A stretch of 48,422 nt of DNA from Candidatus Anaerostipes avistercoris (GTDB lineage: Bacteria > Bacillota > Clostridia > Lachnospirales > Lachnospiraceae). Of the stretch, positions 1-48,422 are shown piece by piece. The translations under genes and the position numbers were made by a program. The DNA is taken from assembly GCA_019119895.1 (NCBI GenBank), contig DWWD01000043.1, positions 1 to 48,422 on the forward strand, written 5' to 3'. Each line of letters begins with the position of its first letter. Position 1 is the first letter of the stretch. The notes beneath the pieces are model-generated. The model made no database searches. It was not told the origin of the DNA and saw only the letters and a list, made by a program, of their open reading frames with translations.

Positions 1-111
1 CGTTGACTATAATCATGTACGCCCTCACAGCTTCAACGGCTATCGCACACCATACGAGGCACGAATGGCAGCATAGTTGCCAAGCGATATTTTTTAGCCA
101 CAAGTGTTACA
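1..111 (+). mobile_element. 3' end of an IS3-family insertion sequence
   Basis: This is the right end of an IS element whose body lies outside the window. It contains the last codons of an integrase-type transposase followed by a terminal repeat ending ...TGTTACA at about 105-111, the CA end expected for the IS3 family (TG...CA). The reverse complement of this end (TTGTAACA, three variable bases, GTGGCTAA) matches the start of the IS at 48311 in about 22 of 27 positions, so both window edges carry the same kind of element in the same orientation. The sequence switches abruptly to Crp/Fnr coding sequence at about 112. Confidence 0.8.
2..76 (+). CDS. IS3-family transposase (OrfB), C-terminal fragment
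   Basis: Only the last 24 codons are present; the rest is cut off by the window edge. The translation contains YNHVRPHSFNGYRTPYEA, the typical end of the rve integrase core of IS3/IS150-type OrfB proteins, where the N-x-x-R-P-H/Q-x-x-L/N-x-x-x-T-P pattern follows the catalytic glutamate. The stop is TAG at 74-76. The protein would catalyse strand transfer of its own element. Assignment to IS3 as a family is secure from this motif; the exact IS cannot be named. Confidence 0.8.
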   Translation, partial: VDYNHVRPHSFNGYRTPYEARMAA

Positions 112-351
112 AAAAAGCTTGACCACAACAACAAACGGCTTGCCCGTTTCCTTCTGGATGAGTCATCTCTGGAAGGCAGCAATATCCTGAGTATCACTCA
201 TGAAACTATCGGCAACCACCTGGGGTCTGCCAGAGAAGTGGTCACACGAATGCTGCGCTATTTCCAAAATGAAGGCATTGTAAAGCCCTCCCGGGGAAAA
301 ATAGAAATTCTGTCACCGGAAAAGCTGGAATCACTCTGCAGTGATCTATGA
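112..351 (+). pseudogene. Crp/Fnr-family transcription regulator, C-terminal HTH fragment (5' end lost to IS)
   Basis: An open frame of 79 codons with no start of its own. It carries the C-terminal winged-helix domain of Crp/Fnr regulators: RLARFLL, then ITHETIGNHLGSAREVVTRM (recognition helix) and FQNEGIVKPSRGKIEI (wing). The sensor (cNMP-like) domain and any Fe-S cysteines are missing because the IS ends exactly where the frame begins, so this copy cannot be a working regulator. Its stop codon overlaps the stop of the convergent CoA-disulfide reductase gene by 6 nt. The neighbouring thioredoxin promoter carries a TGTGA/TCACA palindrome of the kind such proteins bind, so this was probably the local regulator before disruption. 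Confidence 0.88.
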
Positions 352-2040
352 CAGATCCATACCGCAAAGGGTTTCCTGTTCAATCAGACAGCGGTCCTGT
401 TTTACCGTGCTGTACAGCCGGTATCCTCCGGAAAAATTATAGCAGTCATATCCATGACCTGACAGGATCCGGCATGCAATATAACTGCGCAGACCGCTCT
501 GACACATTACATACACTGGCTGATCCCGTCTGATTTCAGAGAGATGATCTCTCAGCTCGTCCACCGGAATATTGATAAAACCTTCCACGTGTCCCCCTGC
601 ATATTCTATTTTTGTTCTGACATCCAGGCAGACCGCCGTTTTATCCCGGAAAATCTTTTCCATATCTTCCATATGAAACTGTTTTAGTCCGCCTTCCGCT
701 ATGTTGCTTATCATGAAGCCGGCCATATTCACCGGATCTTTGGCGGAAGAATACGGCGGCGCATAGGCAAGATCCAGATCCTTCAGGTCATATGCTTTCA
801 TTCCCACATAAATTGCTGCCGCAATCACATCAATACGCTTGTCCACGCCATCATACCCGACAATCTGCGCCCCGAGAAGGCGGTATGTTTTCTTCTCAAA
901 CATCACTTTTATGGTCATTACTTTCCCGCCGGGATAATATCCTGCATGACTCATAGGAGACAGAATCACATAATCCGCATCGATGCCTTCCTGTTCTGCC
1001 GTCTTCATATTGATTCCGGTTACAGCCGCTGTCAGATCAAAAACTTTGATCACGGAGCTTCCCAGAGATCCCTGATAATGGCTGCCGCCTCCGCAAATGT
1101 TATCAGCGGCAATTCTTCCCTGTTTATTTGCTGGACCTGCAAGGGAAATCAGTGCATCCTGACCGGTTACATAGTTCTTTATCTGCACGGCGTCTCCTAC
1201 AGCATAAATATCCGGAATGGACGTTTCCATCCGTTCATTGACTGCAATACTCCCCCGGATTCCCAGTTTTATGCCTGCTTCCTCCGCAAGATGTGTATCC
1301 GGTGTCACTCCGATCGCCAGAATCACCATATCTGCGCGAAGAGGTTCTTCATCCGCCAGCAGGACGTCGATTCCTTCCTCTTTCTGAACAAATCCCTCCA
1401 CCGTGTGTCCCAGGGCAAGTTTCACTCCGTGTTTCCGGACCGTTCCATGGATAAACGCTGCCATATCCGGATCAAAAGGACTCATCAGCTGCTCCGGCTG
1501 CTGGACAATGGTCACATCCATTCCCAGTTCCCGCAGATTTTCCGCAAGTTCCAGCCCGATAAAGCCGCCTCCCGCCAAAACCGCGGATTTCGGCTGATTT
1601 TCATCGATATATTCCCGGATTCTCAAGGTGTCTTCCACAGTGCGGAGCATAAATACCTGCGGCAGTTCCATGCCGGACAATCGTGGTTTTGTGGGAACCG
1701 CTCCCGGAGAAAGCAGCAATTTGTCATATGTTTCTTCAAATTCCTGCCCATTTTCCAGATTTTTTACAGAAACGGTTTTTCGTTCCGGATGAATGGCAGT
1801 TACTTCATGCCGTACTTTCATTTTGATCTGAAAACGTTCCAGAAAACTTTCCGGCGTCTGAAGCGTCAGTTCTTTTGAGTCTTCAATGATGCCGCCGATA
1901 TAATATGGCAGCCCGCAGTTTGCATAGGATACATAACCGGAGCGCTCAAACACCGTGATTTCCGCTTTTTCATCTAACCTGCGGATTCTGGCGGCGGCTG
2001 TCGCGCCGCCTGCCACTCCGCCGACAATGATTACTTTCAT
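346..2040 (-). CDS. cdr: CoA-disulfide reductase-type FAD oxidoreductase with C-terminal rhodanese domain
   Basis: A 564-residue cytoplasmic flavoprotein. Residues 1-30 hold an FAD dinucleotide fold (GGVAGGATAAARIRRL); SYANCGLPYYIGG gives the single redox cysteine (Cys42) typical of CoA-disulfide reductase/NADH oxidase/Npsr enzymes; a second nucleotide fold (AGGGFIGLELAENL, about 155-170) binds NAD(P)H; DIYAVGDA is the second FAD motif. The last ~100 residues are a rhodanese domain with the active-site loop CQSGLR. This fusion class reduces CoA disulfide/persulfide or polysulfide. It starts 14 nt after the thioredoxin stop, with GGAGGG ahead of the ATG, so the two form a thiol-redox operon. 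The physiological substrate (CoA disulfide or sulfane sulfur) cannot be told from sequence. Confidence 0.9.
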   Translation of the reverse strand: MKVIIVGGVAGGATAAARIRRLDEKAEITVFERSGYVSYANCGLPYYIGGIIEDSKELTLQTPESFLERFQIKMKVRHEVTAIHPERKTVSVKNLENGQEFEETYDKLLLSPGAVPTKPRLSGMELPQVFMLRTVEDTLRIREYIDENQPKSAVLAGGGFIGLELAENLRELGMDVTIVQQPEQLMSPFDPDMAAFIHGTVRKHGVKLALGHTVEGFVQKEEGIDVLLADEEPLRADMVILAIGVTPDTHLAEEAGIKLGIRGSIAVNERMETSIPDIYAVGDAVQIKNYVTGQDALISLAGPANKQGRIAADNICGGGSHYQGSLGSSVIKVFDLTAAVTGINMKTAEQEGIDADYVILSPMSHAGYYPGGKVMTIKVMFEKKTYRLLGAQIVGYDGVDKRIDVIAAAIYVGMKAYDLKDLDLAYAPPYSSAKDPVNMAGFMISNIAEGGLKQFHMEDMEKIFRDKTAVCLDVRTKIEYAGGHVEGFINIPVDELRDHLSEIRRDQPVYVMCQSGLRSYIACRILSGHGYDCYNFSGGYRLYSTVKQDRCLIEQETLCGMDLS

Positions 2041-2054
2041 ATTTCACGCCCTCC

Positions 2055-2360
2055 CTACAGCATTTTCAAAATCTGATCTTTTGGCTTCGCGCCTACAGAT
2101 TTATTTACAATCTGACCATCTTTGATCACAACCAGCGTAGGGATGCTCATTACCTGAAACTGGGATGCCAGCTCCGGCTGCTCATCTACATTGACTTTGG
2201 CAACTTTAATATCATTTCTTTCTGCCGCGATTTCCTCAATTACCGGCCCGAGCATCTGGCATGGTCCGCACCATGCGGCCCAGAAATCCACCAGAACCGG
2301 CTGATTTGCGTTCATTACTTCTTCCTGAAAATTGTTTTTATTGATATTGATTACAGACAT
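2055..2360 (-). CDS. trxA: Thioredoxin
   Basis: A 101-residue single-domain thioredoxin of standard length. It has the WCGPC active site (Cys31, Cys34) in VDFWAAWCGPC, the cis-proline loop SIPTLVVIKDG and the C-terminal helix. It reduces protein disulfides in the cytoplasm. The start is supported by AGGAGGATGATCAA directly before the ATG. It is the first gene of an operon with the CoA-disulfide reductase downstream and has its own promoter with a palindromic operator at about -41. No thioredoxin reductase gene is adjacent. Confidence 0.96.
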   Translation of the reverse strand: MSVININKNNFQEEVMNANQPVLVDFWAAWCGPCQMLGPVIEEIAAERNDIKVAKVNVDEQPELASQFQVMSIPTLVVIKDGQIVNKSVGAKPKDQILKML

Positions 2361-2398
2361 TTGATCATCCTCCTTTTTCTTTTGTATTTTATGGTTCC

Positions 2399-2440
2399 AT
2401 TATAACAGGAGGACCATTCCCTTTCTGTGATTTTGTCACA
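2399..2440 (-). promoter_or_regulatory. trxA promoter with Crp/Fnr-type palindrome at about -41
   Basis: On the minus strand a -10 TATAAT (2404-2399) has no convincing -35. Instead TGTGA-N5-TCACA (2440-2426) is centred at 2433, about 41 nt upstream of the expected start point (~2392). That is the geometry of a class II Crp/Fnr activator site. A Crp/Fnr remnant lies 2 kb away, next to the operon. The palindrome and spacing are seen directly; binding is inferred. Confidence 0.6.
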
Positions 2441-2452
2441 TAAAAGAAACGT

Positions 2453-2838
2453 TTAACTGATCGGCACGTCAAATTTTTTCAATTTTTCAAAAAGTTCCTG
2501 GGTTCCGGTTTTTTTATCTTCCGCTTTCTCCAGCTGCTTCCGGATTTCCTGCATTTCAATATCTGTCTCCGCGATAACATCCGCACAGGCCTTCAGCCTC
2601 TGTACAATCTGCTCCGGATCCTGTAAATATCATCTACATAAGAGCAGATCACACGCACTCCTGCAATATCGTTCAGGCACATTTCGATATTGGAAACCGT
2701 AGGCGGATATCTGGTGCGAACCTCTTTGATCGCACAGGAATACGCCATCATCATTTCTTTGTATTCCATCATATTATCCAGCAGCCCTATAGCCTAATCT
2801 GCCAGAAATTGTTCTCCTGTCTCGCGTAAATCTATCAT
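2453..2838 (-). pseudogene. Degraded RelA/SpoT-type small alarmone synthetase (GTP pyrophosphokinase)
   Basis: This fills the otherwise gene-free 2361-2942 gap. An ATG at 2838 behind AAGGAGAAA opens a frame that hits TAG at codon 15 (2796-2794). The same frame then continues with YKEMMMAYSCAIKEVRTRY and, after an apparent ~40-residue deletion, NIEMCLNDIAGVRVICSYVD, the signature of YjbM/YwaC-like (p)ppGpp synthetases. After DDIYRI the catalytic middle is missing and a second frame carries a family-like C-terminal coiled tail (DPEQIVQRLKACADVIAETD...), ending at TAA 2455-2453. The frame shift near the GGATCC at about 2620 marks that junction. With a nonsense codon, two deletions and a frameshift it cannot make an active enzyme. 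Family assignment is from motif recognition. Confidence 0.75.
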
Positions 2839-2876
2839 TTTCTCCTTCTTTTTGATATGTATAAGATACTCCCGGA

Positions 2877-2913
2877 AAAACTTAAGGCTTCCGGTCACAA
2901 ATGACCGAAAGCC
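2877..2913 (-). terminator. Terminator of the NifU-like/GGGtGRT operon
   Basis: A 12-bp stem (2886-2897 with 2902-2913, one G-T pair) is followed on the minus strand by AAG and a run of T. It sits about 30 nt past the stop of the GGGtGRT gene. Confidence 0.85.
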
Positions 2914-2942
2914 TCAGTTTTACGTTATTTTTTTGTTATGAA

Positions 2943-3953
2943 TTAGAACTTTCCTGCTTTAGCGGCTTCTTCAATAGAAACTGCTACAGCAACAGTAGCA
3001 CCTACCATTGGGTTATTACCCATTCCGATCAGACCCATCATTTCTACATGGGCTGGTACAGAAGAAGATCCAGCGAACTGTGCATCACTATGCATACGTC
3101 CCATTGTATCTGTCATACCATAGGAAGCTGGTCCTGCAGCCATGTTGTCCGGATGAAGTGTACGTCCTGTTCCTCCACCAGAAGCTACAGAGAAGTATTT
3201 CTTGCCCTGCTCGATACATTCTTTCTTATATGTACCTGCAACCGGATGCTGGAAACGTGTAGGGTTTGTAGAGTTACCTGTGATAGATACGTCTACACCC
3301 TCTTTGTGCATGATAGCAACACCTTCTGTTACATCGTTTGCTCCATAGCAGTTAACCTTAGCTCTTAATCCATCAGAGTAAGATTTTCTGAAGACTTCTT
3401 TTACTTCACCTGTGTAATAATCCATTTCAGTTTCAACATATGTAAATCCGTTGATTCTTGAGATAATCTGAGCAGCGTCTTTTCCTAAACCATTCAGGAT
3501 AACTCTTAATGGTTTTTTACGAACTTTGTTTGCTTTCTCAGCAATTCCGATAGCTCCTTCAGCAGCAGCGAAAGATTCGTGTCCTGCAAGGAATGCGAAA
3601 CATTCTGTTTCTTCTTCCAGAAGCATCTTTCCTAAGTTTCCGTGTCCAAGACCTACTTTACGGCGGTCAGCAACGGATCCAGGAATACAGAAAGCCTGAA
3701 GGCCTTCTCCAATTGCTGCGGCAGCATCTGCAGCTCTTCTGCAGCCTTTTTTGATTGCAATTGCTGCACCAACTGTATAAGCCCATTTTGCATTTTCAAA
3801 GCAGATCGGCTGAACTGATTCTACCTGAGCATATACATCTAATCCTGCAGCTTTTGTAACTTCAGCAGCTTCTTCAATAGAATTGATTCCGTACTCTTTT
3901 AATACAGCGAGAATCTGTTTCTCTCTTCTTTCATATGATTCAAATAAAGCCAT
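2943..3953 (-). CDS. GGGtGRT protein (conserved, function unknown)
   Basis: A 336-residue soluble protein named after its motif: GGGTGRTLHPDNMAAGPASY is clearly present near residue 250. Other recognisable stretches are RKVGLGHGNLGKMLLEEETE and the C-terminal GLIGMGNNPMVGATVAVAVS. No catalytic fold is evident to me; the glycine-rich segments suggest ligand or nucleotide binding, which is inference. It follows the NifU-like gene by 13 nt with its own AGGAGGTAACGA site and shares its promoter and terminator, so the two are a dedicated pair. In clostridia this pair is recurrent, suggesting a joint role around Fe-S or metal chemistry. Confidence 0.9.
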   Translation of the reverse strand: MALFESYERREKQILAVLKEYGINSIEEAAEVTKAAGLDVYAQVESVQPICFENAKWAYTVGAAIAIKKGCRRAADAAAAIGEGLQAFCIPGSVADRRKVGLGHGNLGKMLLEEETECFAFLAGHESFAAAEGAIGIAEKANKVRKKPLRVILNGLGKDAAQIISRINGFTYVETEMDYYTGEVKEVFRKSYSDGLRAKVNCYGANDVTEGVAIMHKEGVDVSITGNSTNPTRFQHPVAGTYKKECIEQGKKYFSVASGGGTGRTLHPDNMAAGPASYGMTDTMGRMHSDAQFAGSSSVPAHVEMMGLIGMGNNPMVGATVAVAVSIEEAAKAGKF

Positions 3954-3966
3954 TCTTCGTTACCTC

Positions 3967-4659
3967 CTATTGTTTTCTCGGGTCAATGATCTTAACGGCG
4001 TCATCTACACGTCCGTACTGACCTTTTGCCTTGTCCATAGCTGTCTGAGCATCGTCTCCGTCTTTGATGTAGTCCATCATTCTACCAAAGTTAAGATACT
4101 GGTATCCGATGATCTCATCATCTTCGTTGAGAGCGATTCCTGTTACGTATCCTTCAGCCATTTCCAGATAACGAGGACCTTTTTTGAGAGTTCCATACAT
4201 TGTACCAACCTGAGATCTCAATCCTTTTCCTAAGTCTTCCAATCCGGCACCGATTGTAAGACCTCCTTCTGAGAATGCACTCTGAGATCTTCCATATACA
4301 ATCTGTAAGAACAATTCTCTCATTGCTGTGTTAATTGCGTCACAAACCAAGTCTGTATTCAAAGCTTCTAAAATTGTTCTTCCTGGTAAAATTTCAGATG
4401 CCATAGCAGCTGAATGTGTCATTCCTGAACATCCGAGTGTCTCTACTAACGCTTCCTGAATAATACCTTCCTTAACGTTAAGTGTCAGTTTGCAGCCTCC
4501 CTGCTGAGGTGCACACCAACCAATACCATGTGTCAATCCTGAAATATCTGAAATATCTTTTGCTTTTACCCATTTCGCTTCTTCAGGAATCGGCGCAGCT
4601 CCATGGTTTACGCCCTGGGCTACTGTACACATTTGTTCTACTTCATGTGAATAAATCAT
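3967..4659 (-). CDS. NifU-like iron-sulfur cluster scaffold-type protein
   Basis: A 230-residue protein with an IscU/NifU-N-like fold signature. Candidate ligand cysteines are in GWCAPQQGGCKLTL and ETLGCSGMTHSAAM; a third Cys lies in DLVCDAINTAMREL. The spacing differs from canonical IscU (G-C-G-D is absent), so it is a divergent branch rather than the housekeeping scaffold. No cysteine desulfurase is adjacent (one lies at 40.1 kb). It is the first gene of a two-gene operon with the GGGtGRT protein. An AAGGAG site precedes the ATG. The scaffold function is inferred from family resemblance only. Confidence 0.85.
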   Translation of the reverse strand: MIYSHEVEQMCTVAQGVNHGAAPIPEEAKWVKAKDISDISGLTHGIGWCAPQQGGCKLTLNVKEGIIQEALVETLGCSGMTHSAAMASEILPGRTILEALNTDLVCDAINTAMRELFLQIVYGRSQSAFSEGGLTIGAGLEDLGKGLRSQVGTMYGTLKKGPRYLEMAEGYVTGIALNEDDEIIGYQYLNFGRMMDYIKDGDDAQTAMDKAKGQYGRVDDAVKIIDPRKQ

Positions 4660-4695
4660 GTTGAAACTCCTTTCAGTATTAAAAATAACAACTTT

Positions 4696-4724
4696 ATTTT
4701 ATCATATCGTTAAAAATAAAACAA
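4696..4724 (-). promoter_or_regulatory. Sigma-A-type promoter for the NifU-like/GGGtGRT operon
   Basis: Minus-strand TTGTTT (4724-4719), 17-nt spacer, TAAAAT (4701-4696), about 30 nt upstream of the NifU-like gene's leader. Confidence 0.6.
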
Positions 4725-4769
4725 CAAAATCTATGAATATCTTCTAAAACCCCAAAATTTAACTTTCTT

Positions 4770-4799
4770 TTGTTTTTCTCTTATCATTTTTGTTATAAT
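4770..4799 (+). promoter_or_regulatory. Sigma-A-type promoter for moaC
   Basis: TTGTTT (4770-4775), 18-nt spacer, perfect TATAAT (4794-4799), then a ~40-nt leader and GAAAGGA before the moaC ATG at 4848. The leader is too short for a molybdenum-cofactor riboswitch. Confidence 0.6.
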
Positions 4800-4847
4800 A
4801 CCTGTTAGATAAAAATTATCTGATATCATAATGAAAGGATAATCATC

Positions 4848-5324
4848 ATGGAATTTACACATTTTGACGAAAACGGAAAAGCTTTTATGGTAGATGTAAC
4901 AGACAAAAAGGAAACTTCCCGCACAGCCGAAGCTGTCGGCACCATAAAAGTCAGCCGGGAAGTTTACAAAGCTGTTGAAAATGGAACGGTAGGAAAGGGC
5001 GATGTACTCGGTGTTGCCACAACCGCCGGAATCATGGGGGCAAAACGCACCTCCGATCTGATTCCGATGTGCCACATCCTGCCGATCACCAACTGCCATA
5101 TTCAGTTTGAGATGGATCCGGATGAATGTGCGATTCACTGTACCTGCACCGTTAAAGTCACCGGGAAAACCGGCGTGGAAATGGAAGCGCTGACCGGAGT
5201 CAGCACCGCGCTGCTCACCGTCTACGACATGTGCAAAGCCATTGATAAATCAATGGAAATCAGCGGCATCTATCTTCGCAGAAAAACCGGAGGGAAAAGC
5301 GGGGAAATTGTTAATATAAAGTAA
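4848..5324 (+). CDS. moaC: Cyclic pyranopterin monophosphate synthase MoaC
   Basis: A 158-residue protein matching MoaC over its whole length. It has [14 protein letters not shown] at the N-terminus, the [15 protein letters not shown] motif with the conserved catalytic/binding residues, [19 protein letters not shown] with the GVE(M)EALTG signature, and the C-terminal GGKSG loop. It converts 3',8-cyclo-GTP (made by MoaA) to cyclic pyranopterin monophosphate in molybdenum cofactor synthesis. Here it stands alone, divergent from the NifU-like operon, with its own promoter and terminator. No moaA, moaB, moeA or molybdoenzyme is in the window, so the rest of the pathway must be elsewhere if functional. 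Confidence 0.96.
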
Positions 5325-5336
5325 TTAATAAAGGAT

Positions 5337-5381
5337 AAAAAAATATGCTTCACAGCCAATTAGCCGGGAAGCATATTTTTT
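5337..5381. terminator. Bidirectional terminator between moaC and the lipoprotein gene
   Basis: A long stem AAATATGCTTC ... GAAGCATATTT with a ~16-nt loop is flanked by A-run and T-run on both sides. It can stop moaC (plus) and the convergent lipoprotein transcript (minus), which ends only 3 nt away. Confidence 0.85.
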
Positions 5382-5383
5382 CA

Positions 5384-6274
5384 TTATTTTAATATTTTTT
5401 CCAGACTGATCAGGTTCTTATCAGAAATCTGGTAGAACGTCTGATTTCCTTCTTTGTCCTCAATGCAGATGATCTTATCATCACTGTTGATCTGGACTTT
5501 GGTCACAGTTCCTTTGGTATAGAATCGGTACTCATCCCAGCTGTCCGTATTATAATTGGCGTTGTCAATCTTATTATTGATAATCCCTGCAAGGATTTTA
5601 GAAGCATTGACCGCGTCTGTATTGTATTTCAGCTTCTCATCCGTAACAATCAGATCTGCGTCCGCAATCCGGTCTGCAAAAGTAGCGTAATCCTTCTGCA
5701 CAGCAGCATCAATCAGGGCATCTCCCAGAACTGACGCACCGTTATATGCATATACATTGGATGGGATGTCATCAAATACAATAAAACTATCTCCATACAC
5801 TTTAAATTCAAAGGTAGTATTATCTTCATCCATCAGAGCATAAGAATAATAATCATCATATTCCTCTTCCAGATCATCCGGCGTCACTCCCAGGACACGA
5901 TTACAGCCTGTAACAATTTCTTTCGCATAATCACATACCGGCGTATTGGTAACAGCAAAGGTTTTTTCTTTTACGGAATTCGCCATGAAATCAACCTTGC
6001 CGATAATGCTGTCTTTAATCTGATTCTTGTAATCCGCAAGTTTCTGATCTCCGGAAGCTTCCTGGATTGACTGAATCTGCTTATTCAAAGAACTTGTTTT
6101 CTTCTTCTCGTCTTTCAGCTGTTCTGAAACTTTATCATAATCATCTTTCAGATCCTGATAATATTCTGACTCTTCAACAGCGCTTTGGGAAGGCTTAAAA
6201 CATCCGGTCACACCCAGAGAAACGCCTGTAAACAAGACAGCTGCCGCCAGTTTCTTTAATTGTTTCTTCTTCAT
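5384..6274 (-). CDS. Predicted lipoprotein of unknown function with coiled coil
   Basis: 296 residues. The N-terminus is a lipoprotein signal: KKKQLKK, hydrophobic AAAVLFTGVSLG, lipobox VTGC with Cys25, so it is probably anchored outside on the membrane. Residues ~35-80 form a strongly charged coiled coil (EEYYQDLKDDYDKVSEQLKD...). The rest is acidic and rich in Asp/Tyr and has no motif I recognise. It is the last gene of the operon that starts with efp, 18 nt after the beta-helix protein, with GGAACG before the ATG. No function is assigned. Confidence 0.85.
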   Translation of the reverse strand: MKKKQLKKLAAAVLFTGVSLGVTGCFKPSQSAVEESEYYQDLKDDYDKVSEQLKDEKKKTSSLNKQIQSIQEASGDQKLADYKNQIKDSIIGKVDFMANSVKEKTFAVTNTPVCDYAKEIVTGCNRVLGVTPDDLEEEYDDYYSYALMDEDNTTFEFKVYGDSFIVFDDIPSNVYAYNGASVLGDALIDAAVQKDYATFADRIADADLIVTDEKLKYNTDAVNASKILAGIINNKIDNANYNTDSWDEYRFYTKGTVTKVQINSDDKIICIEDKEGNQTFYQISDKNLISLEKILK

Positions 6275-6292
6275 AAGCGTTCCTTTCCCGGT

Positions 6293-6961
6293 TTAATATT
6301 TTTCCGCAATCTCCCCAGCTTTCTTGTATATACTTTCCGGTTTGATGTATCCTCTCACCATGGAAAGCGGATAAATGTTGGTATTATGGCCCACAACAGA
6401 GCCCGGATTCAGAATTGTGCCGCATCCCACTTCCACATAATCACCGAGAATCGCTCCGATCTTTTTCATTCCGGTTTCAATCTTCTCTTCACCGTTTTTG
6501 ATCACAACATTTGTCTTGTCAGATTTTACATTAGAAGTGATGGAACCGGCTCCCATATGAGATTTATATCCGAGAATGGAGTCTCCCACATAATTATAGT
6601 GAGGCACCTGCACACAGTTAAACAAGATGTCATTTTTGATTTCTGTGGAATTTCCTACCACACATCCTGCGCCGATCAGGGCATTTCCTCGGATAAAGGC
6701 ACCCGGACGCACTTCTGTATCAGGACCGATAATTGCCGGTCCGCAGATCGTTGCTGTCTTTGCAATGGCCGCGCTTTTTGCGATCCAGACATCATCGCCG
6801 ATCTGATCATATTCGTCCTTCGGAAGTTTCGGACCTGCCTCCATAATAAAATCTTTGATCAGCGGCAGAATTTCCCACGGATAAGTCGTCTGTTCAAACA
6901 ATTTTCCTGCTATCGTCTGATCCATATGCAGAAAAAGTTTCTGATTTGTCATTTCTTCCAT
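6293..6961 (-). CDS. Left-handed beta-helix protein related to the GlmU C-terminal domain
   Basis: 222 residues. From ~55 to 200 it shows hexapeptide-type repeats ([LIV]-G-x-x-x-x), for example IGDDVWIAKSAAIAKTATIC, GPDTEVRPGAFIRGNALIGA and VGDSILGYKSHMGAGSITSN, as in the acetyltransferase half of GlmU and other sugar-nucleotide acyltransferases. There is no N-terminal uridylyltransferase domain. It could be an acyltransferase or a nucleotide-sugar-binding relative; proteins of this type in clostridia are often labelled UDP-GlcNAc pyrophosphorylase, which the missing domain does not support. It lies between cysK (12 nt) and the lipoprotein gene (18 nt). Confidence 0.82.
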   Translation of the reverse strand: MEEMTNQKLFLHMDQTIAGKLFEQTTYPWEILPLIKDFIMEAGPKLPKDEYDQIGDDVWIAKSAAIAKTATICGPAIIGPDTEVRPGAFIRGNALIGAGCVVGNSTEIKNDILFNCVQVPHYNYVGDSILGYKSHMGAGSITSNVKSDKTNVVIKNGEEKIETGMKKIGAILGDYVEVGCGTILNPGSVVGHNTNIYPLSMVRGYIKPESIYKKAGEIAEKY

Positions 6962-6973
6962 ATTATTTCTCCT

Positions 6974-7876
6974 TTAAAACAATCCAACGCTGAAGTAACG
7001 TTCCGCACGGTCCGGAAGAACCGTTGCGATTATCTTGTCTTTTCCATACTTCTCCGCCATTTTCTTTGCTGTATAGATGTTGGCTCCGGAAGACGTGCCG
7101 CATAAGATTCCATAGACTTTCGCAAGCTCTCTTGCCGTTGCGATGGCATCTTCATCGGACACTTCCACAACTTCCGTTACAATTTTCGGATCCAGAATTG
7201 CCGGAATGAAACCGTCACCGATTCCCTGAATCTGATGAAGCCCCGGCTCCTGTCCCAGAAGAGCAGAAACACCTTTTGGCTCAGCCGCGATAATCTTTGT
7301 ATCCGGATTCTGTTCCAGAAGATATTTCGCAATTCCTGCCATGGTTCCTCCGCTTCCCACACCGGAAACAAAAATATCAATCTTTTTTCCAATCTGGTCG
7401 CATAATTCCTTCGCCGTTGTCTTATAATGAGCTTCCGTGTTAGCAGGATTCTCAAACTGCTGCGGCATAAAATATTCATCAGAAGAAGCAGCGATTTCTT
7501 TCGCTTTGCTGACAGCTCCGTCGACATTTTCTTCTGCCGGCGTCAGGACAAGTTCTGCTCCCAGGGCACGGATCAGCTTTCTGCGCTCCTCACTCATGTT
7601 CTCAGGCATTACAATAATAACCTTGTAGCCCATGCGGACGCCGCAGAATGCCAAACCGATTCCTGTATTTCCGGAAGTCGGCTCGATGATCGTCATCCCC
7701 GGCTTTAATTTCCCGCTTTTCTCCGCATCTTCCAGCATATTTTTGGCAACCCGGTCTTTGATGCTTCCGCCGGGATTCAAAAATTCAGCTTTTGCATATA
7801 TCTTATATCCCATCATTTTCTCAAAACTGATCAATGGTGTATTTCCGATTAAATCCAACATATTTTCAACATACAT
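6974..7876 (-). CDS. cysK: Cysteine synthase A (O-acetylserine sulfhydrylase)
   Basis: A 300-residue PLP enzyme. LNPGGSIKDRVAKNMLEDAE contains the PLP lysine (Lys42), PTSGNTGIGLA binds substrate, GVGSGGTMAGIAKYL binds the PLP phosphate, and the C-terminus ends LPDRAERYFSVGLF as in the CysK/CysM family. It makes cysteine from O-acetylserine and sulfide. The start is supported by GGAGG upstream of the ATG. No cysE is adjacent. It is translated from the efp-to-lipoprotein operon, 17 nt after the EEP phosphatase gene. Confidence 0.95.
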   Translation of the reverse strand: MYVENMLDLIGNTPLISFEKMMGYKIYAKAEFLNPGGSIKDRVAKNMLEDAEKSGKLKPGMTIIEPTSGNTGIGLAFCGVRMGYKVIIVMPENMSEERRKLIRALGAELVLTPAEENVDGAVSKAKEIAASSDEYFMPQQFENPANTEAHYKTTAKELCDQIGKKIDIFVSGVGSGGTMAGIAKYLLEQNPDTKIIAAEPKGVSALLGQEPGLHQIQGIGDGFIPAILDPKIVTEVVEVSDEDAIATARELAKVYGILCGTSSGANIYTAKKMAEKYGKDKIIATVLPDRAERYFSVGLF

Positions 7877-7893
7877 TTTCAGATAGCCTCCTA

Positions 7894-8964
7894 CTATTTC
7901 AATTTCACTGTAAGCTGCACCGGATTATGATCGCTGTTTTTAAAATCTTCATTGAGTGTCTCTACCTTTTCAAGGCTCACATTCGGCGATAAAATAAATC
8001 CATCGATCACATAAAACTGCGTTTTTTCATCGCTGCGGTCATAGGGCCGGTTCAGCAGTCGACAGGTCGGCAGGCTGTCATCCACAGCAAACTGCCATCC
8101 TTCCTCAAAAATATCCGATTCAATCTTTCCTGCCTGAAAATACTCATCGTCCCAGACCGGATATTTCTTTTCATCCACCTGCTCAAACGTCTGATTGAAA
8201 TCACCGCCGGCAATCACATAATTTCCGGCGTCATATTCTTCCTGAAGAATCTGCGCCAGGAGTTTTGTCTGAGCTTCTTTTCCACTGCCGTCGTCATAGG
8301 CCTCCAGATGCAGATTCACAAACACTGCCTGCCGGCTGCTGCCTTCGATCGGAACCCTTTCCACAAACAGGCACCGTTTCAGCTGACAGGTCCGCACCGG
8401 CCATAAAAATGGCGTCGGCAGAGAGATTCTTTCCGCCTGATCGGTTTGAAACTGATTCAGTGTCACCAGACCGGCGTCCACTTTTCCAATGGTCGGAAGC
8501 GGATAAGGGATATAATCGCACAGAAAATTTCTGGCATATCCGGTGCTTCCATTCCATCCGTCTGAAAAAGCATCCATCTCATTTATATAATATGAGCGTT
8601 TTGAATTCTGGTCAACCTCCTGAAGAAAAACAACCTGAGATCCGCTGTCCTTTATGACCTTCTTCATCGCTTCGATATTTTCCGTTATCAGTTCCTTATT
8701 ATCCGGACGGACCTTTTCTCCTCCGTCCATGAAGAAATCTTCTGTCTCACTGAGTGCGCCGTATCCTGTGTTCCAGGTCAGAACCGATATTTCCTGGCCC
8801 GGAGAAATCTTCTTTCCCATATTCTTGTCGATCTTCACGGTTTCCCGCTCTTTGGGACGGTACTCTCTCACAGACAGTACGATCAACAGTACAGCAGCGG
8901 CAAGGACCAGGATAAGGATAAGTCCTGCGGCTGCAAATAATATTTTCCTGACGCTCCTCTTCAA
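7894..8964 (-). CDS. Membrane-anchored endonuclease/exonuclease/phosphatase-family protein
   Basis: 356 residues. A positively charged N-terminus and one hydrophobic segment (about 8-30) predict an N-in anchor, leaving the catalytic domain outside. The EEP-fold motifs are visible: VLTWNTGYGAL, VVFLQEVD (metal-binding Glu), VFVNLHLEAYD, VIAGGDFNQT (catalytic Asp/Asn) and C-terminal NSDHNPVQLTV (catalytic Asp-His). Such proteins hydrolyse phosphodiesters or phosphomonoesters, including sphingomyelin- or inositol-phosphate-type substrates; the substrate here is unknown. It follows exonuclease III by 11 nt, so two members of the same fold superfamily sit side by side. Confidence 0.86.
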   Translation of the reverse strand: MKRSVRKILFAAAGLILILVLAAAVLLIVLSVREYRPKERETVKIDKNMGKKISPGQEISVLTWNTGYGALSETEDFFMDGGEKVRPDNKELITENIEAMKKVIKDSGSQVVFLQEVDQNSKRSYYINEMDAFSDGWNGSTGYARNFLCDYIPYPLPTIGKVDAGLVTLNQFQTDQAERISLPTPFLWPVRTCQLKRCLFVERVPIEGSSRQAVFVNLHLEAYDDGSGKEAQTKLLAQILQEEYDAGNYVIAGGDFNQTFEQVDEKKYPVWDDEYFQAGKIESDIFEEGWQFAVDDSLPTCRLLNRPYDRSDEKTQFYVIDGFILSPNVSLEKVETLNEDFKNSDHNPVQLTVKLK

Positions 8965-8975
8965 TGATTCCCTCC

Positions 8976-9728
8976 TTATTCAAAATCCAGTTCGATCGGA
9001 CAATGGTCAGATCCCATCACATCCGTCAGAATCTTCGCATCTTTTATGCGGTCTTTCAGACATTCTGATACAAGAAAATAGTCGATCCGCCATCCGGCAT
9101 TGTTTTTCCTTGCATTAAACCGATAAGACCACCATGAATAGATGCCTTCCTGATCCGGATAAAAATACCGAAACGTATCAATAAATCCGGCATCCAGCAG
9201 TTTGGTCATCCGGTCTCTTTCCTCATCGGTAAATCCGGCGTTTTTCCGGTTCGTCTTTGGATTCTTAAGATCGATCTCTTCATGAGCCACGTTCAGGTCT
9301 CCGCATACGATCACCGGTTTCTTCTCTTCAAGTTTCTTTAAATATTGAAGAAAATCTTCCTCCCACTGCATACGGTAATCAAGTCTTGCCAGGCCGCTCT
9401 GTGAATTTGGCGTATAGACTGTAACGAAGTAGTAGTCTTCAAATTCCAGGGTGATCACTCTTCCTTCCTGGTCGTGTTCCTCAATTCCCATTCCATAAGC
9501 AGCGGATACAGGCTCTTCTTTCGTAAAAATACCTGTACCTGAATACCCTTTCCGCACTGCGTAGTTCCAGTACTGATGATAGTCCGGCAGATCCAGGTCC
9601 AGCTGCCCTTCCTGCATCTTACTTTCCTGAATACAGAAAATATCAGCATCAGCTTCCCGGAAAAAATCCAGAAATCCTTTTTTCACACACGCACGAATGC
9701 CATTAACATTCCAAGAAATAAATTTCAT
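8976..9728 (-). CDS. xth: Exodeoxyribonuclease III (AP endonuclease)
   Basis: A 250-residue Xth/ExoA-type nuclease. [19 protein letters not shown] opens the EEP fold; FCIQESKM gives the metal-binding Glu; [26 protein letters not shown] and [10 protein letters not shown] follow; [11 protein letters not shown] ends with the catalytic Asp-His. It cuts DNA at abasic sites and degrades 3' ends in base-excision repair. The ATG follows directly after the TAA of the EamA gene with no gap, and the GGAGGATTAA site lies inside that gene's end, indicating translational coupling. Confidence 0.95.
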
Positions 9729-10598
9729 TTAATCTCCTCCATGTTTTTTGTTGTAAAAAAACATCGTTACTCCCGCTATGACAATTACAATATATCCTAT
9801 AAAACTCCATCCGTCCGGAACCTGTCCAAAAAAGAAGAAGCCCATGATCGCGGAGAACATAATCTGACTGTAATCATAAACGGATATCTCCCGAGCCGGC
9901 GCATACGTATAGGCCGCGGTAATCCCAAACTGTCCTCCGGCTGCCGCCAGACCTGTCAGAATCAGAAATACCAGCTGCCGTCCGGAAATCGGCTGAAAAT
10001 CCACGATCATAAAAGGAATACAGGCAAGCATGGAAAAAAGTGAGAAAAACAGGACGATCATTGGTCCTCTCTCTCCTCTGACTCCCAGTTTTCTGACACA
10101 TGCATAGGCAAATCCTGCAGACATGCCTCCCAGAAAACCAATCACTGACGCTTCCAGGGAACTCGAAGCAAAGCTTGGCTTTATGATAAAGAGGCTGCCG
10201 ATAAATGCCGCTGCCACACATCCGCTCTGAAAAAGTGTGATTTTTTCTTTTAATAAAAAATAAGAAAAAACAATAACGAAAAACGGCGATAACTTGTTCA
10301 GGCAGGATGCATCTGACAAGAGCAGATGATCGACTGCGTAAAAGTTGCAGAAAATACCTAAGGTCCCTGTAAGGGACCTTAATATAAATAAGTATAAATT
10401 CTCTTTTTTCCGAATACGGAATTTCTCTTTGCTCCGCACCAGCATAATAAATGCGAAGACAGCAGAAACAAGATTGCGAAAAAAGCTTTTCTCAATCGAC
10501 GGCAGATCTCCCGCCATTCTAAGGAACAATGCCATAAATGCAAATGACAAAGATGACAGGATGATGCATATAATTCCCCGATTTCTCTGATTCGCCAT
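9729..10598 (-). CDS. DMT-superfamily permease (EamA domains)
   Basis: 289 residues with about ten hydrophobic helices in two EamA repeats. The first ends near ILFRSLTGTLGIFCNFYAVD-type sequence (here ILRSLTGTLG) and the second is marked by GLAAAGGQFGITAAYTYAPA and the C-terminal FFFGQVPDGWSFIGYIVIV. It probably exports or imports a small metabolite; the substrate cannot be read from sequence. Its ATG overlaps the efp stop (TAATG) and its own TAA abuts the exonuclease III ATG, so it is co-translated with both. Confidence 0.9.
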   Translation of the reverse strand: MANQRNRGIICIILSSLSFAFMALFLRMAGDLPSIEKSFFRNLVSAVFAFIMLVRSKEKFRIRKKENLYLFILRSLTGTLGIFCNFYAVDHLLLSDASCLNKLSPFFVIVFSYFLLKEKITLFQSGCVAAAFIGSLFIIKPSFASSSLEASVIGFLGGMSAGFAYACVRKLGVRGERGPMIVLFFSLFSMLACIPFMIVDFQPISGRQLVFLILTGLAAAGGQFGITAAYTYAPAREISVYDYSQIMFSAIMGFFFFGQVPDGWSFIGYIVIVIAGVTMFFYNKKHGGD

Positions 10599-11155
10599 TA
10601 TACTCTTGAGGAATATTCCCCGGTTCTCGTATCGATCTTTAACGTATCGCCTTCGTTAACGAACAATGGGACCATAACCTGCGCACCAGTTTCAACCGTA
10701 CATGGTTTTGTAGCGCCCTGTGCTGTGTTTCCTTTTTCTCCCGGTTCACATTCTGTTACAAGAAGTTCCACTGTGATCGGCGGCTCTACCTGGAATGCTT
10801 TGCCGGCATGAGATACGATGGTTACGTTCTCATTCTCTTTTACAAACTTCAGAGAATCTCCGATCACATCCGGTCCCAGTGCGATCTGATCGAATGTCTC
10901 ATTGTCCATGAAATAGAACAGCTCTCCGTCATTGTACAGATACTGCATTTCTTTTCTCTCAATATGAGCGTTTTCAAATTTCTCTGTCGGGCGGAATGTT
11001 TTCTCTACAACACCGCCGCTCTTGATATTTTTTAATTTACAGCGAACGAAAGCTGCTCCTTTTCCCGGCTTTACATGCTGGAATTCAATAATCTGATAAA
11101 TATTTCCTTCAAATTCAATTGTTAAACCGTTTTTAAAATCTCCTGCGGTTACCAT
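10598..11155 (-). CDS. efp: Translation elongation factor P
   Basis: 185 residues, the standard EF-P length. It has the KOW-like N domain ([20 protein letters not shown]), the modifiable loop [17 protein letters not shown] with a lysine at the position modified in other bacteria, the OB domain ([13 protein letters not shown]) and the C-terminal signature [20 protein letters not shown]. It relieves ribosome stalling at polyproline. No modification genes (epmA/B or ymfI) lie nearby. It is the first gene of a seven-gene operon; AAAGGAGG precedes the ATG and a good promoter lies upstream. Confidence 0.97.
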
Positions 11156-11188
11156 ATAATTCTTGTCCTCCTTTGATAATCTTTCTTA

Positions 11189-11217
11189 ATTTTATACTAA
11201 ATACAGGCATGAATCAA
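11189..11217 (-). promoter_or_regulatory. Promoter of the efp operon
   Basis: Minus-strand TTGATT (11217-11212), 17-nt spacer, TAAAAT (11194-11189), 34 nt before the efp start. It sits in the 62-nt gap after the alcohol dehydrogenase gene. Confidence 0.65.
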
Positions 11218-12402
11218 CTATTTATTTGCCAATTTGTAGATTTCGAAGATATCGTCTTTATCGCAGACTTTAAATGAACCGATGCTCCTGCTGCCTCCAT
11301 AAGAACATCCGTCAGCCAGCGCCTTTAACTCTTCTTCCGTCTTAAGTCCGATTTCCTCTGCCTCACTGAAGCAGGTCGGCATGTCCAGAGACCGGAAGTA
11401 TGCCACAGTCTTTTCGATTGCTTCTCTGGCAGCTTTATCGCAGTCTTCTTCACAGATTCCCCAGACTTTCTCTGCATACCGGGCAAATCTCTGTGGTTTT
11501 ACCTGATATACATACTGTGCCCAGGCTTCCCAGACAGTGGATAAACTTGCTCCGTGAGCAATATCAAATTTGGCGCTCAGCTCATGTCCCAGCTGATGCA
11601 CGGCAAAATCCTTCTCTGCGCCCAGCCCGGTCAGTCCGTTATGTGACAGGCTTCCTGCCCACATGATCTCACTCATGGCGTTATAATCATGAGAATCTTT
11701 AATAGCCACAGCGCCGTTGCGGACCACGGTACGAAGCAGCCCTTCGGCGATTTCATCTGTCATTTCATTGTTTTCAGTCTGTGTAAAATAGCGGTCCAGA
11801 GTATGCATCATAATATCCACAATACCGCATCCCACCTGGTATTTTGGCAGTGTATAGGTAAGTTCCGGATTCATGACCGCGAATACCGGCCGGTTAAAGT
11901 CGGTGCTTAAACCTCTTTTAATCTGTGTTTCTTCATTGGTCAGAACCGCTGAATCACTTGTCTCACTTCCTGCAGCCGCCAGAGTCAGCACAACGCCCAC
12001 CGGAAGAGACTTCTCTACGGTCTTTTTCCTTGACCAGAAATCCCAGATATCCGTATCCGGATTGGCTGTTCCGTGAGCTACGGCTTTTGCCGTATCAATG
12101 ACACTTCCGCCGCCTGCAGCAAGCACAAAATCAGAGCCGAATTCTTTTGACATTTCCACTGCCTGTCTTGCAAATGACAGTCTTGGGTTCGGCTTTACGC
12201 CGCCCAGTGTCCTGTATTCCAGCCCTGCTTCTTTCAGAGATGCTTCTATACGCTCCAGAAGGCCGCTTCTTACAACGCTTCCGCCGCCGTAGACTACAAA
12301 TACTCTGGATGCGCCGCACTGTTTCGCAAGCTGTCCCGTCTGTTTCTCCGTCTCTCTGCCAAATACAATCCTTGTAGGCGTATACTGGGTAAATGCATGC
12401 AT
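11218..12402 (-). CDS. Iron-containing (type III) alcohol dehydrogenase, YqhD/butanol-dehydrogenase-like
   Basis: A 394-residue cytoplasmic enzyme. The N-terminal Rossmann-like domain has VVYGGGSVVRSGL and the NAD(P)-binding LAAGGGSVIDTAKA; the C-terminal helical domain supplies the metal ligands in GIVDIMMHTLDRYF (Asp, His), AVHQLGHELSAKFDIAHGAS (two His). This places it in the Fe-ADH family close to YqhD and clostridial butanol dehydrogenases, which reduce aldehydes with NAD(P)H. The GGSVID form leans to the YqhD/BDH branch. It is a single gene with GGAGG upstream, between the shikimate kinase fusion and efp. The native aldehyde is unknown. Confidence 0.92.
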   Translation of the reverse strand: MHAFTQYTPTRIVFGRETEKQTGQLAKQCGASRVFVVYGGGSVVRSGLLERIEASLKEAGLEYRTLGGVKPNPRLSFARQAVEMSKEFGSDFVLAAGGGSVIDTAKAVAHGTANPDTDIWDFWSRKKTVEKSLPVGVVLTLAAAGSETSDSAVLTNEETQIKRGLSTDFNRPVFAVMNPELTYTLPKYQVGCGIVDIMMHTLDRYFTQTENNEMTDEIAEGLLRTVVRNGAVAIKDSHDYNAMSEIMWAGSLSHNGLTGLGAEKDFAVHQLGHELSAKFDIAHGASLSTVWEAWAQYVYQVKPQRFARYAEKVWGICEEDCDKAAREAIEKTVAYFRSLDMPTCFSEAEEIGLKTEEELKALADGCSYGGSRSIGSFKVCDKDDIFEIYKLANK

Positions 12403-12445
12403 ATCTTCTCATCCTCCATTCCTGTAATATGATATCAATGTGTCT

Positions 12446-13225
12446 TTATTCTTCTCTTGTCAGTTTTACGACAATTTCTTCCGCAATCTCTTCCACCCGT
12501 TTATGATCGGTATTTACAATAACATCTGCCGCCGCCTCATATTTCGGACGTCTTTGTTCCATCAGCTGGGAAATATATTCTGTATTCTTATGTCCTCTCA
12601 GAAGAGGCCTCTCATCACTATCTTTGACTCTTTCCAGGATTACTTTCGGTGACGCTGTCAGAAGAACGACTTTTCCATTCTTTTTCATCTCCGCCACATT
12701 TTCATCTCTCATGGCAACTCCGCCGCCGCATGAAATGATCTGGTTATTTCCCTTCTGAAGCTCGATCAAAAGGTTTGTTTCGCAGTTACGGAAATAGGTT
12801 TCCCCGTACTCCTCGAAAATCTTATTGATAGACATTCCTTCCTTCTTTACGATCACTTCATCCATCTCCACATATGGGGATGCCAGAATCTTGCTCAGAT
12901 AACTGGAGACGGTGCTCTTTCCAACTCCCATAAATCCGATCAGAAGGATATTGTGGGTAAACAGTGTCTTCGCCTGGATTCTCCGGCTGTTTTCCAGAAT
13001 ATAAGCAAAAATATCCAAAATCTCATTCTTATATGTATTCTCACTTACATGGGTCATCAGCATCTTCCTCTGATGCCTTTCCTGTTCCGGCTGCAGGATT
13101 GGCAGTCCGTTCTCTTTTTTATAGACCATGATCTCCTTAATGATGTCCATTCTCTCTTCCAGAACAGAAACAATCTTTTTGTCACAGAGATCCAGTCTTT
13201 GTCTAATCTCTTCTAACTGGTTCAT
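12446..13225 (-). CDS. aroK: Chorismate mutase-shikimate kinase fusion
   Basis: 259 residues. Residues 1-85 are an AroQ-type chorismate mutase: IRQRLDLCDKKIVSVLEERM with the catalytic Arg, Lys and Glu/Gln positions (VYKKENGLPILQPEQERHQ). Residues ~90-259 are shikimate kinase: Walker A GFMGVGKST (97-105), MDEVI (shikimate-binding Asp), YFRNCET (Arg), SCGGGVAMRD and the lid RPLLRG. It phosphorylates shikimate and converts chorismate to prephenate, two non-consecutive steps of aromatic amino acid synthesis. No other shikimate biosynthesis gene is in the same transcript. It has its own promoter 60 nt upstream. Confidence 0.93.
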   Translation of the reverse strand: MNQLEEIRQRLDLCDKKIVSVLEERMDIIKEIMVYKKENGLPILQPEQERHQRKMLMTHVSENTYKNEILDIFAYILENSRRIQAKTLFTHNILLIGFMGVGKSTVSSYLSKILASPYVEMDEVIVKKEGMSINKIFEEYGETYFRNCETNLLIELQKGNNQIISCGGGVAMRDENVAEMKKNGKVVLLTASPKVILERVKDSDERPLLRGHKNTEYISQLMEQRRPKYEAAADVIVNTDHKRVEEIAEEIVVKLTREE

Positions 13226-13288
13226 TCTTTTGCGTTTCCTTTTCTATTTATTATGTTTTTCTGCCCGAAAAAGGGCAAATTTTTATTA

Positions 13289-13318
13289 AGTATAGCACAA
13301 AGAAGACAGCGTTTTCAA
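13289..13318 (-). promoter_or_regulatory. Promoter of the chorismate mutase-shikimate kinase gene
   Basis: Minus-strand TTGAAA (13318-13313), 18-nt spacer, TATACT (13294-13289). The leader contains a small TGCCC/GGGCA hairpin at about 13262-13277 of unknown significance. Confidence 0.6.
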
Positions 13319-13325
13319 TGGTTTC

Positions 13326-14213
13326 TCACAGGACCGAATAGTTCTTTTTTACAAAATCGACAAAATCTTTTGCCGCCGGCGCAAGATACTTATTTTTCTT
13401 TGTGACCAGATAAATATATCGTCTGATCTTCGGAGATGAAATCGGAAGTATCTCAAGATCCATCGTTTGAAGAAGCGGGATGTTTGGAATGATCGCAATC
13501 CCGAACCCGGCGGCTGTCAGCCCGGCTACAGACGAATCTTCCTCCCCTTCATATGCCACTGACGGCCGGCACTGTATCTGCTCGAACAGACGATTGATCA
13601 CCGGCCGCAGTCCGCTGTTTTTCGCAAATGCGATATATGGATATTGTATCGTATCTCTTAAGTCAACCGACTGTTTTTCGGCCAGAGGATGGCCGCACGG
13701 CGCGATCAAAACCAGCTCCTCTTCCATCACCGGATAAAAATCCAGATCACGTTCCCCTTCTGCATAGGAAGAAAAAACGAAATCATAGGTTCCTTCCTTC
13801 AGCTGAGCGATCATCTGGCTGGTGGTTCCCTGGCCAAAGGAAAAATGAATCTTATGCTCTCCTTTTCCCGCCGTATATTCTTTTAACATTCCCGGAATAA
13901 AATGACTTCCCAGCGTATAGATATAGCCGATATCCACATAGCCTCCCTGTATTCCGGAGGCTTCCAGCAGGATTCGCTTTCCCTCATCCAGCATCTCCAG
14001 CGACTGTTCCACATACCTTAAGAAAATCCTTCCGTATTTTGTAAGTTTCGCATTCCTTCCCTGCTTTTCAAACAGTTTAACGCCCAGTTCCTCTTCCAGA
14101 CATGAAATCGCATGGCTCAGGCTCGGCTGAGTGATCGACAGACTCTTTGCCGTCCGTGTATAATGCTCCTCTTTTGCCAGCGTCCGAAAATAGTATAAAT
14201 GATTTAAATTCAT
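13326..14213 (-). CDS. LysR-family regulator, divergent to enoate reductase 1
   Basis: 295 residues. The N-terminal winged HTH is intact (MNLNHLYYFRTLAKEEHYTR, ITQPSLSHAISCLEEELGVK), followed by a LysR substrate-binding domain. It is transcribed away from the flavoenzyme gene at 14352 across a 138-nt gap, the classical layout for a LysR regulator and its target. It is a paralogue of the LysR protein at 26615 (same MNLN-x-LYYF start, SQ/TQPSLS helix, EEELG-KLF segment, and DIGY in the effector domain). The inducer is unknown; by context a hydroaromatic or enoic acid is plausible. Confidence 0.93.
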   Translation of the reverse strand: MNLNHLYYFRTLAKEEHYTRTAKSLSITQPSLSHAISCLEEELGVKLFEKQGRNAKLTKYGRIFLRYVEQSLEMLDEGKRILLEASGIQGGYVDIGYIYTLGSHFIPGMLKEYTAGKGEHKIHFSFGQGTTSQMIAQLKEGTYDFVFSSYAEGERDLDFYPVMEEELVLIAPCGHPLAEKQSVDLRDTIQYPYIAFAKNSGLRPVINRLFEQIQCRPSVAYEGEEDSSVAGLTAAGFGIAIIPNIPLLQTMDLEILPISSPKIRRYIYLVTKKNKYLAPAAKDFVDFVKKNYSVL

Positions 14214-14258
14214 CTCTTTATCCTTTCATTTCTTCTTCTTTAATTTTAGCATACAGAC

Positions 14259-14272
14259 CTTAGAAACTAAAG
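14259..14272. promoter_or_regulatory. Imperfect dyad in the LysR/enoate reductase intergenic region
   Basis: CTTAG-AAA-CTAAAG lies upstream of the -35 of the divergent flavoenzyme promoter. Its size and place fit a LysR-type site, but the dyad is short. Confidence 0.35.
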
Positions 14273-14281
14273 GGAAATTCA

Positions 14282-14310
14282 TTGCATTTGTATACACACT
14301 TTGCTATAAT
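14282..14310 (+). promoter_or_regulatory. Promoter of enoate reductase 1
   Basis: TTGCAT (14282-14287), 17-nt spacer, TATAAT (14305-14310). The -10 lies within a ~20-nt block (TTGCTAT then AATTATGGTAAAA) that recurs upstream of the second LysR gene at about 26539-26559. Confidence 0.7.
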
Positions 14311-14351
14311 TATGGTAAAAAGAATCAAAAAACAATTTGGAGGAATAAAAT

Positions 14352-16346
14352 ATGGCAGCGAAGAATTTCCGTAAATTATTTGAACCCTGTACAGTAAAAT
14401 CTATGACGCTGAAAAACAGAATCGTCATGACTCCAATTGGAACCAATTTTGCTGAACATACCGGGGAAGTCAATGAAAAAATCATCGAGTATTATAAACA
14501 GCGCGCAAAAGGCGGAACAGGTCTTATTATCGTAGAAGGTACCAGCGTTTACTCTCCGCAGGGAGCAGCCGGATCATATCAGCTCAGAATCGACCACGAC
14601 AATTACATTCCGGGTCTCTACCGGCTCTGTGAATCCATCCATGAATACGGCGCTAAGATCAGTATCCTGCTGAACCATGCCGGTGGAGCGGCAAATGGCA
14701 GCATGACCAATATCCAGCCGGTTTCCGCTTCTGACATCCCGACCAGCAGAGGAAGTGACATCCCAAGACCTCTGTCCAAAGATGAAATCCTTACGATCGT
14801 GGATAAATTTGCAAAAGCCGCACAGCGCGCTGTTACCGCGGGCTTTGATGCTGTTGAAATCCAGGCAGGACACGGCTATCTGTTAAATCAGTTCCTCTCT
14901 CCGATTACCAATGACCGTACAGACGAATTCGGAGGTTCAAAAGAAAACCGTGCCCGTTTCACAACTATGGTACTGAAGGCAGTTCGTGAAACTGTCGGTG
15001 AAAACATCCCGATTTTCTTAAGCATCAGTGCGGATGAACTTGCAGAAGGCGGAAATACTCTGGAAGACACTTTGGAAATCGTTGAATATTTTAAGGAATA
15101 TGTGGATGTATTCAGCGTATCTGCCGGTCTGACCTGTTCTATCCAGTATCAGTATGATGCTGATTATCTTCCGGACGGATGGAAATCTTACATGTCCAAG
15201 GCTTTAAAAGAAGCAACCGGAAAACCATGCCTTACCAGCGGAAACATCCGTGAACCGGAAGTTGCAAACCGCATCCTGGAAGATGGGGAAGCTGACTTTA
15301 TCGCCATCGGCCGCGGGCTGATCGCTGATCCTGAATGGGTCAACAAAGTACAGTTCGGCAATACTGCAGATATCAACCGCTGTATTTCATGCAACAATGG
15401 ATGTACCGCGACTCTGGGAGACGAACCGATCCGATGCACTATCAATCCATCCATTGTTTCCGGTGAATATTATAAGAACTATAAATTAAAGAAACCTTGC
15501 AACGTTGTTGTCATTGGCGGCGGCACCGCCGGACTGGAAGCTGCCTGCACTGCCGCAGAAGTCGGATGTTCTACTGTTCTGATTGAAAAGACCGGTCAGC
15601 TGGGCGGTCTCGCAAGACGGGTCGGCAAGATGCCGAACAAACGCCGTCTCGGATATTTCCCTGATTACCTGGAACACCGCGCTTCCAAATTAAAGAACCT
15701 GTTCGTGATCAAGAATACCGAGGCGTCCATTGATCTGGTAGAAGGCTGCAAGCCGGATATCGTTGTCAATGCTACCGGTTCCTATCCGCTTCTTCCGGAT
15801 ATCAAAGGATTAAAGGAAAATCTGGAAGCCGGAAATGTATCTACGATCTTTGACCTGGTGGACAATGTTGATTCCTACGAGGAAAATCTGGAAGGCAAGA
15901 AGGTCGTTGTCATTGGTGGCGGAAATGTCGGCCTCGACGTCGTTGAATTTTTCGCTCCGAGAAAATCTGATGTTACCATCGTAGAGCAGAAATCCCGGTT
16001 TGGAGAGACTCTGGACTTTATCACAAGGACCGGTTCCCTTGCAATGCTCAACAGATATGGCGTTCATCAATATCCAAACGCTTCTCTTCTGGAAGTCAAG
16101 GAGGACCGTTTCATTGTAAGACATGACTATAAAGATATTGAACTGGAATTTGATTACGGCTTCATCTGCCTGGGAATGGAATCCGCAACACCGGCATTGA
16201 AAGAGTTATACGATCATTTCCTTTATGAAGGAATCGAAGTTCTCAATATCGGTGACAGTGCTCAGACCCGCCGAATCATTGAAGGTGTCAAGGAAGGCCG
16301 TGATATCATCCTTACACTGGAGAGATTGAACTTTGTTCAAAAATAA
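14352..16346 (+). CDS. Old-Yellow-Enzyme/Fe-S enoate reductase-like flavoprotein 1
   Basis: A 664-residue enzyme of the 2,4-dienoyl-CoA reductase/2-enoate reductase/BaiCD class. Residues 1-340 form an FMN TIM barrel (MTPIGTNFAEHTGE; VEIQAGHGYLLNQF with His174 and Tyr176; SLS-type ADELAEGGNT; GRGLIADPEW). CISCNNGC plus a later Cys (344, 347, 351, 362; CX2CX3CX10C) bind a 4Fe-4S cluster. The C-terminal half has an FAD fold (VVIGGGTAGLEAACTAAEVG) and an NAD(P)H fold (VVIGGGNVGLDVVEF). It would pass electrons NADH-FAD-FeS-FMN to an activated C=C bond. Gln171 replaces the His seen in the paralogue. GGAGG precedes the ATG. The substrate is not known. Confidence 0.93.
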   Translation: MAAKNFRKLFEPCTVKSMTLKNRIVMTPIGTNFAEHTGEVNEKIIEYYKQRAKGGTGLIIVEGTSVYSPQGAAGSYQLRIDHDNYIPGLYRLCESIHEYGAKISILLNHAGGAANGSMTNIQPVSASDIPTSRGSDIPRPLSKDEILTIVDKFAKAAQRAVTAGFDAVEIQAGHGYLLNQFLSPITNDRTDEFGGSKENRARFTTMVLKAVRETVGENIPIFLSISADELAEGGNTLEDTLEIVEYFKEYVDVFSVSAGLTCSIQYQYDADYLPDGWKSYMSKALKEATGKPCLTSGNIREPEVANRILEDGEADFIAIGRGLIADPEWVNKVQFGNTADINRCISCNNGCTATLGDEPIRCTINPSIVSGEYYKNYKLKKPCNVVVIGGGTAGLEAACTAAEVGCSTVLIEKTGQLGGLARRVGKMPNKRRLGYFPDYLEHRASKLKNLFVIKNTEASIDLVEGCKPDIVVNATGSYPLLPDIKGLKENLEAGNVSTIFDLVDNVDSYEENLEGKKVVVIGGGNVGLDVVEFFAPRKSDVTIVEQKSRFGETLDFITRTGSLAMLNRYGVHQYPNASLLEVKEDRFIVRHDYKDIELEFDYGFICLGMESATPALKELYDHFLYEGIEVLNIGDSAQTRRIIEGVKEGRDIILTLERLNFVQK

Positions 16347-16383
16347 AAGAGAAAATTCAATTTCTGAATTCCTGTTACAGAAA

Positions 16384-16423
16384 ATGCGCTGCCTCATATT
16401 TTTCATGAGACAGCGCATCTTTT
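16384..16423 (+). terminator. Terminator after enoate reductase 1
   Basis: A 14-bp stem with one mismatch (16384-16397 / 16405-16418, ATGCGCTG...CAGCGCAT) is followed by CTTTTA. It also lies just beyond the convergent yqeG stop. Confidence 0.85.
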
Positions 16424-16450
16424 ATCCGTGTTTTTTTGTCTGACAGGATA

Positions 16451-16957
16451 TTATCTTTTCCCTTTATCCCGGTAATATTTCCAGAGAATTATCTTTTCAA
16501 AATATCTCTTGATCACAATCTGTATTTCTTCCTTTGGATGAATCGGCCGTACAAGAATACTGCGGATTCCCGCGCGGTTCGCTCCGTATATATCCGTAAA
16601 CAGCTGATCCCCCACAAACAGCGTGTTCTCTCTTCTGGTTCCCATCATTTTCATTGCCTTTTCATATCCTTTGACGGACGGCTTGTTTGCTTTGTAAATA
16701 TAATGGGTCCCGCCGACGTCCTCACAAAACTTTTTTACCCGCGGTTCTTTGTTGTTGCTGGTAAAACAGAATTCAAAACCAATCTCTTTCAATCGCCGAA
16801 ATAATTGTTTTGCCCGTCTGTCCGCCGGCATGTTATGTCTTACCAGAGTATTGTCAACATCAAAAATAACACCCCTGTAACCTTTGTCAAAGTACTCCTC
16901 AAAATTAATATCATATGTACTACCGATATCTTCTGCCGGATAAAATTTCTGAAACAT
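16451..16957 (-). CDS. yqeG: YqeG-family HAD-IIIA phosphatase
   Basis: 168 residues from the chosen ATG (MFQKFYPAEDI). HAD motif I is FDVDNTLV, motif II FTSNN, motif III the Lys in KPSVKGYEKAMKMM and motif IV VGDQLFTDIYGANRAG. It is an intracellular phosphatase; a phosphatidylglycerophosphate phosphatase role is proposed for related proteins, which I cannot confirm. An earlier in-frame ATG at 17041 is rejected: a promoter (16995-17023) lies between the two, and GGGAG stands 8 nt before the ATG at 16957. In B. subtilis yqeG sits next to shikimate pathway genes, and here the shikimate kinase fusion is nearby. Confidence 0.92.
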   Translation of the reverse strand: MFQKFYPAEDIGSTYDINFEEYFDKGYRGVIFDVDNTLVRHNMPADRRAKQLFRRLKEIGFEFCFTSNNKEPRVKKFCEDVGGTHYIYKANKPSVKGYEKAMKMMGTRRENTLFVGDQLFTDIYGANRAGIRSILVRPIHPKEEIQIVIKRYFEKIILWKYYRDKGKR

Positions 16958-16994
16958 ATTGTTATCTCCCATCTCGTATCCATTTGCTTTTTTT

Positions 16995-17023
16995 ATTTTA
17001 TAACAGCCCTGTTTATTGTGCAA
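16995..17023 (-). promoter_or_regulatory. Promoter of yqeG
   Basis: Minus-strand TTGCAC (17023-17018), 17-nt spacer, TAAAAT (17000-16995), leader ~31 nt. It decides the yqeG start at 16957. Confidence 0.7.
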
Positions 17024-17226
17024 TATTTTTTTACTTTCCATTTGTATCTTTTACTTTCGCGCTGGTTTTATGAAAATTAAGTTAAACTTAATAAATTTTC
17101 CCATTTTTTTACCAGCAGACACTTTAATTCTTCGCAGTTTTAATATATGATATAGATAATAGATAGTTAAAAGTGTAACAAAGAACTTCCCAGGTATCAT
17201 TCTTATGAGGGAAAGGAGGAATTCCA

Positions 17227-18297
17227 TTGAATCCAAATCATTTGACCAGTGCAATGATTGACAAAATTGTTGAGCGCAGAATTGAAGAAATGGCAGAATC
17301 ACCGGATACGGCAATCAGACAGCTGCTGAATTACTCAAGCCACTTCTCGTCCAGCCGTTTCCAGGCTCCTGTTTTTTCTATTTTGCAGCATCTTCTTGCC
17401 AATGAAGACAGTCAGTATCATATCATGCTCCAGAATCTGCTTCAGAATGTTTCCCATTCAGCCATCAAAAATTTAGGAATCAATCTTGGATACAACAGCT
17501 GGACCAAGGGCGCTCAGACAGTCCGCGCCACGGCTCAGAAAGCCGGCTACTGCATCCCTTGGATTATTATTTTTCACTGGAATCCGGCCAAATCCACCAT
17601 TGTAAATCTGAAAAACATGGCGCGGTTTATTCGTGACGGAAATAAAATCGGCATTTATGCTTTCTGCATCCGGCAGGAGGCTCCTCACCAGTCTTTTGGT
17701 GAAATTTTTGATATTTTCAGCAAATATTCTGACAGTACATTTTTCTGGATGATTCCGAATCAAATGCTGGCCCCTGTTCATCTTGATATGATTCAAAAAT
17801 GTGAAAATGTTCTTGCTATTTTCGACGGCGAAGGATCTTACAGCCACAGAAATATTTCTCTGCTGAGAGAACGAAAAGCTCTGTTCGCCATCTATCATAT
17901 ATATTCATCCTTTAATTCCAATGAAAAAATGAGCGCAGACCAGTGGATGGATTATTATAAAATGTACCAGAGTCCTTTTGTTTTCTTCCTTCCGGATGAA
18001 TCCTGCAGTGAAGAAGACAGAGAAAATGCTTCTGCTTACATAGATAACGCAAGACTTCATCAGAAATTTCCATACTATATCGTAGATTTTTATACCGACA
18101 TTTTAGAAATCAGTCATATGATATCCGGCGCTGACTGTTATCTGGAAATTGATTCTTCCGGACAGGTTGTTTATCCGAAAACCGCTCAGATGTTCGTTCC
18201 GGATTCACGGCTGAACGGTTATCTTGCTTCTTCTATGCCGGCTACCATCCAGGCCGGTCAGCACAGGATCTGGAAACCGTCTGCAAGATCTGTCTGA
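17227..18297 (+). CDS. Radical-SAM-like protein lacking the Fe-S cysteine motif
   Basis: 356 residues, starting with TTG at 17227 behind AAAGGAGGA at a 6-7 nt spacing; no better start exists. The layout follows clostridial radical SAM/SPASM-type proteins: a helical N-terminus (1-85), KNLGINLGYN, then AGYCIPWIIIFHWNP (about 106-120), where family members continue with CNLxCxGCW; here it reads NPAKSTIVNLKN with no CX3CX2C. NVLAIFDGEGS matches the barrel strand normally read as AISIEG, and CYLEIDSSGQVVYPKTAQM matches the C-terminal CYLHIN.NGD..PC segment without its second Cys. It has its own terminator. It is probably a pseudoenzyme or binding protein. The homology call is mine from motif order and is tentative. 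Confidence 0.6.
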   Translation: MNPNHLTSAMIDKIVERRIEEMAESPDTAIRQLLNYSSHFSSSRFQAPVFSILQHLLANEDSQYHIMLQNLLQNVSHSAIKNLGINLGYNSWTKGAQTVRATAQKAGYCIPWIIIFHWNPAKSTIVNLKNMARFIRDGNKIGIYAFCIRQEAPHQSFGEIFDIFSKYSDSTFFWMIPNQMLAPVHLDMIQKCENVLAIFDGEGSYSHRNISLLRERKALFAIYHIYSSFNSNEKMSADQWMDYYKMYQSPFVFFLPDESCSEEDRENASAYIDNARLHQKFPYYIVDFYTDILEISHMISGADCYLEIDSSGQVVYPKTAQMFVPDSRLNGYLASSMPATIQAGQHRIWKPSARSV

Positions 18298-18307
18298 ATG
18301 CAGGCAG

Positions 18308-18341
18308 CCGCGGAAAGGATGACTCCTATCCGCGGTTTTTT
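18308..18341 (+). terminator. Terminator of the radical-SAM-like gene
   Basis: Stem CCGCGGA-A-AGGA / TCCT-A-TCCGCGG with loop TGAC, followed by six T. It is oriented for the plus strand only. Confidence 0.9.
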
Positions 18342-18349
18342 CATAGTTC

Positions 18350-19357
18350 CTATCTTTGAAGATATGCGTCAACCAGTTCTTTAGAAACTTCATCTTCAAT
18401 TTCATCATAAATATCAGATGCAGCATCACGAATCTGTTCTTTTGTTTCATCACTTAACCTGATGATTTTTGTTCCGCTGTCTTCAATGGTTTTAATTCTG
18501 TCTTCAATCCTGTCGTCGGACGCCTGTCTCGCATATTCTTTTGCTGTCTCTGCAGCCTCAGTAATGATTTTCTGCTGGTCTTCCGGCAAATCTTTGTAAA
18601 ATTCATCGCTGACGATCAGAGAAATATAATGCGGAAGATGATTGGTTTCCACAACATAATCCTGCTGCTCATATAACTTGCTGGAAACAATGACCTCATA
18701 CGGATTTTCCTGTGCATCGATCGTACCCTGCTGAAGTCCGATATATACTTCACTGAAGGTCATCGGCGTAGGATTCGCTCCCAGGTCTTTCCAGAAATCC
18801 AGATGATAACTGTTTTCCATTGTACGGATTTTCTGTCCTTTAAAATCACTGATGTCTCTGATTTCCTTATTGGTGGACATGACACGGAATCCCTGATCCG
18901 CATATCCAAGGAGTTTATAGCCTCCGTCCTCATAGACCTTTTCCATTTTCTGATAGAATTCAGGATTATCCACTGCTTCCCGGGCCTCCTCAATCGTAGA
19001 GAAAGCACTCGGCAGGTCAAATACCGCTGTATCCGGGAGAAATGTTACCTGTGGCGCCGTATTCTGAACGACAAACGGGATATCTCCGTCCCTGCAGCTT
19101 TCCAGCAGCTCCCGGTCTCCTCCCAGCGTACTGTTTGGATATACTTCTATTTTCATCTTTCCATCGCTTAAACGGCTCACCTCGTCGGCAAACTTTTCCG
19201 CGTAAATCTGCGTTACAGTATCCTCCGGACTGGAAGTTCCCAGCGGCCACGCATAGCGCTGCACCTCATCGGAAGACTGTTTTTTCTTACATCCTGATAA
19301 GGCAATTCCGATCACCAGGACACTTAATACAATAAGACATACTTTCCATTTCTTCAT
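18350..19357 (-). CDS. dctP: TRAP transporter solute-binding protein (DctP type)
   Basis: 335 residues. The start is set at MKKWKVCL (19357), preceded by GGGAGGTG; an upstream ATG at 19381 would disturb the signal peptide. The hydrophobic stretch ends in the lipobox ALSGC, so the protein is a lipoprotein on the outer face of the membrane. DctP landmarks are present: YAEKFADEVSRLSDGKMKIEVYPN in two parts, GYADQGFRVMSTN, the carboxylate-binding Arg in GQKIRTMEN, and GLQQGTIDAQENP. It captures an organic acid for the DctQ/DctM pair encoded just upstream (1 nt gap to dctM). Quinate, shikimate or a phenolic acid are candidates from context only. Confidence 0.95.
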   Translation of the reverse strand: MKKWKVCLIVLSVLVIGIALSGCKKKQSSDEVQRYAWPLGTSSPEDTVTQIYAEKFADEVSRLSDGKMKIEVYPNSTLGGDRELLESCRDGDIPFVVQNTAPQVTFLPDTAVFDLPSAFSTIEEAREAVDNPEFYQKMEKVYEDGGYKLLGYADQGFRVMSTNKEIRDISDFKGQKIRTMENSYHLDFWKDLGANPTPMTFSEVYIGLQQGTIDAQENPYEVIVSSKLYEQQDYVVETNHLPHYISLIVSDEFYKDLPEDQQKIITEAAETAKEYARQASDDRIEDRIKTIEDSGTKIIRLSDETKEQIRDAASDIYDEIEDEVSKELVDAYLQR

Positions 19358-19358
19358 C

Positions 19359-20657
19359 TTACGCACCTCCCAGTAAAACAAGACTGATCTGAGGGATAAA
19401 AGTAATCAGCACCAGAGCCGCCAGGAAACATACGATCAGCGGCAGCGCTTTCCTTGCAATTTCCATGATCGGAATATCCGTAAGGGAGGACGCCACAAAC
19501 AGATTGACGCCGATCGGCGGCGTTACAAATCCGATTGCCAGATTGACGACCATCATCACTCCAAAGTGGATCGGATTCATTCCGATTGCCGTAGCAATGG
19601 GCAGAAGAATCGGAGTTAAGATTAAGATCGCCGGTGTTGTATCCATGACCATTCCCACAAACAGCAGGAAAATATTGATTACAAGAAGAATCACGATTTC
19701 ATTATGGAAATTTCCAAGGATCCATTCACTGATGGTCTGAGGGACCTGCATCAAAGTCAGCACCCTGGAAAATGCGGTAGACGCAGCCAGAATGAACAAA
19801 ATCGGTGCATAGGTTCTCACGCCCTCTACCAGCATCGGCCATAAATCCTTCACTTTCATGGATTTGTATATAAACATGCTGACGATGATGGAATAAAATA
19901 CGGAGATAACTGCAGCTTCTGTAGGGGAAGCAATTCCTGCATAAATACATCCCAGAATAATGACCGGGCTCAAAATTGCAAAGAAACTGTCTTTAAATAC
20001 CCCGAAAAATCCTCTTTCATGAAGTTCATCAACTGCTTTTCGGATTTTTTCCTTATCTTCTCCATGTTTTCTGCAGTAAAACACTGCGTAAACCATCATC
20101 AGGAGACCGATCAGGATGCCCGGAACAATTCCCGCGATAAACAGGTCGCTGACAGATTCTCCCGAAGCTATGCCGAACATAATAAACGGAATGCTTGGAG
20201 GGATAATAACTCCCAGCCCTCCTGCCACCGCAACAATGGATGTGGCAAAGACCTTGTCATATCCCAGCTTGATCAGGATCGGAATCGTCATACTCCCCAC
20301 TGCTGCAACCGTCGCTGGGCCGGAACCTGAAATAGCGCCGTAAAACAGACAGGTTACGATCACCGCACATGGCATTCCTGCCGTCAGCCTGCCGATAAAA
20401 AATACAAATACATCAAAAATCTTTTTGGAAATGCCGCCTTTTGCCATGATCATTCCGGACAGAACGAACATCGGCACTGCCAGAAGCGGAAAACTGTCAA
20501 TTCCGCCCAGCATAGAACGGATCACAAATGTGCCGCTTGCCGTAAAAGACGGATCAAATGCTCCCGGAAGTACGGAAACGATGCCAAGACCGATAGAAAT
20601 TGGAATCGCTATGATCAGGCATAAGAAAAATATAATAAATACTGCTAATGCTGACAT
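19359..20657 (-). CDS. dctM: TRAP transporter large permease (DctM)
   Basis: 432 residues, about 12-13 membrane helices, full length for DctM. Characteristic segments are FFIGRLTAGMPCAVIV, the GAISGSGPATVAAVGSMTIP loop, GVIIPPSIPFIMFGIASGES, and near the C-terminus GMVMDTTPAILILTPILLP and GFVTPPIGVNLFV. It is the sodium-coupled transport subunit. Its ATG, behind GGAGGAGGAAGG, overlaps the dctQ end by 13 nt, and its stop is 1 nt before dctP, so dctQ-dctM-dctP is one translationally coupled unit. Confidence 0.96.
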   Translation of the reverse strand: MSALAVFIIFFLCLIIAIPISIGLGIVSVLPGAFDPSFTASGTFVIRSMLGGIDSFPLLAVPMFVLSGMIMAKGGISKKIFDVFVFFIGRLTAGMPCAVIVTCLFYGAISGSGPATVAAVGSMTIPILIKLGYDKVFATSIVAVAGGLGVIIPPSIPFIMFGIASGESVSDLFIAGIVPGILIGLLMMVYAVFYCRKHGEDKEKIRKAVDELHERGFFGVFKDSFFAILSPVIILGCIYAGIASPTEAAVISVFYSIIVSMFIYKSMKVKDLWPMLVEGVRTYAPILFILAASTAFSRVLTLMQVPQTISEWILGNFHNEIVILLVINIFLLFVGMVMDTTPAILILTPILLPIATAIGMNPIHFGVMMVVNLAIGFVTPPIGVNLFVASSLTDIPIMEIARKALPLIVCFLAALVLITFIPQISLVLLGGA

Positions 20658-21145
20658 CCTTCCTCCTCCTTATTTTTTTTTACTGCGATTTTAAACTCGA
20701 TGATCCAGCGCTGTATGATCCGAAACGCCACAAGAACAAAACTTACCAGCGGCGCTGCCTGAATATAGTACATAGGAATTCCGCATGCCGGACTCACCTG
20801 ACCGCTTTCAAAGGCACTCCTTAAATACATCACAGCATAAGGGATCAGATAGAAGAAGAATACCAGCTCAATGGTGTGATTTACGACTTTGAAAATCGCC
20901 TGTCCTCTTCTCGGAAACATCCCGACAAACTGTTCGATTTTAATTGAAATACATTTTTTTGTACAATAACTAACGCTTAAAAAACCGGACCAGATGAATA
21001 AATACCTTGTTATTTCCTCTGACCAGGATAAAGAAGCGCCCAGAGCGTATCTGGCAAATACCTGAATTCCCATGATCACTGTCATTGCAATCAACAGCGC
21101 TACCATGAGAAACTCTTCCAGATTCTCATTCAGCCATTTTAACAT
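20645..21145 (-). CDS. dctQ: TRAP transporter small permease (DctQ)
   Basis: 166 residues with four predicted membrane helices. The family hallmark QVFARYALGASLSWSEEITRYLFIW is present in two halves, with the conserved W-(S/T)-E-E. It forms the membrane complex with DctM. It starts 21 nt after the GntP-type permease gene with AAAGGAAG before the ATG, and overlaps dctM. Separate dctQ and dctM genes (no fusion) are present. Confidence 0.93.
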   Translation of the reverse strand: MLKWLNENLEEFLMVALLIAMTVIMGIQVFARYALGASLSWSEEITRYLFIWSGFLSVSYCTKKCISIKIEQFVGMFPRRGQAIFKVVNHTIELVFFFYLIPYAVMYLRSAFESGQVSPACGIPMYYIQAAPLVSFVLVAFRIIQRWIIEFKIAVKKNKEEEGCQH

Positions 21146-21166
21146 AATACTGCTTCCTTTCCTCTC

Positions 21167-22471
21167 TTAATAAATGATGACCGCCACTATAACTGCGCAC
21201 AAAGAACCAAGCATCGGCGCAAGAACAGATGTGACAAAGACATACCAGTAACTTTCCGCCAGACTTAAGTTCATCCATCGAAGCTGCGCTACCATTCCGC
21301 CCGCATTCGGAAGGGTATTCATCCCCGTGGCACATGCCGGTGCCCGTCTGTGAAGCGCACCTGCGTTAGCTCCCTGAGCAAGGAGCCCGTCAGACAAATG
21401 CTCAAAAAACATGGCAATCGCCGATGTTCCGCTTCCTAGAATTCCCGCCAGAACATTCAGTCCGATGAATTCTGTTACATATGCGTTCAGATCCAGATTC
21501 ATAGCAAAATCAATGATACTCTGGAATCCCGGACAGCTCTGGAGCACGCCGGAAAATCCAAGAATCGCCGCCGCCATGATCGTGGCTCCAATTCCATTGT
21601 TGACTCCTTTGTCCAGGATTTTCTTCACCGACTTCAGCTGCTTCCGGCAAAAGATTACGATCGACAGAGATCCGATAAACAAACTTAATACTACGATCGC
21701 ATTGGTATCCATTTCTGTCAGATTGGATAACGCCAGAACCAGACCGACAGATAATACCAGTGGAATCAACGCAATACCAAATCCCGGAAGATCATCCCTC
21801 GTCGGAACAATTTTCACCGGTTTCGATTCATCGATGGCTGTTCCTTCCTTGATCGCTGCTTTTTTGGCAGCATGCACCATATAAAAATATCCGATGCAGA
21901 TTGACACTATAAACGCCACCCAGCCAAGGATCGGAGCAGAGCCCATGGAAGTTCCCAGATATTGAGCCGGCATGATATTCGTGATATTGATCGCATATGG
22001 AAGCATTGCTGAACAGGTCGCACCGATAAAGATGATTCCCGGAATCATGCGGTACGGATATCCCGCCTGCTTCATCATGATCGTAGCGATCGGCGCCAGT
22101 ACAAACAGTACGACAAAACCAGATACCCCGACATACACAAATACGGTAGAAAGCAGGGTAATGGAGAAAATCACTCTCTTCGCTCCCAGTTTTTCTGTTA
22201 TGACATTGGCAATGGTTTCCGCACATCCGGATTCACCCATCAGCTCACCAAATACGGCTCCGATCACAAGCACAAACAGATTGCCCTGTATAAAACCTAC
22301 ATATCCCTCAGCATAGGATCCCAGCGCATCCCACCAGTCCAGTCTGCTGGTCAGTATGATAATAAAGGAAACAAGGATCGTAGATGTAAAGACATCGACC
22401 CCTTTCCAGACTACGACGACAAAAATAACCGCCGCAAGTAAAAGTCCGATTACTGAAGTTGTTGTTGCCAT
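21167..22471 (-). CDS. GntP/citrate-type organic acid permease
   Basis: 434 residues, about 12 hydrophobic helices. Segments such as VLVIGAVFGELMGESGCAET, FVYVGVSGFVVLFVLAPIA and GVLQSCPGFQSIID resemble GntP-family gluconate/H+ and related anion symporters, with a central re-entrant GIGATIMAAAILGFSGV. The N-terminal pattern also fits the wider ion-transporter superfamily. It is the second organic-acid carrier in this operon, between the hydrolase (31 nt) and dctQ (21 nt). The substrate is unknown; a hydroxy acid is likely by family. Confidence 0.85.
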   Translation of the reverse strand: MATTTSVIGLLLAAVIFVVVVWKGVDVFTSTILVSFIIILTSRLDWWDALGSYAEGYVGFIQGNLFVLVIGAVFGELMGESGCAETIANVITEKLGAKRVIFSITLLSTVFVYVGVSGFVVLFVLAPIATIMMKQAGYPYRMIPGIIFIGATCSAMLPYAINITNIMPAQYLGTSMGSAPILGWVAFIVSICIGYFYMVHAAKKAAIKEGTAIDESKPVKIVPTRDDLPGFGIALIPLVLSVGLVLALSNLTEMDTNAIVVLSLFIGSLSIVIFCRKQLKSVKKILDKGVNNGIGATIMAAAILGFSGVLQSCPGFQSIIDFAMNLDLNAYVTEFIGLNVLAGILGSGTSAIAMFFEHLSDGLLAQGANAGALHRRAPACATGMNTLPNAGGMVAQLRWMNLSLAESYWYVFVTSVLAPMLGSLCAVIVAVIIY

Positions 22472-22502
22472 TCTTTCTTTTCCTTCTTTTTTCTTTTTCT
22501 TC

Positions 22503-23423
22503 TTATTTCATTTCTTCGTCTTCTCCTGCAGTGCGGATGTTCCGAAATGGTTTCCTGTATGGATTTTTCCCGCCATAGAAACATTCATCCAGGAAATCAA
22601 CACATCTCCCAATGTTTTTGTCACTTTTCATTTCCGGTGAACCGTGAGGTTCGCCGTCGAAAAGATCCAGAACCACTCTGTCCTCTCCGCATACTTCTTT
22701 CACTTTCTGATACATGTAAACAGACTGGTGATAATCTACTACCCTGTCATCCGTTCCATGCTGCAGAAGCATCGGCGGACAATTCTCATCCACATACCGG
22801 ATTGGGCTGACCCTGCAGGTTCTCTCCGGATACAAAATAGGATTGTACCCCAGCAGATCTGTCATCTCCGTGCCAAAGTGTTCGGCAGAGCATAATTCGC
22901 TCATGGTATACCATGCAATGGCACACTGAATCTCTGACGACGCACGCTCTCCTGTCGTAAGGTCGTCACAGTCTGCCCGGTCTCCGGTGACAGCCATCAG
23001 CTGTGTCACAACTCCACCGGCTGAATTCCCCCAGACCGCAAAGCGCTCCGGATCCAGATTCAGCTCTCTGGCATGTCTCCGCAGATATCTGACTGCGGCT
23101 TTGCCGTCAATCAGCTGGGCCGGCCATTTTGCTTCCTGACAGAGCCGGTATTCCACAGTGGCCACTGCGTATCCCTGGGTCACAGGCAGACACATGGATT
23201 TGATATAATGACTTCTTTTGTGTCCGGTCACAAATGCTCCGCCGTGGAAAAGTATCACCACAGGAAATGGTCCTTCTCCTTCATCCGGATAAAAGATATC
23301 CAGAATCTGGTTCACCGACTGATCTGCATAGGAAAGATCCAGTTTCGTCTCCCTGAACTGCGTCACATCGATTTCCGGCTCTGCTTCCAGGAATTCCTCC
23401 CGATTTCGAAATACATCTGCCAT
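22503..23423 (-). CDS. Alpha/beta-hydrolase (HSL/carboxylesterase type)
   Basis: 306 residues from MADVFRNREE (23423), chosen because AAGGAGG lies 8 nt before it; a longer in-frame start at 23456 has no site. The oxyanion motif FHGGAFVTG, nucleophile elbow GNSAGG (Ser), acid in GTDDRVVDYHQS (Asp) and FDGEPHGSPEM (His) make a complete triad. There is no signal peptide, so it acts in the cytoplasm on small imported esters. It lies between aroD and two organic-acid transporters; hydrolysis of a plant ester such as a caffeoylquinate-type compound would feed the neighbouring genes. That substrate is inference. A terminator-like hairpin separates it from aroD. Confidence 0.9.
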   Translation of the reverse strand: MADVFRNREEFLEAEPEIDVTQFRETKLDLSYADQSVNQILDIFYPDEGEGPFPVVILFHGGAFVTGHKRSHYIKSMCLPVTQGYAVATVEYRLCQEAKWPAQLIDGKAAVRYLRRHARELNLDPERFAVWGNSAGGVVTQLMAVTGDRADCDDLTTGERASSEIQCAIAWYTMSELCSAEHFGTEMTDLLGYNPILYPERTCRVSPIRYVDENCPPMLLQHGTDDRVVDYHQSVYMYQKVKEVCGEDRVVLDLFDGEPHGSPEMKSDKNIGRCVDFLDECFYGGKNPYRKPFRNIRTAGEDEEMK

Positions 23424-23454
23424 CTCATGATCCTCCTTTCTTCTTTCTACAAGC

Positions 23455-23493
23455 AAAAAACTGACAGTCTTTCTTCCATCCTGCCAGTTTTTT
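23455..23493 (-). terminator. Internal terminator between aroD and the hydrolase gene
   Basis: Minus-strand stem AAAAAACTGGCAG ... CTGTCAGTTTTTT (one mismatch) right after the aroD stop and 30 nt before the hydrolase start. It divides the eight-gene cluster into an upstream enzyme/carrier part and a downstream hydrolase/transporter part, and may be leaky. Confidence 0.75.
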
Positions 23494-23509
23494 GTTTTAT
23501 GTCTATTCT

Positions 23510-24271
23510 TTAAAGGCTTTTATGAAGTAATTCCAAAACAATTTTCAGATCTTCCACACCCATCTGTCCCGGGGCAGAAGCCTTCTTTGCTGCGCCAAAG
23601 GTCAGCGCTGATCCGAAAACTTCTCCGCACAGACGGCTGATGACTCCGGTTCCTGCCATTGACATTGTAATGATCGGCCGGTCAGCATACTCTGTATACA
23701 TTTCTTCTGTTGCGGAAAGCAGGGTCAGCACATCCTTTTTGCAGTTCGGCATAACCGCTATTTTCGGAATATCCGCATCCAGCTCCTGCATTTTACGGAG
23801 CCTCTTTACGATTTCATCTTTCTCCGGTGTCTTGTCGAAGTCATGATTGGAAGCAACGACTTTTACGCCGCATGCATGTGCATTTTTCACGATTTCTTTT
23901 ACAATGTCATCTCCGGTGAATACTTCCACATCCACAAGATCTACATAACCGGACTGTGCCGCCTTAATATTCAATTCCTTATATGGCTCTGGCTCGATGA
24001 CTTTTTCTCCGCCTTCTTTTGATGTGCGGAATGTAAACAGAATCGGAGTATCTCCGAGAGCTTCTCTCAGATCCTTTAATACATCTTCCACTTTATCAAA
24101 TTCAAATACATTTTCAAACCAGTCGACACGCCATTCTACTACATCCACCGGAATGCTGTCAAAAGTCTTTGCTTCTGTGATGATCTCTTCTTTCGTTACT
24201 CCAACAATCGGGACACAGATTTTCGGGATCCCCGCTCCGATTTCAATATTTCTTACTTTCACCGTATTCAT
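23510..24271 (-). CDS. aroD: Type I 3-dehydroquinate dehydratase
   Basis: 253 residues from ATG 24271; a GTG at 24277 is only 2 nt from AGGAGG, while the ATG has 8 nt. With this start the catalytic residues fall at His143 (ASNHDF) and Lys170 (DIPKIAVMP), the same numbers as in the Salmonella/E. coli enzymes. EWRVDWFENV and FTFRTSKEGG complete the substrate site. It interconverts 3-dehydroquinate and 3-dehydroshikimate through a Schiff base. Placement beside a YdiB-like dehydrogenase and an MFS carrier, not with other aro biosynthesis genes, suggests a catabolic role. E. coli has the same trio as ydiM/N-ydiB-aroD. Confidence 0.96.
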   Translation of the reverse strand: MNTVKVRNIEIGAGIPKICVPIVGVTKEEIITEAKTFDSIPVDVVEWRVDWFENVFEFDKVEDVLKDLREALGDTPILFTFRTSKEGGEKVIEPEPYKELNIKAAQSGYVDLVDVEVFTGDDIVKEIVKNAHACGVKVVASNHDFDKTPEKDEIVKRLRKMQELDADIPKIAVMPNCKKDVLTLLSATEEMYTEYADRPIITMSMAGTGVISRLCGEVFGSALTFGAAKKASAPGQMGVEDLKIVLELLHKSL

Positions 24272-24306
24272 TGGCACTTCCTCCTAATATTTGCCGATTT
24301 GAATTC

Positions 24307-25497
24307 CTATTTTGCAGCTTCTTCTGCATTCTTTAATAATACACCATATCTGGCGTTTACGAAAACTGCAAGAAGCACGCCGATGACTGTAATGACAATG
24401 TTCATTACAATAACTGCAGATGAAGTCATATTTGACGCTGCTGTAAGAATCGTATAATTACATAAACTTGACGCGATCATAACCAAACTTGTGATGGTTC
24501 CTTTGATCTTAGGGAACAGGTCATTAACAACTGCTGTTGCCATCTGAAGGACTCCTCCTGCTGCCGCATAACCGATCACAAACGCACCAACATAGCAGAT
24601 CATCGGTGTTTTGATCAGGTATACTAATACAAGCATGACAGCTGAAATTGCCGGATAGATTACAAGGAATCTTACCTGTTTGAACTTTGTAATCAGAATA
24701 CTTGTTACAACCAGCGCAGCCATCGTTCCTGCAGAATAATAAGTCTGCATAATGGATACATTCTCAGAAGCGATTCCCGCAACATCTGTACCGAATGTCT
24801 GAGCACAGTTTAACCATAACTGGAAAGTTGCTGTACTTGTAAATCCAATCAGAATCAGGGCAACACTTTCAACGGAGAAGTGTGCATTTTTCAGATTGCT
24901 GATAAAGGATTCGGATTTTCCGCTCTCAGACGCTGCCGGAAGCGGTGCAAAGATTGCCAGGATTCCCAGAACTGCAATCACAATACCGCATACCAGTGGC
25001 AGCATCAGATATGACATACTGGTTCCTGCTACAACGCCTAAGAAGAATGGCATTAAAAGCTGTGCGATGGAAATAAAGAACTTAATTCCCATGGTCGCAA
25101 TACCGGTATACTTGTAAATGATCTCAGCAACTGCAGGATATGTAGCTGTATCAAGGAATGAGTTTGCGATTCCTCCTAAAACAGCCGCGATATAAGCAAT
25201 CGTTGTGTTTGGCGAAAATGCGATTCCTACAAAAAAGATAACATAAGAAGCGCATCCAATCAATACAGAAAGACGGCGTCCCAGTTTGTCAGATAAAGGT
25301 CCCGCAAACGGAAGGGAGATCAGTCGTCCCAGTCCCAGTGCAGCCGCAATGGAGGTAACCGCCATAACATCGTTTAATCCCCACTGCTCAGAAAGCATTT
25401 CTTTTACAACCTGCTGGCTCAGGATAGAACATCCAATTCCGTGTATAAAATAGTTTAAATAAAGAATTAACGCACTTGGTAAATATTTTTTATCCAT
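24307..25497 (-). CDS. MFS transporter, probable shikimate/quinate carrier
   Basis: 396 residues with 12 predicted helices. MFS motif A appears as FAGPLSDKLGRRLSVLIG after helix 2; the central loop (ASESGKSESFISNLKNAHF) divides two six-helix halves. It starts 30 nt after the ydiB-like gene and precedes aroD by 35 nt. Its position matches the YdiM/YdiN carriers next to ydiB and aroD in E. coli, so a hydroaromatic acid is the best guess for substrate; the sequence alone does not show it. Confidence 0.88.
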   Translation of the reverse strand: MDKKYLPSALILYLNYFIHGIGCSILSQQVVKEMLSEQWGLNDVMAVTSIAAALGLGRLISLPFAGPLSDKLGRRLSVLIGCASYVIFFVGIAFSPNTTIAYIAAVLGGIANSFLDTATYPAVAEIIYKYTGIATMGIKFFISIAQLLMPFFLGVVAGTSMSYLMLPLVCGIVIAVLGILAIFAPLPAASESGKSESFISNLKNAHFSVESVALILIGFTSTATFQLWLNCAQTFGTDVAGIASENVSIMQTYYSAGTMAALVVTSILITKFKQVRFLVIYPAISAVMLVLVYLIKTPMICYVGAFVIGYAAAGGVLQMATAVVNDLFPKIKGTITSLVMIASSLCNYTILTAASNMTSSAVIVMNIVITVIGVLLAVFVNARYGVLLKNAEEAAK

Positions 25498-25527
25498 TTT
25501 TAATAAGTCCTCTCATTTTTCCTGTTT

Positions 25528-26403
25528 CTAATCATATTTGATATCCAATACTTCTTTCATATGATCGATCGGCATATGCTGTCCTGTCCAGAGATGGAAT
25601 GCTGCATCACCCTGGAACAGCATCATGCCAAGACCATTCATTGTCTTGCATCCTACTTCTTTCGCCATTTTAAGAAGCGCTGTCTCTCTTGGAGCATAAA
25701 TTGTATCTGTTACGATCAAATCCGGGCGGAAGAAAGATTTATCCGGTACAACAGACTGTCCTTCCATTGGTTTCATTCCAACGCCGGTTGCCTGCGCGAA
25801 TAAATAACTGTCAGCGATTTCTTCTTTTAATTTCTCTTTATCATCCAGATCATAGAGATTTACGACACAATCTGTGTTGGCACGAATCTTTTCCACTGTT
25901 TTTTCCGCATTCTCCCAGAACTTGTCTTTAATATTGAAGATTGACATTTCTTTGACACCATCCAGGGCAGCCTGAATTTCGATGGCTGTTGCGGCTCCAC
26001 CGGCCCCTGCGATTGTCATTTTTTTGCCAATCACGTCAATATCATTATCTTTTAATGACTGCATATAGCCGATTCCATCTGTAATATGTCCGATCAATTT
26101 TCCATTATCGTTTACGATTGTGTTAACTGCGCCAGCCATTTCTGCAGCCGGTGAGAGCTCGTCCAGATACTGTCCTACAACTGTTTTATTCGGCATGGAT
26201 ACGTTGGATCCTACCATTTTTAAAGCTCTCAGACCTTTGACCGCATCTTCCAGAGTATCATTGTCTACCTCAAACGCAAGATACGCATAATCCAGACCCA
26301 GAGTAGCGAATGCTTCATTGTGCATTGCCGGTGAGCTGGAATGTCTGATCGGATATGCCATCAAACCAATAAGTTCTGTGTGTCCTGTAATTCTCTCTGC
26401 CAT
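25528..26403 (-). CDS. ydiB: Shikimate/quinate 5-dehydrogenase, YdiB-like
   Basis: 291 residues. The N-terminal substrate domain has PIRHSSSPAMHNEAF and VSMPNK with catalytic Lys73; VSMPNK (instead of VT(I/M)PHK) and DELSPAAEMAGAVNTIVND resemble E. coli YdiB more than AroE. Asp109 lies in HITDG, where most relatives read YNTDG, so Ile107 replaces Asn. A glycine-rich nucleotide loop AGAGGAATAIEIQ follows. It oxidises or reduces shikimate and/or quinate with NAD(P). It is the first gene of the minus-strand cluster, with AAAGGAG upstream and a good promoter. The role as catabolic rather than biosynthetic enzyme is inferred from neighbours. Confidence 0.92.
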   Translation of the reverse strand: MAERITGHTELIGLMAYPIRHSSSPAMHNEAFATLGLDYAYLAFEVDNDTLEDAVKGLRALKMVGSNVSMPNKTVVGQYLDELSPAAEMAGAVNTIVNDNGKLIGHITDGIGYMQSLKDNDIDVIGKKMTIAGAGGAATAIEIQAALDGVKEMSIFNIKDKFWENAEKTVEKIRANTDCVVNLYDLDDKEKLKEEIADSYLFAQATGVGMKPMEGQSVVPDKSFFRPDLIVTDTIYAPRETALLKMAKEVGCKTMNGLGMMLFQGDAAFHLWTGQHMPIDHMKEVLDIKYD

Positions 26404-26479
26404 TTTCTTTCTCCTTTAGTTTAAAAATTTAACGTTACCATCACCCAAAAGTTAATTTTTTAACAACCTTACGTCCTTC

Positions 26480-26509
26480 ATTATATACGAATTTTATTGA
26501 TACTTCTAA
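26480..26509 (-). promoter_or_regulatory. Promoter of the ydiB-MFS-aroD operon
   Basis: Minus-strand TTAGAA (26509-26504), 18-nt spacer, perfect TATAAT (26485-26480), then a ~70-nt leader. It lies in the 211-nt gap shared with the divergent LysR gene. Confidence 0.6.
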
Positions 26510-26529
26510 TATATCTTTTACTCACAATC

Positions 26530-26546
26530 AATAGCTTTTTGCTATT
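26530..26546. promoter_or_regulatory. Candidate LysR operator between ydiB and lysR2
   Basis: A perfect dyad AATAGC-TTTTT-GCTATT (extended arms AATCAATAGC / GCTATTAATT match 9 of 10), just upstream of both divergent promoters. The T-N11-A-like size fits LysR proteins. Confidence 0.55.
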
Positions 26547-26614
26547 AATTATGGTAAAATAATAGCATTCGATACATATTTTGATAGAAAATAGGAAGGG
26601 ACAGGATACATTTT

Positions 26615-27505
26615 ATGAATTTAAACCAGTTATATTATTTTCAAAAGGTCGCAACACTGCAGCATTACCACCAGGCGGCAGAGAAACTTAACATTTCCCA
26701 GCCAAGCCTGAGCCGCTCCATCTCCAACCTGGAGGAAGAACTGGGGCTTAAATTGTTTGTAAAAAAGGGCCGCAATATTGAACTGACCAAATATGGCCAT
26801 GTTTTCCTGGATCATGTCAACCGCATTCTGGAAGAAGTCAAAATTGCCCAGGATAAGATGAAGTCTCTTTCTTCTTCCGCAGGAGGCCATATTGATATCG
26901 GTTATGTGTTCCCTCTGGCGAAATCTTATATTCCCCATATGGTGCGGAGTTTCTTAAACAAAGATCAGAACCATGATATTACGTTTTCTCTGAGCCAGGA
27001 GATTACGAAAGAGCTGATCAAAGACCTGAAAACAGAAAAATACGATGTCGTTTTCGGCTCCAAAGTCCCGGATGAAACCGAGATTGAATTTATTCCGGTC
27101 GTGAATCAGGAAATGGTGATCATCACACCGCCTGGGCATCCGCTGAAATATAAGAAGCCCCTGGTGCTGGAAGATCTGATGGACTATCCGGTCATTGGCT
27201 ATGACCGGACTTCCGGTCTCGGAAAATATACGAATTCTATTTACGAACAGAATCATATGAAGCCGTCTATCGCCTTTGAATCTTCTGATGAAAACGCCAT
27301 TGCTTCTCTGGTGGCGGAAAATTTTGGTGTTGGATTTGTAGCTCATGTGGAGTCCCTCAAAGAATATAATGTAAATATTCTTCACCTGGACAATGTAAAA
27401 CCATACCATACTGTTTACATGGCATATTTGAAAAACCATCCCAGAATCCCTGCAGTACAGAAGTTTATCGATTTCGTAAAAGAAACAATAGATAAAATCT
27501 ATTGA
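26615..27505 (+). CDS. LysR-family regulator, paired with enoate reductase 2
   Basis: 296 residues. The N-terminal HTH (MNLNQLYYFQKVATLQHYHQ; ISQPSLSRSISNLEEELGLK) and the effector domain (HIDIGYVFPLAKSYIPHMVR...) are intact. It is divergent from the ydiB-MFS-aroD operon and runs in the same direction as the flavoenzyme gene downstream, so it can control both sides. It is a paralogue of the LysR protein at 13326. GGAAGGGACAGGA precedes the ATG. It is the best candidate for the island's regulator; the inducer is unknown. Confidence 0.93.
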   Translation: MNLNQLYYFQKVATLQHYHQAAEKLNISQPSLSRSISNLEEELGLKLFVKKGRNIELTKYGHVFLDHVNRILEEVKIAQDKMKSLSSSAGGHIDIGYVFPLAKSYIPHMVRSFLNKDQNHDITFSLSQEITKELIKDLKTEKYDVVFGSKVPDETEIEFIPVVNQEMVIITPPGHPLKYKKPLVLEDLMDYPVIGYDRTSGLGKYTNSIYEQNHMKPSIAFESSDENAIASLVAENFGVGFVAHVESLKEYNVNILHLDNVKPYHTVYMAYLKNHPRIPAVQKFIDFVKETIDKIY

Positions 27506-27523
27506 TTTTCAAGAAAATATCAA
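27502..27523. promoter_or_regulatory. Dyad directly upstream of the enoate reductase 2 promoter
   Basis: TTGAT-N12-ATCAA (TTGATTTTC/GAAAATATCAA arms) overlaps the end of lysR2 and abuts the -35 of the next gene. It may be a regulator site; its spacing is wide for Fnr-type and acceptable for LysR-type binding. Confidence 0.4.
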
Positions 27524-27524
27524 T

Positions 27525-27553
27525 TTGTTAAATGTTAGACCGGATGTTATAAT
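27525..27553 (+). promoter_or_regulatory. Promoter of enoate reductase 2
   Basis: TTGTTA (27525-27530), 17-nt spacer, TATAAT (27548-27553), with an ~80-nt leader to the ATG at 27642. It shows the gene need not depend on lysR2 readthrough. Confidence 0.7.
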
Positions 27554-27641
27554 GATTTCATTGAAACACACCCAAAAAGTTTTTATATACAGCCTCATAA
27601 AGAAAACAAGATTCGTTTATTTTTTTGGAGGTTCCAATTCT

Positions 27642-29639
27642 ATGAAATCTAATTACAAAAATATTTTTTCACCATTGACAATCAAAAATATGACCATGAA
27701 AAACAGAATCATGATGACTCCGATGGGAACCAATTATGGTGAACAGACAGGTGAAATGAGCTTCCTTCATATTAATTATTATGAAGAGAGAGCCAAAGGC
27801 GGCGTCGGACTGATCATGGTGGAAAACGCAAGTGTTGACTCCCCGCTCGGATCTAACGGGACAACCCAGATCCGAATTGACCATGACAATTACATGCCTC
27901 GTTTTTTCAAGTTATGCGAAACAATTCACTCCCACGGGGCATGTATTGGTCTGCAGTTAAATCATGCCGGCGCTTCTGCTCAGTCTAAGAGAACCAATAT
28001 GCAGCCGGTTTCTGCATCTGACATTCCTTCCAAGGAAGGCGGAGAAATTCCTCGTCCACTGGAAAAAGACGAAATTTACGCAATCGTTAAGAAATATGGA
28101 GAAGCTGCTGCCCGTGCTCAGGCTTCCGGATTCGACTGTGTGGAAATCCACGCAGGACATTCCTACCTGATCAGTCAGTTTATGTCTCCTACAACGAATA
28201 AAAGAACCGACGAATTCGGCGGATGTCCGGAAAACAGAGCCCGTTTTGCAAAACTGGTCATCGAAGAAGTCCGCAGACAGGTGGGACCGATGTTCCCGAT
28301 TTTCGTACGTCTAAGCGCCGATGAATTCGTGGAAGGCGGAAATACGCTGGAAGATACATTAGAGCTTGTTTCTTATTTTGAAAAAGAAGTGGATGCCTTT
28401 GATGTATCCGCAGGATTAAACGGCTCTATTCAGTATCAGATCGACGCAAATTATCTGAAAGACGGCTGGAGATCTTATATGGCAAAAGCCGTAAGAGAAA
28501 AATACGGAAAACCATGTGTTACCATGGGAAATATCCGTGATCCGCGAGTGGCAGATGACATTCTTGGCAGAGGCGACGCCGATATCATCGGAATGGGCCG
28601 CGGACTGATCGCAGACCCTCACTGGGTGAAAAAAGTTGCTTCTGGCAGAGAAGATGAGATCAGAAAATGTATTTCCTGCAACATCGGTTGTGCCGGAAAC
28701 CGTATCGGTGTAAACCGCCCGATCCGCTGCACCATCAATCCGACGATCAACTCAGGATATGATTATAAAAAACATAAAATCAACAAGCCTTGCAATGTTA
28801 TTGTCATCGGTGGAGGAACGGCCGGTCTGGAAGCTGCCTGTACAGCCGCTGAAGTCGGATGCACTACTTTCTTATTTGAAAAGAAAGATGTACTGGGCGG
28901 ATTATCCGTAGAAATCTCCAAGATTCCGGATAAGAAACGTCTGAGTGATTTCCCGGCTTATCTGGTAAACCGCGCTTCCAAGCTTACCAACCTGTTTATC
29001 TTTAAGGGTCAGGAAGCGACTCTGCCTCTGATCAGGGCGCTTCATCCAAATATTATCGTGAACGCTACCGGTTCCAATCCGCTGCTTCCGCCGATCAAAG
29101 GTCTTCATGACCATATTGATAAGGAAGGCTCCAAAGTTGCTTCTATCAGTGGAATGATCAACAGCCTTGCTGATTATCCGGAAGACTGCTCCGGCAAAAA
29201 AGTCGTTGTCGTAGGAGGCGGCGCCGTAGGGCTTGACGTCGTTGAATATTTTGCGCCAAAAGGTGCCGATGTCAGCATCGTGGAAATGATGCCTCAGATT
29301 GGTAAAGATCTGGATCCGGTTTCCAAGTGTGGAACTAACGCTCTAATGAAGAAATACCATGTAAATCAGATGCCAAATACGGCTCTCTGTGAAGTCAAGG
29401 CAGATTCTTTCGTTGTAAAAGCCGGAGAAGAAGAAAAAGAACTGCCATTTGACTATGGTTTCGTATGTCTTGGAATGCGCGCCAATGCGCCGATCCTTGA
29501 TGAAGTCAGAGATGCTTTCGCAGATTCTGATGTGGAAATCCTCAATATCGGTGACAGTGTCCGCGCAAGACGTATCATTGACGGCGTTCAGGAAGGACAT
29601 AATATTTTAAGTACTCTTGCAGATATGGACTATCTGTAG
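27642..29639 (+). CDS. Old-Yellow-Enzyme/Fe-S enoate reductase-like flavoprotein 2
   Basis: 665 residues from MKSNYKNIFS (27642, GGAGG upstream); a longer in-frame start at 27525 overlaps the promoter and is rejected. It is collinear with the 664-residue paralogue at 14352. FMN barrel: MTPMGTNYGEQTGE, VEIHAGHSYLISQF (His170, His173, Tyr175), GRGLIADPHW. Fe-S cysteines 343, 346, 350 and 363 (CX2CX3CX12C). FAD fold VIGGGTAGLEAACTAAEVG and NAD(P)H fold VVVGGGAVGLDVVEY. It keeps the His170 that paralogue 1 has as Gln, so the two probably differ in substrate. Expected activity: NADH-dependent reduction of an alpha,beta-unsaturated acid or enone. Confidence 0.93.
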   Translation: MKSNYKNIFSPLTIKNMTMKNRIMMTPMGTNYGEQTGEMSFLHINYYEERAKGGVGLIMVENASVDSPLGSNGTTQIRIDHDNYMPRFFKLCETIHSHGACIGLQLNHAGASAQSKRTNMQPVSASDIPSKEGGEIPRPLEKDEIYAIVKKYGEAAARAQASGFDCVEIHAGHSYLISQFMSPTTNKRTDEFGGCPENRARFAKLVIEEVRRQVGPMFPIFVRLSADEFVEGGNTLEDTLELVSYFEKEVDAFDVSAGLNGSIQYQIDANYLKDGWRSYMAKAVREKYGKPCVTMGNIRDPRVADDILGRGDADIIGMGRGLIADPHWVKKVASGREDEIRKCISCNIGCAGNRIGVNRPIRCTINPTINSGYDYKKHKINKPCNVIVIGGGTAGLEAACTAAEVGCTTFLFEKKDVLGGLSVEISKIPDKKRLSDFPAYLVNRASKLTNLFIFKGQEATLPLIRALHPNIIVNATGSNPLLPPIKGLHDHIDKEGSKVASISGMINSLADYPEDCSGKKVVVVGGGAVGLDVVEYFAPKGADVSIVEMMPQIGKDLDPVSKCGTNALMKKYHVNQMPNTALCEVKADSFVVKAGEEEKELPFDYGFVCLGMRANAPILDEVRDAFADSDVEILNIGDSVRARRIIDGVQEGHNILSTLADMDYL

Positions 29640-29675
29640 AAATTCTCTATCCTCTATATAGTATAACTCATGTAA

Positions 29676-29709
29676 AAGAGCCATGAAACTTACGGGTTTC
29701 ATGGCTCTT
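29676..29709. terminator. Hairpin after enoate reductase 2
   Basis: A perfect 14-bp stem AAGAGCCATGAAAC / GTTTCATGGCTCTT with a 6-nt loop. The T run is poor on the plus strand (TTCCTG) and better on the minus strand, so plus-strand termination may be partial. Confidence 0.7.
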
Positions 29710-29733
29710 CCTGATATTATCCTGCAGTCACAC

Positions 29734-29762
29734 TTGACATTTCTCTCCCGCCCTTTTAAAAT
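29734..29762 (+). promoter_or_regulatory. Strong promoter of the marR operon
   Basis: Perfect TTGACA (29734-29739), 17-nt spacer, TAAAAT (29757-29762). Confidence 0.75.
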
Positions 29763-29777
29763 AATCTATGCCAATAG

Positions 29778-29796
29778 TTAGTATTCTAATTATTAG
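29778..29796. promoter_or_regulatory. Probable MarR operator (two overlapping palindromes)
   Basis: TTAG-TATT-CTAA (29778-29789) and CTAAT-T-ATTAG (29786-29796) overlap and lie just downstream of the expected transcription start, a position suited to autorepression by the MarR protein that follows. Confidence 0.55.
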
Positions 29797-29823
29797 CATT
29801 CTATTTTTATTCAGGAGGGCTCT

Positions 29824-30249
29824 ATGAATCATCATTCTTACCATTATCTCATCATGTCCGTTCACATGATGTTTCAAAAGGAATTACTGAACGCTCTGAA
29901 AGATACCGGTCTGTCCATGGGACAGCCCAAGATCATTGATTATCTGAAAGATCACGATGGCGTCAGTCAGAAGGATCTTGCTTTCGGGTGTCATATCGAA
30001 CCTGCGTCTCTTACTTCGCTGCTGAACCGCATGGAGAAGCAGGGATTGATCGAACGCCGCATGCTCCACGGCAACCGCCGTTCCCTGTATGTTTTTCTCA
30101 CGAAAAAGGGATGGGAGATGTCTCCTATTATTTCCGGCGCATTTGACCGGCTGGAAGAAAAAATTTTTGAGAATATCCCGGATTCCGACCGGGATCATTT
30201 GATGAAAGTATTAGAAAAAATATATGAAACTATGCTTGAAAAGGAGTGA
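29824..30249 (+). CDS. MarR-family regulator
   Basis: 141 residues. The winged HTH is clear: LGQP-type GQPKIIDYLKDHDGVSQKDL, CHIEPASLTSLLNRMEKQGL (recognition helix), ERRMLHGNRRSLYVFLTKKG (wing). It dimerises and usually represses its own operon on binding a small ligand; the palindromes at 29778-29796 fit that. AGGAGGGC precedes the ATG. It shares a transcript with the membrane protein downstream, whose gene starts 8 nt after its stop. Confidence 0.92.
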   Translation: MNHHSYHYLIMSVHMMFQKELLNALKDTGLSMGQPKIIDYLKDHDGVSQKDLAFGCHIEPASLTSLLNRMEKQGLIERRMLHGNRRSLYVFLTKKGWEMSPIISGAFDRLEEKIFENIPDSDRDHLMKVLEKIYETMLEKE

Positions 30250-30257
30250 CTTATAAA

Positions 30258-31334
30258 ATGGAAAAACTAAAACGCTATCTTGTATTTTTTATCGGATTAT
30301 ATATTAATTCTCTGGGAGTGGCAATGATTACCAAAGCCGCCCTCGGTACATCTCCGATTTCTTCTATTCCCTATGTACTGAGCCTGCAGTTTCCGTTTTC
30401 ACTGGGAGAATTTACGATTTTCTTCAGTCTGTTTCTGATTTTGCTGCAGCTTTTCATTCTGCGCAGAAATTTTCATCTGGAACATCTGCTCCAGATTCCG
30501 ATTTCTATTTTGTTCGGATACTTTATTGATATTTCCATGATCCTTTTAAATTTTGTGAATCCTGAATTATATCTGATGAAAATCGTATATCTTCTGATCG
30601 GATGTCTGGTTCTGGGATTTGGTGTTTATACAGAAGTCCTTGCGAATGTGGCCATGCTTCCGGGAGAATCTTTCGTCCGTGCCATTGTTACTGTATGGCA
30701 TACGGAATTCGGTATCACCAAAGTCTGCTTTGACGCATCCATGACCATTGCAGCAGCTGTATTGTCTATCGTTTTCTTCCGGCAGCTTAACGGCGTGCGG
30801 GAGGGTACGATCATTGCGGCTTTGCTGGTCGGATTCATCGCCCGCCAGTTTGGAAGAATCCTGTCTCCTCTGGAGTCAAAACTATTTCCGGCTGTGCAAA
30901 CGGAAGAAACAGTTTCAGAACCAGCTGTGTCCGGAATACCTTCTCCAAAAGATGCCATTTTCGAGGGTGAATCAAAGATCATCCGCGCTCTCGCCCGCGG
31001 CGGAAACTGTGTGATCATGGGCCGCTGCGCTGATTATATTCTGAAGGATGATTTCCCTTGTTTCAGGGTCTTTCTTCAGGCGCCTTCTGATTACCGAATC
31101 CGGCGCATTGCCAAAACCGAACATCTTTCCAAAGAGGAAGCTGCTGCCAAAATACGCCGGATGAATCAAAAGAGAGCGGATTACTACCATTATTATACGC
31201 ACCGCCTGTGGGGAATCGCAGGAAATTATCACCTGACACTGGATACATCTCTTGGCAGGGATTACGTATTAAATTCCATTACCCACGGATTCTGGCAGTA
31301 TCAGGAAACTGCGTTTTCCAGGGAATCACACTGA
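30258..31334 (+). CDS. YczE/YitT-like membrane protein fused to the C-terminal half of a cytidylate kinase-like domain
   Basis: 358 residues from ATG 30258 (AAAAGGAG upstream; a GTG at 30246 overlaps marR). Residues 1-210 are a membrane domain of the YczE/YyaS type (GLYINSLGVAMITKAALGTSP is the hallmark, in two parts) with about five helices. After a linker (~210-230), residues ~232-345 match the second half of cytidylate kinase-like proteins: GNCVIMGRCADYIL, FRVFLQAPSDYRIRRIAK, KRADYYHYYTHRLWG, YHLTLDTS. The N-terminal P-loop half of that kinase is absent, so phosphotransfer is unlikely. It may act as a nucleotide- or ligand-sensing tail on a transporter. It is controlled with the MarR gene. 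Confidence 0.83.
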   Translation: MEKLKRYLVFFIGLYINSLGVAMITKAALGTSPISSIPYVLSLQFPFSLGEFTIFFSLFLILLQLFILRRNFHLEHLLQIPISILFGYFIDISMILLNFVNPELYLMKIVYLLIGCLVLGFGVYTEVLANVAMLPGESFVRAIVTVWHTEFGITKVCFDASMTIAAAVLSIVFFRQLNGVREGTIIAALLVGFIARQFGRILSPLESKLFPAVQTEETVSEPAVSGIPSPKDAIFEGESKIIRALARGGNCVIMGRCADYILKDDFPCFRVFLQAPSDYRIRRIAKTEHLSKEEAAAKIRRMNQKRADYYHYYTHRLWGIAGNYHLTLDTSLGRDYVLNSITHGFWQYQETAFSRESH

Positions 31335-31348
31335 CAAAAGCAGAAATA

Positions 31349-31397
31349 GCCATGAAAAAATACGGCCTAAAATTCAGAAATGTTTTATAGGCCGTAT
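31349..31397 (-). terminator. Terminator of sigK (bidirectional shape)
   Basis: Stem ATACGGCCTA / TAGGCCGTAT (31360-31369 / 31388-31397) followed on the minus strand by a T run (31359-31354). It lies between the convergent sigK and YczE-fusion genes. Confidence 0.8.
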
Positions 31398-31431
31398 ACT
31401 GACTGGAAACGCTTTTTCGTTTCCCTTTGTT

Positions 31432-32055
31432 TCATGGATCCATCTGTTTTCTTAAAAGCTGCACCGCTTTCTTTTCAATCCGGCTGACATAGGATCTTGA
31501 AATATTTAATTTTTCAGCCACTGCTTTCTGGGTCATTGGTTTTGTTCCATATAATCCGTACCTCATGATCAGTGTCTTCTTTTCTTTCGTTGATTCCATA
31601 TTTCCAAGAATACGATACATCTTCCTGATTTTCTCATCCTGATCGATTTTTTTCACCAGGTCTATTTCGTCTTCTCCCAGCACATCCAGGAGATGGATTT
31701 CATTCCCTTCCTTGTCAATTCCAATGGGCTCATAAAGGGACGTGTCCTTGGATGTTTTTCTCTCCTGCCGCAGCATCATCAGTAATTCATTCTCTATGCA
31801 TCGGGAGGCATAGGTAACCAGCCTGTGCCCTTTTTCTATCTTATACGTATTGATCGCCTTGATCAGTCCAATGGTTCCAACGGAAATCAGATCATCTTTG
31901 TCTCGGTCGAAATTATAATATTTCTTTACAATGTGGGCAACTAAACGAAGATTATGTTCCACCAGCAGATTCCTTGCTTCCATATCTCCTCGATGGCTTA
32001 GCTCCAGATAGTGACGTTCTTCTTCCGGTGATAATGGTTCCAGAAATGCCTGCAA
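31432..32055 (-). CDS. sigK: Sporulation sigma factor K
   Basis: 207 residues starting at TTG (32055) after AGAAGGG; the frame upstream is closed by TAG. PLSPEEERHYLELSHRGDMEARNLLVEHNLRLVAHIVKKY-type region 1.2/2.1 (read in parts) is followed by region 2 DDLISVGTIGLIKAINTY and TYASRCIENELLMMLR, and region 4 TQKAVAEKLNISRSYVSRIEKKA. It directs late mother-cell gene expression during sporulation. The gene is continuous, so no skin element interrupts it, and it has no long pro-sequence, as in other clostridia. Sigma-E versus sigma-K: the PIGIDKEGNEIHLLDVLG segment favours sigma-K. It shows the organism is a spore former by descent. Confidence 0.9.
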   Translation of the reverse strand: MQAFLEPLSPEEERHYLELSHRGDMEARNLLVEHNLRLVAHIVKKYYNFDRDKDDLISVGTIGLIKAINTYKIEKGHRLVTYASRCIENELLMMLRQERKTSKDTSLYEPIGIDKEGNEIHLLDVLGEDEIDLVKKIDQDEKIRKMYRILGNMESTKEKKTLIMRYGLYGTKPMTQKAVAEKLNISRSYVSRIEKKAVQLLRKQMDP

Positions 32056-32136
32056 AAGAAAAGCACCCTTCTAAGCCTTTTTATCATATTATGATTTCGA
32101 GACCGAAAAAGTGCTTTTCCTCTGATGGATTCTTTC

Positions 32137-33360
32137 CTATTCTTTCCGCCGCAGCAGATAACCGTCTTTTATCTCCTGTCCAAAATCAACATAAATCATC
32201 TGTTTCGGATGCGGCGCTGACTCCATTGGATTTCCTTCCTCATCCTCGATCGCCTGAACCGTGACTTCCAGATTGGTCCCGTCCGGAATCATGACTTCGA
32301 TGATTTCGCCCACAGAAAATTTATTTTTCTGTTCCAGCAGTGCATATCCTTTTTCATTATGTCCCTGAACAATTCCGATATAGGTGTAATTTTTAATATA
32401 GGTATTGTTATCATAAATCTGAGAGTTCTCATCTGTCTTACCAAAATAAAATCCTGTGGTAAACTGACGGTATGTGCATTTTGCAATTTCTTCCCGGTAA
32501 TAATCCATGTTTGCCTTGTATTTTTCCACAGATTCCTCGCAGTCATCGATGGCTTTCCGGTAAGTTCTGGCTACCGCAGCCACATAAAGAGCTGTTTTCA
32601 TGCGGCCCTCTATCTTCAGGCTGTCAATGCCTGCATCCAGAATCTGATCGATGTACTCTACCATACAGAGATCTTTGGAATTGAAAATATAAGTGCCTCT
32701 TTCATTTTCATAAACCGGCATATATTCTCCCGGTCTGGTTTCTTCCATGACCGCGTATTTCCAGCGGCACGGATGTGTACATTCACCGCTGTTGGCATTT
32801 CTTCCGGTGAAATAGTTGCTCAACAGGCATCGCCCGGAATGAGAAATGCACATGGCGCCGTGCACAAAGGCCTCAATCTCCATCTCCTCCGGTATATGCG
32901 CACGGATTTCTCCAATTTCCGCCAGAGACAGTTCCCTTGCGGCAACCACCCGGGACGCGCCCTGCTGATACCAGAAGTTATATGTGGCATAATTGGTGCT
33001 GTTTGCCTGGGTGCTGACATGACGGTCAATCTCCGGACATTCCTCTTTTGCGATCATAAAAACTCCCGGATCGGATATGATCAGGGCGTCCGGACCGATT
33101 TCTTTCAGTTCCCTGAAATACTCACGAATCCCTTCCAGATCTTCATTATGGGCAACGATATTTGCCGTAATATATACCTTTACCCCGTGTTCATGGGCAA
33201 AGGCTACCCCTGCTTTCACATCTTCCATTGTAAAGTTCTTTGCTTTCGCGCGGAGACCATACATTTCCCCGCCGATGTATACTGCATCTGCTCCATAAAG
33301 CACCGCTGTCTTTAAGACTTCCAGATTGCTTGCAGGAATCAACAATTCACTCTTTCTCAT
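32137..33360 (-). CDS. U32 peptidase-family protein, probable tRNA hydroxylation factor (TrhP/YrrO type)
   Basis: 407 residues. The TIM-barrel start ELLIPASNLEVLKTAVLYGADAVYIGGE and the U32 signature EAFVHGAMCISHSGRCLLS with following Cys residues (SGECTHPCRWKY) are intact, and a C-terminal beta domain follows. B. subtilis YrrN/YrrO and E. coli TrhP of this family are needed for 5-hydroxyuridine at tRNA position 34, using prephenate. Its neighbour is the methyltransferase that acts on that same nucleoside, and it overlaps that gene by 14 nt, so tRNA wobble modification is the best call. The old peptidase/collagenase label is not supported by context. Confidence 0.9.
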   Translation of the reverse strand: MRKSELLIPASNLEVLKTAVLYGADAVYIGGEMYGLRAKAKNFTMEDVKAGVAFAHEHGVKVYITANIVAHNEDLEGIREYFRELKEIGPDALIISDPGVFMIAKEECPEIDRHVSTQANSTNYATYNFWYQQGASRVVAARELSLAEIGEIRAHIPEEMEIEAFVHGAMCISHSGRCLLSNYFTGRNANSGECTHPCRWKYAVMEETRPGEYMPVYENERGTYIFNSKDLCMVEYIDQILDAGIDSLKIEGRMKTALYVAAVARTYRKAIDDCEESVEKYKANMDYYREEIAKCTYRQFTTGFYFGKTDENSQIYDNNTYIKNYTYIGIVQGHNEKGYALLEQKNKFSVGEIIEVMIPDGTNLEVTVQAIEDEEGNPMESAPHPKQMIYVDFGQEIKDGYLLRRKE

Positions 33361-34012
33361 GATTTTCTCCTATTTTCCAGCTGACTGCGACGCCGTCTCC
33401 AACTGTGAGGACCGCCGTTTCCAGCATACTGTGGTTTTTGATCGTATATAAATAATCTCTCATCCGTTTGTGGATGGTTCTGTCACGCCGTTCAATGGCG
33501 TATCTTGATTTCACAATATCTCCGTCCTGAAGGACATTGTCGGATATCAGAAGGCCTTCCGGCGCCAGAAGCCGCAGGACATCCTCAAGAAAATAAATAT
33601 ACTGCCCTTTGGCAGCGTCCATAAAAATAAAATCAAAGGAATCATCGATTCCCCGAAGGATATCCGCCGCATCGCCTTCCAGCAGCGTGATTTTTTCTTC
33701 CCGGTCCAGCGCTTTTATATTTTCTCTGGCCTTCCGGATTCTTTTTTCATTTCTCTCGATGGTCACAACCGTTCCATCCTCCGGCTGATACTCATTCATA
33801 TAGAGGGCGGAAAAGCCTACTGCCGTTCCGATTTCCAGGATTTTGCGCGGACGCTTTAAAAGGACCAGGATTTTCAGCAGTTCTTTTGTCTCCGGTTTTA
33901 CAATCGGTACATGCTGACTCCTGGCCTCTTCTTCGATCCGGCAGAATTCCGGGTTCTTGTCCTCCCTGATCAGGGAACGGAGATAATCGGTGATATGTTC
34001 TTCAACAATCAT
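33347..34012 (-). CDS. trmR: tRNA 5-hydroxyuridine methyltransferase (TrmR/YrrM, O-methyltransferase family)
   Basis: 221 residues with a class I SAM fold: ILEIGTAVGFSALYMNEYQP (SAM loop), VTIERNEKRIRKARENIK, FDFIFMDAAKGQY and LISDNVLQDG, as in SAM-dependent catechol-type O-methyltransferases. In B. subtilis the same gene order mltG(yrrL)-yrrM-yrrN/O is found and YrrM makes 5-methoxyuridine at tRNA wobble positions. Its ATG overlaps the upstream MltG-like stop (TAATG). The order with the U32 gene strongly supports the tRNA role. Confidence 0.9.
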   Translation of the reverse strand: MIVEEHITDYLRSLIREDKNPEFCRIEEEARSQHVPIVKPETKELLKILVLLKRPRKILEIGTAVGFSALYMNEYQPEDGTVVTIERNEKRIRKARENIKALDREEKITLLEGDAADILRGIDDSFDFIFMDAAKGQYIYFLEDVLRLLAPEGLLISDNVLQDGDIVKSRYAIERRDRTIHKRMRDYLYTIKNHSMLETAVLTVGDGVAVSWKIGENHEKE

Positions 34013-34407
34013 TATGGTATCTCCTCTGTTTCATGTTCTCCGCATAGGATTGACAGAATATCATCCATTCCCTGGGACTGGTAGAAATGATAGGTCCCGG
34101 GAACGAATGACTCATCTTTGTATCTTGAAAAATATTTTCGGATCCGGAACCGGATTGTTCCATTGATCAGTTTCTTTTCTTTCAGCTGATCCGCCACGTC
34201 CGACTCCGTATCAGATTTCCTTATGACGACTTCAATCGGTCTGTTTCCATCCCGGTCATAGGCCGGATTGGAGAAAGTATCTTCTGCCACAAAATACGCA
34301 ATGCAAAATATACCGAATATGGCGCATATGATCAGAACTCTCGCCATCGTTTTGAAAAAAAGACGGCCGGATTCAGACATGATAATTTTTTTTCCTTTTT
34401 CCCGCAT
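34012..34407 (-). CDS. MltG N-terminal-domain-like membrane protein (no catalytic domain)
   Basis: 131 residues: a basic N-terminus, one membrane helix (about 20-42), then an extracytoplasmic domain with VVIRKSDTESDVADQLKEKKLINGTIRFRIRKY (in parts) and FVPGTYHFYQSQGMDDIL, which matches the LysM-like N-terminal part of the endolytic murein transglycosylase MltG (YrrL). The YceG catalytic domain with its glutamate is missing and the gene ends cleanly. It stands exactly where full-length yrrL stands in B. subtilis, ahead of trmR. It may bind glycan without cleaving, or be a reduced relic. Confidence 0.75.
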   Translation of the reverse strand: MREKGKKIIMSESGRLFFKTMARVLIICAIFGIFCIAYFVAEDTFSNPAYDRDGNRPIEVVIRKSDTESDVADQLKEKKLINGTIRFRIRKYFSRYKDESFVPGTYHFYQSQGMDDILSILCGEHETEEIP

Positions 34408-34433
34408 ATTTTACATCTCCCGCTTGTTTATGG

Positions 34434-36215
34434 TCATACTTCTGTAATAATCGGAAGAATCATAGGATTTCGTTTCGTATTTTTCCAGATATAATTGCTC
34501 AGAGCTTCCTTAATATTATTCTTGATTCTCGCCCAGTCTGAAATATTACGATCCAGACATTCTTCCACTGCCGCCAATGCTATTTCTCTCGCGCCTTCCA
34601 TCAGGGATTCAGATTCCCTGACATAGACAAAACCTCTTGATACGATATCAGGACCGGCAAGAATCTGTTTTCCATGCTTCTGCAGCGTTACCGTCGCAAT
34701 GATCAGTCCGTTCTGGGACAGCATTTTACGATCATTGAGAACGATATTTCCTACATCACCGACGCCCAGTCCGTCTACCAGGATTCCGCCAGCCGGCACT
34801 TTACCCGTAATCTTGCCCTGGCGTTTGTTCAGTTCCAGAACATCTCCTTCCGCCAGTACAAAGGTCTTGTCTTTCGGAATTCCCATCTCAACGGCCAGCT
34901 CCTTGTGGCGCATCAGATGACGGTATTCGCCATGTACAGGTATTGCGTATTTTGGTTTTGTCAAAGCATAGATCAAACGAATCTCTTCCCTGCAGGCATG
35001 ACCTGAGACGTGAGTATCCTGGAACACAACCTTGGCGCCTTTGATTGCCAGTTCGTTCATGATCTTTGATATATTCTTTTCATTTCCAGGAATTGGACTT
35101 GAGCTGAATATGATGGTATCTGATGGTACGATGGATACTTTTCTGTGAGTTGAGTTTGCCATACGGGATAATGCCGCCATCTGTTCTCCCTGGCTTCCCG
35201 TCGTGATTAAAACAATCTGATCATCCGGATAATTTTTTATTTGATCCGTTTCAATTAATGTATTCTTTGGAATCTTCAGATATCCAAGTTCTGAAGCCGT
35301 AGTGATGATGTTCACCATGCTCCGGCCTTCTACCGCGACTTTTCTTCCATATTTGTGCGCAGAGTTGATGATGTGCTGCACACGGTCCACATTAGACGCA
35401 AATGTCGCGATGATCATACGTCCTTTCAGATGCTCGGCAAAAATGCCGTCCAGACGTTTTCCTACATTCTTCTCCGATAACGTATAACCCTGCCGTTCCA
35501 CGTTCGTACTGTCCGCCATGAGCGCAAGAACCCCCTTGCTTCCAAGTTCTGCGAATTTGGCCAGGTCAATGGCCTCTCCGAACAGAGGTGTATGGTCGAT
35601 CTTGAAGTCTCCTGTATGCACGATGATGCCCGCCGGCGTTGAAATCGCCAGAGCGGCTGCATCCGCAATACTGTGGTTCGTCTTAATAAATTCTACTTCA
35701 AAGATTCCAAGTTTGACCTTATCTCCATGAGAAACGACATTCTTTTCCACTTTTTCTGAAATCCCATGTTCCTTTAATTTATTGTCAATCAGCGCCATCG
35801 TCAGTTTCGTGGCGTAAATCGGCATATTAAGTTCCTTTTCAATATAAGGAATCGCACCGATATGATCCTCATGTCCATGGGTAATGACCAGTCCGCGGAT
35901 TTTCTTCGCATTTTCTTTCAGATATGTGACATCCGGTATGACCAGATCGATTCCAAGCATATCTTCATCCGGAAACGCAAGTCCGCAGTCTACTACTAAT
36001 ATCTGATTGTTACACTCGAACGCCGTAATATTCATTCCGATCTGTCCAAGTCCCCCAAGAGGTATAATCTTGACGGAACTCGGTTTCTTACGCACTGTAC
36101 CGCCCCGGCGTCCTTTCTGATTACTGCCGTTTCTGTTATACGTTCTTCTGTCTTTTGTATTATTATCTCTCTTCTGTCTTGCCTGTTGTCTTTGTTGCTG
36201 TTGATTGTCTCTCAA
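34434..36215 (-). CDS. rnj: Ribonuclease J
   Basis: 593 residues. A basic, Gln/Arg/Asn-rich disordered N-terminal extension (1-45) precedes the metallo-beta-lactamase/beta-CASP core: IIPLGGLGQIGMN, the zinc motif THGHEDHIGAIPY, HTGDFKIDHTP, GFVYVRESESL near the C-terminal domain. It is an endo- and 5'-3' exoribonuclease for mRNA turnover and rRNA maturation. It lies 43 nt after the DUF1292 gene and 26 nt before the MltG-like gene. The extension is longer than in Bacillus RNase J1 (about 555 residues) and probably helps bind RNA. Confidence 0.95.
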   Translation of the reverse strand: MRDNQQQQRQQARQKRDNNTKDRRTYNRNGSNQKGRRGGTVRKKPSSVKIIPLGGLGQIGMNITAFECNNQILVVDCGLAFPDEDMLGIDLVIPDVTYLKENAKKIRGLVITHGHEDHIGAIPYIEKELNMPIYATKLTMALIDNKLKEHGISEKVEKNVVSHGDKVKLGIFEVEFIKTNHSIADAAALAISTPAGIIVHTGDFKIDHTPLFGEAIDLAKFAELGSKGVLALMADSTNVERQGYTLSEKNVGKRLDGIFAEHLKGRMIIATFASNVDRVQHIINSAHKYGRKVAVEGRSMVNIITTASELGYLKIPKNTLIETDQIKNYPDDQIVLITTGSQGEQMAALSRMANSTHRKVSIVPSDTIIFSSSPIPGNEKNISKIMNELAIKGAKVVFQDTHVSGHACREEIRLIYALTKPKYAIPVHGEYRHLMRHKELAVEMGIPKDKTFVLAEGDVLELNKRQGKITGKVPAGGILVDGLGVGDVGNIVLNDRKMLSQNGLIIATVTLQKHGKQILAGPDIVSRGFVYVRESESLMEGAREIALAAVEECLDRNISDWARIKNNIKEALSNYIWKNTKRNPMILPIITEV

Positions 36216-36258
36216 AGTTTTTCCTCCATCTTCTTCTCCGGGATGACAATCGATTGTT

Positions 36259-36525
36259 TTATAAACTTACCTCAAACTCATCTGTTAATTCATTAAAAAT
36301 TCCTGAAATTATCTTCAGTTCTTCATCGTCCTCTACAAACTCATAGGACACCATATCGTCTTCTGCTTTTACTTCCTTCATGATCATGACAACGCCGTCT
36401 TCATCCTGCGAATCAGCTGCCAGGAGATAATTTCTTCCTGCCAGTGTCGTCTGCTCTAAAACATATAATTCAATCTCGTTATCTTCTTCATCATAAAGAA
36501 ATATTTTATTATCGTTCTTTCCCAT
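36259..36525 (-). CDS. DUF1292 family protein (YrzB-like)
   Basis: 88 residues, very acidic. The family pattern IFLYDEEDNEIELYVLEQTT and YLLAADSQDEDGVVMIMKE is present. Function unknown; in Firmicutes it is almost always encoded with ireB and ruvX, as here (6 nt after ruvX). A cytoplasmic role linked to the IreB/Ser-Thr kinase system has been suggested by gene order only. Confidence 0.92.
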   Translation of the reverse strand: MGKNDNKIFLYDEEDNEIELYVLEQTTLAGRNYLLAADSQDEDGVVMIMKEVKAEDDMVSYEFVEDDEELKIISGIFNELTDEFEVSL

Positions 36526-36531
36526 TGCTCC

Positions 36532-36957
36532 TTATCCTTCCTGGCGGGAATCCAGATATCCCTGCAAAATAAAAGACGCAGCGATCTGATCGATCACCTG
36601 TTTGCGGTTTTCACGTCTTACGCCGCTTTCAATCAATACTCTCTCAGACGCAACTGTAGTAAGCCTCTCATCCCACAGGATAACAGGCACACCTGTACGC
36701 CGCACTAAAGCGTCGCGGAAATCCATTGTGGCATTCCCCCGCTCACCCACGGTATTGTTCATGTTTTTTGGAAACCCAAGCACAATGGAATCAACCTGGT
36801 ATTCCCGCACCAGCTCCTCAATCCTCGCATAAGTCCTGCGCAGTTTATTGGCATCCTTACGTGTAATCGTCTCCAGAGGCTGTGCCGTCAATCCCAGTTC
36901 ATCACTGACAGCGACTCCCACTGTCTTTGTTCCATAGTCCAATCCTAAAATCCTCAT
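36532..36957 (-). CDS. ruvX: Holliday junction resolvase-like RuvX (YqgF)
   Basis: 141 residues from ATG 36957; a TTG at 36963 is possible but less likely. It has the RNase H-fold N-terminus [20 protein letters not shown] with the first Asp, [13 protein letters not shown], and [12 protein letters not shown] with the second acidic patch, ending [13 protein letters not shown]. YqgF proteins act in 16S rRNA 5' processing and possibly recombination. It is the middle gene of ireB-ruvX-DUF1292. Confidence 0.94.
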
Positions 36958-36966
36958 AATCAAGCC

Positions 36967-37221
36967 TTACCTGAGCTTCGTATCAATATAATTTTCCAGC
37001 AGAGCCTCAATGATCTCGTCACGCTCTACTTTGTTGATGATGCTTCTGGCATTCTTGTGGCTGGTAATATATGTCGGATCTCCTGACATAATATATCCTA
37101 CCATCTGATTTACAGGATTGTAACCTTTTTCCTGCAGTGCTTCATATACACGCGCCAAAATCATGTGTACATCAAGCTCTTCTTTTACAACCGAAAAATG
37201 TTGTGTACGATTGTTATCCAT
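36967..37221 (-). CDS. ireB: IreB-family regulatory phosphoprotein
   Basis: 84 residues matching IreB/YrzL along its length: [60 protein letters not shown] and [14 protein letters not shown]. In Enterococcus IreB is phosphorylated on N-terminal threonines by the IreK kinase and affects cephalosporin tolerance; a Thr is present in the N-terminal NNRTQ segment. It is the first gene of an operon that runs to at least the U32 gene; AAGGGACG precedes the ATG. Confidence 0.95.
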
Positions 37222-37248
37222 ATTATCACGTCCCTTTCATGTATTCTT

Positions 37249-37277
37249 ATTTTAATATAAAAAATTTAAAATAGCAA
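37249..37277 (-). promoter_or_regulatory. Promoter of the ireB operon
   Basis: Minus-strand TTGCTA (37277-37272), 17-nt spacer, TAAAAT (37254-37249), 28 nt before the ireB ATG. Confidence 0.65.
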
Positions 37278-37303
37278 TGGTAAACAGGAAATTTCACCTG
37301 TAC

Positions 37304-38638
37304 TTAACATTTTTTCTTATGTGTCTCAAGGGTTCCTTCCACATATCCGTGATCGGAAACTTTTTTTAATTCCACCTGTACCATCTGGTGGTCCAGTGCT
37401 GTCTCAGAATATACTGCCACTCTGACATATTCTCTGGTATGTCCAATATACCAGTTCTTTCTTCCACGGAGTTCTTCTTCTATCAGTACTTCTCTGATCT
37501 CCCCAAGCCTGGCTTCTTCAAAGGCCTTTTTATTTTCCGCCGCCATTTTAAGGAGAATATCGCTCCTTGCGGTCTTGATCTGATCCGGAACCTGGTGATC
37601 CATGGATGCAGCCTTCGTGCCTTTCCGAACAGAATATTTGAAAATATGCATTTCATACAATTGAATTTCTTCTAAAAATTTTCGTGTCTGCTCAAATTCT
37701 TCTTCCGTCTCTCCTGGGAATCCTACAATAATATCTGTGGTAAGCGCCGGAATATTAAAATACCGGCGGATCATCCTGCATTTTTCCCTTATATCTTCCG
37801 TTGTATACTTCCGATTCATTCGGCGCAGGACCGTATCACATCCACTCTGGAGAGAGAGATGGAAATGCGGACAGAAATTTTCAAGCCGCGACAATCTTGA
37901 CAATACATCTTCTGTGATAAATCCCGGTTCCAGGGATCCCAGACGGATTCTTTCCACACCTTCAATTTCTGAAATCTGTTCCAGCAGATCAATCAGCCGG
38001 ATATCTCCCAAATCTGTCCCATAAGAGGTGACATGGATACCGGTTATAACGAATTCACGGACTCCCCCATGGGCAAGATTCCGGATTTCTTCCAGTACAT
38101 CCTCTTTCTCTCTGCTGCGCACCCTGCCTCTGGCATATGGGATAATGCAGTAAGAGCAGAATTGATTGCAGCCATCCTGTACTTTAATATATGCTCTTGT
38201 ATGGGTCTCTATATGATCCACATGCAGATTCTCAAAGTTCCGGTCCGCCGCAATGTCCAGAACCTCTGTTTCCGGCATTCCCTTCGGCTGGAAATCCTGC
38301 AGGATTCTGATCAGATCTTTCTTCTTATTATTTCCAATAATCAAATCGATATGTTGATCTGCCTCCAATTCTTCTTTTCCAACCTGAGCGTAACACCCCA
38401 CTGCGACAACCACTACATTGGGATTCTTCCGTTTTGCCCGGTGGAGCATCTGCCGTGATTTCCTTTCTGCCACATTCGTGACGGAACATGTATTGACGAT
38501 GTATATATCCGGTCCTTCTTTTGCGTCCACGATCACCGCGCCGGCCTCTTCCAGCATCTCGCGCATAGCGTCTGTCTCATACTGGTTAACTTTACATCCC
38601 AATGTGACCATCGCCGCTTTTTTCCCATATATATCCAT
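37304..38638 (-). CDS. mtaB: tRNA t6A37 methylthiotransferase MtaB
   Basis: 444 residues. The N-terminal methylthiotransferase domain has MVTLGCKVNQYETDAM, NTCSVTNVAERKSRQ and VAVGCYAQ, giving the three auxiliary-cluster cysteines. The radical SAM motif CNQFCSYC (CX3CX2C) is followed by IIPYARGRVRSR. A C-terminal TRAM-like domain follows. VNQYETDAM and T-N-x-A-x-x-K-S-R mark the MtaB (YqeV) branch rather than MiaB or RimO. It converts t6A to ms2t6A at position 37 of tRNA(Lys)-type tRNAs. It is divergent from the HPr-like gene. Confidence 0.95.
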   Translation of the reverse strand: MDIYGKKAAMVTLGCKVNQYETDAMREMLEEAGAVIVDAKEGPDIYIVNTCSVTNVAERKSRQMLHRAKRKNPNVVVVAVGCYAQVGKEELEADQHIDLIIGNNKKKDLIRILQDFQPKGMPETEVLDIAADRNFENLHVDHIETHTRAYIKVQDGCNQFCSYCIIPYARGRVRSREKEDVLEEIRNLAHGGVREFVITGIHVTSYGTDLGDIRLIDLLEQISEIEGVERIRLGSLEPGFITEDVLSRLSRLENFCPHFHLSLQSGCDTVLRRMNRKYTTEDIREKCRMIRRYFNIPALTTDIIVGFPGETEEEFEQTRKFLEEIQLYEMHIFKYSVRKGTKAASMDHQVPDQIKTARSDILLKMAAENKKAFEEARLGEIREVLIEEELRGRKNWYIGHTREYVRVAVYSETALDHQMVQVELKKVSDHGYVEGTLETHKKKC

Positions 38639-38653
38639 AAATCTTCCTTTCTA

Positions 38654-38682
38654 TTGACTTTTTGATAAAATGCGGGTACACT
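38654..38682 (+). promoter_or_regulatory. Promoter of the HPr-like gene
   Basis: TTGACT (38654-38659), 17-nt spacer, TACACT (38677-38682), 42 nt before the ATG. Confidence 0.6.
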
Positions 38683-38724
38683 TATCCTTGAATTCTGAAA
38701 CCGACAGACACAAGGAGATATTTT

Positions 38725-38958
38725 ATGCGTTCTGTAATGATTCAACTTCGATCCATCAAAGAATTACATACATTTATCGATATCCTCGAACAGTATCCCG
38801 GCAATTATGAAATTGCCAGCGGCTCTTACGCTGTCAGCGCCAAATCCCTGATGACTCTTCTAAGTCTGGATTTATCCAAACCGTTTAAACTTATCATCAC
38901 CTCAAATGATGCAGATGAGGTGCTTCAGAAGATTCAGCCGTTTATTTTACATGAATAA
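38725..38958 (+). CDS. HPr-like protein without the active-site histidine
   Basis: 77 residues with the HPr open-faced fold pattern: VMIQLRSIKELHTFIDILEQ, then GSYAVSAKSLMTLLSLDLSK, the region that in HPr carries Ser46 (KSIMG/S), and ITSNDADEVLQKIQPFI. The G-(L/I)-H-A-R-P loop with the phosphorylated His15 is absent, so it cannot pass phosphate in the PTS. Such orphans are common in Lachnospiraceae; a regulatory role is possible. AAGGAGATATTTT precedes the ATG. Its last 17 nt overlap the convergent thiI gene. Confidence 0.8.
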   Translation: MRSVMIQLRSIKELHTFIDILEQYPGNYEIASGSYAVSAKSLMTLLSLDLSKPFKLIITSNDADEVLQKIQPFILHE

Positions 38959-40120
38959 CTTCTGTTGTGTCAATGGCTTCTTTCATCAGATCATCAATCA
39001 CATCTCTCAGATGTTCTTCTGACTTCTGAATTCTGGTTAAATTTCCCTTTGTAACCGGATGTTTTGCGACAAAAATCGTGCAGCAGTCTTCAAACGGCTG
39101 GATGGATGTCTCATAAGTTCCGATTTTTTCAGAAATATTTACGATTTCCTGTTTGTCCATTCCGATGCATGGACGAAATACCGGAAGTTCACATACTTCA
39201 TTTGTAATTGCCAGATTATGAATGGTCTGACTTGCCACCTGGCCAATGCTTTCACCGGTGATCAGGGCAAGGTCATCTCTTTCTTTTGCGAAATGTTCCG
39301 CAATCTTCATCATATATCTGCGCATAATAATCGTTAATTCATCATGAGGGCACTTTTCATAAATCGCAAGCTGGATATCTGTAAAGTTTACCACATGCAG
39401 ATCGATAGGACCGGCATACTGGGCAACGATTTTTGCCAGATCCACGACTTTCTGTTTTGCCCTTTCACTGGTATAAGGCGGCGCATGAAAATAGGTGGCA
39501 TCGATTCTCACACCCCGTTTGGCAATCATATATCCTGCCACCGGACTGTCAATTCCTCCGGACAGAAGCAGCATGGCTCTTCCATTGGTTCCCACAGGCA
39601 TTCCACCCGGTCCTTTGATTTCCTGGGAATAGATGTAGATATATTTTCTCACCTCGATATTTACCATCACATCCGGATGGTGCACATCTACTTTGATTCC
39701 GTCGAATGCTTCCAGCATTTTTTCTCCAATGTCCATATTCAGTTCCATGGATGTCATCGGAAACTGCTTGTCTCCCCTGCGGGCGTGGACCTTAAATGTA
39801 AAGTCTTTCACCGGATACTGTTCATCGATAAATGCCAGTACCGTTTTCCTCAGATGATCGATATCTTTTGTCTCTTCCACTACCATCGGGCAGATTCCGA
39901 CAATGCCGAACACCTTCTGCAGGGCTTCCACGGCCTCGTCGTAATCAAATTCACCTTTTCCCTCAACAAACATTCGTCCGGATTCTTTTCTGACGTCAAA
40001 ATCTCCCACCGGCTTCATAGCAAAGCGGATCTGACGCATCAGCGCATCCTCAAACATATAGCGATTCTTTCCTTTGATCGCAATTTCTCCATACTTAATC
40101 AAAAAGGCTGTTACCTTCAT
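38942..40120 (-). CDS. thiI: tRNA 4-thiouridine synthase ThiI
   Basis: 392 residues. An N-terminal ferredoxin-like and THUMP region (KYGEIAIKGKNRYMFE; KVHARRGDKQFPMTSMEL) is followed by the PP-loop ATPase LLLSGGIDSPVAGYM, and near the end CELPVFRPCIGMDKQEI and FEDCCTIFVAKHP. There is no C-terminal rhodanese domain, the normal state in Firmicutes. It makes s4U8 in tRNA, receiving sulfur from the cysteine desulfurase encoded 15 nt upstream. It is the last gene of the prmA-rsmE-desulfurase-thiI operon. Confidence 0.96.
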   Translation of the reverse strand: MKVTAFLIKYGEIAIKGKNRYMFEDALMRQIRFAMKPVGDFDVRKESGRMFVEGKGEFDYDEAVEALQKVFGIVGICPMVVEETKDIDHLRKTVLAFIDEQYPVKDFTFKVHARRGDKQFPMTSMELNMDIGEKMLEAFDGIKVDVHHPDVMVNIEVRKYIYIYSQEIKGPGGMPVGTNGRAMLLLSGGIDSPVAGYMIAKRGVRIDATYFHAPPYTSERAKQKVVDLAKIVAQYAGPIDLHVVNFTDIQLAIYEKCPHDELTIIMRRYMMKIAEHFAKERDDLALITGESIGQVASQTIHNLAITNEVCELPVFRPCIGMDKQEIVNISEKIGTYETSIQPFEDCCTIFVAKHPVTKGNLTRIQKSEEHLRDVIDDLMKEAIDTTEVIHVK

Positions 40121-40135
40121 ATCTCTCTCCCTTTC

Positions 40136-41281
40136 TTATCTTCTTACAAATCTTCGAAGCATCGGAACCAGTTCCTTCAGGGCTTCGATTGTCTGATCTA
40201 CTTCTTCTTTTGTATTTTCTATTGAAAAGCTGAAACGCAGGGTGCCGTCTTTGTAGTCGTCCGGAAGTCCGACGGCATTCAGTGTTCCGCTGACTGCCTG
40301 TTTTTTATTGGAAGAGCAGGCAGAACCGGAAGAAACATAAATTCCCCTGTCTTCCAGAGCGTGGAGCAGCACTTCGCTGCGCAGTCCTTTAAAACTGATA
40401 CTGGCAATATGCGGCGCTTCCCCGGAATTGTCCCGGATATCATCGATTTCCCGGATTCTTTTCCGGAAATACTCTTTGATTTCCCGGATCTTATCTGCAT
40501 TTTCATATTGTTCCCCGATCATCAGGCGGCATGCGCATCCCAGACCGGCAATTCCCGGCACGTTTTCCGTTCCGGACCGCATTCCTTTCTGCTGTCCTCC
40601 TCCGTAAATCAGCGGCTGGATTCTGGTTCCCTCCTTCACATAGAGAAAACCGACGCCCTTCGGACCATGGATCTTATGCCCGCTCATGGAAAGAAGATCA
40701 ATCTTCATATTCTTCGGCGTCACCGGTATTTTCCCGTATGCCTGGATTGCGTCTACATGGAATACCGTTTCCGGATTCTTTTTCTTTATGATGTCTCCGG
40801 CCTCTTTTACCGGCTGGATCGTTCCAATCTCATTGTTCACAAACATCAGCGAAACCAGGATCGTATCCTGCCGCAGGGCATCTTCCAGTTCATCCAGGCG
40901 CACATGTCCTGTTTCATCCACATTCAGATATGTAATCTCGAATCCCTGGTCTTCCAGAAACCGCATCGGCTCATATACGGAAGCATGTTCGATCCTGGAT
41001 GTAATAATGTGTTTTCCCCGCCTGTGATTGGCTATTGCCGTGCCGATGATGGCGGTATTATTGGATTCTGTACCTCCAGAAGTAAAAAAGATTTCTTTCG
41101 GCTTCGCCTTCAGTGTCTTTGCGATTATTTCCTGCGCTTCCTTAATCAGATTTTCCGCTTCCATCCCTTTGATGTGCTTTGCGGATGGATTGCCGTAAGT
41201 TACTTCCATTGCGTCTTCCATCACTTTTACTACTTCCGGAAAAGCTTTTGTGGTGGCCGCATTATCAAAATATATCGTCAT
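40136..41281 (-). CDS. Cysteine desulfurase (NifS/IscS family), partner of ThiI
   Basis: 381 residues. FDNAATTKAFPEV opens the fold, SMSGHKIHGPKGVGFLYV contains the PLP lysine, and SGSACSSNKKQAVSGTL carries the active-site Cys in the flexible loop. It takes sulfur from cysteine as an enzyme persulfide. Adjacency to thiI points to a dedicated tRNA-thiolation donor, as NifZ is in B. subtilis. It could also serve Fe-S assembly. It starts 14 nt after rsmE with GGAGGGAAAC before the ATG. Confidence 0.95.
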   Translation of the reverse strand: MTIYFDNAATTKAFPEVVKVMEDAMEVTYGNPSAKHIKGMEAENLIKEAQEIIAKTLKAKPKEIFFTSGGTESNNTAIIGTAIANHRRGKHIITSRIEHASVYEPMRFLEDQGFEITYLNVDETGHVRLDELEDALRQDTILVSLMFVNNEIGTIQPVKEAGDIIKKKNPETVFHVDAIQAYGKIPVTPKNMKIDLLSMSGHKIHGPKGVGFLYVKEGTRIQPLIYGGGQQKGMRSGTENVPGIAGLGCACRLMIGEQYENADKIREIKEYFRKRIREIDDIRDNSGEAPHIASISFKGLRSEVLLHALEDRGIYVSSGSACSSNKKQAVSGTLNAVGLPDDYKDGTLRFSFSIENTKEEVDQTIEALKELVPMLRRFVRR

Positions 41282-41295
41282 GTTTCCCTCCGTCT

Positions 41296-42033
41296 CTATT
41301 CTTCCAGCAGGAACATCAGAATGGAAAGTACTGCCATTCCGGCTGTTTCTGTCCTCAATATCCGTTTTCCAAGCGTCATGATCCGGCCCCCGGCCTCTCT
41401 GACCCGCGCCACTTCTTCTTCATCGAATCCGCCTTCCGGACCGATCATGATTCCGATGGATTTCTTTCCTCTTCCTTCTCTCAGAAGCTTTCTGGATTCT
41501 TCCATTCCTCTGGCCTCCTCATAAGGAACCAGGAGCATATCAAGATCCGAGGCTTCCTGTACGGCCGCGTCATAACTTACAATATCCGATACCTGTGGAA
41601 TTCTCCCTCTCCTGGCCTGCTTTGCGGCGCTTAAGGCAATGGCGTTCCACCGTTTTACTTTCTTTTCGGCTTTTTTATCATCCAGCTTCACGACGCACCG
41701 TTTCATCCTGACCGGAACAATTCTCGATACGCCCAGTTCCACCGCTTTCTGGATGATCCATTCCATTTTATCACCTTTCGGCAGTCCCTGATACAAAACC
41801 AGTTCGGTTTTTAACTCGGTTTCCATTCCATGGATATCCAGTATCTTTGCGCGAATGCTGTCTTCCGAAAATGCTTCCAGACTGCACTCATATTCCAGGT
41901 CATTTTCACAGCTTAAAAAGACCCGGTCTCCTTTTTTCATCCGGAGGACATTTTTTATATGATTGACATCTCCTCCGCAGATCAATATCTCGTCCCGGTC
42001 GATCTGGTCTTTCTTTATAAAAAATCGATGCAT
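41296..42033 (-). CDS. rsmE: 16S rRNA (uracil-1498-N3) methyltransferase RsmE
   Basis: 245 residues. An N-terminal PUA-like domain (HRFFIKKDQI ... HIKNVLRMKKGDRVFLS) precedes a SPOUT knot with GLPKGDKMEWIIQKAVELGV, IGIMIGPEGGFDEEEV and the C-terminal LGKRILRTETAGMAVLSIL. These are the RsmE hallmarks. It methylates U1498 of 16S rRNA. It starts 1 nt after the prmA stop, the usual prmA-rsmE pairing. Confidence 0.96.
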   Translation of the reverse strand: MHRFFIKKDQIDRDEILICGGDVNHIKNVLRMKKGDRVFLSCENDLEYECSLEAFSEDSIRAKILDIHGMETELKTELVLYQGLPKGDKMEWIIQKAVELGVSRIVPVRMKRCVVKLDDKKAEKKVKRWNAIALSAAKQARRGRIPQVSDIVSYDAAVQEASDLDMLLVPYEEARGMEESRKLLREGRGKKSIGIMIGPEGGFDEEEVARVREAGGRIMTLGKRILRTETAGMAVLSILMFLLEE

Positions 42034-42034
42034 C

Positions 42035-42997
42035 TTATTTCCTCTTTCCCGCCGTGACAGATACCCAGTCCTTCATTCTTCTGGTTTCCAGGATTTCAAA
42101 ACCAAAGGCCTCTAATTTATCAGCAATTTCCTGTTCTTTCGTATCGATGATTCCGGATAATACAAAGACTCCGTCATCTGTCATAAATTGATCTGCAATC
42201 TCGATCAGCGGAAGAAGCACATCTGCCAGAATATTAGCCGCGATCAGCGGATAACGCCTCTTTCCGATCATCCGGGCAAACTCCTGATCTTCCAGAATAT
42301 TTCCCTGGTAAATTTCATACTGATTTTCCGGAATATGATTCACCTGAAAATTTTCTCCGGCCGCCGTGATCGCATTGGGATCGATATCCGTCAAAACCGC
42401 ATGAGAAGCGCCGAGCTTCAATGCGATAATGGAAAGAATCGCACTTCCGCATCCGACATCAAGAATCGTTGTTCCCGGCTTGATATACGGCTTCATTCCT
42501 TCAATACAGAGCTTTGTCGTCTCGTGGGAGCCGGTCCCGAAAGCAGTTCCCGGATCTATTTCTATAACAATCGTATCTTCTTTTGGGTTTTCAAGGGTTT
42601 CCCAGGTCGGTTTTATAACAATCTGCTCATCCAGCTGAATCGGCTTAAAAAACTTCTTCCAGTTGTTGACCCAGTCTTCTTCTTTTGTCTTGTCAAAGGA
42701 AATGGTTCCCTCTCCAATATCCATAAACCCGCTTAACCGGTGAAGCATCTCCTGAATCTTTAAAGTCACATTTTCCAGATTCTCTTCCTCATCAAAATAG
42801 CAGTGAATCTTCGCCTTTCCATCATCCGGCGCGATCTCATCCGGAAGAAGATCCACATACATGACCTTCATCTCTTCTTCTGTCAGCGGAACATGATCTT
42901 CGATTTCAACGCCTGCCGCTCCCAGTTCTGTCAGTTCATAGCTGATCATATCTTCCGCCGACGTAACTGTATGGATTGTGATTTTATTCCATCCCAT
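42035..42997 (-). CDS. prmA: Ribosomal protein L11 methyltransferase PrmA
   Basis: 320 residues from MGWNKITIHT (42997), the length and start usual for the family; an in-frame ATG at 43030 lacks a ribosome site while AAAAGGAG lies between the two. The N-terminal L11-binding domain is followed by the class I methyltransferase fold: DPGTAFGTGSHETTKLC, ILDVGCGSAILSIIALKLG, IAANILADVLLPL (NIL motif) and LSGIIDTKE. It trimethylates ribosomal protein L11. It is the first gene of a four-gene operon on rRNA/tRNA modification. Confidence 0.95.
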   Translation of the reverse strand: MGWNKITIHTVTSAEDMISYELTELGAAGVEIEDHVPLTEEEMKVMYVDLLPDEIAPDDGKAKIHCYFDEEENLENVTLKIQEMLHRLSGFMDIGEGTISFDKTKEEDWVNNWKKFFKPIQLDEQIVIKPTWETLENPKEDTIVIEIDPGTAFGTGSHETTKLCIEGMKPYIKPGTTILDVGCGSAILSIIALKLGASHAVLTDIDPNAITAAGENFQVNHIPENQYEIYQGNILEDQEFARMIGKRRYPLIAANILADVLLPLIEIADQFMTDDGVFVLSGIIDTKEQEIADKLEAFGFEILETRRMKDWVSVTAGKRK

Positions 42998-43058
42998 GTG
43001 TTTTCCAAACTCCTTTTCTTTGATTTTCATTTTCCGTATTACAGCATATCAATTTATT

Positions 43059-43087
43059 AGTGTAGCATAGAAACATCTTTCACACAA
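43059..43087 (-). promoter_or_regulatory. Promoter of the prmA operon
   Basis: Minus-strand TTGTGT (43087-43082), 17-nt spacer, TACACT (43064-43059). Its start point (~43052) lies just before the upstream in-frame ATG at 43030, so it does not by itself decide the prmA start. Confidence 0.6.
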
Positions 43088-43104
43088 GAGATTTTAACGG
43101 CTTT

Positions 43105-44691
43105 CTAATTGTATACGACAACTACATCTCCATCTTTGATCTGTGTCTGTCCTCTTGGAATGATATTACGGTCTTCCCTTTTGATCATGGCAACCAGCAC
43201 ATGATCTTCCAGATCCAGTTCCTCAATGCGGCATCCATTCCACGGGTGACTTTTATCAATAGTGATTTCTCTCAGTTCAATATCATTGACCGATTCATAG
43301 GCCGGAACATTTAAGACAACCTCATCTCCGGCCAGAATCCTGGTATCTCCTTTCGGAATGATTGTTTCATCCTGTCTGCGGATCAGCATGGCAAGAGACC
43401 CATACGGCAGATTCACATCCCGGATCAGTTTATTCTGCCATCCATGTCCTTCATTGATATAAATCTGCATCAAGTTCATGGACGAATCTTCCTGATAATC
43501 ATTGAACGTCGTTAAGACATCGTTGTTCTCATCGATCAAGTTTAATTTTTCCGCAACGGCCGGCAGCAGTGTGCCCTGAACGGCAACAGATAAAATCGCC
43601 AGGCCGAATACGATATGGAATACATACTCCCCTTTATAAATGCCGCTTACAGTTGCAAATATCGCAAAAATAATAGAAGAAGCTCCCCTGAGTCCTGCCC
43701 ATGAAATAAAAATCTTCTCCTTTACCGAATATTTCCGCCCCATCAGCAGAAATACCGCAAACGGACGGGCAATCAGCGTCAGGAATAAAATAATGATCAG
43801 CGTATTCGGCAGGAAACCGATCATCTGGGACGGATAGGACAGCAGACCCAGCAGAAAGAAAGCTGCCATCTGCGCAAGAGTTGTAATATTGTCCAGGAAA
43901 TGGATGATATCGGCTTTATTTTCCATTTTTGCATTTCCCATGATAATTCCCGCCAGATAAACGGAAAGGAATCCATTTCCATGCAGAACCACTGCCAGAC
44001 TGTAAGATACCATGGCAACAGCTATCATAAATATGGCATCAAATCCTCCCACATAGAAACGGAATCTGCGGATGATATGCGGCGCTATGACACCTGTAAG
44101 AGCTCCCACTGCAATACCCACAAAAAGTTCCAGAATGATAACCATTCCAAGAGAACTGAGATTTTTCCCTTCCATAATGGTCAGTGCGATGACCGTCAGC
44201 ATATAGGCGATCGGATCATTGCTTCCGCTCTCAATCTCCAGAAGGGGCGCCAGATCTCCTGCCAGATTTAGATTCTTGGATCGAAAAATGGAAAAGACCG
44301 CCGCCGCGTCCGTACAGCTCACAACAGATCCGATCAGGAAACTTTCCACGAAGGGAAATTTCAGAAAATAATGACAGCACAGACAGACCAAACCTGCCGT
44401 CATCATAACGCCTATGGTGGAGAGAACCAAGGCTTTAGGCGCCGCCGGCTTCGCATGTTTCCAATTGGTGGAGTATCCTCCATAAAACATAATGAAGACA
44501 AGTGCCGCTGTACAAATATTTTCTGCCAGTGCAAAGTCATTAAAATCAATTTTAAAAATTCCTTCTGATCCGAAAATCATACCAAGCAGCATAAAAATCA
44601 GCAGACTCGGAACCCCCAGTTTATTTGAAATCTTATTTGAAAAAATACAAAGGATCAGCACGGCCGCACACAATAAAAAAAACATTTCCAT
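43105..44691 (-). CDS. Cation/proton antiporter of the CPA1/NhaP2 (CvrA) type with TrkA-C domains
   Basis: 528 residues. About 12 membrane helices (1-390) with VPSLLIFMLLGMIFGSEGIF, the conserved ion-site region VSCTDAAAVFSIFRSKNLN and LEIESGSNDPIAYMLT (the ND-type Asp pair) and SWAGLRGASSIIFA. The cytoplasmic tail (~400-528) holds two RCK-C/TrkA-C-like repeats, ending IKREDRNIIPRGQTQIKDGD. It most likely exchanges K+ (or Na+) for protons and is gated by a nucleotide bound to the tail; c-di-AMP is a candidate by family only. GGGGAGAAC precedes the ATG. Confidence 0.9.
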   Translation of the reverse strand: MEMFFLLCAAVLILCIFSNKISNKLGVPSLLIFMLLGMIFGSEGIFKIDFNDFALAENICTAALVFIMFYGGYSTNWKHAKPAAPKALVLSTIGVMMTAGLVCLCCHYFLKFPFVESFLIGSVVSCTDAAAVFSIFRSKNLNLAGDLAPLLEIESGSNDPIAYMLTVIALTIMEGKNLSSLGMVIILELFVGIAVGALTGVIAPHIIRRFRFYVGGFDAIFMIAVAMVSYSLAVVLHGNGFLSVYLAGIIMGNAKMENKADIIHFLDNITTLAQMAAFFLLGLLSYPSQMIGFLPNTLIIILFLTLIARPFAVFLLMGRKYSVKEKIFISWAGLRGASSIIFAIFATVSGIYKGEYVFHIVFGLAILSVAVQGTLLPAVAEKLNLIDENNDVLTTFNDYQEDSSMNLMQIYINEGHGWQNKLIRDVNLPYGSLAMLIRRQDETIIPKGDTRILAGDEVVLNVPAYESVNDIELREITIDKSHPWNGCRIEELDLEDHVLVAMIKREDRNIIPRGQTQIKDGDVVVVYN

Positions 44692-44737
44692 TCATGTTCT
44701 CCCCTTTCTGTAAAATTCTGATAGTTTCCTGTGAAAA

Positions 44738-44778
44738 TGAAAAAACCGACGAAGTAATAACAACTGTCTTCGTCGGTT
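44738..44778 (-). terminator. Terminator between the ferredoxin-like and antiporter genes
   Basis: An 11-bp stem AACCGACGAAG / CTTCGTCGGTT (44778-44768 / 44754-44744) ends in TTTTTT on the minus strand. It lies 47 nt past the ferredoxin-like gene and 47 nt before the antiporter gene. Confidence 0.88.
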
Positions 44779-44788
44779 ATACGATACT

Positions 44789-44817
44789 ATTTTATCATAG
44801 TTTTCTGTCTTTTTCCA
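44789..44817 (-). promoter_or_regulatory. Possible antiporter promoter placed ahead of the terminator
   Basis: Minus-strand TGGAAA (44817-44812), 17-nt spacer, TAAAAT (44794-44789). Transcription from here would enter the terminator hairpin within about 5 nt, so it could be an attenuated leader or a chance match. Confidence 0.4.
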
Positions 44818-44824
44818 GTTCTCC

Positions 44825-45430
44825 TTATAAAATCCTGCCGTCAACAGAAATCACAGAAACCTGGAATGGAAGAGATTTCCCGGAAGCTTCCAGCGCTTTC
44901 TGGACTGCCAGTTCCATTCCCCGGCAGCATGGGACTTCCATGCGGATCACCGTCACACTGCGGATATCGTTCTGTTTGAGGATCTCTCCCAGTTTTTCAG
45001 AATAATCAATCCCGTCCAGTTTCGTACACCCGATCAGCGTTACTTTGTCTTTCATAAAAGTCTCATGAAATTTCCCATAGGCGTATGCGGTGCAGTCCGC
45101 GGCGATCAGAAGATCCGCCTCCTGGAAATACGGCGCGCGGACCGGAGCCAGTTTGATTTGGACCGGCCACTGAGCCAGCATCGTACCTGATTTTTCCCTG
45201 ATATTTTTCATCACGGCTTCTTTATCATACGGCGCGGCTTCTCTCTCCACAAAAGAAATCGCATCCATCGGACAGGCCGGCAGACAGTCGCCCAGACCGT
45301 CGCAGTAGTCGTCTCTCAAAAGTCTGGCCTTTCCATCCACCATCCCGATGGCGTTTTCGTGGCATGCTTCTGCACACAGCCCGCATCCGTTACATTTTGT
45401 TTCATCAATCTGTATCACTTTTCGAATCAT
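44825..45430 (-). CDS. 4Fe-4S ferredoxin-like protein with C-terminal uncharacterised domain
   Basis: 201 residues from MIRKVIQIDE (45430, AAGGA upstream); an ATG at 45451 has no ribosome site. Residues 1-60 form a two-cluster ferredoxin: CNGCGLCAEACHENAI is complete, while the second motif CDGLGDCLPACPMDAI has Leu in place of the second Cys. The C-terminal ~130 residues contain further cysteines (AADCTAYAYG, GCTKLDG, VPCCRGMELAVQ), where the ADCTAYA and PCCRG segments recur in similar clostridial proteins of unknown role. It is probably an electron carrier or a redox sensor. It stands alone behind a palindromic site at -41.5. Confidence 0.88.
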   Translation of the reverse strand: MIRKVIQIDETKCNGCGLCAEACHENAIGMVDGKARLLRDDYCDGLGDCLPACPMDAISFVEREAAPYDKEAVMKNIREKSGTMLAQWPVQIKLAPVRAPYFQEADLLIAADCTAYAYGKFHETFMKDKVTLIGCTKLDGIDYSEKLGEILKQNDIRSVTVIRMEVPCCRGMELAVQKALEASGKSLPFQVSVISVDGRIL

Positions 45431-45465
45431 TTCTTCTTTTTCCTTTCTCATTATATGATACTGTC

Positions 45466-45508
45466 ATTATAAATGATGTTCCGGAAAAAAGCTGTTGTAA
45501 TTACAACA
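45466..45508 (-). promoter_or_regulatory. Ferredoxin-like gene promoter with perfect 16-bp palindrome at -41.5
   Basis: A minus-strand -10 TATAAT (45471-45466) has no -35, but the perfect palindrome TGTTGTAATTACAACA (45493-45508) is centred ~29.5 nt upstream of it, i.e. -41.5 from the expected start. This is the same geometry as the trxA promoter and is typical of class II activators of the Crp/Fnr family. Confidence 0.55.
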
Positions 45509-45509
45509 T

Positions 45510-45582
45510 TGCCGGGGCATACACCCCGGCAGTCCGTCTGTTATTTTTTCTGGAGCCGGGCCTGATGCCCGGCTCATTTTTT
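45510..45582 (+). terminator. Two tandem GC-rich hairpins, plus-strand terminator shape, no plus-strand gene
   Basis: TGCCGGGG/CCCCGGCA (45510-45517 / 45524-45531) is followed by GAGCCGGGC/GCCCGGCTC (45553-45561 / 45567-45575) and ATTTTTT on the plus strand. The T run points to plus-strand termination, yet no coding region lies upstream on that strand. On the minus strand they follow the small hypothetical gene and may act there without a U-tract. Confidence 0.6.
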
Positions 45583-45862
45583 ACACTCTCCATGTGAACC
45601 TACAAAAAAAAGAGTTTTCTCTGGAAAGTTCTTTGTATTTCTGCCTCATCAGATAAATGATCTCATGAAGGGGCGCAGATTTCCTCCGATTGACTTCCTC
45701 ACGGATCATCTCTTTAATTGCCGCGTCCCGGGCCTCTCTGATCGTCTGATATGCTCCGAGATGATCATAACCTATCTGCTCTCCTTCTTTGTTCATTCGT
45801 TTTTTTAATATATATTCTGTTTCATTCTTTTCGATAAAATAGTTTTCTCTAATATGCATCAT
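45581..45862 (-). CDS. Small hypothetical protein
   Basis: 93 residues from ATG 45862, preceded by AAGGAGAATTGATT at good spacing; a longer reading from 45910 lacks a site. It is charged, mostly helical in the second half (GAYQTIREARDAAIKEMIRE), and begins with an antiparallel-strand pattern (ENYFIEKNETEYILKKRMNKEG). No known family is evident. It has no signal or membrane segment. The gene is single, between the ferredoxin-like gene and vanZ, and ends 5 nt before a strong hairpin. Confidence 0.65.
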   Translation of the reverse strand: MMHIRENYFIEKNETEYILKKRMNKEGEQIGYDHLGAYQTIREARDAAIKEMIREEVNRRKSAPLHEIIYLMRQKYKELSRENSFFCRFTWRV

Positions 45863-46057
45863 AATCAATTCTCCTTTCTTATACATCGGATTAATGGCAT
45901 TATATACCATCTTTGTGTTCTATTTGTATCAATTCTATTACCTCTTTTTAAAAATTTTCTTAAAATATTATGATGTACACAGAACACAATATGCAAACTT
46001 TACACTTTTTTATAGTATTCACGGAAAATTATTTTTGATACAATACACGAAACAATT

Positions 46058-46561
46058 TTAAGAATAATTGGCCAGAATCAGGATTCCGACCAGTCCGGCC
46101 ATGGCAAAGGTTCCGATTCCCGTACATATGGAAATCACTGTCATAAACCGGTCTTCCTCTCTGCATATTTTTTCGATGACCATGCATATGAGGATGCCTG
46201 CCAGACCGCCGAGAGTATTCGCCAGCACATCTGTGATGTCTGTCCGTCCGACTGCCAGAATAAACTGTATTGTCTCAAAAACAACACTTACCAGTGCGGC
46301 TGCGCCGATTTCCCGCAACACCTGTTTCTTCTCTGATAACGCTCTTATAAATACACCCAGAGGGATGAAGACCACTGCGTTTTGAATGATTTCGTCAAAA
46401 TGCAGTCTGCCGTTTACAATAACAGATTCTTTCAAAGGAATCAAGTTCAAACTTCTTATATGTCCCAGATCTTCCAGTGAAAAGCTCATCTTAAATACGA
46501 TAATCCAGGTCAGCATGAGAAAATACACGAAAAGCATGACCGTCACAAAATTCTTTTTCAT
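46058..46561 (-). CDS. VanZ-family membrane protein
   Basis: 167 residues with four or five membrane helices. The family pattern shows in SLNLIPLKESV (N-L-I-P-F/L), IIQNAVVFIPLGVFI (N-x-x-x-F-x-P-x-G) and VFETIQFILAVGRTDITDVLANTLGG (E-x-x-Q, R-x-x-D-x-x-D-x-x-x-N-x-x-G). VanZ proteins affect teicoplanin and related lipoglycopeptide sensitivity; most chromosomal copies have no tested function. GGAGGTGTAAATCT precedes the ATG. No other van gene is present, so it should not be read as glycopeptide resistance. Confidence 0.93.
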   Translation of the reverse strand: MKKNFVTVMLFVYFLMLTWIIVFKMSFSLEDLGHIRSLNLIPLKESVIVNGRLHFDEIIQNAVVFIPLGVFIRALSEKKQVLREIGAAALVSVVFETIQFILAVGRTDITDVLANTLGGLAGILICMVIEKICREEDRFMTVISICTGIGTFAMAGLVGILILANYS

Positions 46562-46664
46562 AGATTTACACCTCCGTTTTTCTTTATTGTATCAGGCAAA
46601 TACAAAGATTCACGGAGATTTGTCTTACATTTTTATTACGATTTATCTGTCGGATACTGAGGCT

Positions 46665-47564
46665 TTATCTGCCGGTTTTCTGTCTTGCGAACAGCACTGC
46701 TCCCAGCAGATTGGCGTCATTATCATATCTGCACCGTTCGATCCTTGTGGCTGTAATATCTTTAAAATCATGCTCCACCACATGTTCCATCATATCCCGG
46801 ATTTTATCGATAAACCAGTCTTCTTTTGAAATTCCTCCCCCGATGCAGATGACCTCCGGACTGTAAAAAGTTATGATGATATACAGGCCGAGAACAATAT
46901 TTTTGCACCATTCATCCATGGCCAGAACCGCAGTCTCATCTCCGGCAAGATAAAGATCAGTAATTTCTTTTCCATATTTCAGCTGCTGTTCTTCTTCTAC
47001 TTTTCGATTGTAAATCTCAATCAGTGCCGTCATGGAAGCGATCTCACACAGGCCTTTTAGTTTGTTCGGCTCATCCTCCAAAAAGCCAATTGGAAGCTGG
47101 GAAAATTCACCGGCAATCCGGTTCTGTCCCTCAATTACTCCCTTTTCATCACAGACGCATCCCCCGATTCCTGTTCCGATCACAAAATAAACAGAGGATT
47201 TGCTTCCCTTCCCATTTCCAATCTTCATCTCACATAATCCGGCGCTTTTTGCATCATTAACTGCCCGGGTTGGAATCTTTAATCTGTCTTCAAATTCTTT
47301 ATTGACATTGGTTCCATACATCACACAGACGTTCGGCGCCGCTTTTGAGATGATCGTAGAATCTTCCGCCAGCACTCCAGGCGCGCTAATTCCGGCGCAT
47401 GCCACATTTTTCAAATCCAGCCCGTCGCAGATATAGTCATAGAATGCATCTTTCTCTTCAAACAGCAGTGTTTCTTTTTTCCATTGACGGATAATCGTAT
47501 TATTTTCATCTATCATTCCATATTTTATATATGTTCCGCCGATATCGATTCCCAAATATTCCAT
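46665..47564 (-). CDS. ROK-family sugar kinase without the zinc-binding cysteines
   Basis: 299 residues from MEYLGIDIGGTYIKYG (47564; AAGGAG 7 nt upstream). The ATP site DIGGTYIKYG, CAGISAPGVL, NDAKSAGLCEM, FVIGTGIGGCV and ICIGGGISKEDWF are present. The ROK signature that normally holds H and the CxCGxxGCxE zinc site is replaced by GEFSQLPIGFLEDEPNKLKG, with a single Cys. There is no N-terminal HTH, so it is a kinase rather than a repressor. It is encoded with PTS IIA and EIIC, suggesting phosphorylation of a glucose unit released from a disaccharide. Confidence 0.88.
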   Translation of the reverse strand: MEYLGIDIGGTYIKYGMIDENNTIIRQWKKETLLFEEKDAFYDYICDGLDLKNVACAGISAPGVLAEDSTIISKAAPNVCVMYGTNVNKEFEDRLKIPTRAVNDAKSAGLCEMKIGNGKGSKSSVYFVIGTGIGGCVCDEKGVIEGQNRIAGEFSQLPIGFLEDEPNKLKGLCEIASMTALIEIYNRKVEEEQQLKYGKEITDLYLAGDETAVLAMDEWCKNIVLGLYIIITFYSPEVICIGGGISKEDWFIDKIRDMMEHVVEHDFKDITATRIERCRYDNDANLLGAVLFARQKTGR

Positions 47565-47585
47565 ATGCTTTCTCCTTATCACGCA

Positions 47586-47616
47586 AGCCGGGACCCATCG
47601 TTGCCAGGTCCCGGCT
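47586..47616. other. Intercistronic hairpin between PTS IIA and ROK genes
   Basis: A perfect 10-bp stem AGCCGGGACC / GGTCCCGGCT with an 11-nt loop in the 62-nt gap. No U-run follows on the minus strand, so it is more likely an RNA stability or processing element, or a weak terminator on the plus strand. Confidence 0.55.
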
Positions 47617-47626
47617 GCTTCTTTTA

Positions 47627-47947
47627 CTATTTAGACAATGTATCTATTTTTTCATACAGGTCGATCACCTGCTCTGCCATCATCTTGAACACTTCCGCAC
47701 TCATCATTTGATCTTCGGCATGTGCCAGAATCAGAGAAATCACAGATTCGTTGGAAGCCGCTTCCTGCTGTATCAGGTCAGTATGCGGTCCATGCCCTTC
47801 TTTGAGCATCTTATCTCCCTCTTCGATCATAGCTCTGGCTTCGTCATAAAGACCTTCTTTGGCCTTATTTACAGCTTCCATGTAGGCCGATTTTGCACCG
47901 CCGGCAGCTGTGATGATCTGAAAACAAATTAATTCTACACCTTCCAT
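47627..47947 (-). CDS. PTS lactose/cellobiose-family IIA component
   Basis: 106 residues, three-helix PTS_IIA class 3 protein. It matches CelC/ChbA/LacF along its length: FQIITAAGGAKSAYMEAVNK, ARAMIEEGDKMLKEGH and ISLILAHAEDQMMSAEVFKM, where the His in LAHAEDQ is the phosphorylated residue and the preceding GH-x-x-H-T region binds partners. It passes phosphate from HPr to IIB for uptake of a beta-glucoside or N,N'-diacetylchitobiose-type sugar. It follows the EIIC gene by 15 nt. Confidence 0.94.
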   Translation of the reverse strand: MEGVELICFQIITAAGGAKSAYMEAVNKAKEGLYDEARAMIEEGDKMLKEGHGPHTDLIQQEAASNESVISLILAHAEDQMMSAEVFKMMAEQVIDLYEKIDTLSK

Positions 47948-47962
47948 AATGATATAATCTCC

Positions 47963-48311
47963 TTATTCCTGGTTTTGAGCTTCCTGTTCCTGTTTTACAT
48001 ATGTTCTGTCAACCATACGGACAAATGGCAGGTACACAAAGAAGCTTAACACTAAAATCAAAAATTGTAAAATCGCTGTTCTTACTCCGCCGATCAGCAG
48101 TCCGGAAATGATTGGAGGACATGTCCATGGCAGAACGACTCCTCCGTACATCGGACAGATTCCTGTATAGATTGCAAAATACTCAATCAGGCCGGAAAGC
48201 ACAGGCATCAGTATAAACGGTACCGCAAGCATCGGATTTAATACGACCGGAACACCGAATAATACCGGTTCATTGATATTAAAGAATGCCGGTGAAGTGC
48301 TATAATAAAGT
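47963..48311 (-). pseudogene. PTS cellobiose-type EIIC, C-terminal part, truncated by IS insertion
   Basis: About 115 codons of the membrane subunit remain: SPAFFNINEPVLFGVPVVLNP is the sugar-binding signature of lactose/cellobiose EIIC proteins (read here in pieces), followed by two or three helices and a charged end (VKQEQEAQNQE). The N-terminal two thirds are missing because the frame runs into the IS terminal repeat at 48311-48312. The first ATG after the junction (48232) is not a true start. The IIA and ROK genes downstream are thereby cut off from their promoter in this genome copy. EIIC transports and phosphorylates the sugar together with IIB, which is not in the window. Confidence 0.85.
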
Positions 48312-48422
48312 TGTAACAGAAGTGGCTAATAAGATATAATCAATTTTACAAAGAAAAGAGGTACACATTATGCCACAAAGTTACACGCCAGAATTTAAAA
48401 AGAAGATTGTCCGTCTCCATTT
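48312..48422 (+). mobile_element. 5' end of an IS3-family insertion sequence
   Basis: It starts with TGTAACA-GAA-GTGGCTAA at 48312, the mirror of the terminal repeat at 1-111, runs through a ~55-nt leader with GAAAAGAGG, and enters the first transposase frame at 48370. The rest lies outside the window. It has the same orientation as the copy at the left edge. Confidence 0.82.
48370..48422 (+). CDS. IS3-family transposase OrfA, N-terminal fragment
   Basis: The first 17 codons read MPQSYTPEFKKKIVRLH, the typical start of the IS3-type OrfA helix-turn-helix protein (YT-x-EFK-x-x-IV-x-L). AAGAAAAGAGG precedes the ATG. It is cut by the window end. Confidence 0.78.
   Translation, partial: MPQSYTPEFKKKIVRLH

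Follow-up and report, generated by a model that had tools for sequence, protein, structure and literature searches.

Genes for quinate/shikimate conversion linked to an ene-reductase-type flavoenzyme in Candidatus Anaerostipes avistercoris: a possible electron-acceptor module for hydroaromatic plant acids

What purpose could be served by a gene island that combines quinate/shikimate enzymes and several transporters with an ene-reductase-type flavoenzyme? In the window, that is, the whole stretch of 48,422 nucleotides analysed here, the gene set named by a previous sequence-only reading was borne out, all of its genes being full-length open frames with family matches. A single strand (minus) carries the TRAP solute-binding protein DctP (18350..19381; PF03480, 5.1e-81), whose N-terminus looks lipoprotein-like by eye, the large permease DctM (19359..20657; PF06808, 5.9e-110), the small permease DctQ (20645..21145; PF04290, 1.2e-32), a GntP-type permease (21167..22471; PF02447, 1.8e-12, weak yet above the cut-off), a BD-FAE alpha/beta hydrolase of the esterase type (22503..23456; PF20434, 2.1e-50), the type I 3-dehydroquinate dehydratase AroD (23510..24277; PF01487, 1.6e-80; TIGR01093, 257.5 bits), a YdiN/YdiM-like MFS carrier (24307..25497; PF07690, 2.7e-26) and a YdiB-type quinate/shikimate dehydrogenase (25528..26403). 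Divergent from these, on the plus strand, are the QuiR-like regulator LysR2 (26615..27505) and the Fe-S/FMN/FAD flavoenzyme OYE2 (27642..29639; PF00724, 2.3e-78). The dehydrogenase scored 523 bits with NF001313 (cut-off 431) and 342.7 with the quinate/shikimate model NF009390, slightly below the 349 of that model; its best PDB match was 3tnl (3.6e-124), with the E. coli YdiB structures at about 1e-92. Identity to the E. coli namesakes is 49% for YdiB and 57.5% for AroD, and the carrier is 30% identical to YdiN (E 2.8e-53) and 31% to YdiM (E 9.2e-51). For the TRAP transporter, the PDB matches allowed no inference about specificity.

The genome search yielded two OYEs, and both lie inside the window. 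OYE2 has the Oxidored_FMN and Pyr_redox domains together with the 4-Cys cluster motif, and its likely start is 27642 rather than 27525, Met1 being invariant across 12 orthologues. Its group forms a separate clade within the OYE family (43 rows, SH-aLRT 100) and has 36 positions specific to it within residues 1-340; the four cluster cysteines and H170, H173, Y175 and R223 are kept in 41/41 clade rows. The divergent paralogue OYE1 (14352..16346, plus strand; 57% identity to OYE2) has altered active-site positions (Q105L, H170Q, R223S) and belongs to a second module with the QuiR-like regulator LysR1 (13326..14213, minus strand). BaiCD was the best named family model for OYE2, but the 476.8 bits of OYE1 and the 473 bits of OYE2 are under its equivalog cut-off of 825, and the scores of the OYE2-type flavoenzyme fall under all the matching NCBIfam equivalog cut-offs listed. 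OYE2 has in common with FadH, BaiCD and NCR of the OYE/2,4-dienoyl-CoA reductase family the fold domains, the four cluster cysteines and the catalytic His/His/Tyr/Arg. Enones are the textbook type of OYE substrate, and 3-dehydroshikimate is an enone.

The lack of a conserved linkage between the flavoenzyme, ydiB and aroD had been named beforehand among the grounds for giving up the sequence-only reading, and the comparative search found this linkage. The sample consisted of the best 80 OYE loci, 33 of the OYE2 clade (at least 48% identity to OYE2) and 47 more distant. AroD was nearby in 23/33 OYE2-clade loci versus 1/47 of the others, shikimate dehydrogenase in 25/33 versus 1/47, a QuiR-like LysR in 22/33 versus 0/47 and DctM in 13/33 versus 0/47. 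AroD and/or YdiB was present in 26 of the 33; neither was seen in the other seven (L089, L090, L091, L094, L095, L106 and L117), three of which end one-sidedly at a contig end. On the tree, the linkage needs 8 changes, compared with a mean of 21.9 and a minimum of 18 in 300 shuffles. Seen from AroD, OYE2 occurs in 11/40 neighbourhoods, and DctP adjoins AroD in many relatives. The linked sets come in several gene orders and in two phyla, Bacillota and Actinomycetota: OYE-YdiB-MFS-AroD in Enterococcus, YdiB-AroD-OYE in Agrilactobacillus, and AroD-YdiB divergent to OYE in Actinomycetota. In a Clostridium (L087), YdiB, an unrelated type II dehydroquinase in the place of AroD (5.7e-54) and OYE2 are consecutive. 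The GntP-type permease and the hydrolase are local insertions: GntP was found in none of the 40 AroD loci and in none of the 33 OYE2-clade loci, and outside this genome the hydrolase was found in one of these 33 (L079, 73%). The earlier argument from three transporter classes was therefore set aside.

Both regulators have 5ted (Lmo0488) as by far their best PDB match (2.1e-38 for LysR2, next 1.2e-22; 3.2e-51 for LysR1, next 1.8e-23), and this QuiR structure contains shikimate, as stated in an excerpt of PMC11602165. Between ydiB and LysR2, at 26540..26567, there is a candidate LysR operator, the inverted repeat TGCTATTAATT / AAATAATAGCA; a similar sequence, TTTGCTATAATTATGGTAAA, is present in the LysR1-OYE1 gap. 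A TGCTAT/ATAGCA LysR box, followed in 27 loci, occurred inconsistently in some ydiB-LysR or LysR-OYE gaps and was discounted as evidence.

The ydiB promoter also has a Rex-type operator, AAGTTAA-N4-TTAACAA (26449..26466, plus strand; 12/14 positions), 46 bases upstream of the ydiB start. Rex is an NADH-sensing type of regulator. Within the window alone this site is within chance (6 matches at up to 3 mismatches versus 3.4 expected), and the OYE2 promoter has no good site (10/14 positions); the operator is significant only across relatives. There, Rex-type sites were found in 16/24 ydiB/MFS-LysR2 gaps versus 0.22 expected from resampled sequence, and in 13/18 versus 0.18 once near-duplicate gaps were removed, the pattern itself having first been noticed through a k-mer screen run on these gaps. 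In that 7-mer screen of divergent gaps, A/T-rich words came out on top with a best count of 22, scarcely above the maximum of 21 in resampled sets, and AACAACC and ACAACCT, half of the Rex-type site, were counted 12 times each versus fewer than 0.8 expected. The half-site ranked 1/105 among permuted half-sites, a site lies upstream of OYE2 in 9/40 cases versus 0.22 expected, and L101 and L063 have perfect sites. The site is missing in 8/24 of the ydiB/MFS-LysR2 gaps, and none was seen outside coding frames in the Enterococcus, Paenibacillus, Agrilactobacillus and Actinomycetota loci. The recurrence of this putative operator adds weight to the electron-sink reading.

From the gene identities, the linkage, the kinship of the regulators and the recurrence of the operator, as read from sequence, we infer the substrate, the product, the direction of the reactions and the action of the Rex and LysR proteins here, and we lean towards viewing the island as an inducible module by which hydroaromatic plant acids are used as electron acceptors. 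Plant food is rich in quinate and shikimate, including in the form of chlorogenic acid, and their reduction has been described for lactic acid and gut bacteria. In the proposed scheme, shikimate or quinate would be imported by the TRAP and YdiN-like carriers; YdiB with NAD+ would convert quinate to 3-dehydroquinate and shikimate to 3-dehydroshikimate, the two being connected through dehydration by AroD. OYE2 would then reduce the C=C of 3-dehydroshikimate, with electrons passing from NADH through FAD and the Fe-S cluster to FMN, and a YdiB-type dehydrogenase may reduce the leftover ketone to give dihydroshikimate, which would be excreted. Since one NADH would be made and two used, a net two electrons would be taken up per acid. 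The same logic, namely oxidation to an enone, reduction of the C=C and reduction of the ketone, is that of bile-acid chemistry. In the presence of shikimate, a QuiR-like LysR protein may activate the set, and high NADH may lift the Rex-type repression.

The same genes could instead serve supply: imported quinate and shikimate would feed chorismate, AroD would be biosynthetic together with a chorismate mutase-shikimate kinase, and the substrate of OYE2 would be unrelated. The genome search turned up no dehydroquinase besides AroD (one type I match, no type II), so this enzyme must also serve biosynthesis, and in our scheme it would work in both at once. The window contains a fusion of chorismate mutase and shikimate kinase (12446..13225, minus strand; PF01202, 6.6e-46; PF01817, 9.6e-18), and a similar gene is near the island in several relatives. 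The sequence-only reading had placed the shikimate kinase elsewhere, which is wrong, and with this its argument from the kinase fails. Its idea of import and use of plant-derived acids fared better, as the QuiR-like regulators, YdiB, AroD, the YdiN-like carrier and the TRAP transporter keep to a hydroaromatic theme; a purely dissimilatory set is not supported, because the genome has DAHP synthase, dehydroquinate synthase (AroB) and chorismate synthase (AroC), yet no dehydroquinase other than AroD was found. A separate catabolic AroD was likewise set aside, there being no second dehydroquinase in the genome and no type II enzyme in 40/41 AroD genomes. In 40 of the 41 AroD genomes checked, no dehydroquinase besides AroD was found, so the AroD linkage could partly reflect biosynthesis. 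The three de novo genes, however, together with a second shikimate kinase on another contig, speak against a need for scavenging, and OYE2 follows AroD/YdiB through rearranged gene orders. Of 18 genomes searched, 4 have a further type I dehydroquinase outside the island, as placed by coordinates, and Rex-type control fits redox balance better than supply. We therefore consider scavenging unlikely as the main role.

Other roles would concern the flavoenzyme or the fate of 3-dehydroshikimate. The hydrolase within the operon could split chlorogenate into caffeate and quinate, OYE2 then reducing the caffeate side chain, and cinnamate-type acids are often substrates of OYE-type enzymes; but the rarity of the hydrolase among OYE2-clade loci, set beside the frequency of AroD/YdiB there, makes this very unlikely. 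Conversion of the acids through 3-dehydroshikimate to protocatechuate by a dehydroshikimate dehydratase, as proposed for Listeria, would agree with the QuiR-like regulators, and the relatives L070, L073 and L078, which in this resemble Listeria qui, have an Lmo2234-like protein (PDB 2g0w, 7.3e-96) encoded beside a further OYE, a carrier and a second dehydrogenase. The island has three features of a QuiR-type operon, a QuiR-like LysR and, within the operon, a quinate/shikimate dehydrogenase and a dehydroquinase; an Lmo2234-like dehydratase was found neither in the scanned window frames nor among the genome's four PF01261 proteins, in which BLAST (E up to 0.01) found no resemblance to the Lmo2234-like proteins of these relatives. 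Aromatisation, which would also leave the OYE without a role, was set aside as highly improbable. Finally, OYE2 might work oxidatively, from 3-dehydroshikimate to gallate, since BaiCD, though under its cut-off the best named family, works in the oxidative direction. The Rex-type operators argue for NADH consumption, and the annotated stretch of the window showed no recognisable gene for gallate use, which leaves this scarcely probable.

Returning to the electron-acceptor reading, we tentatively suggest, as a serious possibility that we would not yet call probable, that the OYE2 clade supplies the ene-reductase still missing from the reduction of hydroaromatic acids. YdiB, a dehydroquinase and OYE would form a portable module with MFS/TRAP uptake in Bacillota and Actinomycetota, using shikimate or quinate as electron acceptor under a double control in which QuiR would respond to shikimate and, in gut clostridia, Rex to NADH. 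If so, this clade would be the enzyme family for the ring C=C step, would explain the Listeria OYE Lmo0489, would tie acids from the diet to the redox balance of gut clostridia and could be a marker for gut bacteria with plant acids as electron acceptors; the only dehydroquinase found would then serve an electron sink besides biosynthesis.

The kind of system is already known from Listeria qui and E. coli ydi; what is new is the role proposed for the OYE, the connection to Rex and the breadth. In Listeria, the genes after lmo0489 probably encode an AroE and an AroD. Two neighbouring locus tags there, lmo0488 (QuiR) and lmo0489, the latter encoding a 664 aa OYE homologue, look like the LysR-OYE pair here, and PMC10269891 and PMC13082608 describe a QuiR-type LysR beside the OYE homologue, whose reaction PMC10269891 leaves unassigned. 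Lactic acid bacteria reduce quinic and shikimic acid to dihydroshikimic acid, the overall reaction proposed for the island, according to an extract of PMC13204703. The earlier wording of a new route was thus too strong, although our literature search found neither a gene assigned to this reduction nor a report of a shikimate-reducing OYE. In E. coli, ydiM-ydiN-ydiB-aroD groups a YdiN/YdiM-like carrier, YdiB and AroD as here; that locus is without an OYE and instead has ydiF (CoA transferase), ydiO (acyl-CoA dehydrogenase) and electron-transfer flavoprotein genes. The window genes around the island that were scanned with Pfam include none of these. Unlike Listeria qui, the island is without an Lmo2234-like gene and has a linked TRAP transporter and Rex-type operators, and the window contains two LysR-OYE pairs, one with an altered active site.

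The gene identities that the sequence-only reading had assigned at 18350-29639 are borne out by family matches of the window's frames. On the minus strand, the genes from ydiB (start 26403) to dctP (end 18350) follow one another with little space between them and could form a single operon; LysR2 (26615-27505) and OYE2, an Old-Yellow-Enzyme-type Fe-S/FMN/FAD flavoenzyme (27642-29639, with a likely start codon at 27642), are oriented opposite to it. At 13326-16346 there is a second LysR-OYE pair (LysR1 and OYE1), with a chorismate mutase-shikimate kinase fusion (12446-13225) next to LysR1 and an iron alcohol dehydrogenase (11218-12402) alongside. The genome search returned no Oxidored_FMN proteins other than OYE1 and OYE2, which share 57% identity. 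Genes like the fusion are found near the island in several relatives. Of additional note, a 356-aa frame at 17227-18297 has no Pfam match and has a copy at the equivalent place in a congener (L056; 52% identity), and a single frame at 30246-31334, after a MarR gene, combines a DUF6198 membrane domain with a cytidylate-kinase-like one.

We propose a scheme in which the island would use shikimate or quinate as electron acceptor. The C=C bond of shikimate is conjugated to the carboxylate only and is a poor OYE substrate. YdiB would oxidise shikimate to 3-dehydroshikimate, turning this bond into an enone; the order would be oxidation, then C=C reduction, then ketone reduction, with a net uptake of two electrons per acid, starting from shikimate or quinate. 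PMC13204703, citing other work, states that lactic acid bacteria convert quinic acid through shikimic to dihydroshikimic acid and that quinic acid serves them as hydrogen acceptor. Candidate genes for this lactic-acid-bacterial quinic and shikimic acid reduction are found in the OYE2-YdiB-AroD operons that Enterococcus and Agrilactobacillus carry.

A 12-sequence OYE2 alignment, used to scan the genomes of GTDB, gave at least 592 pattern matches and at least 572 relatives, and the best 80 were analysed; an identity gap separates 33 of these loci at ≥48% (the OYE2 clade) from 47 at ≤38%. Among these best 80, and within the fetched flank of each OYE locus, AroD was nearby in 23/33 clade loci versus 1/47 others (Fisher 2.7e-11), a shikimate dehydrogenase in 25/33 versus 1/47 (8.5e-13), DctM in 13/33 versus 0/47, and a LysR like QuiR, the Listeria Lmo0488 regulator (≥36%), in 22/33 versus 0/47. 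AroD or the dehydrogenase occurs in 26 of the 33 clade loci; neither is present at L089, L091, L094 and L095 despite full flanks, nor at L090, L106 and L117, each with a contig end on one side. Since OYE loci are related and so not independent, linkage changes were also counted on a tree of 92 OYEs (quick method, no bootstrap), where the OYE2 clade comprises 43 rows including two OYE1 (SH-aLRT 100): there were 8 changes, versus a shuffle mean of 21.9 and minimum of 18 (300 shuffles, 76 labelled rows). The proposed link of OYE2 to ydiB-aroD is supported in relatives. The clade is found in Bacillota, Actinomycetota and Pseudomonadota, and linkage was observed in Bacillota and Actinomycetota; gene order varies from lineage to lineage, and many OYE2/AroD loci have two dehydrogenases. 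In a Clostridium locus (L087), YdiB, a type II dehydroquinase (PF01220, 5.7e-54) and OYE2 are consecutive. Because an unrelated protein of the same activity replaces AroD there, this gene content argues that OYE2 needs the dehydroquinase reaction.

AroD is matched in 178/299 family genomes. We fetched 40 AroD neighbourhoods, all from high-ranking matches and in two sets of 20, some on contigs that stop inside the island (e.g., L057); OYE2 (61-91% identity) is present in 11, all among the 20 with AroD at 66-85% and in 0/20 of the set at 49-68%, and DctM (≥60%) is close to AroD in 12/40. In the source genome, the search found one type I dehydroquinase, the island AroD, and no type II enzyme, together with two shikimate kinases, two DAHP-synthase-family matches, one dehydroquinate synthase, one chorismate synthase and two shikimate-dehydrogenase-type proteins, one in the window and one on another contig (C46), the latter adjoining a glycerol-kinase-like frame identified by eye. 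Since it is the sole dehydroquinase found while synthesis genes are present, the island AroD must, judging from these searches, also be needed for de novo synthesis. Type II dehydroquinase is absent from 40/41 genomes with type I AroD (the source genome and 40 others). Type I AroD is present in 17 of 18 OYE2-clade genomes checked, out of 19 reached through clade loci; four have two copies over the cut-off, the second placed by coordinates outside the island.

The OYE2 cluster cysteines 343, 346, 350 and 363 are kept in 41/41 clade rows (OYE1 rows apart), as are Q105, H170, H173, Y175 and R223, the usual OYE active-site positions as assigned by alignment with YqjM. The 36 clade-specific positions in residues 1-340 include the basic and amide residues R78, N107, R117, K131, N260, Q264, Q266 and R277, a set that would fit a substrate that is a polar acid. 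The best named family model for OYE2 is BaiCD, with a score far under its cut-off. In OYE1 (OYE2 numbering), Q105 is changed to L, H170 to Q and R223 to S or N, positions kept in 48/49 background OYEs, and R117 and K131 are also lost; these losses are common to the source genome and the congener, and the Fe-S cysteines are retained. Given the five losses, OYE1 probably has another function or is impaired.

Both LysR proteins have 5ted (Lmo0488) as best PDB match, LysR1 (13326-14213, minus strand) at 3.2e-51 (next entry 1.8e-23) and LysR2 at 2.1e-38 (next 1.2e-22); PMC11602165, citing Prezioso 2018, describes 5ted as QuiR with shikimate bound. A 7-mer screen of divergent gaps singled out AACAACC, in context one half of a Rex-type site, TTGTTAA-N4-TTAACAA (examples in PMC5886521, Table 5); the pattern was spotted after viewing the same gaps, and the consensus itself is external. 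Counted at ≥12/14 matches, the site occurs in 16/24 ydiB/MFS-LysR2 gaps versus 0.22 in resampled sequence, being absent from 8, and in 13/18 versus 0.18 with near-duplicates, chosen by hand, removed. Upstream of OYE2 the counts are 9/40 versus 0.22, and 8/33 versus 0.23 without near-duplicates. In both places it ranks first among permuted half-sites (1 of 105 for the gaps). Perfect sites lie in L101 at 8733 and in L063, a locus outside the counted set, at 7783, 36 bases upstream of where ydiB starts. The window's ydiB promoter has a 12/14 site at 26449-26466 and its OYE2 promoter only a 10/14 match. At ≤3 mismatches the site is not enriched across the whole window (6 found versus 3.4 expected), and L077 has 3 versus 1.6. 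No non-coding site was found at island promoters of Enterococcus, Paenibacillus, Agrilactobacillus or Actinomycetota loci. Because high NADH lifts Rex repression, an NADH-using pathway would be favoured over an NADH-making one if Rex acts at the island.

Three relatives' loci (L070, L073, L078) carry a second module with a different OYE (about 30-33% identical to OYE2), a second shikimate dehydrogenase, an MFS carrier and a protein like Lmo2234, presumably a dehydroshikimate dehydratase. In Listeria, the lmo0489 locus tag directly follows lmo0488 (QuiR), recalling the LysR-OYE pairs here. Published work lists lmo0489 as an OYE homologue of unknown reaction (PMC10269891), with 664 residues (PMC13082608) versus 665 here, a likeness drawn by description and locus tag. 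From this pairing and the Lmo2234-like modules, the island is of a known kind; judged against open-access literature, its novelty lies in the role of the OYE, the connection to Rex and how widely the set occurs. In the E. coli K-12 ydi locus (L166, 1773789-1784677), ydiB-aroD is followed not by an OYE but by genes for a CoA-transferase, an acyl-CoA dehydrogenase and ETF; speculatively, these may achieve the same reduction by a CoA-type route, as a counterpart to the OYE step.
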